Shown: one piece after another, positions 1 through 34,063 of the stretch
Numbering within the stretch: the stretch's first letter is position 1
Layout of the letters: each line of letters begins with the position of its first letter
Origin: a virus
Virus record (IMG/VR): IMGVR_UViG_3300031227_004885
Location: 1-34,063 of that record
Length of the DNA stretch: 34,063 nucleotides
Direction: 5' to 3' (one strand)
Made by a program: the position numbers and the translations under genes
Notes under the pieces: model-generated
Database searches by the model: none
Seen by the model: the letters and a program-made list of their open reading frames with translations, nothing else
What the model was told of the DNA's origin: nothing

Positions 1-399
1 TGATATACTCTCTAAGTTTTTTACTCGAGCCTCGTCAATAGTTTTATTTACTTCAGATAAATCAAGCAGTGACTCATAAACAAACTTAGCAAAGTCTGTA
101 ACCTGCATCATTTTAACTTTATTTTCTTTTATGCATTCTAAACTTTTACCATCCAGTTCTACATTCTTCCAATCCATAATCCAGTAGTCATACATTAGTT
201 CATTTCTGAGAGCTGTATTAACATCAACCTTTTCAACCATCATACCACGATTTGGTTTACTTGTTCTTTTGACAGTAATTGCTTGAATCTTTTCTTCTTC
301 TGCTGGTGATAGTGTACGTAGTGATACACCACCAATTTTAGAATCTCTCTCATCAAAATCAAACCACGTGCCTTCGTTTTTACTTTTAAAATTTGGCAT
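1..399 (-). CDS. Tail assembly chaperone-like protein (3' end outside window)
   Basis: The reading frame opens with ATG at 399 and runs without a stop to base 1, giving 133 codons, so the C-terminus lies outside the window. The N-terminus reads MPNFKSKNEGTWFDFD, followed by a short beta-rich stretch and then an alpha-helical acidic/basic part (around residues 30-133). It directly follows the tail tube gene, where siphophages and myophages encode the tail assembly chaperone that coats the tape measure protein; the tape measure should follow outside the window. Chaperones at this position often have a programmed frameshift extension, which cannot be checked because the 3' end is missing. A 68-codon frame at 240..446 overlaps it in another register and is a shadow. 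The function rests mainly on position and size and moderately on sequence character. Confidence 0.6.
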   Translation of the reverse strand, partial: MPNFKSKNEGTWFDFDERDSKIGGVSLRTLSPAEEEKIQAITVKRTSKPNRGMMVEKVDVNTALRNELMYDYWIMDWKNVELDGKSLECIKENKVKMMQVTDFAKFVYESLLDLSEVNKTIDEARVKNLESIS

Positions 400-422
400 T
401 CTCTTAACCCTTTCATAAAGTT

Positions 423-448
423 GGGTGGCCGCATTATCACGACCACCC
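423..448 (-). terminator. GC-rich hairpin between tail tube and chaperone genes
   Basis: GGGTGG (423-428) pairs with CCACCC (443-448), plus one more C-G pair inside a mismatch. It lies just after the tail tube stop codon. Read on the minus strand it is followed only by AACTTTATG, a poor U-tract. It may therefore act as a partial terminator or mRNA-stabilising hairpin that keeps tube protein high relative to chaperone, rather than as a full terminator. Confidence 0.45.
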
Positions 449-459
449 GTTAAAAATAT

Positions 460-1260
460 TTATGTACTTAATTGATTCAAAGTCTGGTGGAACATATCAC
501 TAATGATAGCACCATAACCTATCTTTGCTGCATCATCAACTCCAACACCAATAGCTCTGTAATAGATAACATCATCAGCTGCTGAAATGTCTGAGATGTC
601 TCTAGCAATTCCATAGTAACCTAAATCACTTATACTTTGAATATATTCAGACTGTGTACCAAGTAAGTCTGTAGTTCCCCACTGAAAACCAACTACAATT
701 GTAGAGTTATCACTTGCACTACCTAGTGATAAAAGCTTAGCTAACATAGTAACATCAGATGTTCGACCATCTTCAACTCGTCCAACAGTTTGGATGATAA
801 TATTCTCAGCAGCATTAACAAGTGTTAAGGCACCAGTTACTTTCGCAGTAAACTCCATTGTACCCACACCAGCTGTATCAAATGAAACGGTTGTAGGCGC
901 CTTAGTAATTGTAATATAACTTCCCGTAGTTGTTTCACCACTGAACAGTGTACTATCTAATGAGTAATAACTTGACTGATCTACATACAATCTAAAGTCT
1001 CGTAGCTCACTAGAATTTTTAAATGCAGTTTCGACTGCATCTCGACCAGATGTATCATTCAATCGGAAATCACCAGACACAGTAATCTCACCACCAGCAA
1101 TCATTAACGGGGTATCAATTTTATACCCCGAAGTATCAAAGTGGGTTGACTCATGCATATCTCGTGACTCACCGGTGTATGCCCAACTGGACGCACCTAA
1201 GATTTGATTTCCACTGGAAATCTCAACCTTTGCCAGATAGCCGGCTTTTACGTCACTCAT
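460..1260 (-). CDS. Major tail (tube) protein with C-terminal Ig/FN3-like domain
   Basis: A 266-residue protein. Residues 1 to about 145 have the beta-rich, Gly/Thr/Ser-rich composition of tail tube subunits, with the phrase GGEITVSGDFRLND. Residues from about 150 onward look like an added beta-sandwich: VGFQWGTT followed by YYRAIGVGVDD resembles the strand pattern of the FN3/Ig-like repeats often attached to phage tube proteins, where they project from the tail surface. The gene sits between the tail terminator fusion and the chaperone, the normal place for the tube. The start ATG at 1260 is preceded by TTAGGAG, a strong ribosome binding site. A repeated control element lies 40-75 bases upstream, which suggests high, separately controlled expression. 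The tube call is well supported by context; the C-terminal domain assignment is by pattern only. Confidence 0.7.
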   Translation of the reverse strand: MSDVKAGYLAKVEISSGNQILGASSWAYTGESRDMHESTHFDTSGYKIDTPLMIAGGEITVSGDFRLNDTSGRDAVETAFKNSSELRDFRLYVDQSSYYSLDSTLFSGETTTGSYITITKAPTTVSFDTAGVGTMEFTAKVTGALTLVNAAENIIIQTVGRVEDGRTSDVTMLAKLLSLGSASDNSTIVVGFQWGTTDLLGTQSEYIQSISDLGYYGIARDISDISAADDVIYYRAIGVGVDDAAKIGYGAIISDMFHQTLNQLST

Positions 1261-1299
1261 AATATTTACTCCTAACTAATTTTTCTTGTACAAGATTCG

Positions 1300-1335
1300 T
1301 TAGCTGTCGCTTACACATTTTTATTGACTGTCGTC
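1300..1335 (-). promoter_or_regulatory. Late control element, copy 1 (upstream of tail tube gene)
   Basis: The 21 bases at 1300-1320 are identical to 18526-18546 upstream of the capsid decoration gene. Read on the minus strand the core is TGTGTAAGCGACAGCTAA. A second, degenerate half copy, GACGACAGTC, lies at 1326-1335. No convincing -35/-10 pair is common to both sites, so a phage-encoded activator site or phage-specific promoter is more likely than a plain sigma70 promoter. The rest of 1261-1378 holds the ribosome binding site and a CTTGTACAAG palindrome at 1285-1294, and no gene. Confidence 0.5.
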
Positions 1336-1378
1336 ATTTTATTAACTTTTCATATCGCTTATTATAACATAGCAACAC

Positions 1379-2287
1379 TTATCGTACAGAGACGTCTCTC
1401 TGTAAATATAACCGATATAAAACAGTATATTCCCAAACATCTTCTATCTTTGTTTTTATTGCATTCTCCCTGGTCATGCTCACTGTACAGTAATCATCGA
1501 GGGTCAGCACTGCAAAATCAAATGAGGCAATTAATGCATCATACATATTACCAAGCTCGACAGCAGATCCACTGACTTTACTGAACAGTTTAAATTGTAT
1601 TAGCATATCTTCAAAGTCATCAGAGAAGTTATACTTTGGTTTATCACTTATCATTTGGAATACACCATATGGATGTTGTGTACCCTGGGGTGCATTGGTA
1701 TCATACAAACCATTGACTAGTATTGATACGAGATTAGCATCAGCATTGTAATGATTTAATAGTGCCACTTCAAGATTTGCAGCGGCATTAGAATCAATCC
1801 CATCACGAACTGGAATGACCCCAAAGTCTGGCAAAGATCCTGGTGTCTTTGTTCCAGATACTAATGTCAAACCAACAAATATATAGAAGGCATTCACAGT
1901 TACTTGAGGATTTGTAGTGCTAGTCCATATATTCCAATGGTCATCGCCACCACTAAAGTCTGAATAAAGCTTAGCATTATTAGAATTACTAAAATCAAAA
2001 ATGCTTAATAACTCTTGAACATTCGGCATTCGCCAATCTGTGTAGCCCCCATAGTTAAGACTATTGCAAAATGCTATAGAGTTAGACCAATTAGAGCCAA
2101 TATCAATTGCGGCACTTGTTGAGCTTACGTCGCTTGGCCACATTAGTTTAGTTACATGGTCAGTAATAGTTCCATCACCATTATCAACAAATCTTGGAGT
2201 TGCGCTTATTCCAGCTTCTATTGCACCATCATCGTCAGTATCATAACTGATTACTTGACCAGTTTGTATTAATCGGCTAATACTCAT
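1379..2287 (-). CDS. DUF1566 (Lcl_C) domain fused to tail terminator/completion protein
   Basis: A single 302-codon frame with two parts. Residues about 31-162 match the DUF1566/Lcl C-terminal domain pattern: RFVDNGDGTITD, then TKLMW, then WSNSIAFCNSL, then GGYTDWRMPNVQELLSI, ending in GVIPVRDG. This C-type-lectin-like fold is common on surface-exposed bacterial and phage proteins. Residues about 170-302 resemble the DUF3168/tail-completion family, with NLEVALLNHYNADANLV and HPYGVFQMISDKPKYNFSDD followed by a beta-rich end; such proteins cap the tail tube and join it to the head. Position supports the second part, because the gene lies between the HK97 gp10-like gene (ATGA overlap at 2284-2287) and the tail tube gene. 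The lectin-like part may display a glycan-binding module at the head-tail junction. The fusion could also be read as an accessory domain with no binding role. Confidence 0.72.
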   Translation of the reverse strand: MSISRLIQTGQVISYDTDDDGAIEAGISATPRFVDNGDGTITDHVTKLMWPSDVSSTSAAIDIGSNWSNSIAFCNSLNYGGYTDWRMPNVQELLSIFDFSNSNNAKLYSDFSGGDDHWNIWTSTTNPQVTVNAFYIFVGLTLVSGTKTPGSLPDFGVIPVRDGIDSNAAANLEVALLNHYNADANLVSILVNGLYDTNAPQGTQHPYGVFQMISDKPKYNFSDDFEDMLIQFKLFSKVSGSAVELGNMYDALIASFDFAVLTLDDYCTVSMTRENAIKTKIEDVWEYTVLYRLYLQRDVSVR

Positions 2288-2613
2288 GAATTAAATATCT
2301 CCTCGATTTCAGTTTGTGAACCATGTAATGCTGGACGTAAGAATGGTTGAGCAGCACCACGTCCTTCACCAGTTTCTACAAAGTATGCATATGACTCATT
2401 TCCAGCGGCACCATTTTTTGGAGCATCAGCAATTATCTCAACACTTGATTCATGTACCTCTGCATGAATACTTCGTTTCAATCGACCAGTCTTAACTGGA
2501 ACTAATTGTTTGGCACGCTTTACTACAAGCGCACCAACTTTCTTAAGCTTAGTTTTGATTCGTTTATTGATGAGCATTTCAAACTCAACTCTATGACTTC
2601 CAGGTACTGGCAT
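2284..2613 (-). CDS. HK97 gp10-like head-tail/tail-completion protein
   Basis: A 109-residue protein with the HK97 gp10-family signature. A helical N-terminus containing VVKRAKQLVPVKTGRLKRSI corresponds to the usual A-x-PVxTGxLRxSI motif, and a later YAYFVETGEGRGAAQPFLRPAL corresponds to YAxxVExG...QPFLRPA. Family members act at the neck or tail-completion step of long-tailed phages. The stop overlaps the next gene's start by four bases (ATGA), so the two are translationally coupled. Length is normal for the family. High confidence on family, moderate on exact structural role. Confidence 0.85.
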   Translation of the reverse strand: MPVPGSHRVEFEMLINKRIKTKLKKVGALVVKRAKQLVPVKTGRLKRSIHAEVHESSVEIIADAPKNGAAGNESYAYFVETGEGRGAAQPFLRPALHGSQTEIEEIFNS

Positions 2614-2615
2614 TG

Positions 2616-2972
2616 TTAATCCCTCACAAACAATATAACTTCAATTTGAGCTGGAGTTCCTGCACCAAGAACTCTACGATGATAAACACTTTCTACATCA
2701 TACACATCGCTTAGTGTAGCATTCAATGGTGTTACCCATAAGACATCAGATATAGTAATGTCACTTGTCATGCCATATCTATGTAGTTCGGCATAAAGTT
2801 TATTAGAAGTATACTTTGATAACTTCTCATTAAGTACACGTTCTTCACCTTCAAGTCTACGAACATAACAACTGATATCTGAGATGGCTGTTGCCCATGT
2901 TTCAGTCTGACCACCTTGGCCATCTGGAACAACAGTCTTACGTCTCACTCGTAGTTTATCTGGATAGTGCAT
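2616..2972 (-). CDS. Head-tail adaptor/joining protein (SPP1 gp16-like)
   Basis: A 118-residue protein of the head-tail joining family. It begins MHYPDKLRVRRKTVVPDGQGGQTETW, which follows the family pattern of a strand, then a D-x-x-GG turn, then a conserved W. A central ISCYVRRLEGEE region and a C-terminal beta hairpin (VESVYHRRVLG...IEVILFVRD) fit the small beta-barrel fold that closes the connector after packaging. It lies between the connector gene and the gp10-like gene, the conserved order in siphophages. It is of usual length with no damage. Confidence 0.8.
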   Translation of the reverse strand: MHYPDKLRVRRKTVVPDGQGGQTETWATAISDISCYVRRLEGEERVLNEKLSKYTSNKLYAELHRYGMTSDITISDVLWVTPLNATLSDVYDVESVYHRRVLGAGTPAQIEVILFVRD

Positions 2973-2983
2973 ATTAGTTTCCG

Positions 2984-3130
2984 TTAATAACTAACTGTTC
3001 TATTTTCTGTTTTTGTCTTAATAAAATTGATAGCAGCTTTATGTAATCCTTTATTTTTCTTGATTACAGCAGCTTGTGTTAGTGTAGAAGCAGCTTGTTC
3101 AATTTCAAAGTCTCTATCTGATTTTGCCAT
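2984..3130 (-). CDS. Small basic protein (48 aa), unknown function
   Basis: An ATG at 3130 opens a 48-codon frame ending in TAA at 2984-2986; the product begins MAKSDRDFEIEQAAST and is helical and Lys-rich. It fills the gap between the connector and adaptor genes almost exactly, with its ATG one base after the connector stop and a GGGG-containing ribosome site about 9 bases upstream. Short Lys-rich proteins at this neck position are common in phages but have no assigned role. No recognised family. Confidence 0.6.
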   Translation of the reverse strand: MAKSDRDFEIEQAASTLTQAAVIKKNKGLHKAAINFIKTKTENRTVSY

Positions 3131-3131
3131 A

Positions 3132-3491
3132 TTAATACCCCAAATCTGCATTGATGCTTCTTAAGTTAATTACTTGAATTCCACTAGAACTATCATTTGC
3201 AATTAAATCATCTAGTCCAGCAAAGATACTATCCAGTGTTACATTAGTTCGATATTCAGTTTCATCATCTCCGACTTCTTTACGCCATACCATTCCAGGA
3301 TTTTCCATCATCAACTGAATCATTGTAGCAACTGGTCGTTTTAATGCTACTGGATATGATCCATCAAAATCAGTTCCAAAATATCTATCGCATGTATCTT
3401 GAGCAATGGGTATCATATCTGAAATAAACTGGTACTCAGTTGTAAGTCTAAGAATTATCTGAATTTCACTTGGTGTTGCTACAGCTGCCAT
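3132..3491 (-). CDS. Head-tail connector (gp6-like)
   Basis: A 119-residue, mostly helical protein resembling the phage gp6-like connector family: a first helix with SEIQIILRLTTEYQF, a middle helix containing PVALKRPVATMIQLMMENPG that matches the family's conserved central helix, and an EVGDDETEYR loop. Such proteins form a ring below the portal. The first 13 bases overlap the end of the zinc-ribbon gene (3479..3775). In most phages this gene follows the capsid gene directly; here the 13-kb glycan cluster lies between them. Confidence 0.7.
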   Translation of the reverse strand: MAAVATPSEIQIILRLTTEYQFISDMIPIAQDTCDRYFGTDFDGSYPVALKRPVATMIQLMMENPGMVWRKEVGDDETEYRTNVTLDSIFAGLDDLIANDSSSGIQVINLRSINADLGY

Positions 3492-3775
3492 TCTTCTAGT
3501 TCCTCCTCATCTTCTTCTATTTCTTGCATTGTCATATTGCCACAGTTAGCACATTCTAAATTGTCAAGATCATAAGCATCAGCTGGTATAATAATATTCT
3601 GTACAAAACTGCATATTCTACACTTACCAGCAAAGACTAGCAGCTCAGGTGATAAGCCTTGCTTTGCTAATTGCTCACCAAGTTCTGCAATTTGAACCAA
3701 TGTGTCTTCACATAGTGGTCTTTTCATATCTTCAAATGCATCGGCGACATCGCCACCATTACCAAATGTAATCAT
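3479..3775 (-). CDS. Small zinc-ribbon protein with acidic tail
   Basis: A 98-residue protein with two CxxC knuckles, CRIC (around residues 52-55) and CANC (around 75-78), spaced as in a zinc ribbon. It ends in a highly acidic helix (EIEEDEEELEEWQL). The family is not recognised. It sits between the last glycosyltransferase and the connector gene, overlapping the connector by 13 bases and leaving one base after the glycosyltransferase stop, so it is co-transcribed with both. It could be a neck or packaging accessory protein, or a scaffold for zinc-dependent folding; nothing in the sequence decides between these. Confidence 0.55.
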   Translation of the reverse strand: MITFGNGGDVADAFEDMKRPLCEDTLVQIAELGEQLAKQGLSPELLVFAGKCRICSFVQNIIIPADAYDLDNLECANCGNMTMQEIEEDEEELEEWQL

Positions 3776-3776
3776 A

Positions 3777-4763
3777 TTATTTACCTTTTTTACTTAATGT
3801 CAATTCATAATGATTATAAATAAATTCAGCAAAATGTGTAGCTGTAAAATTTTGTTCAATCAATTGTTGTCCTGCATTAGCAATTTGCTGATACTCTTTA
3901 ACATTGTGCATGAAGTCTGTTACTTTATGTTGGAAGTTTTCTTTGTTAACCATTACATAGTTTACACCATCTACGAATCCCATATTATCATAGTCAACAT
4001 GACGCTGAGCAAAGCAGACACATCCTGCTAATGGAATCTCCAAATACTTTGGTACAACATAATTATCAGTCAATGCAAATGCACCAGCCCATTGAGCAAT
4101 AAAACTGATAAACGAATTTCCTTGGGGTATTCTATTGTCTGACAGACAATGTTTGACATACTCAATACCACGTTGGCTGTACGCCCATGCTCTAAACTTG
4201 TATGGCCTAAATCCATCTCTACCAGCCCATAGATGACCAGTGCCTAATACTGCTGCTCTACGGTCTACCAGTTTTGTATCATTGAATCGTTGGCGTTTCG
4301 GTGCAACTGGAAACCATACTAACATATCTTCTGGGTTACCACCTTGTGCTTTAACTTCCGGAGCAATGAATTGATTATAACCATCTGTATATGGGCAAAT
4401 GATATAATCAACACCACGAGACAATGCTCGTTTAACTCTTTCCTCAGCTCCGAGCTTAAAAACAGATGTACCATCAGCATACCTACCACGCATTTCTTCT
4501 TGGTGTGGATCATTGAAATAAGTATACTTAACTGCATCATGATGAGACAACCCATCGATTTTTATTTGATGAGAACTGTGTGTATCATATATAATAATAC
4601 AGTCTGCATCGATGTCGTTCGCATTTGTATCATATGTTATATGTTGTATAGCAGTCACCCTAGGCGACTTTATCAATGCATCGAACATGTGTCGATATGT
4701 TTGCGAATAGGACGCTTGTCGTAACTTGTGGTCATCTTCATTGTATATAATTGCTAATTTCAT
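3777..4763 (-). CDS. GT4-like (CgeB-type) glycosyltransferase
   Basis: A 328-residue protein with a GT-B-like layout. The N-terminal half has a Rossmann-like start (MKLAIIYNEDD) and IIIYDTHSSHQI; the C-terminal half has the retaining GT4 end pattern: VPKYLEIPLAGCVCFA, then a short loop and GFVDGVNYVMV, then a terminal helix with FTATHFAEFIYNHY. The P-K-x-x-E...G segment usually binds the nucleotide-sugar diphosphate. It is somewhat short for a full GT4 enzyme but matches CgeB-like spore/phage glycosyltransferases. It is the last gene of the cluster, overlapping its upstream neighbour by 4 bases. Donor and acceptor cannot be told from sequence. Confidence 0.72.
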   Translation of the reverse strand: MKLAIIYNEDDHKLRQASYSQTYRHMFDALIKSPRVTAIQHITYDTNANDIDADCIIIYDTHSSHQIKIDGLSHHDAVKYTYFNDPHQEEMRGRYADGTSVFKLGAEERVKRALSRGVDYIICPYTDGYNQFIAPEVKAQGGNPEDMLVWFPVAPKRQRFNDTKLVDRRAAVLGTGHLWAGRDGFRPYKFRAWAYSQRGIEYVKHCLSDNRIPQGNSFISFIAQWAGAFALTDNYVVPKYLEIPLAGCVCFAQRHVDYDNMGFVDGVNYVMVNKENFQHKVTDFMHNVKEYQQIANAGQQLIEQNFTATHFAEFIYNHYELTLSKKGK

Positions 4764-5434
4764 GGGCGTAGTATTACTCCTATTGTTGGTCCATATTTAG
4801 AATACTTATCAGGCCGTAGATAATCAATACCATCTTCATTATCTAACCACATATAATCTGCAATAAAACTATCATCATCAGTACAGAAAGTTTTACATAC
4901 ATTAACTGATTCTTTACCCAGTTTATCAAACTCAGTTCTAGCACTATTTTCTGCCTCATGATTATACTTAGCATAAAGATCATGAATACCAATCAATACT
5001 ACATTTGGTTTTCCATAACATTGACCAGCTAAAGCCAATGCCTTGTGTGATTTAGGACCATCAATAAATATACCAATACGTTTCTCTGGAAACTGGTCAA
5101 TCATTTCTGGAATAATCTTTCGACTATCACCAGCTAGGATGGTTACATTTGGGTAAATACTTGTGTGGATTGCTGGAGCACTCTTAACATCAAGATCAAT
5201 CCCAACAATTGGAATATCTTGATCTCTAAAATGTTTTGCCCATATTGTAAGTGAACCTCCATTACAAATACCAGACTCAATAACCATATCAACACCTTGG
5301 AATTCAGCAAATGCACAAAACGCAAACCCCTCACTATTGAGTATGCCACGAGCTGGGCGTGGGCTTGGTAAAACTTTATTCATGAACTTTTTAATGTGAG
5401 ATCTGAATAAATTCTGTGGATATTCAAGTTCCAT
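4760..5434 (-). CDS. CmcI-like (cephalosporin hydroxylase family) SAM-dependent methyltransferase-fold protein
   Basis: A 224-residue Rossmann-fold protein. A motif-I-like segment, VIESGICNGGSLTIWA (residues about 51-66), carries the E-x-G...GGS pattern of the CmcI/cephalosporin hydroxylase group, which adopts the class I methyltransferase fold. It is followed by IVGIDLD (acidic residue at about 80), then AGDSR (101-105) and a GIFIDGPKSH strand (about 121-130). Proteins of this group in polysaccharide loci are usually sugar O-methyltransferases despite the family name. It overlaps the aldolase gene by 11 bases. Methylation of the cluster's sugar is the likely role, but hydroxylation or an inactive fold cannot be excluded. 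Confidence 0.65.
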   Translation of the reverse strand: MELEYPQNLFRSHIKKFMNKVLPSPRPARGILNSEGFAFCAFAEFQGVDMVIESGICNGGSLTIWAKHFRDQDIPIVGIDLDVKSAPAIHTSIYPNVTILAGDSRKIIPEMIDQFPEKRIGIFIDGPKSHKALALAGQCYGKPNVVLIGIHDLYAKYNHEAENSARTEFDKLGKESVNVCKTFCTDDDSFIADYMWLDNEDGIDYLRPDKYSKYGPTIGVILRP

Positions 5435-6173
5435 ATTCCATAACCTTTCTAGCCATCTCTCTTAAAAATATTGTGTCAGTTCCCAGTGCTAACATTTTAT
5501 ACCCCTCACGGACTGCATTAATAATGCTCTGCTCAGACACATCAACTATATGCATACCCGGTGGTTTACTATGTTCATGGCAGACATCTAAGTATCTGTC
5601 AATCATTTTCTTAAATAATAGTGGATCCATGTTAATATCAATAGACCCACGTAAATCTAGTGGTCCGATGAATGTAGCATCTACACCATCTATTCTGAGA
5701 ATTGCATCTAAATTATTCAAAGCATCAACATGTTCAATCTGCATAATGATAGCAGTAGACTCAGTGCTATGTTCACACCAGTCTTCAAAGTATTGACCAT
5801 AGTGATTATTACGACAGTAACCAAAGCTACGTTTACCAACTGGTGGTAGTCTGAGTGCGTCAACAATAGCTTGGGCTTCTTCTGCAGTTTGTATATCTGG
5901 CACGATAATACCTTTGAACCCCATATCCAAGTAATGTGATATGTGTGTAAGTGATTTTGATGGGAGTCTTACAACAGGTGTCATATAATACTTTTCAATG
6001 ATTGGGATAAGGTTAACTAGTGTTTCCTTATTAAACACACCATGTTGTAGATCTAAGCATATCCAGTCAAATCCAGCATTACCAAATATTTCTACTATAC
6101 CTGGATGTGCAAGTTGTACCCAACCTCCACGTGCTACTTCATTACTATTCAATTTATCTTTAAGTAAGTTCAT
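5424..6173 (-). CDS. HpcH/HpaI family class II aldolase
   Basis: A 249-residue protein of normal family length. Conserved elements: GFDWICLDLQHG (residues 34-45), VVRLP with the catalytic Arg at about 69, MQIEH with the metal-ligand Glu at 147, and DATFIGPLDLRGS with the second ligand Asp at 173. The family makes or cleaves 2-keto-3-deoxy acids from pyruvate and an aldehyde with a divalent metal. All expected active-site residues are present. Its neighbours include a CMP-Kdo synthetase-like enzyme and a D-2-hydroxyacid dehydrogenase, which fits a role in making or remodelling a 2-keto-3-deoxy sugar acid rather than aromatic catabolism, where the family is better known. The substrate is inferred, not seen. 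It overlaps both neighbours by 11-14 bases. Confidence 0.85.
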   Translation of the reverse strand: MNLLKDKLNSNEVARGGWVQLAHPGIVEIFGNAGFDWICLDLQHGVFNKETLVNLIPIIEKYYMTPVVRLPSKSLTHISHYLDMGFKGIIVPDIQTAEEAQAIVDALRLPPVGKRSFGYCRNNHYGQYFEDWCEHSTESTAIIMQIEHVDALNNLDAILRIDGVDATFIGPLDLRGSIDINMDPLLFKKMIDRYLDVCHEHSKPPGMHIVDVSEQSIINAVREGYKMLALGTDTIFLREMARKVMEYGT

Positions 6174-7422
6174 GTCTATTCCATTTCAATACAAATTGTT
6201 TAAGTTTATTTCTTTCAGATCTTAACTGTTCTTTGGTCCTATCAAAATATTCCATGTTAGGCAACCAATCTAACTCTTCATCAATATTACCAACTGAGTG
6301 TTGGTATCTACCGAAGTCAACATCAATTTGACTTATGTTATACTTTTTTGGATTTAACCAAATGTCAGTTCCAGGGTATGGAACTAATGTAAATAAGCTT
6401 ACATAATCTGGTTTAGTTTCAAAGATAAAATCCATTGTTTGTTGAACGATTGACTTAGTCTCAAATGGTAAACCATAAATTAAATATAGCTTAACTTTTA
6501 TTCCATAGCTTTTAATTTTTTTGATTGCAAGTTTTGCCATTTCTACGGTTTGATTTTTTTGTATCTTTTTTAATGTAATATCACTTACCGACTCAACTCC
6601 TAAATCAACAGTAGAGCAGTGACTTTTAATTAACTGATTTAAAACTTCATCAGTAATGGCATCAACTCTAGTATTACAAGTCCAGGAAATATCCAATTGA
6701 CTGAGAATATCTGCAAAATCTTTAAACCTAGATTTATTTAAAGTAAATATATCATCTACAAATTTAAAGTGATTAATACCAAATTCATTTTTAAGATAGT
6801 TAATTTCTTTTACCACATTTGCAATACTTCTAAATTGTACTTTCCTACCCCATATAGTATTTGATGCACAGAATGAACATTTGTATGGGCAACCACGGGA
6901 AGTAATAATTGAACTAGACCTAGTCCCCATATTGCACACATCATATGGTATTCGATTAAGAATGTTACGGGGTGGTATTGGGATATTATTTATGTCACTA
7001 TGGTCAGCATAAAATACTCCACCACTTCTAGTGCTACAGTAATCATCAATCACATTTTTAATTGCAGTTTCACCCGGGCCTACAATGACTGCATCAAATG
7101 AATTGAGTGATTCTTTTGGTAAAGCACTGGCATGAGGTCCACCAAGAATAGTATATGATGGACTAACTTGTTGTGCATATTTGATTACTTGCTTAATATG
7201 AATTGTCGATGCATAGAACCCGTATATATCAGCTTGGGGTAAGACAGCATCAATGGTCATATCAACCATCTCAACTGTAATACCCATCTGAACTAGAACA
7301 CCTTCGATGTACATCAAACCCAATGGTTCAGATGCTAATGGTGACATTAAAAACTTTTGAGATGGGCTAACTAATACCACCTTTATATTTTTATTCCTAT
7401 AACTCATTTTGTTTGTACTCAT
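6160..7422 (-). CDS. B12-binding-domain radical SAM enzyme
   Basis: A 420-residue protein. Residues about 13-135 form the cobalamin-binding-like domain, with SEPLGLMYIEGVL near the start, TILGGPHASALP at 91-102 and AVIVGPGETA at 111-120. The DxHxxG cobalt-ligating motif is absent, as is normal for this radical SAM class. The radical SAM core starts near residue 168, with CPYKCSFC at 178-185 supplying the three [4Fe-4S] cysteines. Family members carry out C- or P-methylation, ring contraction and other radical chemistry in natural-product and lipid pathways. The ATG at 7422 lies within the epimerase gene (26-base overlap); a second ATG at 7407 is possible and neither has a clear ribosome binding site. 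The gene looks more AT-rich than the head genes, suggesting recent acquisition. Confidence 0.85.
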   Translation of the reverse strand: MSTNKMSYRNKNIKVVLVSPSQKFLMSPLASEPLGLMYIEGVLVQMGITVEMVDMTIDAVLPQADIYGFYASTIHIKQVIKYAQQVSPSYTILGGPHASALPKESLNSFDAVIVGPGETAIKNVIDDYCSTRSGGVFYADHSDINNIPIPPRNILNRIPYDVCNMGTRSSSIITSRGCPYKCSFCASNTIWGRKVQFRSIANVVKEINYLKNEFGINHFKFVDDIFTLNKSRFKDFADILSQLDISWTCNTRVDAITDEVLNQLIKSHCSTVDLGVESVSDITLKKIQKNQTVEMAKLAIKKIKSYGIKVKLYLIYGLPFETKSIVQQTMDFIFETKPDYVSLFTLVPYPGTDIWLNPKKYNISQIDVDFGRYQHSVGNIDEELDWLPNMEYFDRTKEQLRSERNKLKQFVLKWNRHELT

Positions 7423-8095
7423 CTAAATATTCATAACTTGTTCTTGGAGTAAAAAATGTTAATAGTTTTTCAATATCAACATGGTACTCTTCATGTATAT
7501 CACCATGATTTTCAATTGGTTTATCAAATAGCTTACTTATTGCATCTACTGAGATTGGCTCACTTGCTCCAACATTAATCACTTTATACTTCACAGTATC
7601 ATCATCAATCAGTTTTGTAATTATCATAGCTAAAGCATGAGTTGTTATAAAGTTATATTCTGAAAGTAAATCATTATAGACATATAAACTTTTACAAATA
7701 TCATAAACTACATTCTTCTTTAATCCTGGCCCAATTAATCCCGCGGGTTTTAAAATGTAAGAATTTGGATATGCCTTCAGAATGCAGTCTATAGTTAACT
7801 GCTTAATTTGGCCATACTGTGATGTGTCACCTGCATTAATAGTTGAGACATGAATTAGCTTATTAAATTTTAACTCTTTAATTAAGCGTAGTATAACCGC
7901 TTCAGTAAACATCGCCGGTCCAGGTTGGACATTTGTTAAGTACTTTAGTGATACTCCACCACAATTAACTACAACATCAAACTCATTATCATCTGGTACA
8001 TCATGACCTATTCCAATAACCGTGTGACTATGCTTTAACCAGTTAAACACAGTCTTGCCAACAAAACCTGTATATCCAATGATTCCTATTTTCAT
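7397..8095 (-). CDS. NAD-dependent epimerase/dehydratase-like short-chain enzyme
   Basis: A 232-residue extended-SDR-like protein. The N-terminal MKIGIIGYTGFVGKTV carries the GxxGFVG dinucleotide-binding motif at residues 7-13. A conserved Ser region (HVSTINAG, about 98-105) and YGQIK (about 109-113) supply the S...YxxxK-type catalytic set, with K one position closer than in the textbook spacing. A PAGLIGPG segment follows. It is shorter than full-length sugar epimerases (about 310 residues) and closer to dTDP-4-dehydrorhamnose-reductase-like small SDRs seen in O-antigen loci. Role: reduction or epimerisation of a nucleotide sugar or sugar acid. It is separated by 8 bases from the radical SAM gene upstream. 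Confidence 0.75.
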   Translation of the reverse strand: MKIGIIGYTGFVGKTVFNWLKHSHTVIGIGHDVPDDNEFDVVVNCGGVSLKYLTNVQPGPAMFTEAVILRLIKELKFNKLIHVSTINAGDTSQYGQIKQLTIDCILKAYPNSYILKPAGLIGPGLKKNVVYDICKSLYVYNDLLSEYNFITTHALAMIITKLIDDDTVKYKVINVGASEPISVDAISKLFDKPIENHGDIHEEYHVDIEKLLTFFTPRTSYEYLDEYKQNEL

Positions 8096-8103
8096 GATTG
8101 CTC

Positions 8104-9204
8104 CTATGGAAAAAATCTACACATTGAATCTTTCATAAACACTTGCTCAATGACTTCATTGTATGGTCCAAAGGTACATCGTGGACATTTCTGAATATTA
8201 ATATTTTTGAGCATCTGTTTATGTCTATCTGTGTTCCAGTGTTTTAAAACCTCATGGGGGTCTGGGTCATGTTGACATAATATTAAATCTTTTCTGCCAC
8301 GAATATCAAAGCATAAATGACAGTTGCCATCAGCTCCAAATGTTAGAATTAATGGTGCAGCCCAACACCTTGAAAAATTTACTTTCCGTTCAAAGGTTGG
8401 TGTGAACTTATGTCTAATGCCAAAGAACCTAAAGTTTTCATCTTCTAATTTCATTGCCTCTTCAATCTGATTATCAATCGTTTCAAGAAGAGATTCAAAG
8501 TCACCCCGCTCTGTTAATTTTGTCTTTGTTAAATTATCCCAGCCAACTGGTCGCAGATGAAAATCTTTTACTCCAACTTGTTTTGCAATCTTAGCGGCCG
8601 TTAAAATTTCATTTGCATTTAGGGGATGTAGCAAATACTTATAACATAGGTCACAATTACTATCATTACGTTTGATAGCACTAGCAATCAATTCAAAGTT
8701 ATTTAAAACTTCATCAAACATTTTGGGATTGTTAATTCCCTTTGCTTTCATGTAAGTATCAGAAGTGCCAGCATCCATTGAAAATCCAACCCACCGGCAT
8801 GTCTTGCTAATAATATCAGCAATGCCACTTGTCACTAATGAGCCATTTGTAATTAGACCTGCTTCAAGGTTATTTTCTTTTAGCTTCAATAAAAAATCTG
8901 GTGTTGCTTTGTTCATTAATGGTTCACCACCACCAGCAACACATGTTGAGTGCACACCCCACTCTGCATAAAAATCTGCAAGATTAAATAGTTGATGTCG
9001 AGAAATATCTTTTCGCTCTCCACCCATATAGTCAAGAGCATTACACCATGGGCAATCAAAATTACATTTATTAGTTGGATCAGTATCAACAGTCACAGGT
9101 GGTAAAAAATTCTGGTTTGCAATACCCTCTAACCATTCACGCCACATTAATACTTTGGCACTATTAAATGGATTCCATTGATTTTTCCATTCATGTGAGT
9201 TCAT
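8104..9204 (-). CDS. Radical SAM enzyme with SPASM-like C-terminal cysteines
   Basis: A 366-residue protein. CNFDCPWC (residues 47-54) is the CxxxCxxC cluster-binding motif, preceded by VDTDPTNK and followed by GGGEPLMN (the GGE motif that binds SAM). The C-terminal 90 residues carry Cys in FSRCWAAP, GNCHLCFD, LILCQHD, KCPRC and a final DSMCRFF, enough for one or two auxiliary Fe-S clusters as in SPASM/twitch proteins. Such enzymes in surface-polysaccharide clusters often catalyse dehydrogenation, epimerisation or C-C bond formation. It overlaps the dehydrogenase gene upstream by 14 bases. Substrate unknown. Confidence 0.85.
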   Translation of the reverse strand: MNSHEWKNQWNPFNSAKVLMWREWLEGIANQNFLPPVTVDTDPTNKCNFDCPWCNALDYMGGERKDISRHQLFNLADFYAEWGVHSTCVAGGGEPLMNKATPDFLLKLKENNLEAGLITNGSLVTSGIADIISKTCRWVGFSMDAGTSDTYMKAKGINNPKMFDEVLNNFELIASAIKRNDSNCDLCYKYLLHPLNANEILTAAKIAKQVGVKDFHLRPVGWDNLTKTKLTERGDFESLLETIDNQIEEAMKLEDENFRFFGIRHKFTPTFERKVNFSRCWAAPLILTFGADGNCHLCFDIRGRKDLILCQHDPDPHEVLKHWNTDRHKQMLKNINIQKCPRCTFGPYNEVIEQVFMKDSMCRFFP

Positions 9205-10171
9205 TTATAATCTCCTGTGTTACAATGTCTTTTGGTGTTTTACCATTTAGCATAGCGATACAGTTTTCTGTAGCTTCTATTTCCATTCTACTTCTACCAG
9301 ATGATGTCATACTTGCCATATGAGATGTCAAGATAACATTATCAAAATCTTTTAATTGTCCATTATATGGTTCATTCTCAAATACGTCAATTGCTGCACC
9401 ACCAAGATGTTGGTTTTCTAATGACGATAGTAATGCTAGCTCTTGAATGATTGCCCCACGTGCTGTATTTACAATGAATGCACCATGCTTCATCATACCC
9501 AATTGTTTGTAGTCAATACAATGGTAGTTCTTTTGATTCAATGGAATGTGTATCGTTAGTAAGTCACATTCTTTTAGCAATTCATTTTCTGATACTTTTA
9601 AAATATTAAACCCTTCTATAGTTTTATCTTTAACATTTGGGTCTGTGTACATTATATTAGGTGTAAGTCCCAAGAGTTTAGTTGCAACCCGTGAGCCAAT
9701 ACGCCCCATACCCATAACACCAATTGTAACATCTTTTACAAGTTTACCAAGCACTCTACCCCAGCACCCTGAGTGCATGTCAGTATTGGATGTATGAATG
9801 CCACGAAGCAAACTCAGTATCAAACCAATTGTTAATTCTGCAACACTATCAGCTGGAGCTTCAGGTGTGTATGCCACTTTAATGTTTTTATCATTGCAGG
9901 CTTGGAAGGGAATTCCATCGAGTCCAACACCAACACGAGAAATACATTTAAGGTTTGGTACATCCATAAAGAAATGAGCTTTATACTTTTCAGTGCCAGC
10001 AATAATAGCATCTGGATTTATTGCCAACATAATATCAATCAACTCAACTTGAGTTAATTTTCTTGCATATGGATTATAGTATACATCATATCCTGCAGCT
10101 TTCAATAAATCTATTGGCTGCTTATCATTCATACCAAATGGATATGTTGTAATTAAAACTTTCTTAACCAT
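9191..10171 (-). CDS. D-isomer-specific 2-hydroxyacid dehydrogenase (phosphoglycerate dehydrogenase-like)
   Basis: A 326-residue protein of full family length. GVMGMGRIGS (residues 151-160) is the NAD-binding GxGxxG fingerprint, with an acidic residue after the second strand (YTDPN, about 175-179). Catalytic Arg238 (NTARG), Glu267 (FENEP) and His284 (LTSHM) are all present. SRVGVGLDGI (78-87) is the usual substrate-loop region. The family interconverts 2-hydroxy and 2-keto acids. It lies between the CMP-Kdo synthetase-like gene (8-base overlap) and a radical SAM gene, so it likely supplies or reduces a 2-keto acid intermediate of the sugar pathway. A house-keeping serine-biosynthesis role is unlikely because the long regulatory C-terminus of SerA is missing. 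Confidence 0.88.
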   Translation of the reverse strand: MVKKVLITTYPFGMNDKQPIDLLKAAGYDVYYNPYARKLTQVELIDIMLAINPDAIIAGTEKYKAHFFMDVPNLKCISRVGVGLDGIPFQACNDKNIKVAYTPEAPADSVAELTIGLILSLLRGIHTSNTDMHSGCWGRVLGKLVKDVTIGVMGMGRIGSRVATKLLGLTPNIMYTDPNVKDKTIEGFNILKVSENELLKECDLLTIHIPLNQKNYHCIDYKQLGMMKHGAFIVNTARGAIIQELALLSSLENQHLGGAAIDVFENEPYNGQLKDFDNVILTSHMASMTSSGRSRMEIEATENCIAMLNGKTPKDIVTQEIINELT

Positions 10172-10904
10172 TTTCTTGTTCCTCTAAGATTTCAATGATA
10201 CGATCTCGGTCCGATGGTGTATCAACACTTCTGCTATCATGTGGAGTGTATCTCATAAAGACATCTACATCATTTTCAATTAAACGGTTTAATCCAATAC
10301 CCTCCATGTTCTCTAGGTATGTTGGTTGAAGTGCATTGTATAATCTCAGCATCTCACCCGTGAACATATACACACCTATTTGTTTATAAATGATTTTCTT
10401 TGGGTTACCGCGTTTTGTATAATTGCCATGATAAGGTATTGAGTATCGTGAGTAGTACAATGCACGTTGGTTCTGAGACAATGTAACTTTAACAGAATTA
10501 ACTTCATACATATCATCTATCGACTCAGTATAGAAGTTTACTATTGATGGTGATAGATCTACATTAAGAGTTTCCACATTAAACAATGGCTCATCACCCT
10601 GGATGACAATGTACTTCTCACAACCACGACCATCTGACTCTAAAATTTTCACAACTTCAGCTGCTCTATCAAGACAATCAGAATGAAGTTCACTAGTCAT
10701 AATACAATCAATTCCCAATTCAGAACATGCTTGATGAATCTTCTGACTATCGGTAGCAACATATACAGCCTTCCACTTATCCCATTTCATTGCAGACTCA
10801 TAAACCCACTGAATCATGGGCTTGCCTTTAATGTCACATAATGGTTTTCCCTCAAATCTTGTTGACCCATATCGTGCTGGAATAATACCAATGTACTTAT
10901 TCAT
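10164..10904 (-). CDS. CMP-Kdo synthetase-like cytidylyltransferase (copy 1)
   Basis: A 246-residue protein of the KdsB family (3-deoxy-manno-octulosonate cytidylyltransferase), of normal length. Conserved segments: IIPARYGSTRFEGKPL (7-22, CTP-binding loop), CLDRAAEV (77-84), IVIQGDEPLF (99-108; Asp104 is a Mg ligand), YYSRYSIPY, IGVYMFT and the C-terminal SVDTPSDRDR with the second Mg-ligand Asp. The enzyme couples CTP to a 2-keto-3-deoxy sugar acid to give a CMP-sugar donor. All key residues are kept, so it is probably active. The family points to Kdo or a related ulosonic acid, but specificity cannot be read from sequence. The next gene upstream is the FkbM-type methyltransferase. Confidence 0.85.
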   Translation of the reverse strand: MNKYIGIIPARYGSTRFEGKPLCDIKGKPMIQWVYESAMKWDKWKAVYVATDSQKIHQACSELGIDCIMTSELHSDCLDRAAEVVKILESDGRGCEKYIVIQGDEPLFNVETLNVDLSPSIVNFYTESIDDMYEVNSVKVTLSQNQRALYYSRYSIPYHGNYTKRGNPKKIIYKQIGVYMFTGEMLRLYNALQPTYLENMEGIGLNRLIENDVDVFMRYTPHDSRSVDTPSDRDRIIEILEEQENG

Positions 10905-10913
10905 AATCTTCTC

Positions 10914-11576
10914 CTAAATGATATTTTTAATTAGTGGATTTTTTGATGTGTACAATGAGTAAATGGTATGAAACTTTCCCATTTTGGTTGGATGAAGTTT
11001 TAAGTACAGATAATTATTGAAGACAGGTGAGAATTTTTGACGTAGTCTGGCAATTCGTACAAATCCATACTTAGCTAAGTACTGGTCTGTGTCTTTAAGC
11101 AGTGCAATGTTTTTGTATAGTGGTTTTAAATGTTGCTCGGTGTGAATTCCAAGAAGGTTTGGAAGGTGCCTCCCCATACTTTTTATTATGTTCAAGTCAG
11201 CGCCTTGTGCATCAATTTTAAGAACATCAAAATCAATACCCATACCATCAATGATAGTGTCTAATCTTTCACATTGAATCTCCTTGATTTCTTTCAAATC
11301 AAACCTACCTAAATCAGAATTATCATTGAGGATCTCGTTTGCGTTTTCAGCAATTTGAAATAGCGATGAGCATCTTTCTTTTTTGTAAATATAAAAAGGT
11401 CGTGGACCAGGAGTATCAAACACTGCTACATTTTTTATACATATGTGTGGAAGATTAACTTCTTTCATTCGTGGTTCAAATGCAAGTAAATTGCTTATTA
11501 AGTTTGTATTGTCAGACCATGGTTTAGAAAGTCCACCTGCAAAACCTACATCAATAAGATTAATTTGCTGGTTCAT
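10914..11576 (-). CDS. FkbM-family methyltransferase
   Basis: A 220-residue class I SAM-dependent methyltransferase of the FkbM type. The motif-I region is INLIDVGFAGGLSKPW (5-20). KNVAVFDTPG, the CSSLF segment, CERLDTIID and the diagnostic DVLKIDAQGADLNII follow in family order. FkbM enzymes O-methylate sugars and polyketides. Motif I lacks the usual G-x-G continuation (V-G-F-A-G-G), a mild deviation. It ends in a long basic tail. Start ATG at 11576 overlaps the GT2 stop by four bases (ATGA). Probably decorates the glycan made by the cluster. Confidence 0.8.
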   Translation of the reverse strand: MNQQINLIDVGFAGGLSKPWSDNTNLISNLLAFEPRMKEVNLPHICIKNVAVFDTPGPRPFYIYKKERCSSLFQIAENANEILNDNSDLGRFDLKEIKEIQCERLDTIIDGMGIDFDVLKIDAQGADLNIIKSMGRHLPNLLGIHTEQHLKPLYKNIALLKDTDQYLAKYGFVRIARLRQKFSPVFNNYLYLKLHPTKMGKFHTIYSLYTSKNPLIKNII

Positions 11577-12508
11577 AACACCACTTCCTTTAGATTATAG
11601 TTTGTTAAACCCCAGTCACTACCATTTTCATGGGTAAATTTCATAGTAATATTACACATTATTCTGGGTTTAATTAGTTTATTTATAACTTTTTCCTTTT
11701 TAAATTTTCTCATATTCCCATATGTATCATAACCACTATAAAGAAATCTATTCTTATGTAGTTGATGATAAAAATTTAATGGTCCATCAAGAATATGCTG
11801 CTTAAAATTAACATTTAATCTTTCTAAAAATTTACCTTCAGTTTTAAATCCATCAGATCGTATTTCTGGGTAGCCACGTGTTGTTGAGAATACTTGTTGT
11901 GAGGCCAAGACAAAATCACCCGCTGCTTTCTTATGTAATATATATGGACTAACTATATTACCTCTACGAGTTGAGTTATCTTTACAGAACTTTAAGGTTT
12001 CAGTTGTGTCTAAACTTAATGGTATCATTTCGACCATATCAAATCGATAAGCTCGATAAAATAAGTTATCCTTAAGTTGTTGCTGACCTAAAAATGCCAT
12101 CAATGGTTGACTAAAAATAATATCTGCATTTGTTGATAAGATAAACCTACCATGGGCATTTCTCATTCCAACATTCTGTGCAATAGCTGGATAGAAATCA
12201 ATTTCTTTAGCATTCAATGCATCAAACACTGTAGGTATAATCTGTTTATGGACATCTTGGTCAACTGTAATTATTCTTACTTTTGATTTTAAAAATGGTG
12301 GAATGGTTAATACATCACATAACTTTGGAGCATCTGGAGATGGATTCCATTCAACAATAATAAGTTCTAAACTTAAATTATTCATTGATGATGAGGAAGC
12401 TAACATATCAATAGTAGTTTGAAACCTGCTTACAAAATTCTTGCCAAAGTTATCATTTCTTCCAGACATTACTATAGTAAGATATGGTTTATTCATGTTG
12501 AGTTCCAA
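11573..12508 (-). CDS. GT2-like (GT-A fold) glycosyltransferase
   Basis: A 311-residue protein with a family 2-like start, LTIVMSGRNDNFG (residues 10-22), then LELIIVEWNPSPDAP and, in place of the DxD motif, ILSTNADIIFS (around residues 138-148). N-A-D-I in place of D-x-D is seen in other phage and polysaccharide GT2-like enzymes. The C-terminus is basic and helical. The ATG at 12508 lies within the upstream gene; an ATG at 12496 (MNKPYL) is an equally good start. It lies between FkbM- and class I-type methyltransferase genes. Donor and acceptor unknown; activity likely but the DxD change makes metal use uncertain. Confidence 0.72.
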   Translation of the reverse strand: MELNMNKPYLTIVMSGRNDNFGKNFVSRFQTTIDMLASSSSMNNLSLELIIVEWNPSPDAPKLCDVLTIPPFLKSKVRIITVDQDVHKQIIPTVFDALNAKEIDFYPAIAQNVGMRNAHGRFILSTNADIIFSQPLMAFLGQQQLKDNLFYRAYRFDMVEMIPLSLDTTETLKFCKDNSTRRGNIVSPYILHKKAAGDFVLASQQVFSTTRGYPEIRSDGFKTEGKFLERLNVNFKQHILDGPLNFYHQLHKNRFLYSGYDTYGNMRKFKKEKVINKLIKPRIMCNITMKFTHENGSDWGLTNYNLKEVVL

Positions 12509-13163
12509 TGATTATTAACCTATCACCCCTAGTTGATTTATCAGAATTTAAAGATTCCTTGTATTTGTCAAATGACATTAAGCTTTGTGATTCAGCGCGG
12601 TACACTTTGATTATTTTAATCTTACCATACAGTTCAATAGTTTTAATTATCGAATAGATATTGTAGATAGTGCTCCAATATGGATTTCCAGTAGTTGTTT
12701 TTCTTCTCCATATTCTTCCATTGTCACCAGAATATTTCCATTTAAACATAGTAAAGTAAAAATACTTCGAAGCTTTAATCATACCCCTAAGTGTTAAATG
12801 TATATTGGGTGAATGCTCCAGCACGCTATCACAATATGTTAGCTCAAATGTTTTAGCAAGATAGTTTAGTTCATCCATTGAACTTTTAATACATAATATC
12901 TTTGGAAATTTTTCTTTAGCATTATCCAAGAATACATCTGAGACATCAACAATAGTATAATCAATTGGTCGCTTGGCAATTAATTTTTGATACTCAATCA
13001 ATTCACCTGGACCAACCTCTAATACTGATTTAATATTATTATCAAGTATAAAGTTTACAAACATCTCTTTAGCTACAGAATCTTTAGTTGCATTAATAAA
13101 CCCTACCTTGCCAATTTCATGATCATTCCACTTCTCATAATTATCATAGTTTTTGTTTGTCAT
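12489..13163 (-). CDS. Class I SAM-dependent methyltransferase
   Basis: A 224-residue protein. Motif I is SVLEVGPGELIEY (around residues 46-58), with an acidic post-I residue in YTIVDVSD (around 69-76) and CDSVLEHSPN (around 110-119) as the motif IV/post-IV region seen in Methyltransf_11/23 proteins. It has a Trp/Lys-rich middle (FKWKYSGDNGRIWRRK) that may contact an anionic substrate. It overlaps the GT2 gene by 20 bases and leaves one base after the DUF115-like gene. The gene looks more AT-rich than the head genes. A sugar O- or N-methyltransferase is the best guess. Confidence 0.75.
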   Translation of the reverse strand: MTNKNYDNYEKWNDHEIGKVGFINATKDSVAKEMFVNFILDNNIKSVLEVGPGELIEYQKLIAKRPIDYTIVDVSDVFLDNAKEKFPKILCIKSSMDELNYLAKTFELTYCDSVLEHSPNIHLTLRGMIKASKYFYFTMFKWKYSGDNGRIWRRKTTTGNPYWSTIYNIYSIIKTIELYGKIKIIKVYRAESQSLMSFDKYKESLNSDKSTRGDRLIIIGTQHE

Positions 13164-13164
13164 A

Positions 13165-13827
13165 TTATTTCCTTAGTATAGAACTATCATAAAATTTTTC
13201 ATACTTAGTTTCAGTAATAATTTTAAACTCTACTTTCTCTGCTATTGACTTTAGTGCATTATAAATCTCTCGATCTTTTTTAATCGAATCTTCCCATGTA
13301 TAATCATCGGTATGCCCAATACCATAACAATGTTGAGTTTTGGTTCCCCCTTCAATATCACATTTTTTATGCAGTGTAAAACCATCCATCCCAGCAATGT
13401 AAATCTTTCGAGCTCCCATCAAGTCTGCAATAGCAATTGCTAGATTTCCTGCTGTTCTAAAATATCCATACAAAGCATTGCTCATGAATTTAAACTGGAA
13501 GTTTGGTTTGTCGAAATACTTAACCTCATAGTATAGTCCATTCCACCACTTGTCAATGATGGCATGTTGAAGACCACAGCCAAAAAGCATCTTTGAATTG
13601 CCAGTAATACAGTCACCTTGGTCATTAAGCCTTTGATTGTTAGTCCATAGGTGATAGTCTGGGTCGTACAAATGGGTCATTTTATTAATGCCAATCGTTA
13701 CTACATTATTCAAATCTATAAACTCATGTATCTTATCAAGCTGTTTCTTTGACTCATTACCAGCAGCAATGATTAGTATAGTGTCATCAGTGTGAACATC
13801 AAAAAGACTATTTAGTAATTGGCTCAT
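13165..13827 (-). CDS. DUF115-like (6-hydroxymethylpterin pyrophosphokinase MptE-like) glycan-locus protein
   Basis: A 220-residue protein. The start ILIIAAGNESKKQLDKI (residues 17-33) and the later FRTAGNLAIAIADLMGARKI followed by YIAGMDGF (143-150) match the DUF115 pattern found in MptE-like and Maf-type proteins and in polysaccharide clusters, where they sit near sialyl- or pseudaminic-acid-type transfer genes. Maf proteins are needed for flagellin glycosylation with nonulosonic acids in several bacteria, an interesting parallel since this cluster also has CMP-sugar synthetase-like genes. Role here is inferred: transfer or handling of a nucleotide-linked acidic sugar. It overlaps the large fusion gene by 20 bases. 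Confidence 0.65.
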   Translation of the reverse strand: MSQLLNSLFDVHTDDTILIIAAGNESKKQLDKIHEFIDLNNVVTIGINKMTHLYDPDYHLWTNNQRLNDQGDCITGNSKMLFGCGLQHAIIDKWWNGLYYEVKYFDKPNFQFKFMSNALYGYFRTAGNLAIAIADLMGARKIYIAGMDGFTLHKKCDIEGGTKTQHCYGIGHTDDYTWEDSIKKDREIYNALKSIAEKVEFKIITETKYEKFYDSSILRK

Positions 13828-16800
13828 GTTTTCCCTTTAGTATTGGCCTACTTTCAAGCACACCTAGTTTCATTGTTTTCATACCCATTGCTATACAACA
13901 TGCAAGTCGATGATGACCATCATAAACTTCATACTCATAATTTGGATCGTCACACTTGTAAACAATTGGCAGCAGATTAACTTGACTTTCCATAATGTCT
14001 TTAGCAAGATTAAGAAACTTTTTACATTTTGCTAGAACCAGTTGTTCATTATCATTATTTAAAAGCATTTGAAATTTAAAATACTTTGATTCTTTTAAAG
14101 CTTGTCCATGTTTCAAAGCATCTAAAAACTTACAGTGAATACTATTTTCTAAAGAAAACCAGTCTTTTAAATCTGTGTCTCCATATGCAGTTTTATATTT
14201 CTCAAAGCTTACTGGAATATTTTGACAACTTAATCTTCCAATATCAACCTCAAGTACATGTGACAAAACCACAGGCTCATATCTTGTAGATGTTAGTTTA
14301 ATACCAGTCCCTAGTTTAAGAAAATGTTCTATAGTTTCAAGATTCATAGTAGTTTTTGAACTCTTTCTACCAATTAAACAATACTCAAGGTGACCCTTAG
14401 CATTAGCAATAGGTTTATTAAACAAAATCTCAAGCTCTTTAAAACCATGTAAAATTTCTTGCTCATCAACAACAACATTATGACCAAGTGTTGGAAATTT
14501 TCTAAGCGGATGATTGAAGAATAAGATACCATCTGGTTTTAATACTCTGGTTAATTCTTTTTGACCATTGGTATAATGTTCTTTCGATATTGCATGATCT
14601 AATACCTCCCATGCAAAAATGACATCAACACTATCATCTGGCAATGGGATGTTGTCAAAGTCACCTGTGATACACTCAACATCATCAGGTACGTTACCCA
14701 TCTCTTTGAACGTGTCAGCAAGTTTATCAAATAGGATTCTGCGTTTTCCGTGCTTGTAAAACTGAAGTTCACCACCCATTTTTCCACCGCCAACTTCCAA
14801 GACAATACCCGGGTCTTGCAAGACTAATGATTTTTTAGTTGCACTATCAATATCAAAAACTTTATGCAGTCTTTCTATATCATTTAGGTATGTCTCATTG
14901 TCATGTTGTGTCCAATAATCCAATTCAAATTCTGGAGTCCATTTAAACTGATCTAATGCAATACTTGCCCGGTCAACCCATCGCTTTAAAGTATTCTTGT
15001 ATATGTTAGCCATTGTTGTACATAACATTTTTGGTCTACGTGCTGAGTACTCGCCAGTTTTTAATAGGTTTTGCCATGACTTACTTTTATAATGCAAAAC
15101 ATGAGTGTCAATATTTGGTTCAATACATCTTGATTCATTAAATAGTTTACATGGAAAACCACGAAGTGTAATATCATTTAACTTCATAACACCAGCATAA
15201 TGTTTTAAATTTCTTGTGCCAAGCAAATTCCCTAATGATACTTGATCTCCACCACCCCATAGCAAGTAACCATCTCGTTTATGCAATTTACTTTTCTGCA
15301 TGTTCATAGTTGTTTTGGCCCAAAGATTTAAAAACTTTTTTGTATTCTCGGTATTTCGTGCAAGCATGATACCAGCATTTAATGGCCAATGTGGATTCTC
15401 ATCATTTGGAAGCTTATATGTATAACCAATATCAAAATCTTCTTTAAAGAATTTTCCAAGTTTCTTCACAACTAACATATCAGCATCCATCATAACTACC
15501 TTATCTACTTCAGGATGCTTATGTAATAATGCATTCCACATGATAGATTTTGCGGCAGTCTTAAACTCTTCATCATTGTCTTCGGTTTCTGGGAACTTTA
15601 ACCCTTCAATGATTACCCCAGGTAATACCTGTTGAATCTGAAAGATTATTTCATCACTAACATCATAGTAACCAAAAATAATCTTTGCTTTTCCATTGTA
15701 TGTCTCATCAATACTTTGTAATAGTGCAAACACATTGGGCATAAACTTATCACCATATGCAGCAAACATAAATGTAATATCTTCATCTAATTCATTGAGC
15801 TCTTGTAACTCAATAGTTTGATTTTCTAAAACTGACTCAAATACTTTTTTCATAGCCTCACCAGCTTGCTGCAAATTAAATTCTTTCTCGGCTAATTCTC
15901 GTGCTTCATTAATCGCAACATCCGGTTGATGTTTAATATAATTCCAACAGCTATTTATCTCCGCGGCAAATCCAGAAATATCCATCGGGTTTGCAGTCCA
16001 CTGTGTATACTTATTTCCAGTACCGGCAACTATTGGTAATCCACTTGCTAATGCTTCACGTACAACTCTAGTTGCTATCACATGTGGAGTTACTAGAATA
16101 TCTCCAGCTCTATACCTTTCGGGCATATCCGGTGACAATGTAAATACCTCACCAAGTGCTCCAGTGAGTTGCAGTCGTCTTGTAACAATATCACTAGCTC
16201 TATTCTTTTTTGAACTGTCCATTCCAAAGATATGAATCTTTGCTCCAGGACAATATTCCTCCCTAAACTTTACTGCACTAAAAAGTACATTAAATGGTGT
16301 TGTATCTTCACGCCATATATCTGCAATTAAAATATTAGGTGCACCTGATTTTTTACCAAGATTAAATGTTTTGCCTATGGGTGAGTACTCATTTAAGTTT
16401 ACCATTGAGGGTACATAGTATACTTGTTTCTTTGGAAGCAGCTTACTAAAATGAAACATGTATTCTTGCCAGAATGTTACAAATGCTTTGTACCTATCAT
16501 CATTAGCAACTTGTTCTAAGAATGAATAAACTGGAACTGTTTTATATTTTTCTAATAGAAATGAGTTTTCCGGTCGTCCATGTAAACATAATACCATGGG
16601 AATACCCAATTGCTCTATCTCATGTGGAATCAAAGAATGTCTAACTAAAATATCAGCAGTTTTGGCTTCTTCTAAACCAACTGTTTTGATTGGTCCATCG
16701 GTTGACCCAACTATAACTTTTGATTGTTTACAAGTTTGACAAGCATTACAGTCAACTAACTGAGCATCGATTCCGACTGACCTTTCTGCAATAATCAAAT

Positions 16801-16864
16801 CTTTTACAGTGGCATATTGACCAGACCTTCCTGGTCCAAATACCGCGAAGTGGACTACTTTCAT
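13808..16864 (-). CDS. Four-domain fusion: GT4-like + GT8 glycosyltransferase + methyltransferase + ParB-like domain
   Basis: A 1018-residue open frame, the first gene of the 13-kb cluster. Residues about 1-345: GT-B fold, GT4-like, with LCLHGRPE near 93 and the donor-binding end RVVREALASGLPIVA (266-280). Residues about 362-640: GT8-like GT-A domain with MMDADMLV (458-465; DxD at 460-462), LNAGIML (495-501) and HVLHYKSKSW (588-597). Residues about 645-835: class I methyltransferase with VLEVGGGKMGG (688-698), GDFDNIPLPDDSVDVIF (734-750) and ELTRVLKPDGILFFNHP. Residues about 865-1018: ParB/Srx-like domain with EVYDGHHRLACCIAMG (979-994), the classic DGHHR motif. Start ATG at 16864 directly follows the capsid terminator. 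It probably builds and methylates a short glycan; the ParB-like end may bind or hydrolyse a nucleotide, or be non-catalytic. Such a fusion is unusual. Confidence 0.82.
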   Translation of the reverse strand: MKVVHFAVFGPGRSGQYATVKDLIIAERSVGIDAQLVDCNACQTCKQSKVIVGSTDGPIKTVGLEEAKTADILVRHSLIPHEIEQLGIPMVLCLHGRPENSFLLEKYKTVPVYSFLEQVANDDRYKAFVTFWQEYMFHFSKLLPKKQVYYVPSMVNLNEYSPIGKTFNLGKKSGAPNILIADIWREDTTPFNVLFSAVKFREEYCPGAKIHIFGMDSSKKNRASDIVTRRLQLTGALGEVFTLSPDMPERYRAGDILVTPHVIATRVVREALASGLPIVAGTGNKYTQWTANPMDISGFAAEINSCWNYIKHQPDVAINEARELAEKEFNLQQAGEAMKKVFESVLENQTIELQELNELDEDITFMFAAYGDKFMPNVFALLQSIDETYNGKAKIIFGYYDVSDEIIFQIQQVLPGVIIEGLKFPETEDNDEEFKTAAKSIMWNALLHKHPEVDKVVMMDADMLVVKKLGKFFKEDFDIGYTYKLPNDENPHWPLNAGIMLARNTENTKKFLNLWAKTTMNMQKSKLHKRDGYLLWGGGDQVSLGNLLGTRNLKHYAGVMKLNDITLRGFPCKLFNESRCIEPNIDTHVLHYKSKSWQNLLKTGEYSARRPKMLCTTMANIYKNTLKRWVDRASIALDQFKWTPEFELDYWTQHDNETYLNDIERLHKVFDIDSATKKSLVLQDPGIVLEVGGGKMGGELQFYKHGKRRILFDKLADTFKEMGNVPDDVECITGDFDNIPLPDDSVDVIFAWEVLDHAISKEHYTNGQKELTRVLKPDGILFFNHPLRKFPTLGHNVVVDEQEILHGFKELEILFNKPIANAKGHLEYCLIGRKSSKTTMNLETIEHFLKLGTGIKLTSTRYEPVVLSHVLEVDIGRLSCQNIPVSFEKYKTAYGDTDLKDWFSLENSIHCKFLDALKHGQALKESKYFKFQMLLNNDNEQLVLAKCKKFLNLAKDIMESQVNLLPIVYKCDDPNYEYEVYDGHHRLACCIAMGMKTMKLGVLESRPILKGKHEPITK

Positions 16865-16896
16865 ATATGGTCTCTCTTTCTCTTATACAAAAATAT

Positions 16897-16926
16897 GGGG
16901 AAGTGGAAAGGAACAACCACTTCCCC
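16897..16926 (-). terminator. Intrinsic terminator after the major capsid gene
   Basis: GGGGAAGTGG (16897-16906) and CCACTTCCCC (16917-16926) form a perfect 10-bp stem with a 10-base loop. On the minus strand the stem is followed by ATATTTTTG, a U-tract. It starts 28 bases after the capsid stop codon and ends 33 bases before the first cluster gene, so it should limit read-through from the capsid gene into the glycan cluster. No clear promoter is seen in the short gap that follows, apart from a possible TATAAG. Confidence 0.85.
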
Positions 16927-16953
16927 AGTAACACACATCTACACTAAGATGAA

Positions 16954-18000
16954 CTATGCAACAGATGATACTCTACGCCACTGTGCCTCATTGAGGTAAG
17001 CTCCATAACGGCCCCAACCAACAACAGTTTCAGCAAACGAAAGAATATCAGTCTCAGCCATAAGCGTGAGATCCATTCTATTACCAATCTTATTCTTTCG
17101 GCCAGGTACACAGAGATAACCCAGAGGAATTGTTTCGCCTGAATCACCAACCCATGTAGATCCACCAGTAGCTGCACCAGCAGTTGCCCAGTCAATATAC
17201 GATGTAAAGTATGGAGTAATGTTATAGTTAACAGTTACGCCACCAAGATACGCTGTACCCTGTGCTCTACCAACATTCAATGCCTGCTCTACACGGCCTT
17301 TATTAACCATGGGACAGTACATTACCATTGGCGTACCAGCAGTCACGCCAAAACCGGAATCACGAAGTGAGTTAACCAGCTCAGTTGCACCGAGACTGAT
17401 AGTGTTCCTATCGGTCTCTAACTGAGTTGTACCAATAGCATCATAAGGAACATTAAATGCAGCAGTATTGGTCAAAGACTGAATCATGTCATAAAACAGA
17501 ACAGCTTTTTCCTCATACCATTTACGTCTGAACTCAAGAGCATTGTCTTCGATGGTCCACCATTCGCCATCATCAAACCATGTCTTCATCCAGTCAAGAC
17601 CACCACCGTAGAGGTTCAACCCAACGGTAATTTCACCACCAGAGATGGCATAAATCTTGGCTTTTTGACCATCACGAACACGGCCAAAGGTTAAACCAGA
17701 CTGAGCACTTCTAACAGTAAAGCTAGACGTTTTAGTGCTCGTCAAATCAAGGACATCAAATGCAGCTTCATATGCAGTGTCCAGTTCTGCAACATCAATA
17801 TGAAACTTGTCAACAATTTCTAGTACTGAATCTGGAAAATTCGCAGCAGATGTGAATTCTCGGATTCCCGCTTTACGAAGCATGTCAGCCGCAACAGAAC
17901 TTTGATTATAGTGATGCTGAATCGCACCAATAAAAGCGTTACGCCCTTTCTTCGAGTCAAGTCTTATCCGACTATAGTCAGAGAAAATTTTACCATTCAT
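16954..18000 (-). CDS. Major capsid protein (HK97 fold likely)
   Basis: A 348-residue protein in the expected place after protease, scaffold and decoration genes. The N-terminal helix-rich arm (NAFIGAIQHHYNQSS, then ADMLRKAGIREF) leads into beta-rich sequence, a long helix around NALEFRRKWYEEKAVLFYDMI (the spine-helix position), and a C-terminal half with PMVMYCPMVNKGRVEQAL and PLGYLCVPGRK, like other phage capsid proteins of this size. Start ATG at 18000 has TTAGGAG upstream. Downstream is a strong terminator. Base composition is more GC-rich and codon use looks optimised compared with the glycan cluster, as expected for an abundant protein. The HK97 fold is inferred from context. Confidence 0.85.
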   Translation of the reverse strand: MNGKIFSDYSRIRLDSKKGRNAFIGAIQHHYNQSSVAADMLRKAGIREFTSAANFPDSVLEIVDKFHIDVAELDTAYEAAFDVLDLTSTKTSSFTVRSAQSGLTFGRVRDGQKAKIYAISGGEITVGLNLYGGGLDWMKTWFDDGEWWTIEDNALEFRRKWYEEKAVLFYDMIQSLTNTAAFNVPYDAIGTTQLETDRNTISLGATELVNSLRDSGFGVTAGTPMVMYCPMVNKGRVEQALNVGRAQGTAYLGGVTVNYNITPYFTSYIDWATAGAATGGSTWVGDSGETIPLGYLCVPGRKNKIGNRMDLTLMAETDILSFAETVVGWGRYGAYLNEAQWRRVSSVA

Positions 18001-18066
18001 AATTTATTAAACTCCTAATAAAAGTTATAATTCTGATTTCATTAATACCACAAGGTACTAAGTGTG

Positions 18067-18489
18067 CTATACAATGAAGAGAGCATCACTCGTATTGTCA
18101 GTATCTTCAAAACCGTAACCATTAAAATGGCACATTACTGTGGAAATTCCAGCAGCTTTAGTTTCAAGTGCAATTGCAGTGGTCTTAACTTGAGATTCAC
18201 CAGATTCAAAAATTGCCTCAGTTTGACGCCAAGCCAATTTATCGCCAGCAATCAAAGCTGACGCAGGCAAAACTGATAACTGTACTCGTGGAGCTTCATA
18301 TGCTGCAATACTAATACCACTTGTAACAGTATCAAGAGGCAGAACCAAACAATCACTGATTGCTTGAATTGAGCCAGCAGTAAAGCCAGCCACATCTGAA
18401 ATTTCCAATACTTTAGTTTCTCCAACAGGACAACGCAGACCAACCATATCTGATCCAGTAGTTGTGCTAAGAGTTCCGATATTACCCAT
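18067..18489 (-). CDS. Capsid decoration/stabilisation-like protein
   Basis: A 140-residue, Ala/Gly/Ser/Thr-rich beta protein immediately before the capsid gene, the usual place of head decoration proteins. It has a compact beta pattern: MVGLRCPVGETKVLEISD, then APRVQLSVLPASALIAGDKLAW, which resembles the DUF2190-like head-stabilising proteins. Start ATG at 18489 is preceded by TTTAGGAG. The 21-bp late element lies 37-57 bases upstream, linking its expression to the tail tube gene. Assigned by position and composition. Confidence 0.6.
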   Translation of the reverse strand: MGNIGTLSTTTGSDMVGLRCPVGETKVLEISDVAGFTAGSIQAISDCLVLPLDTVTSGISIAAYEAPRVQLSVLPASALIAGDKLAWRQTEAIFESGESQVKTTAIALETKAAGISTVMCHFNGYGFEDTDNTSDALFIV

Positions 18490-18525
18490 TATATATATCT
18501 CCTAAATAAGATATAACATTCTAAT

Positions 18526-18562
18526 TTAGCTGTCGCTTACACATTTATTTTTAGCTGTCGCT
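18526..18562 (-). promoter_or_regulatory. Late control element, copy 2 (upstream of decoration and capsid genes)
   Basis: Bases 18526-18546 equal 1300-1320 exactly. In this copy the half unit AGCGACAGCTAA (minus strand) occurs twice, at 18526-18537 and 18551-18562, and a weaker AGCAACAGC-like copy lies just beyond (about 18574-18584). Two or three direct repeats roughly 21-25 bases apart suggest cooperative binding of an activator two helical turns apart. On the minus strand GTTATATC lies downstream and could serve as a -10. Confidence 0.5.
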
Positions 18563-18587
18563 AATATCAACATTGCTGTTGCTATGT

Positions 18588-19196
18588 TTATCTTGGAATC
18601 AAAGAATTATTCTTCGGATCAGACATATCATCTTTTATGGTCTGATCTGCAAACTCATCATCAAACTCTTCTTTAGTGTCATCAGCAGTTTTGAATGTAA
18701 TTCCTTGGTCTTCAATTAATTTTAATTCTTCTGTTATTGCTTCATTTACTTTATCCTGACGTTGAGCATCAGTTAAATCACCAGCTAGATCAACACCACG
18801 TCCAGTACCAAGTCTTGCTTTGATATACTCAATAACTCGTGGTCCCTTGTCTGTCAACTCTGGTGAGTTTACAACCAATGTTACTGTATCAGTTTTATCC
18901 CTAAACTTCTGCAATGATACATTCTTACCTTTAAGAATGATAATCTCTTTTTCTAAGTTTGTTTTCAGTTTAACTTCAGCCTCATGAATCAAACTAACAA
19001 CATTACGGTTTGAAGCTAAATCTTGCTTATTGTATAACTCAGAAATTGGTATACCCTGCTCAGCAATTGCAGCTTTAATGTCAATGATTGATAACTCAGT
19101 GCCACCACCACCGCCATCTCCACCACCATCATCTTCACGAATTGATACTTTCCTAAACTCTAAATCACGTTTTTCCATTTTAATTCTCTCCTTCAA
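18588..19196 (-). CDS. Scaffold-like head assembly protein
   Basis: A 202-residue, charged, helical protein between protease and decoration genes. It has a basic start (MKERIKMEKRDLEFRK), a Gly-rich linker of G and D residues (around 22-33), a long helix with EAEVKLKTNLEKEIIILKGKN that is probably coiled coil, and an acidic C-terminus. These are the hallmarks of phage scaffolding proteins, which fill the procapsid and are removed by the protease. The first ATG at 19196 overlaps the protease gene by 17 bases; the MEKRDLEF start (at 19178) follows an AAGGAGAG-type ribosome site and is the more likely true start. Confidence 0.65.
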   Translation of the reverse strand: MKERIKMEKRDLEFRKVSIREDDGGGDGGGGGTELSIIDIKAAIAEQGIPISELYNKQDLASNRNVVSLIHEAEVKLKTNLEKEIIILKGKNVSLQKFRDKTDTVTLVVNSPELTDKGPRVIEYIKARLGTGRGVDLAGDLTDAQRQDKVNEAITEELKLIEDQGITFKTADDTKEEFDDEFADQTIKDDMSDPKNNSLIPR

Positions 19197-19956
19197 TATT
19201 CTTATTCATTTCTTGTATAGTTGCCAATACACCTGCACCATTAAAGCCAGGATTACTCACAGATGAATGTCCTAGTGCAAGATTTTTAATTTCATCAACA
19301 GATCTTATAAACCAGTTAGCATCAGAGCCACGATCTCGAGCTAACAGAACATCACCTTCAACAGAACACACATCAAGCTTACCAGACTTAACCTTCTCAA
19401 TCGTAGCCGGATCTGTAATATGTGCCACACCAATTGCATGTAGTGAGTCTCTAATCTTCTTAGTAAATGTATGTATGATTTTACCATACTTTGGTTTTGT
19501 ATCTTCATTTAAGTTATTATGTCCTTCGATAATACCAGCACCCATCAGTTGCTTTGCTAACTGTTTGATAGCACTGAATGACCAAATTTTACGTTCTTTC
19601 TTACGGTCAACTCTACCATCAGAAACACCCTCACCACCAACATCATACACAACAAAGTATGGATGTGGGTCAGTTGATTTGATTCGAGCAAGCAGATCTG
19701 CTGGTAAACATTGTGCAGCACTCATCTCACTGATATGGGCTGAGATAGAGACTGTCAATGATTTCTGGTATTGGATTGCTTTTCTATGCTTAACCTTTAT
19801 TGAGTGTTTCATTTGGGTTAGAAGTAAATCAGCACCATGCTTCGCAGTCATGAAATCATCAGTCTGTTCTTGCAGGCGTTGGAATTCCCGAATATAAGCT
19901 CTTTGAATATATTCAGGTTCATCTCTAACTATTCTAGGCGGTATAATTTTAATCAT
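19180..19956 (-). CDS. Prohead maturation protease-like (XkdF-like serine protease)
   Basis: A 258-residue protein between small virion genes and the scaffold. The middle part has YDVGGEGVSDG (104-114), GIIEGHNNLNED with His146, GVAHITDP with His179, and KLDVCSVEGDVL with Ser198, followed by HSSVSNPGFNGAG (230-242). A His then Ser arrangement with a downstream small-residue-rich loop matches phage head maturation proteases of the S78/XkdF type, which cut scaffold and capsid arms. The exact catalytic set is not certain. Position before the scaffold and capsid genes is strong support. Confidence 0.68.
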   Translation of the reverse strand: MIKIIPPRIVRDEPEYIQRAYIREFQRLQEQTDDFMTAKHGADLLLTQMKHSIKVKHRKAIQYQKSLTVSISAHISEMSAAQCLPADLLARIKSTDPHPYFVVYDVGGEGVSDGRVDRKKERKIWSFSAIKQLAKQLMGAGIIEGHNNLNEDTKPKYGKIIHTFTKKIRDSLHAIGVAHITDPATIEKVKSGKLDVCSVEGDVLLARDRGSDANWFIRSVDEIKNLALGHSSVSNPGFNGAGVLATIQEMNKNIEGEN

Positions 19957-19958
19957 TA

Positions 19959-20165
19959 TTACGGCGCATTCTCTTCAGTTACGTGTACTTCAATTCCAAC
20001 AACATCACTATCCATTTTTGTATACTGGTGGACTACATCACTGTCTATCTTAGCCTTTAAGTAAGCTGCATCACTATCCATTTTTGTTAGCACAGCATTA
20101 AGGTCACTACTTGCTGCTGTAATATCTGAACCAACAGATCTGCTTGCAAAGTCATATCTACTCAT
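19959..20165 (-). CDS. Small virion-region protein with KMDSD repeats
   Basis: A 68-residue protein with an internal repeat: TKMDSDAAYLKAKIDSD, then TKMDSDVV, i.e. three (K)(M/I)DSD units about 10 and 13 residues apart. It is predicted to be helical and possibly coiled coil, and is acidic at its end. It lies 2 bases before the protease gene. The family is not recognised; a capsid-associated or trimer-forming role would fit but is not shown. Confidence 0.55.
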   Translation of the reverse strand: MSRYDFASRSVGSDITAASSDLNAVLTKMDSDAAYLKAKIDSDVVHQYTKMDSDVVGIEVHVTEENAP

Positions 20166-20178
20166 TATTTAAAATTCC

Positions 20179-20766
20179 TTAAAAAGCTGCAGCAACAATT
20201 CCAACACCCGGAGCTTCACCAGCTACTGCACCATCAGCACCCATTATTCGTGGGAACAAATATCGACAACCACTGAAGTCTAATGCTACAATACAGACTC
20301 TGTTATTCCCATTATCAAATGTAGCTATGTTGAATAACTTATTTTTATTAGTTAGTGCAATAGTGGAAGTCCACATGCTTGTCACAGTTGTTCCACCATC
20401 TGGAGTCATTTCTAATGTGCCAACTTCAGCAGCTTGGTCAATGGCGGTGCATATCAATAATGGTGGATTGATTGTGTCTTTACCATCAGTTCTACCAGTT
20501 ACATCACGATATGCCAATAAGTCAAAACCAAATTTATCAGTTCCACCGACTACATCATTAAGTCCAACTGTACCACCATAGAATGCTAACAACAGTCCAG
20601 CAAACTTTCTACCAAACTTACTACGTATATCAATACAGTTAGCACGTTGTTCAAAGTAATTTAAACCTGTTGGCGGTCCTGCCCAATTAATCACAGCTGC
20701 TTCATTTTCAGCAGCAAGAGCTCGAATTGGAATCCACGGTGTTTGTGGTGTATATAGGTCACTCAT
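20179..20766 (-). CDS. Hypothetical virion-associated protein (195 aa)
   Basis: A 195-residue beta-rich protein beginning MSDLYTPQTPWIPIRAL. It has Trp-Ile-Pro near the start, several Gly/Asp turns (FYGGTVGLNDVVGGTDKFG) and a Cys-containing VALDFSGCRYLFPRIMG segment. No transmembrane or signal segment. Composition and place among head genes suggest a virion protein such as a minor head protein, spike or decoration, but the family is not recognised. Confidence 0.6.
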   Translation of the reverse strand: MSDLYTPQTPWIPIRALAAENEAAVINWAGPPTGLNYFEQRANCIDIRSKFGRKFAGLLLAFYGGTVGLNDVVGGTDKFGFDLLAYRDVTGRTDGKDTINPPLLICTAIDQAAEVGTLEMTPDGGTTVTSMWTSTIALTNKNKLFNIATFDNGNNRVCIVALDFSGCRYLFPRIMGADGAVAGEAPGVGIVAAAF

Positions 20767-20775
20767 AGTTTATCC

Positions 20776-20946
20776 TCAATTATGTGGAGTGGTTACCCCT
20801 GGTGATTTAAGTGTTAGAATTCTCGTTTTACCAGTTTGTTTAATCTCGGAGTTGTTTGGCATTTTTGCTTCACTTTCCAAATGCCCAGAGTTGGGCTCTT
20901 CAGTTGCTCTGCCATAGTTTCGTATGTTTTCACCTTTTACTGCCAT
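20776..20946 (-). CDS. Small basic protein (56 aa), unknown function
   Basis: The ATG at 20946 (MAVKGENIRNYG) has TAAGGAG immediately upstream and is preferred to a longer frame starting at 20976 that lacks a ribosome site. The product is hydrophilic and basic with no recognised motif (contains KMPNNSEIKQTGKTRI). It is the first gene after the sugar module and precedes the 195-residue virion protein. Unknown role. Confidence 0.55.
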   Translation of the reverse strand: MAVKGENIRNYGRATEEPNSGHLESEAKMPNNSEIKQTGKTRILTLKSPGVTTPHN

Positions 20947-20985
20947 CGTTAGGCTCCTTATAAAATACCTTATCAATAATGTACA

Positions 20986-20994
20986 AGTATAACA
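20986..20994 (-). promoter_or_regulatory. Possible extended -10 promoter
   Basis: On the minus strand TGTTATACT matches the extended -10 form TGN-TATAAT with one change. A start near 20979 would leave a leader of about 33 bases to the ATG at 20946. No good -35 is seen, as is usual for extended -10 promoters. It lies between the sugar module and the head genes and could restart transcription of the head genes. Confidence 0.3.
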
Positions 20995-21027
20995 CTATCT
21001 CTCATATTCCACAGCCATATCCCCAAT

Positions 21028-21708
21028 TTATTTCTGAATTTTCTTTTGTGCATTATCAAGATCTGCCTGGCAATCAATGCTGATTAGCTTTTCGTCAATT
21101 TTAAATGCAGTAATTTGGTATTTATTATCAAGAGTTCTAAGCTGTTCTAAGTGTAATTCTCGCTCTCGTGTTGTTTGTGATAGCTTAGAATATGTTTGTA
21201 GAAATGCTCTGGTGTAAGCATATACTCCCCCAGACTGCCATTCTGTAATTCTTCTATCTCTGCTGTAATCTACAGCTTGATCTCCAATGAGAATTACTTT
21301 AACTCGATTCTGATTGTCTTGGTCAATATCTAATATAGGATATACTAATGTTGCCATCTCAGTATTACCATTCCATGACTTCAACATATCTAATGCTTGT
21401 CTTGACACAAATGGTTTATCCCCCTGGACATTAATGATGATGTCAAAGCCTGGAAAGAATCGTGCAACTTCAGCACAAGCTTCACTGCCATTGATGTGTG
21501 CTTCAGTTGCAACGAAGACTTCTGCAAAACTAATAACATGGTCGATAACTTCATCATCAGCAGTTACGATGATTGTCCTATCAAACAAACCATCAACTTG
21601 TTCGTAGACTCGTTGAATGATTGTCTTACCATCAATCATCATTAATGGTTTACCAGGTAGTCGTTTTGAATCCATACTAACTGGAATAATTGCTAATCTA
21701 CTTACCAT
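21028..21708 (-). CDS. CMP-Kdo synthetase-like cytidylyltransferase (copy 2, divergent)
   Basis: A 226-residue KdsB-family protein: AIIPVSMDSKRLPGKPL (6-22), INVQGDKPFV (92-101, Asp97 as metal ligand), GGVYAYTRAFLQTY, LEQLRTLDN and a C-terminal SIDCQADLDNAQ. It departs from the family in the CTP loop (PVSMDS for PARxxS), in the TDR segment (NGSEACAEV for TGTDRxAEV) and in QGDKP for QGDEP. The fold is clear, but CTP or sugar specificity may have changed. It overlaps a GT2 gene by 7 bases, forming a donor-plus-transferase pair next to the tail fibre. It may make a different CMP-sugar from copy 1, or be a partner of reduced activity. Confidence 0.75.
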   Translation of the reverse strand: MVSRLAIIPVSMDSKRLPGKPLMMIDGKTIIQRVYEQVDGLFDRTIIVTADDEVIDHVISFAEVFVATEAHINGSEACAEVARFFPGFDIIINVQGDKPFVSRQALDMLKSWNGNTEMATLVYPILDIDQDNQNRVKVILIGDQAVDYSRDRRITEWQSGGVYAYTRAFLQTYSKLSQTTRERELHLEQLRTLDNKYQITAFKIDEKLISIDCQADLDNAQKKIQK

Positions 21709-22289
21709 TCAAGTATATCCTTTATTCTTATGGCAGTTAGTATTGGATGGTCAACAAGATGGTAACCCCAACCTTTTATGAGGTCTCTTGCATTTCTACA
21801 CGTACATTGGTTTTTAAGGTTCCAACTTACTTTCTTTGCTATGCTGCATCTTAGAACAGTTGCACCAAACTGAACATGATCTACACATTTTCCATTATAC
21901 TTTAAACCAGCTACTGCTATCTTTTCATTCTTCTCCAACATCGTAATCAAATGTACAATAGAAAATCTCGGTATTAGTATATCAGCAGTAAGGAACATCA
22001 TGTACTTGGTTGTGCATTCTTTACAGGCTTCTGTTTTAAAATGAATTTTAGCTTTTGCTTTTCCACCATCAAACTTTATCTTCTCAAAACGAATAGAGAA
22101 ACCATAGTAATTAACTTTAATTTGCTGCTCTAATAATTCAACAGTTCCATCAATACTACCATAATCTACAACCACAACTTTTGGATGAAGGTTTTGTATT
22201 GCTAGCCTTCTCAGACAAGATACGAGAGACGCTGAATCATTATATGTCATTATATAAATAGTTACATCTTGGTCAAAAGCATCTTGCAT
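21702..22289 (-). CDS. GT2 family glycosyltransferase (short)
   Basis: A 195-residue GT-A fold protein: VTIYIMTYNDSASLVSCLRR (residues 9-28), then VVVVDYGSIDGTVELLEQQ (the classic VDxGSxDGT motif) and MFLTADILIPRFS, in which T-A-D replaces the DxD. It is shorter than most GT2 enzymes (about 250-300 residues) and lacks an obvious acceptor-side or membrane part. ATG at 22289 shares its first base with the stop of the 78-residue gene (TAATG). Likely works with the KdsB-like gene that follows. Acceptor unknown; the adjacent fibre gene makes the fibre a candidate. Confidence 0.75.
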   Translation of the reverse strand: MQDAFDQDVTIYIMTYNDSASLVSCLRRLAIQNLHPKVVVVDYGSIDGTVELLEQQIKVNYYGFSIRFEKIKFDGGKAKAKIHFKTEACKECTTKYMMFLTADILIPRFSIVHLITMLEKNEKIAVAGLKYNGKCVDHVQFGATVLRCSIAKKVSWNLKNQCTCRNARDLIKGWGYHLVDHPILTAIRIKDILEW

Positions 22290-22525
22290 TATTCAATTCC
22301 CAACTCATTAGTTTGTTCTATTGCCTTACATTTACGAAACAAATCTTTAAAACCTTTCCTAACCAGATGTTGAATCCATTCTGAGTCTGTACCTTCATAT
22401 TCTGTTGGTGGACCATACACTGATGCAATGATTGTTGATCTTGCTATGACCAATTTGTCAGTGCTGATAAAGACTGGTATTAATGTTTTACCATCTGGTA
22501 CTTCTACTTGTTTTATTGTTGGCAT
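22289..22525 (-). CDS. Small protein after tail fibre (78 aa), unknown function
   Basis: A 78-residue protein between the tail fibre and GT2 genes; it begins MPTIKQVEVPDGKTLIPVF and ends in a basic helix with HLVRKGFKDLFRKC. ATG at 22525 has GGAG upstream and the stop overlaps the GT2 start. The family is not recognised. A fibre chaperone or small accessory protein would fit the position, but there is no direct evidence. Confidence 0.5.
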   Translation of the reverse strand: MPTIKQVEVPDGKTLIPVFISTDKLVIARSTIIASVYGPPTEYEGTDSEWIQHLVRKGFKDLFRKCKAIEQTNELGIE

Positions 22526-22534
22526 ATTACTCTC

Positions 22535-25150
22535 CTAAACTACTGCTCTTATTAATGGTATCAATTCCATATATGGTGGAAGACTACTTCTCGAATCAAC
22601 ATTATCTGCAGGTGCATTTGTTACTGTTCCCTCTATTACAGCACCATGTACATGGCAAGAATTACAAGTATTATATATTGCAATCTTCTTAGAACCTGAT
22701 GCTATATTGGCTTCATAGAAACAAGCAATACAACCAGACTTAGCAAGACACGTTTCTGCGGTAAAATTATCACCATGACCATGAGCAGGTAAGCAATGTA
22801 AATGCGTGGCTGCTCCACCTGTAGTTCCGGGTAATGTTGCTTTACCTTGGACAAATTTTGTTATTAAATTTGGTACTGCAAATGTAGTACCAGGACTAGA
22901 ACTTCCGAAGTCCTCTGCTACAACTGCAAACAATTCTGGGTAAGAACCTACTCCTGTTTGTAGATAAGTATTAGTGCCATCACAGATAAGGTACTTGACT
23001 GGAATCGTTCCAATTTTACCAGGCCACCAAATGATTGCACCAACATCAAGACTAGCATCAACTCCTGCAAGATTGAGTACACTTTGTATTGTTGCTTTCT
23101 TAAGATTGTTACTATCACTTAGATCACCAATTAATAAAAAGTCACCAACTGCAACATCACTGGCATCATTAACATTAGTTTGATTACTAATGATTGTTTT
23201 GTCTGCAGTTAATGCACCTGATCCAGTTACTTCTCCAGTATGAGTTGCATTAGTTAGTTTTGCATTGTTAGCAGTTACATTACCATTAAGATCAGCAATT
23301 CCATCAACAGCACCTGATACTATTATATCTCCAGTTACATCAATATCTGCATTAAAAGTAAATTTAGCAACTGTGCCACCAAAAGCAACAATATTAGTTG
23401 CTAAAAAATACTGAATATTAAATGCACCATCTATTACAGATGGATGTGATAGAAATAGTGTAGCCGTAGCATCACCAGCTTTACCTCTAATGTACATTGA
23501 TGATCTTATGGAACCAGTATTATTTAACCCAGCATCCATAAAAACAAGCTCAGCTACGAATGTATTAAAACCGCTTATATCCACTTGTTCTACAGTTAAT
23601 GATGAATTTGCTAAATCAATAACTCTTGTTCCATCTGTTCTTGAGTATTGAGTATGGTCATCATCACTAAGTCCTGCTAATGCCCCATGATCTGCAACAC
23701 TCCCACCTGTTGCTTTTAGTGTACTGCCTCGCCAGTCAACATAGTCATCGCCAGCATCAGTAGTAACTATTCTTGACTTAATACCATTTGCATAGCCATT
23801 ATCAGTCTGTAAAAGAATAGTTGCAATTGGTACAACTTCTTGTAATGGTAATGAGCCAAAAATTAAAGTATTAATCTCATTTTCTGCACCCTCTCGTGCA
23901 TCTTTTTTCTTTGCATAATCAGCTTGACCTTGAATGAGAATAAACTCTGCATCTTCATTACTACCAGATGTAATATTCGTAGCAAATACATGAACAAGCC
24001 CAAACTGTTTATTATTAATTTCAACTTGTATACCAAGTATAGGGTCATTATATGTAAGTCGATTATCACCAGCAACTGCAGGTTTACCCGGAAATACAGT
24101 TGCATCCCATGTCCAAACTCCAGGAGCTGCACCAACTAGATACCATAATCCAAAGTTGTCACCAACATTTACAACGGGTAGTTCAAGCTCAATATCCTCA
24201 TCATAGATTTCACCCTCATTAATTCTAAACTGAACATCACGATCTTGGTCACCATTACCATCAACATCATCAAAACTATCTAATGCTATACCTTCTTTAT
24301 ATACTGCACCAATATTATCATGAATCCAATGATGTGTAGCTGGAGACATATTCATGCCATGAAGTTCATACATTAATCTACCACTGCTAGTTGTATTATT
24401 CCAATATACATATGCTATGATAGCAGTAAATTCTATCACATCATCAATTTCATGCTCACTTGGATTTTGTGCTATAGACAATGTAGCTTCAGAACTCATA
24501 TATATAACCCATAGTCCAGAATTACCAGCAATGCCAGTTCCAATCTGAATTGTTAAGTCTGCAACTTGCGTATACTTAATTCCCCTAATGTAGTAATCAT
24601 ATGACGTAGCTGGTGCTTTTGGTGATATAGTAAATGTTCTATCAGGGCCAGCATCTGACCAAGTAATCTCAACATCACCAGCATCGGGAAAACCATTTTG
24701 ATCCCATTCTGTTCGAGTTGGGTATCGAGGGTCATGGTCTTCATTAATTGCTTTAATATCTGGCATGTCTGTTAAATCTGTATGAGCACTAGCACCACCG
24801 CCAGTTGCACCCATAACACCTGATGCTCCAGCTGGACCAGGTGGGCCACGCCTACCCATACCTTGTTTAAGTTTAAGCAGTCGTTCTTTTTGTTCTGATG
24901 TTAAATGGACCCCATCATCTTCACGATGTTCAGCACTTTTCTCAATATCTTTGACTTGTTCAACTGACAAGTGAATGTTAGCATTTACTGAATGTTGGAA
25001 TAATGTGCGAGTTTCAAATTCAACTTTAGTTAACTGTTGACGTTCAGTGGGAGTCATGTACAGCCGGTCTGGAGTTGCAGGTATATCACTTGCATCCAAG
25101 TTAACCCAGCCTTGTTTACCATTAACAGAATTTACTGGTGGTCCGCTCAT
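22535..25150 (-). CDS. Tail fibre with collagen-like segment and C-terminal tail collar domain
   Basis: An 871-residue protein. Residues 1-95: phage fibre attachment-like start (NSVNGKQGWVNLDASDI) and a helix with LTSEQKERLLKLKQ. Residues about 102-119: Gly-x-Y collagen-like run GPPGPAGASG. Middle: beta-rich shaft with the common fibre motif LSDDDHTQYSRTDGTR. Residues about 700-871: tail collar domain, ICDGTNTYLQT, GTTFAVPNLITKFVQG, then His-rich HLHCLPAHGHGDN and CHVHG, which in other collar fibres bind metal, ending in SSLPPYMELIPLIRAVV. It should trimerise and contact the host surface. It lies unusually between portal and protease genes, with sugar-transfer genes just behind it, so it is a candidate glycosylation target. 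Confidence 0.85.
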   Translation of the reverse strand: MSGPPVNSVNGKQGWVNLDASDIPATPDRLYMTPTERQQLTKVEFETRTLFQHSVNANIHLSVEQVKDIEKSAEHREDDGVHLTSEQKERLLKLKQGMGRRGPPGPAGASGVMGATGGGASAHTDLTDMPDIKAINEDHDPRYPTRTEWDQNGFPDAGDVEITWSDAGPDRTFTISPKAPATSYDYYIRGIKYTQVADLTIQIGTGIAGNSGLWVIYMSSEATLSIAQNPSEHEIDDVIEFTAIIAYVYWNNTTSSGRLMYELHGMNMSPATHHWIHDNIGAVYKEGIALDSFDDVDGNGDQDRDVQFRINEGEIYDEDIELELPVVNVGDNFGLWYLVGAAPGVWTWDATVFPGKPAVAGDNRLTYNDPILGIQVEINNKQFGLVHVFATNITSGSNEDAEFILIQGQADYAKKKDAREGAENEINTLIFGSLPLQEVVPIATILLQTDNGYANGIKSRIVTTDAGDDYVDWRGSTLKATGGSVADHGALAGLSDDDHTQYSRTDGTRVIDLANSSLTVEQVDISGFNTFVAELVFMDAGLNNTGSIRSSMYIRGKAGDATATLFLSHPSVIDGAFNIQYFLATNIVAFGGTVAKFTFNADIDVTGDIIVSGAVDGIADLNGNVTANNAKLTNATHTGEVTGSGALTADKTIISNQTNVNDASDVAVGDFLLIGDLSDSNNLKKATIQSVLNLAGVDASLDVGAIIWWPGKIGTIPVKYLICDGTNTYLQTGVGSYPELFAVVAEDFGSSSPGTTFAVPNLITKFVQGKATLPGTTGGAATHLHCLPAHGHGDNFTAETCLAKSGCIACFYEANIASGSKKIAIYNTCNSCHVHGAVIEGTVTNAPADNVDSRSSLPPYMELIPLIRAVV

Positions 25151-25158
25151 TATTTTTA

Positions 25159-25479
25159 CTATCCACTAAATCTAGAAGCAATTAATGTTTTAACATCAGC
25201 TTTTATTTCAGTTACATCATTTCTTAAATTAGTATGTACAGCTTCACATGTTGCAATGGTAACAAACTTTTCTTCGCCCCTTATATGAATTGGTGCTTCT
25301 TGCATATGCTTATTTATACATGCATACATTTTACCAAGCTGTAATGCAACTTCTGTAGTATGTGTTTTGTTAGAACTGTATGTCCATACATACAATCCAA
25401 GTATTGCAGCCGTGTGGGCTAAAATTACGGATATAATTATTGCAAAGTGGTCAACCATCTGGGGTATTTCTGATTCCAT
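25159..25479 (-). CDS. Membrane-anchored small protein (106 aa)
   Basis: The ATG at 25479 (MESEIPQMVDHF) is chosen over an upstream frame start at 25557 because it follows the portal stop and has AGAAAGG upstream. The product has one membrane segment (about residues 11-33, FAIIISVILAHTAAILGLYVW) and then a soluble, partly coiled-coil tail with VTEIKADVKTLIASRF. One N-terminal anchor with a coiled-coil outer part is typical of spanin- or holin-like and other phage envelope proteins, but no specific family is recognised. No lysis gene is seen nearby, so lysis is only one possibility. Confidence 0.55.
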   Translation of the reverse strand: MESEIPQMVDHFAIIISVILAHTAAILGLYVWTYSSNKTHTTEVALQLGKMYACINKHMQEAPIHIRGEEKFVTIATCEAVHTNLRNDVTEIKADVKTLIASRFSG

Positions 25480-25483
25480 AAAA

Positions 25484-26959
25484 CTATGACCTTTCTCGAT
25501 TCTGATTTCGATTTCCAGTAGCCTGTTGGCCCGAGTCACCTCGAGAATTTGGCACACTGCTCTTCTGAAGTTTAGTTGCTTCTACGGCTTGCTTCTTTGC
25601 TTCTTCTTTCTCTTGGGCCTGCATTCGTTTTAATTCCTCTGGTATATTCATGCCAGGAATTAAATTAATCAAACCTTCACGAGATAACAGTTTTGCCTCA
25701 GATGCTGGATAGTAAAATCGAATTAATTGCTGCCAAATTCTATCAGACATAGGTTTTAACAATGGTTTCACAATACCAGCTTTCAGTTCTTTGGAACCTG
25801 AAGTTCCTAATTGAGTGTTTCTTATTCTGATTACATTGTCAAACATCTGTTGGAAGAATGACTTCCATTTTGTAATATCATTGGCAGCAACTATTTCGAG
25901 GGGTTCACCTATACTATCAGATACGGCACGATTGCTCATCAAATCTGGGAAACCTAACCACGCAACGGAAAGTCCAGTTGCACCAGATATAATTTGAAGG
26001 TTCACTTCAATAGATGATTTAATCGTTTCAAAAAAATTCTCAGGTACAACCATGGTTAGCTTACCTGGAGTAATTAACATTTGTCCTGTTGTCCAACCTT
26101 CAGCAATGATCTTCGCACTAAGGATAGCTGCATCATCCGCGTCTTCAATTGATACATGTGGAGTTGGCCATGAGTAAAGTTTATTAGATCTACGCCAATC
26201 TAATAGATCATTACCAATTGCATCAAGCCGCATGAGAATATTACCAAGTGTTGGTAATCCTTCAATTGTACCATCAGTATTCATTCTCATATTGAATGGT
26301 ACAAATGCAATCTCATCATTAGATAATGCACCAGGACCAGGGGCATAATCAGTAACTTCCCATTCTACAGCATATGGTGCTGTCATGTTATTAAGACCAA
26401 CTGGAATAACTTTATATTTGTAAGTGAGCCATGGTAGAAATTTCATCTTTACCATATTATCAGTTTCATCCCAAATCAATTGAGTTAAAACTTGACCTTC
26501 TTTCTCACCACTCTTACTAAGTTCAGTACACACACCTTCATTAAGTTGATTAGCTTCAAGAAACTTTTCTATGTACTTTCGTTCTGGTGTATTTTCACCA
26601 CCTTCTAATGCTAGTCCATTGGGTATCTTCAATGCTGCAGAAATATTAACAATACGCTTAACTAAGTCACCACCAATGTTAGATGATGACTCATACATAT
26701 CTCTAATTTCTTCAACTTGAGCTGCATGTGATTCATAGTTATTTGAGTCATTACTATTATCATCTTGTAGTCGTAACATTAGGTTAGCATTTGTTACCTG
26801 CAGTAGTTCCCGAACTTCAGCATGCTTAGTTTCCATATCTCTAACACTTTTGGCATGTTTTCTACCAAGCGACATCTGTTGCGATTTAAACTTTTGTTCC
26901 ATCGCTTCAAATCGTTTAGTAGTTCGAGTCTTAAACTTAAAAAGTTTTTTCTTTGCCAT
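25484..26959 (-). CDS. Portal protein
   Basis: A 491-residue protein in portal position after terminase. A basic, coiled-coil-like N-terminus (residues 1-60) is followed by the portal core: RDMYESSSNIGGDLVKRIVNI, WEVTDYAPGPG, and FVPFNMRMNTDGTIEGLPTLGNILMRLDAI, then LISGATGLSVAWLG-type sequence (around residues 325-340) and a C-terminal helix with PGMNIPEELKRMQAQEKEEAKKQ. This matches SPP1/Mu-like portal architecture, the dodecameric DNA entry channel. The extended Lys-rich N-terminus and a Gln/Asn/Arg-rich C-terminal tail are unusual additions. The frame stays open with no damage. Confidence 0.8.
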   Translation of the reverse strand: MAKKKLFKFKTRTTKRFEAMEQKFKSQQMSLGRKHAKSVRDMETKHAEVRELLQVTNANLMLRLQDDNSNDSNNYESHAAQVEEIRDMYESSSNIGGDLVKRIVNISAALKIPNGLALEGGENTPERKYIEKFLEANQLNEGVCTELSKSGEKEGQVLTQLIWDETDNMVKMKFLPWLTYKYKVIPVGLNNMTAPYAVEWEVTDYAPGPGALSNDEIAFVPFNMRMNTDGTIEGLPTLGNILMRLDAIGNDLLDWRRSNKLYSWPTPHVSIEDADDAAILSAKIIAEGWTTGQMLITPGKLTMVVPENFFETIKSSIEVNLQIISGATGLSVAWLGFPDLMSNRAVSDSIGEPLEIVAANDITKWKSFFQQMFDNVIRIRNTQLGTSGSKELKAGIVKPLLKPMSDRIWQQLIRFYYPASEAKLLSREGLINLIPGMNIPEELKRMQAQEKEEAKKQAVEATKLQKSSVPNSRGDSGQQATGNRNQNRERS

Positions 26960-27352
26960 TTATACCATCTCCGGTTTCCTATGGGGTTCACCCAATGAAA
27001 TGCCACCTTCATTTGGTCTGTACATATTCTTGTTAATAACTTTTGGCTTGCTTACTCTCTGTACTTTTTTACCATCAATCATTGCATTAGAAATTGTGGG
27101 TTCAATCTCAGCTTTAACTTCAACTTCTGGTTCTACCGTTGACTCAACTTCTTTTTCAACTTTAGAATTAATCTCAACTTGCAGTTCATCTTCTGGATTT
27201 GGATCTGATGTACTTTTTAATCCAAGTTTCTTTTTATTGATTGCTTTAATCATTTCTGGTTTTGACAGCTTACGTCTTAACTTTAAACCATATTCTTTCA
27301 AAGCAAATTCAAGCAATTCAACTTTTTTCATTTGTGTTAAGTTTTTTGACAT
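26960..27352 (-). CDS. Helical SAP/HeH-like protein between terminase and portal
   Basis: The ATG at 27352 (MSKNLTQMKKVELLEF) with GGAGAG upstream is preferred to a TTG at 27364. The N-terminal 45 residues (KKVELLEFALKEYGLKLRRKLSKPEMIKAINKKK) fit a SAP/HeH helix-extended-loop-helix fold, often DNA- or RNA-binding. A middle acidic, repeat-rich part (EVEV/EVES) and a basic C-terminus follow. Proteins of this kind between terminase and portal are common but not assigned. It may bind DNA during packaging. Confidence 0.55.
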   Translation of the reverse strand: MSKNLTQMKKVELLEFALKEYGLKLRRKLSKPEMIKAINKKKLGLKSTSDPNPEDELQVEINSKVEKEVESTVEPEVEVKAEIEPTISNAMIDGKKVQRVSKPKVINKNMYRPNEGGISLGEPHRKPEMV

Positions 27353-27364
27353 GTTTCTCTCCAA

Positions 27365-28744
27365 CTATGTTCTATTCCTATTACCAAGGTTAAACGCAAA
27401 CATGATGGCACGTGGACCAACAAGCTTGGTTACAATGTATCTTTCACCATCTAGTAAATGATTATACTCATCAACTGGTATATTCATTGAATTACCCAAT
27501 TTATCTTCTTTCCATTTATAGTTACGCTTTTCTTTTATTAAGTTGTCAGAATCAGCATATACATGGCAAAAGTATTGCTTTACCACATTGATGCCGTGAT
27601 TTATTGAATCTTTACCTTTTCGACATTCAACAATATTCCAACCTTCACGCCTTATTTCTTCAATAGACTTCGGCTCTGCCGAGTCAGCACATATAATATC
27701 ATATTCAGTGACTCCCACTGAGGTCAATTTTTTACAAATATCTTGATTTGTTAAACAAGTCTCATAGATCTTTTCTCTGACCCACATTTCTTCAGTATCA
27801 TCATTAATGCCAATTTCAATCAAACCAGTGGGTGCATTTGAGTAACCAAAGTCAAGACCATAACCATGATAGTCGAAAGTTTTCTTGTTTGGCCATGGTT
27901 TAGATGTTACTGCCCAGTTAAAGCCTTCAACATATACTTGACCCTTTGGTGAGCCCCACATACCAAGTGCATAGATCTCGTACCATGTTCTATCTTTATC
28001 ACGAAGACCAACAATAATACCTTTCTGGATATCATCAAGAAATTTATTATCTTTGTAAGTTGTTAATAATGTTGTAGCATGGATCTTAATAATTTTACTT
28101 TCGATGTTAAATACTTTTTCAAGTCGACGGTATCGATTTGTGCTATTTATTCCATGAATAACTTGAATATCTTCTCGATTATCAATATCAAAAAACTCTT
28201 TTTTTAACCATGGACACTCTACAGGATTAAAGCTTATACATAATTGAAGGTATGTGTTATGATGGCCTCTGAGACGTAAATCCAATTGCAAGAAATCTGA
28301 ATGGTCAAACTCAGTAGCTTCTTCCATCCATATTGATGTCAAACCCTCAATTGATTTAATCTTCATTGGATCATCAAGACCAGAACATATGATCTGTGAG
28401 CCACCAGAAAACTTAAATACCATCTCAGTCTTATTGACAGAAACATATGGAGCAAGGTTCCATAAGTCAACATAGTCTTGAATGAGTGTAAATACAGATT
28501 TTCTAACAGCTGGTGAAGTTTTACGAAGTGCAAGTATCTTATGTTTAATACCACGAGACATGCCCACGATAATCCGCACCAGATACTTCTGCACAATAAA
28601 ATGAGATTTACCAGAACCAGCTCCACCGAATAAAACCAAATACCTATCACGGTTTTTATACAATGGATAGTATACACCATTTGTAGCTTCCGGTAGATTT
28701 TCTAGGTTTACTTCAACCGGAGCTGGTACTGAGATTCTACTCAT
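27365..28744 (-). CDS. Terminase large subunit
   Basis: A 459-residue packaging motor. Walker A is LFGGAGSGKS (38-47), followed by RKTSPAVRKSV and Walker B IWMEEATEF (138-146; Glu141/142 catalytic). A coupling motif region follows at SFNP (171-174). The C-terminal nuclease has GLDFG (296-300; Asp298), CADSAE (352-357; Asp354) and HLLDGERY (429-436; Asp432), the RNase H-like acidic set. It fits the PBSX/SPP1-type group. ATG at 28744 overlaps the upstream gene by four bases. All catalytic residues are present and length is near normal, so it should be active. Confidence 0.92.
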   Translation of the reverse strand: MSRISVPAPVEVNLENLPEATNGVYYPLYKNRDRYLVLFGGAGSGKSHFIVQKYLVRIIVGMSRGIKHKILALRKTSPAVRKSVFTLIQDYVDLWNLAPYVSVNKTEMVFKFSGGSQIICSGLDDPMKIKSIEGLTSIWMEEATEFDHSDFLQLDLRLRGHHNTYLQLCISFNPVECPWLKKEFFDIDNREDIQVIHGINSTNRYRRLEKVFNIESKIIKIHATTLLTTYKDNKFLDDIQKGIIVGLRDKDRTWYEIYALGMWGSPKGQVYVEGFNWAVTSKPWPNKKTFDYHGYGLDFGYSNAPTGLIEIGINDDTEEMWVREKIYETCLTNQDICKKLTSVGVTEYDIICADSAEPKSIEEIRREGWNIVECRKGKDSINHGINVVKQYFCHVYADSDNLIKEKRNYKWKEDKLGNSMNIPVDEYNHLLDGERYIVTKLVGPRAIMFAFNLGNRNRT

Positions 28745-28962
28745 CTAGAAACTCGATTACTCATGGATTCAATTATTTTAATAAGTGTTAGACACTCGGC
28801 ACATAACTCTTCCAAGTTATCAATGCAGTCTTCAGCTATAACATTTACTACAGTTAAATCGGGTAAAGGTGTAGCATGTAGTATCACTCGGTCACGATTA
28901 ATTCTAGATAAATTACGACTTACTAATTCTTTTGATTTTTTCTGTGCTCCTTCTATATCCAT
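28741..28962 (-). CDS. Small helical protein between terminase subunits (73 aa)
   Basis: A 73-residue protein beginning MDIEGAQKKSKELVSR with a Cys-containing helix (ELCAECLTLIKII). It overlaps the large terminase start by four bases (ATGA) and shares its first base with the small terminase stop region, so all three are translated together. The family is not recognised. It could be a terminase regulator. Unknown function. Confidence 0.55.
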   Translation of the reverse strand: MDIEGAQKKSKELVSRNLSRINRDRVILHATPLPDLTVVNVIAEDCIDNLEELCAECLTLIKIIESMSNRVSR

Positions 28963-29390
28963 TATATCTCTCCATCATTCAAGCCAGCAGGCAAATTAAC
29001 TTGGACAATTGGTAGATCACCAACAGTTGGCATCTTACCATACTTATCTGGCATGATCTTCTCCATCAACCACTTTAAGTTAGATGATGCAGTTTTGTAG
29101 TCACTGTCACCTTCAGCTTTGTCCGTTATATTATGTAGTTTTTGTATATATGAAGCTTCAAATAAGCTTTTGAATTGTGCTTTGAGAATTGCAAGTTTCT
29201 CATTAAACGTGATTTGTTCCCCCATGATGAAGAGGGTACGTTCTTTAGCTTTATCGTCTTTTATTCTTGTACGGAGTACTCTGACACCTACGCCAATTGC
29301 TGATGCAATTTGCTTATCAGCAATACCATGCATCCACAGTAAGCAGCATTGTGATACTTGCTCATCAGATAATGTCTGTATTCTACTCAT
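28962..29390 (-). CDS. Terminase small subunit-like DNA-binding protein
   Basis: A 142-residue protein. An N-terminal helix-turn-helix (SDEQVSQCCLLWMHGIADKQIASAIG, then VRVLRTRIKDD) is followed by a helical oligomerisation region and the small-terminase ending LKWLMEKIMPDKYGK (around residues 105-120). Small terminases recognise the packaging site and recruit the large subunit. Start ATG at 29390 has GGATGTGAG upstream. It lies just before the 73-residue gene and the large subunit. It is the first gene of the head operon after the structured leader. Confidence 0.82.
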   Translation of the reverse strand: MSRIQTLSDEQVSQCCLLWMHGIADKQIASAIGVGVRVLRTRIKDDKAKERTLFIMGEQITFNEKLAILKAQFKSLFEASYIQKLHNITDKAEGDSDYKTASSNLKWLMEKIMPDKYGKMPTVGDLPIVQVNLPAGLNDGEI

Positions 29391-29405
29391 AGTCTCACAT
29401 CCAAA

Positions 29406-29431
29406 TATAATATCATTTTGAAGATATTATA
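29406..29431 (-). other. AT-rich hairpin just upstream of terS
   Basis: TATAATATC (29406-29414) and GATATTATA (29423-29431) form a perfect 9-bp arm pair with an 8-base loop, ending 16 bases before the terS start codon. It could affect translation initiation or bind a protein such as the terminase; there is no U-tract to make it a terminator. Confidence 0.5.
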
Positions 29432-29456
29432 AATCGAAGTAAGAAATTTTACAGTA

Positions 29457-29508
29457 ATATAATCTGTTTAGTTTGTTGAGTGATATGTGTACTCATAACA
29501 GATTATAT
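29457..29508 (-). other. 12-bp inverted repeat in the terS leader
   Basis: ATATAATCTGTT (29457-29468) and AACAGATTATAT (29497-29508) are perfect 12-bp arms around a 28-base loop, with a small inner GAGT/ACTC pair (29478-29481 / 29491-29494). On the minus strand the right arm also contains a TATAAT that could be a promoter -10. Together with the next hairpin it fills the space between the 36-codon gene and terS, which might include the packaging (pac/cos) site. Function not shown. Confidence 0.5.
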
Positions 29509-29539
29509 GTTTTGTGGACATGTCACCATAGACACCCTC

Positions 29540-29650
29540 TTATTCTATCCACACACGAATGCCATTACTGGCAAGTATGAATACTAATTCTCTACGGTCT
29601 TTTTCATCTTTAATTTCTAGCTTAACTAGCATTGTTTTAAGCTCACTCAT
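29540..29650 (-). CDS. Small protein (36 aa) in the leader
   Basis: An ATG at 29650 with TTGGAG about 8 bases upstream opens a 36-codon frame ending in TAA at 29540-29542; the product begins MSELKTMLVKLEIKDEKD and ends in NGIRVWIE. It lies right behind RNA module B, so it may be a true mini-protein or a leader peptide. It is too short for family recognition. Good ribosome site and clean frame support it. Confidence 0.5.
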   Translation of the reverse strand: MSELKTMLVKLEIKDEKDRRELVFILASNGIRVWIE

Positions 29651-29663
29651 GATTTTCTCCAAG

Positions 29664-29834
29664 AAAAATAAAAAGTGTGGGAACAAGCAACAACAGTAGT
29701 ATCATTATAGGGAAGTAACTGTCATCTACACCACACACTAGATTGAAAGAACTGAACTCGATTTATCAAAATGAACATTCATTCCAACAACTGACCGTAA
29801 AATCTGAGAAAATTACAATATGAGTTCAGTTCTT
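29664..29834 (-). ncRNA. Structured RNA module, copy B
   Basis: Read on the minus strand: a long hairpin with 13-bp perfect arms (29822-29834 / 29747-29759), then TGTAGATG, then a second hairpin whose arms ACAGT/ACTGT flank a loop beginning TACTTC, then GTTGTTGCTTGTTCCC and TxACTTTTT. Copy A has the same order. Inner hairpin arms differ from copy A by one compensatory change (A-T here, G-C in copy A), and the first hairpin has wholly different bases but still pairs. This is the signature of conserved RNA structure. Function unknown; antitermination or a small RNA are the main options. Confidence 0.6.
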
Positions 29835-29839
29835 ATATT

Positions 29840-29970
29840 AAAAAGTAAGGGAACAAGCAACAACGGTGTTGAGATCTTTTCAGTAAGAAGTAACCGTTAG
29901 TCTTTCACCATCTACAATTTTAATGGTCGAGTGTCTTTGAGGGAGAAAGCGAGATATTCAACACTCGACC
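29840..29970 (-). ncRNA. Structured RNA module, copy A
   Basis: Read on the minus strand: a hairpin with 10-bp perfect arms GGTCGAGTGT/ACACTCGACC (29961-29970 / 29925-29934), then TGTAGATG, then a hairpin with arms AACGGT/ACCGTT and a loop beginning TACTTC, then GTTGTTGCTTGTTCCC and TTACTTTTTA. The conserved 3' segment (29841-29864 on the plus strand) repeats 170 bases away in copy B. It is transcribed from the promoter at 30355-30383, about 380 bases downstream of its start. Confidence 0.6.
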
Positions 29971-30280
29971 GAGGTTCTTTGCCAAGCTGATGGCATAATG
30001 TATGTATGTATTGAACATCATTGAATAGTAGAAACAAGAAAATAAACAGAACGTAAGGAGAATCCGCTATTACCAACTTGGCAGAATTGTCGAGAAGACT
30101 CAGCGCAGGTTTGGCTATAATCCGGTACCGGCAGTGGTTTATATTGTAGATACAGTATACTCAACTTATGGCTGGTTTTGATGTCGCACTAGTATGTAGC
30201 TGTGTATCACAACTTAGCGAGGGTATTTTCCAGCGTCATGTGACTCATGTCACTTAACTGGGTCTTCTCAATTTCGATAT
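29971..30280 (-). other. Non-coding leader between boxA-like site and RNA modules
   Basis: No gene with a ribosome site is seen on either strand. It holds a 7-bp inverted repeat (TGCCAAG 29980-29986 / CTTGGCA 30077-30083), the palindrome CCGGTACCGG (30122-30131), and GTGAC-TCAT-GTCAC (30239-30253 region). It is probably transcribed as part of a long untranslated leader. No tRNA is recognisable. Confidence 0.55.
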
Positions 30281-30296
30281 TAAATTGTTAAAGAAC
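30281..30296 (-). promoter_or_regulatory. boxA-like antitermination site
   Basis: On the minus strand GTTCTTTAACAATTTA matches the E. coli rRNA leader GCTCTTTAACAATTTA at 15 of 16 bases (from memory of the rrn leader). The rRNA boxA binds NusB-S10 and starts processive antitermination. It lies about 50-65 bases after the predicted transcription start, a spacing like that of rrn leaders. A TTGTT/AACAA mini-hairpin overlaps it and is an alternative reading. Confidence 0.55.
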
Positions 30297-30354
30297 AATA
30301 TAACTTTTAGTCAATGAATCTCTCTCAAGGATGTCAATCAATTAATATATAAAC

Positions 30355-30383
30355 AATATAACATATAGAGAAACCCTTGTCAA
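30355..30383 (-). promoter_or_regulatory. Strong sigma70-type promoter for the late leader
   Basis: On the minus strand a perfect -35 TTGACA (30378-30383), a 17-base spacer and -10 TATATT (30355-30360) predict a start near 30348. It lies after the stop of the last small early gene (30426) and before the roughly 700-base structured leader and the head operon. A second TTGACA at 30332-30337 has no matching -10. Confidence 0.75.
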
Positions 30384-30425
30384 ACATAAAATAATATTTT
30401 GGGACACTTTTTTAGAAATCATCAG

Positions 30426-30578
30426 CTAACCAATGTTTTCACTGTTAATAACGTCACTGAGAATTTCTAACTTATCCTCAACATATTTAAGTACTGCTTT
30501 ATCTTTATCCTTATCTTTGTTTTTTTTGATATATACTAAGACATCATCAACTTGATCTTTTATTTTTTTATTTTTCAT
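30426..30578 (-). CDS. Small Lys/Asp-rich protein (50 aa)
   Basis: An ATG at 30578 (MKNKKIKDQVDDVLVYIK) opens a 50-codon frame ending in TAG at 30426-30428. It has a KDKDKDKA run and an amphipathic helix. It is the last gene of the small-protein block, nine bases after the stop of the Cys-rich gene upstream, with a plausible GGAAC-type ribosome site. Function unknown. Confidence 0.55.
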   Translation of the reverse strand: MKNKKIKDQVDDVLVYIKKNKDKDKDKAVLKYVEDKLEILSDVINSENIG

Positions 30579-30587
30579 ATTATGTTC

Positions 30588-30779
30588 CTATGTACTTAAT
30601 TCTACTGAATTTAGCTGTGGATAAGACCATGTCATCCACTTATGGCAATTACACCGTTTATGCTCAACTGTATTTGCAGTCTCAACGGTTTCACCACATA
30701 GACATGTCCACAGGACTATTGGGTATTGAGCACATAAATCAGCTCGTGCTTTTGCTTCATTTTCTGGTTCTTGTATCAT
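30588..30779 (-). CDS. Small Cys-rich protein (63 aa)
   Basis: A 63-residue protein with CLCG and CNCH Cys clusters (residues about 26-29 and 43-46), suggesting one bound zinc ion, and a Trp-rich end (KWMTWSYPQ). ATG at 30779 has AAGGAAATGAG upstream and lies within the end of the next gene. Family not recognised. Confidence 0.6.
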   Translation of the reverse strand: MIQEPENEAKARADLCAQYPIVLWTCLCGETVETANTVEHKRCNCHKWMTWSYPQLNSVELST

Positions 30780-31005
30780 TTCTCATTTCCTTAATTATTG
30801 TATTAACAATATCATGATAACACCATACATACACTTGCTCAATCCACTTATTTTCAGGTGGGTACAATTTATTACACATCATTACTCCACTATTCAAAAC
30901 TTTGTTATATGCTTCATTATATATTTCATCTACTAAATCTAAGATATATTGAGGAACTTCATTCAAATCTATCCCATGATGATACAAATCCGATTCTAAA
31001 CTCAT
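30757..31005 (-). CDS. Hypothetical acidic protein (82 aa)
   Basis: The ATG at 31005 (MSLESDLYHHGIDLNEVPQY) with a near-perfect GGAGG site is the true start; a longer frame from 31068 lies inside the upstream gene. The product is acidic and helical (ILDLVDEIYNEAYNKVL) and ends in a basic tail. It overlaps the next gene by 23 bases. Function unknown. Confidence 0.6.
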   Translation of the reverse strand: MSLESDLYHHGIDLNEVPQYILDLVDEIYNEAYNKVLNSGVMMCNKLYPPENKWIEQVYVWCYHDIVNTIIKEMRNDTRTRK

Positions 31006-31006
31006 A

Positions 31007-31306
31007 TTATCCTCCAAATTGTGGTCTTTCACAGTCTGGATCATGGGCGTCACAATTACAAGTTCCATCCAGACAATTTGGTGGTTTTAACGCTTGCTTA
31101 AGCTGTTTTCTCAATTCAAGGTTCTTTTTTCTTACTTTTCTCAATTGCTTCCGTAATTTATCCACTTCATCGAAATACTCTTCGACATGGTCGGCCGGAA
31201 TCTGCAAATATGAATTTTTCTTAACCCATTTGCCAAAAGCAATATAATGATCTTTTCTACTAAACATAAATCTTGGTCTACTCCTCACTACACTCATTAT
31301 GAGCAT
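31007..31306 (-). CDS. Coiled-coil protein with C-terminal Cys/His cluster (99 aa)
   Basis: A 99-residue protein. The middle is a basic Lys/Leu coiled coil (LRKQLRKVRKKNLELRKQLKQ, about residues 51-71) and the end has CLDGTCNCDAHDPDC, a possible metal site. ATG at 31306; an ATG at 31297 (MSVV) is also possible. Coiled coil plus metal site suggests a small nucleic-acid-binding or regulatory protein. Unknown. Confidence 0.55.
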   Translation of the reverse strand: MLIMSVVRSRPRFMFSRKDHYIAFGKWVKKNSYLQIPADHVEEYFDEVDKLRKQLRKVRKKNLELRKQLKQALKPPNCLDGTCNCDAHDPDCERPQFGG

Positions 31307-31640
31307 ACCTTTCAGTTTGAGTCATACAATCACAAAAGTACTCATCACCATACCCATTAGAAACAAGTCCATCACCAGTACAGTTTCGCTCAGAACATAT
31401 ACGAAGTCCAAGAAACTCACGAACTTTCCAATATAAGTCTTCATGGTGTGCATTGCTTATAAAATGATGGTCATAAAATTCTTGGATAATTTCCTTGGCT
31501 TCTGCTAGGTCTCCACACACGAGGCATATGCCGGGTGTTACAGGGTAGTCTCTAGCTTGTTTTGCAATTGACTGCTTCATATGCTCAGAACCAGATCCTC
31601 TATCATAATCATCACTATAATCTTCTTCTTCACTTGACAT
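31278..31640 (-). CDS. Acidic Cys-containing protein (120 aa)
   Basis: A 120-residue protein with a very acidic start (MSSEEEDYSDDYDRG), a CLVCG knuckle (about residues 39-43) and later CSERNC and CDC clusters that could complete a zinc site. ATG at 31640 has GAGG upstream and overlaps the upstream gene by 11 bases. Family not recognised. Confidence 0.55.
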   Translation of the reverse strand: MSSEEEDYSDDYDRGSGSEHMKQSIAKQARDYPVTPGICLVCGDLAEAKEIIQEFYDHHFISNAHHEDLYWKVREFLGLRICSERNCTGDGLVSNGYGDEYFCDCMTQTERYAHNECSEE

Positions 31641-31860
31641 AAGTTACCTCATTCTTTGGTTTAAATTTTCCACACCATTCATAACCACGAGTTTGTACTG
31701 GCCAATCAATAGTTTCATATCCATCAACTATGCGCCGTTCTACCGGGGGACATTCACGACAATTACCAACTGGACTAAATGAACAACCACTAGATGCTAT
31801 TCGTAATTGCCAGAAATGGCAAACTTCACAACAGTCTTTAATCTTCTTCGTTTTCATCAT
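31630..31860 (-). CDS. Small Cys-rich phage protein (CxxCxFW type)
   Basis: A 76-residue protein with the layout CCEVCHFWQL, then CSFSPVGNCRECPPVERR, then WPVQTRGYEWCGKF. This C-x-x-C-x-F-W ... G-x-C-R-x-x-P-P ... W-P-x-T ... W-C-G-x-F pattern recurs in many tailed phages as a small, probably zinc-binding protein of unknown role. ATG at 31860 has AGAGGT upstream. The family match is good but functionally uninformative. Confidence 0.7.
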   Translation of the reverse strand: MMKTKKIKDCCEVCHFWQLRIASSGCSFSPVGNCRECPPVERRIVDGYETIDWPVQTRGYEWCGKFKPKNEVTYVK

Positions 31861-32182
31861 ACCTCTTTGGAGTCATTGTTTCATTTAAGTGCTCAATATG
31901 GTAATGCTGGATCATAAGCAACGCTAATGTTTTGAGAAGTCCTTTGACTAAACATGTTATTGCCATATCTGGTAAATCATTCTTTACAGCTTCTACAAAA
32001 GTCGGAATATCAATCAATTCATACTTTGGTGCATAGTAACACTTTCCCATGCCTTCATAATGGACACATGTTTTTGGACTACATTCCGGACACTCTTTAC
32101 CTTCTTCACATTTTCCATCTGTAGTATTTTTAATTTTTATTGGGCCATTAGCATCATAACCTTCAAATTCTTCATTATTCAT
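31838..32182 (-). CDS. Hypothetical Cys-rich protein (114 aa)
   Basis: The ATG at 32182 (MNNEEFEGYDANGPIKI) with TGGAG upstream is the true start. It has a CPECSPKTC-type metal motif (about residues 30-38), then CYYAPKYELIDI and a helical, partly hydrophobic stretch LVKGLLKTLALLMIQHYH, which may be amphipathic. It overlaps the YopX-like gene by 8 bases. Function unknown. Confidence 0.55.
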   Translation of the reverse strand: MNNEEFEGYDANGPIKIKNTTDGKCEEGKECPECSPKTCVHYEGMGKCYYAPKYELIDIPTFVEAVKNDLPDMAITCLVKGLLKTLALLMIQHYHIEHLNETMTPKRYDENEED

Positions 32183-32660
32183 AATCAACTCCATCATGTA
32201 TAGTACCAATTACTGTACATGAATAATAATAGTCCTGCAGTAATAATGTATTAACTAATTTCTCTGAGTGTATCTCACCACCATATATCGGCGAAGATCT
32301 CACTTCATAGTCATCCGAGTCATATGATGGGCATTCAGGACATTCAAGCTTTACAATGTCACCTTCATACATTGGTTTTTGTAATTTGTCTGATACTGTT
32401 AGATATTGGCCAATAGTTTGTTTTATAACAGCAAACCAATAACCAAATATCAACTCACCACCACAATGTGCTTCGCCAGTCTTACTTTCCGGTCCACCAA
32501 TGTATCTATACGGAAGTATGAAATATCGGTCGTGTTTTATCACGAGGCTACCATGCACCCAGTCGCCTGGAGTTATGTTAGCTGTTCCACTTCTATTCAT
32601 ATTGTTTCCACTGGATAATATTTTACCACGAAAATCCATAAATGGAAAGTCATTATTCAT
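32175..32660 (-). CDS. YopX-like protein
   Basis: The ATG at 32660 (MNNDFPFMDFRGKILS) has AAGGAG upstream. The protein matches the YopX pattern: FRGKIL near the start, GDWVHGSLVI, then QTIGQYLTVSDKLQKPMYEGDIVKL, and a closing YYSCTVIGTIHDG. YopX proteins are small beta-barrel proteins found widely in phages and prophages, of unknown biochemical role. It has an inserted CPECP loop. It is clearly phage-type and undamaged. Confidence 0.8.
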   Translation of the reverse strand: MNNDFPFMDFRGKILSSGNNMNRSGTANITPGDWVHGSLVIKHDRYFILPYRYIGGPESKTGEAHCGGELIFGYWFAVIKQTIGQYLTVSDKLQKPMYEGDIVKLECPECPSYDSDDYEVRSSPIYGGEIHSEKLVNTLLLQDYYYSCTVIGTIHDGVDYE

Positions 32661-32811
32661 TTTTGTCTCCTTGTAATATCCAGTATGGTTCTTGTACATC
32701 TGAGTATGGACATCTAACTGGTTTAGCTTTATTTGGATTTACAACAATAAGTGTGCATGGGCAACAATCATTAGTAGAACAAGCATCACATTTGAATATA
32801 TCTATGTACAT
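32653..32811 (-). CDS. Small Cys-rich protein (52 aa)
   Basis: The ATG at 32811 (MYIDIFKCDAC) with GGGGAAAT upstream is chosen over a frame start at 32835. Cys residues occur in CDAC, DCCPC and RCPY, enough for one zinc site. It overlaps the next gene by 8 bases. Family not recognised. Confidence 0.5.
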   Translation of the reverse strand: MYIDIFKCDACSTNDCCPCTLIVVNPNKAKPVRCPYSDVQEPYWILQGDKNE

Positions 32812-32849
32812 AATATTTCCCCTATTGGGCTGCAATAATAATAATACGT

Positions 32850-33098
32850 CTAAGGTTTAAAACGATAAAAACTCTTAGGACTTCTCATGAAGTATCGATA
32901 CACTTCAACTACGAACACGAAAGCCCCGACAAATGTAAGAATGAAATAGAGCGGCATCCGTATCATACGTGCAATTTCATTAATGCAGCCTGACCGGGCT
33001 TTAATAAACGGTATAAGCTTGTAGTCTGTAAACTCATATGAGCATATTACATAAACAATATTAAATACCATATAGGCTATTAAAAAATTAATGTGCAT
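32850..33098 (-). CDS. Small protein with two membrane segments (82 aa)
   Basis: An 82-residue protein with two hydrophobic segments: about residues 4-20 (NFLIAYMVFNIVYVICS) and about 49-68 (PLYFILTFVGAFVFVVEVYR), separated by a short basic loop. The end is basic (FMRSPKSFYRFKP). A small two-helix membrane protein may be a holin- or superinfection-type protein, but no family is recognised. It is the only membrane protein in this block. Confidence 0.6.
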   Translation of the reverse strand: MHINFLIAYMVFNIVYVICSYEFTDYKLIPFIKARSGCINEIARMIRMPLYFILTFVGAFVFVVEVYRYFMRSPKSFYRFKP

Positions 33099-33204
33099 GT
33101 TTTTTCTTACTTCTAGTTTTACAATCAGAACAAAATACTAATACTTTAGGTTCAAGTTCAGTTTCAGGTTTTCGTCGTAAAAGGATTCTCATAAACTTAT
33201 TCAT
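33088..33204 (-). CDS. Small protein with CSDC motif (38 aa)
   Basis: An ATG at 33204 opens a 38-codon frame ending in TAA at 33088-33090: it begins MNKFMRILLRRKPETELEP and ends with CSDCKTRSKKKHAH, a possible zinc-knuckle-like basic tail. Its ATG overlaps the upstream stop as ATGA and its end overlaps the membrane protein's start by 11 bases, as expected in a tight phage operon. Confidence 0.5.
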   Translation of the reverse strand: MNKFMRILLRRKPETELEPKVLVFCSDCKTRSKKKHAH

Positions 33205-33404
33205 TTTAATAATTCTGCTTTCAGTAATAAATATTCTTCTTCTTCCATTCTGTACCCATCGAGTACACGGTCAACAATACCAACAATTGTATCATCCCAA
33301 TCAACCACAGCTGTTTCACCTATGACAAACAGAATATCTTTGAGATGTTTGATTTCATCAGTAAGAGCATCATATTGAGATTTTCCTATTAAGAATGATT
33401 CCAT
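33201..33404 (-). CDS. Small acidic helical protein (67 aa)
   Basis: A 67-residue protein beginning MESFLIGKSQYDALTDEI with an acidic C-terminal helix (MEEEEYLLLKAELLK). ATG at 33404 has AAAGGAAA upstream. Function unknown. Confidence 0.55.
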   Translation of the reverse strand: MESFLIGKSQYDALTDEIKHLKDILFVIGETAVVDWDDTIVGIVDRVLDGYRMEEEEYLLLKAELLK

Positions 33405-33425
33405 TATTATATTTCCTTTATCATA

Positions 33426-33623
33426 TTAAAGTAAACATGTCGGACTACACTTCGGACATGGACAGGATATCATATGAACACAGATACGTCCCATGTCATC
33501 ACGGCCAGTACCATGACATGTGGGACATAAGTCATGCAGGCATTGCTGTGGCTGTTGCCCAGGCCATTGTTTATGTTCTGCATTATCACAGTGTGTATGG
33601 TCGTCATATCTCATATTACACAT
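33426..33623 (-). CDS. Small DnaJ-type Cys-rich protein (65 aa)
   Basis: A 65-residue protein with CPTCHGTG (about residues 33-40), the CxxCxGxG motif of DnaJ zinc fingers, plus a second set in CPCPKC and a His/Cys-rich start. ATG at 33623 has AAGGAG nine bases upstream. It is the first gene of the small-protein block and is about 40 bases downstream of a possible promoter. Such mini zinc fingers recur in phages with no known role. Confidence 0.6.
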   Translation of the reverse strand: MCNMRYDDHTHCDNAEHKQWPGQQPQQCLHDLCPTCHGTGRDDMGRICVHMISCPCPKCSPTCLL

Positions 33624-33662
33624 ATATTAAATCTCCTTCGTCATAACATCATTAATATACGC

Positions 33663-33668
33663 ATTATA
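33663..33668 (-). promoter_or_regulatory. Possible -10 box for the small-protein block
   Basis: On the minus strand TATAAT (preceded by TTG) lies 40 bases before the ATG at 33623. A -35 is weak, the 17-base-spaced hexamer being only loosely related to TTGACA. The start would fall near 33656, leaving a leader of about 33 bases with the AAGGAG site. Confidence 0.35.
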
Positions 33669-33776
33669 CAATATAGAGAAATATAAGAATGCTAAAAAAA
33701 GTATTTCATGGGACGCCAACAAAAAAAGCCTGGCTAACCCCCGCCAAAATTCAGATATTGGGTGTGTAGGCCATGC

Positions 33777-33847
33777 ACTTCACATATATAGAATTAGGTA
33801 GAGGCCCCGGGAAAATCTACAGTAACCATATTCTTTATATGTGAAGT
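33777..33847. repeat. Long nested inverted repeat
   Basis: Bases 33777-33794 (ACTTCACATATATAGAAT) pair with 33830-33847 with 17 of 18 matches. Inside the 35-base loop GTAGA (33798-33802) pairs with TCTAC (33816-33820) around CCCGGG. It can form a large hairpin or cruciform between the repeat region and the small-protein block. It could be a regulatory or replication structure; no U-tract follows. Confidence 0.65.
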
Positions 33848-33933
33848 ATTATTTTTTAGCCCTTGCGATTTGAATACTGACCCTCAAAAATGTGTACATT
33901 TACGATATGAATTCGCGTGAATTAAAACACGAC

Positions 33934-34045
33934 AATGTGTATCGTGTATTATGTCAATACATCGTGACATCATTGTGTATCATGTATGTCGTATATACAT
34001 ATAAAAAAATATGTCACGACGTCGTGACATTGACGTCGTGACATT
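33934..34045. repeat. Iteron-like repeat array with 20-bp palindrome
   Basis: TCGTGACAT occurs at 33962-33970, 34022-34030 and 34036-34044, and inverted at 34011-34019. The 20-bp palindrome ATGTCACGACGTCGTGACAT fills 34011-34030. GACGTCGTGACATT is tandemly repeated at 34018-34031 and 34032-34045. A separate pair, TGTGTATCGTGTAT (33936-33949) and TGTGTATCATGTAT (33974-33987), differs at one base. This looks like an operator or origin for repressor/initiator dimers. Nothing coding is seen in 33624-34063. Confidence 0.65.
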
Positions 34046-34063
34046 AACACGAATAACGATATG

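Follow-up and report, generated by a model that had tools for sequence, protein, structure and literature searches.

Organisation of the glycan gene module

The DNA analysed here (the window; 34,063 bases) is an IMG/VR virus record and represents a genome fragment. Positions 3777-16864 are filled by 13 minus-strand ORFs, which overlap by 4-26 nt at nine of their 12 junctions, the remaining three being spaced by 1-9 nt. The structural genes of this strand are arranged in the order: terminase (Terminase_3), portal-position gene, collar-domain fibre gene, capsid-position gene, the 13-gene module and connector, followed by head-closure and HK97-gp10-like genes and then by the tail genes. The module appears to be co-transcribed with the head genes; promoter and terminator scans of the sequence gave results at chance level. 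The features are listed below (G001 is a 92-kb contig found by a capsid search; L numbers denote other contigs and loci).

2284-2613, minus strand: HK97-gp10-like gene, downstream flank
2616-2972, minus strand: head-closure gene, downstream flank
3132-3491, minus strand: gp6-like connector, downstream border (from position; 50-51% identity in relatives; no significant Pfam match)
3777-4763, minus strand: GT1_2-family glycosyltransferase (PF13524; 53-56% identity in relatives)
4760-5434, minus strand: CmcI-like methyltransferase (PF04989, 16.4 bits, cut-off 23.2; phrog_21658, methyltransferase)
5424-6173, minus strand: HpcH/HpaI aldolase (PF03328, E 3e-27, 95.8 bits, cut-off 25)
6160-7422, minus strand: B12-binding-domain radical SAM protein (PF04055 and PF02310; nearest PDB chain AprD4)
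7397-8095, minus strand: short SDR/epimerase-like protein (PF01370, 16 bits, cut-off 20.9)
8104-9204, minus strand: radical SAM protein (PF04055 and the motif CX3CX2C)
9191-10171, minus strand: D-2-hydroxyacid (PGDH-type) dehydrogenase (PF02826/PF00389)
10164-10904, minus strand: KdsB-family cytidylyltransferase (PF02348, CTP_transf_3; NCBIfam NF003952)
10914-11576, minus strand: FkbM methyltransferase (PF05050)
11573-12508, minus strand: GT2-like protein, 311 aa (read as GT2 by eye; no Pfam match)
12489-13163, minus strand: class-I methyltransferase (PF08241; in L026 and L030, its relatives lie next to or not far from the MptE-like gene)
13165-13827, minus strand: MptE-like/DUF115-like protein, candidate transferase (PF01973, below cut-off)
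13808-16864, minus strand: 1018-aa fusion of GT4-like, GT8/77-like and methyltransferase domains with a C-terminal ParB-like DGHHR domain (Pfam; GT4 part below cut-off)
16954-18000, minus strand: capsid-position gene, upstream border (synteny; 67% identity to G001, 29% to the capsid-position ORF of phage MACPNOA1)
21028-21708, minus strand: second KdsB-like protein, outside the module (NF003952, 156 bits, under the cut-off of 193)
21702-22289, minus strand: small GT2-like protein, outside the module (NCBIfam GT2-type matches under cut-off)

The ORFs, Pfam families and flanking genes confirm the claim of an earlier note on this DNA that a 13-gene glycan cluster lies between capsid and connector genes. 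Most of its family assignments also stand, with scores above the Pfam cut-offs, but those of the epimerase, the DUF115/MptE-like and CmcI-like proteins and the GT4 part of the fusion fall below them, and the GT2-like protein has no match. The capsid-position gene, placed as the putative capsid gene by synteny, matches phrog_24071 (a phrog of unknown function) and has no Pfam match. A fold claim for its product was dropped, the AF2 model (pLDDT 35) being too poor.

Three ORFs encode (i) a KdsB-family cytidylyltransferase, (ii) a dehydrogenase and (iii) an aldolase. The first scores 216 bits against NF003952 (cut-off 193), which places it in this curated subfamily, and 136 bits, under the cut-off of 155, against the equivalog TIGR00466; it shares 57-69% identity with the KdsBs of other phages, and its substrate may be an ulosonate other than Kdo. 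The GxGxxG motif and candidate catalytic residues R238, E267 and H284 of the dehydrogenase are invariant across five phages. Residues H44, R69, E147 and D173 of the aldolase (candidate catalytic His/Arg/Glu/Asp, whose roles we presume by analogy with HpaI) are invariant across six, as fits a class II enzyme. Its assignment as an equivalog of HpaI, GarL or rhamnonate aldolase was rejected (142, 121 and 105 bits against cut-offs of 369, 407 and 441, respectively).

A 3-kb block (radical SAM, SDR and B12 radical SAM genes) separates the dehydrogenase gene of the window from that of the aldolase; a radical SAM gene at this position was found in the window only. The encoded protein (8104-9204) shows 25% identity to the radical SAM protein of G001 and 29% to that of the bacterial locus L053. 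The SDR is too diverged to assign, and the best NCBIfam match of the B12-type radical SAM protein is PhpK, far under the cut-off. A radical SAM protein likewise adjoins an SDR-type reductase in the AprD4/AprD3 sugar deoxygenation pair (PMC5461906). This reading of the window genes was not adopted and is kept as a lead only (NCBIfam AprD4, 107 bits, cut-off 500).

The glycosyltransferases are phage-encoded, as judged by Pfam, which is a feature of virion glycosylation systems. In the 1018-aa fusion, the nucleotide-sugar transferase and methyltransferase domains score above the Pfam cut-offs, and the N-terminal GT4-like part reaches 22.4 bits (cut-off 27). A single-sequence scan with this protein found no relative; an alignment scan retrieved G001 (47% identity, the C-terminal domain being there a separate gene) and, from three further phage contigs (L011-L013), GT4 homologues that stand alone. 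The ParB-like domain, so read by eye from a (D)GHHR-type motif and with no Pfam match, recurs in phage glycan clusters, either fused or stand-alone (window 13808-14270, G001 36794-37276, L026 5776-6351, L030 3370-3903).

The MptE-like protein, with relatives in G001, L026 and L030, scores 22.6 bits against PF01973, below the gathering cut-off of 34.6 for the Maf/DUF115 family. It gave no convincing match to solved structures by sequence, and a Foldseek search with its AF2 model (pLDDT 49, pTM 0.52; of too low quality for a fold assignment) returned none at E <= 0.001. The GT2-like protein shares 34% identity with the product of an L026 gene placed in the same gene order, and the neighbourhood of the CmcI-like gene, beside the aldolase gene, is conserved in relatives.

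The KdsB-like/GT2 pair at 21028-22289 lies beyond the region described in the earlier note, where it was overlooked. It adjoins a fibre gene with collagen-like and collar domains (22535-25150), and no match to the pair was found in G001.

Relatives of the module in phages and bacteria

In G001, the capsid gene is followed by genes for the homologous fusion, the ParB-like domain, an APS-kinase-like protein, a radical SAM protein, the MptE-like protein, methyltransferases and FkbM, then by those for the dehydrogenase, aldolase, CmcI-like protein and GT1_2, and finally by the connector. Searches with GT1_2 yielded L014, which is near-identical to the window (identical over most genes), and four more contigs (L015-L018), which run into the module from the connector side with the same gene order. 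All six relatives found that reach the capsid/connector junction (G001, L014, L015-L018) carry the module there. Their proteins, those of L014 excepted, share roughly 30-56% identity with those of the window, and the core gene order is kept at 38-56% identity. Immediately ahead of the dehydrogenase gene, the window and L016, L017 and L018 carry KdsB; in those relatives in which both are complete, the dehydrogenase gene overlaps that of the aldolase. KdsB was not detected in the 92-kb record of G001 (contigs in IMG/VR can be incomplete).

A distant isolate, Microcystis phage MACPNOA1, carries at the capsid position a gene whose product is 29% identical to the window capsid over 281 residues. 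Small connector-type genes begin 33 bases after it, with no glycan genes between them, which constitutes an "empty site". Since the capsid-position gene leads there straight into connector-type genes, the module either represents an insertion at the capsid/connector junction or was lost in the MACPNOA1 lineage. The gene-order comparison proposed in the earlier note thus shows a glycan operon that is kept at this junction in related phages and is absent from the distant one. The genes are not scattered independently among related phages, an arrangement which that note had named as evidence against its reading: the KdsB, dehydrogenase and aldolase genes stay together, bacteria and an unrelated jumbo phage included.

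Alignment scans with KdsB reached large unrelated phage contigs. One of them, L030 (548 kb), contains consecutive genes for a methyltransferase, a sulfotransferase, an MptE-like protein, KdsB, dehydrogenase, aldolase and HAD; the KdsB, dehydrogenase and aldolase share 67%, 47% and 41% identity, respectively, with those of the window. In L028, KdsB adjoins an aldolase gene and has NanE and NeuB genes in its vicinity, and L027 contains NeuB, UDP-GlcNAc 2-epimerase, KdsB (69%) and dehydrogenase (47%) genes in one cluster; KdsB is thus accompanied in both contigs by genes of nonulosonate type (NeuB, NanE, UDP-GlcNAc 2-epimerase).

In a set of 398 genomes from a single bacterial phylum, the top matches to the aldolase and to the dehydrogenase were located near each other in L050, L051, L055 and L056. 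The gene order is KdsB, aldolase, dehydrogenase, SDR and HAD in L051, near an O-antigen ligase gene, and KdsB, oxidoreductase, SIS, dehydrogenase and aldolase in L055 and L056; the L050 counterpart lies near a polysaccharide flippase gene. The series SIS, aldolase, HAD and KdsB presumably resembles the Kdo pathway, with the aldolase standing for KdsA. Two further bacterial loci, in which the "-like" names were read from sequence, contain (i) B12 radical SAM, dehydrogenase, SDR-like, HAD-like, cytidylyltransferase and FkbM-like genes (L052) and (ii) dehydrogenase, cytidylyltransferase-like, radical SAM/SPASM, HAD-like and SDR-like genes (L053). From these loci, the families of the window module share one metabolic neighbourhood. 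The KdsB/dehydrogenase/aldolase trio is evidently no random assortment, as its genes are found side by side in L030 and again in bacterial clusters for surface polysaccharides, there often together with SDR, HAD and SIS genes. The core enzyme families are likewise clustered in the bacterial surface-polysaccharide cassette (L051, L055 and L056), which differs in that its KdsB is 32-33% identical and its genes can adjoin a ligase or flippase gene.

A genome scan with the aldolase gave three loci: two matched at 32-36%, the third over 30 residues. The cassette was absent from the two loci inspected. A search for the closest KdsB at E <= 1e-55 found none in 696 bacterial genomes, a set that included no positive control; the leave-one-out scores of the phage KdsBs lie far above this threshold. 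Each left out of the profile in turn, six phage KdsBs scored 363-439 bits, as against at most 150 for two other bacterial KdsBs; the phage enzymes form a group apart from the bacterial ones.

In an unrooted dehydrogenase tree, the window, L030 and L027 are split from G001, L016 and L018 with a support of 100, and the window enzyme shares 47% identity with jumbo-phage enzymes versus 38-39% with those of its own family. The tree and the identities, which place it nearer to jumbo phages, suggest that the dehydrogenase may have been exchanged between them and the window lineage; the KdsB and aldolase trees had weak support. Where testable, the module is under purifying selection: dN/dS was 0.045-0.23 in the computable comparisons (L016 versus L018 and L016 versus L017), several synonymous distances being saturated or large. 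Between L016 and L018, the aldolase is 97% identical and the flanking GT1_2 77% with saturated synonymous sites. This probably reflects recent recombination within the module.

Several features of individual clusters were also observed. HNH-type endonuclease-like genes interrupt the module and neighbouring genes of G001 (22000-36000); none were seen in the window module. The APS-kinase-like gene of the G001 module (L003:14178-14603) and the sulfotransferase gene of the L030 cassette (L030:4568-5314) indicate that some of these glycans may be sulfated. G001 also contains an adenylosuccinate-synthetase-like, perhaps PurZ-like, gene (L008:15426-16580) and, elsewhere, DNA polymerase A and RtcB genes, and is a possible candidate for 2-aminoadenine DNA.

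Proposed pathway and acceptor

That the module genes belong to a common pathway is well supported by the comparative data; its exact product and acceptor we infer, as we do the order of the reactions and the role of the MptE-like protein. The pathway may be divided into several steps: (i) the HpcH/HpaI aldolase would use a pyruvate-type donor to build a 2-keto sugar acid, in the place that KdsA holds in Kdo synthesis, (ii) the 2-hydroxyacid dehydrogenase would set the oxidation state of the keto/hydroxy-acid precursor, (iii) the KdsB-family enzyme would put CMP on the product, (iv) GT1_2, the GT2-like protein, both glycosyltransferase domains of the fusion and possibly the MptE-like protein, a potential user of the CMP-sugar, would assemble an oligosaccharide, and (v) the FkbM, CmcI-like and class-I methyltransferases would methylate it. 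In the window phage, the radical SAM/SDR block might edit a sugar further. The acceptor would most likely be a virion protein encoded in the same operon. We consider it marginally probable that such a soluble phage pathway leads through a CMP-activated ulosonic-type sugar to a methylated oligosaccharide, for which virion proteins are the likeliest carriers. The modified acidic sugar proposed in the earlier note is plausible, because the KdsB-family CMP-transferase sits with the aldolase and the dehydrogenase; G001, with no detectable KdsB, indicates that CMP activation may not be universal in the family.

The 13 module proteins of the window contain no TM-like segment (maximum 19-residue hydropathy, 1.35). 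The peak for the G001 module (1.68) lies in the MptE-like protein, where the homologous window stretch reaches 1.28; it was not accepted as a membrane segment, being a conserved stretch in a soluble-type domain. Neither module encodes a membrane flippase, polymerase or lipid-carrier transferase, the proteins expected for envelope modification. The lack of membrane proteins and the placement between head genes favour soluble acceptors, most simply virion proteins. These same features, with a position inside the head-gene operon and not in an early or lysogenic-conversion region, make the main alternative rather doubtful, namely that the module alters the LPS, capsule or some other surface glycan of the host envelope through host lipid carriers and flippases, and so blocks superinfection or changes the surface late in infection. 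The lack of membrane proteins is compatible with an envelope target, because a sugar made by the phage could be handled by flippases or ligases of the host; moreover, the bacterial counterparts belong to surface-polysaccharide clusters, and in two cases the cluster contains a flippase or ligase gene. Comparable clusters of cyanophages and jumbo phages, likewise comprising glycosyltransferases and sugar enzymes, have been interpreted as modifiers of the host surface, i.e. LPS or capsule (PMC7824862). The text of that paper does not mention aldolase, KdsB, FkbM or NeuB, and the window cluster differs in being fixed in a head operon.

It is improbable that the module is a mixed bag of auxiliary metabolic genes with no shared product. 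Relatives do not have its radical SAM/SDR block at this position, G001 lacks KdsB, and the grouping of its dehydrogenase with jumbo phages might reflect piecemeal exchange, but bacteria and an unrelated phage also have the core trio together, with a core order maintained despite divergence and under purifying selection. A non-glycan product (a small molecule, a DNA modification or a modified amino acid) is very improbable: B12-type radical SAM proteins occur in secondary metabolism too, but the module combines several glycosyltransferase domains with FkbM and a KdsB-family enzyme, and none of the 13 genes is nucleobase-directed.

Decoration of the virion, the reading that we prefer, has parallels in known systems. 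The A064R protein of chlorovirus PBCV-1 combines two glycosyltransferase domains with a methyltransferase and builds a capsid glycan (PMC9614988), a separate methyltransferase, A061L, being likewise present. PBCV-1 differs in that it is a eukaryotic virus; the window fusion adds a fourth, ParB-like domain and the module adds a CMP-sugar cassette. A PDB sequence search with the fusion retrieved methyltransferase chains only and thus revealed no link to the A064R GT domain of known structure. Mycobacteriophage capsids have been reported to be glycosylated (Freeman et al. 2023, as cited in PMC11256854). Che8-type phages are likewise tailed and encode glycosyltransferases, and glycans are reported on their capsid protein, but the glycosyltransferase genes are placed near the genome 3' end, a location described for Maravista, a related phage. 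In contrast, the 13-gene module of the window lies between capsid and connector and comprises methyltransferases as well as a CMP-sugar cassette.

Virion glycosylation and the synthesis of glycans by phage-encoded enzymes have both been described before. A dedicated CMP-sugar cassette that is fixed within a head operon represents a new variation on these, and no description of this phage cassette was found in the open-access literature. We tentatively propose, as a possible scenario, that in one lineage of tailed phages an aldolase-based, Kdo-analogue CMP-ulosonic cassette became fixed in the head operon, where it yields a methylated acidic glycan on capsid or fibres, and that the cassette has been exchanged with jumbo phages. 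Phage particles are usually regarded as unglycosylated. If the module decorates virions, these phages would produce their own nucleotide sugar within the head-building operon instead of borrowing it from the host. It would then be testable how common virion glycosylation is in uncultured phages and against what it protects, and how glycan cassettes pass among bacteria, jumbo phages and smaller phages. More examples could be spotted through the capsid/connector junction, whose conservation offers a clear handle.

Two minor observations concern the downstream flank. A single ORF of the window (1379-2287) fuses an Lcl_C (DUF1566) domain to a tail-terminator-like domain, and its G001 homologue consists of the terminator part alone (133 aa). 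The zinc-ribbon-like protein encoded between connector and module (3479-3775) resembles, by eye, a 97-aa protein of L002 (420-713), and since the L002 gene is located upstream of the terminase gene, this small gene appears to be mobile.
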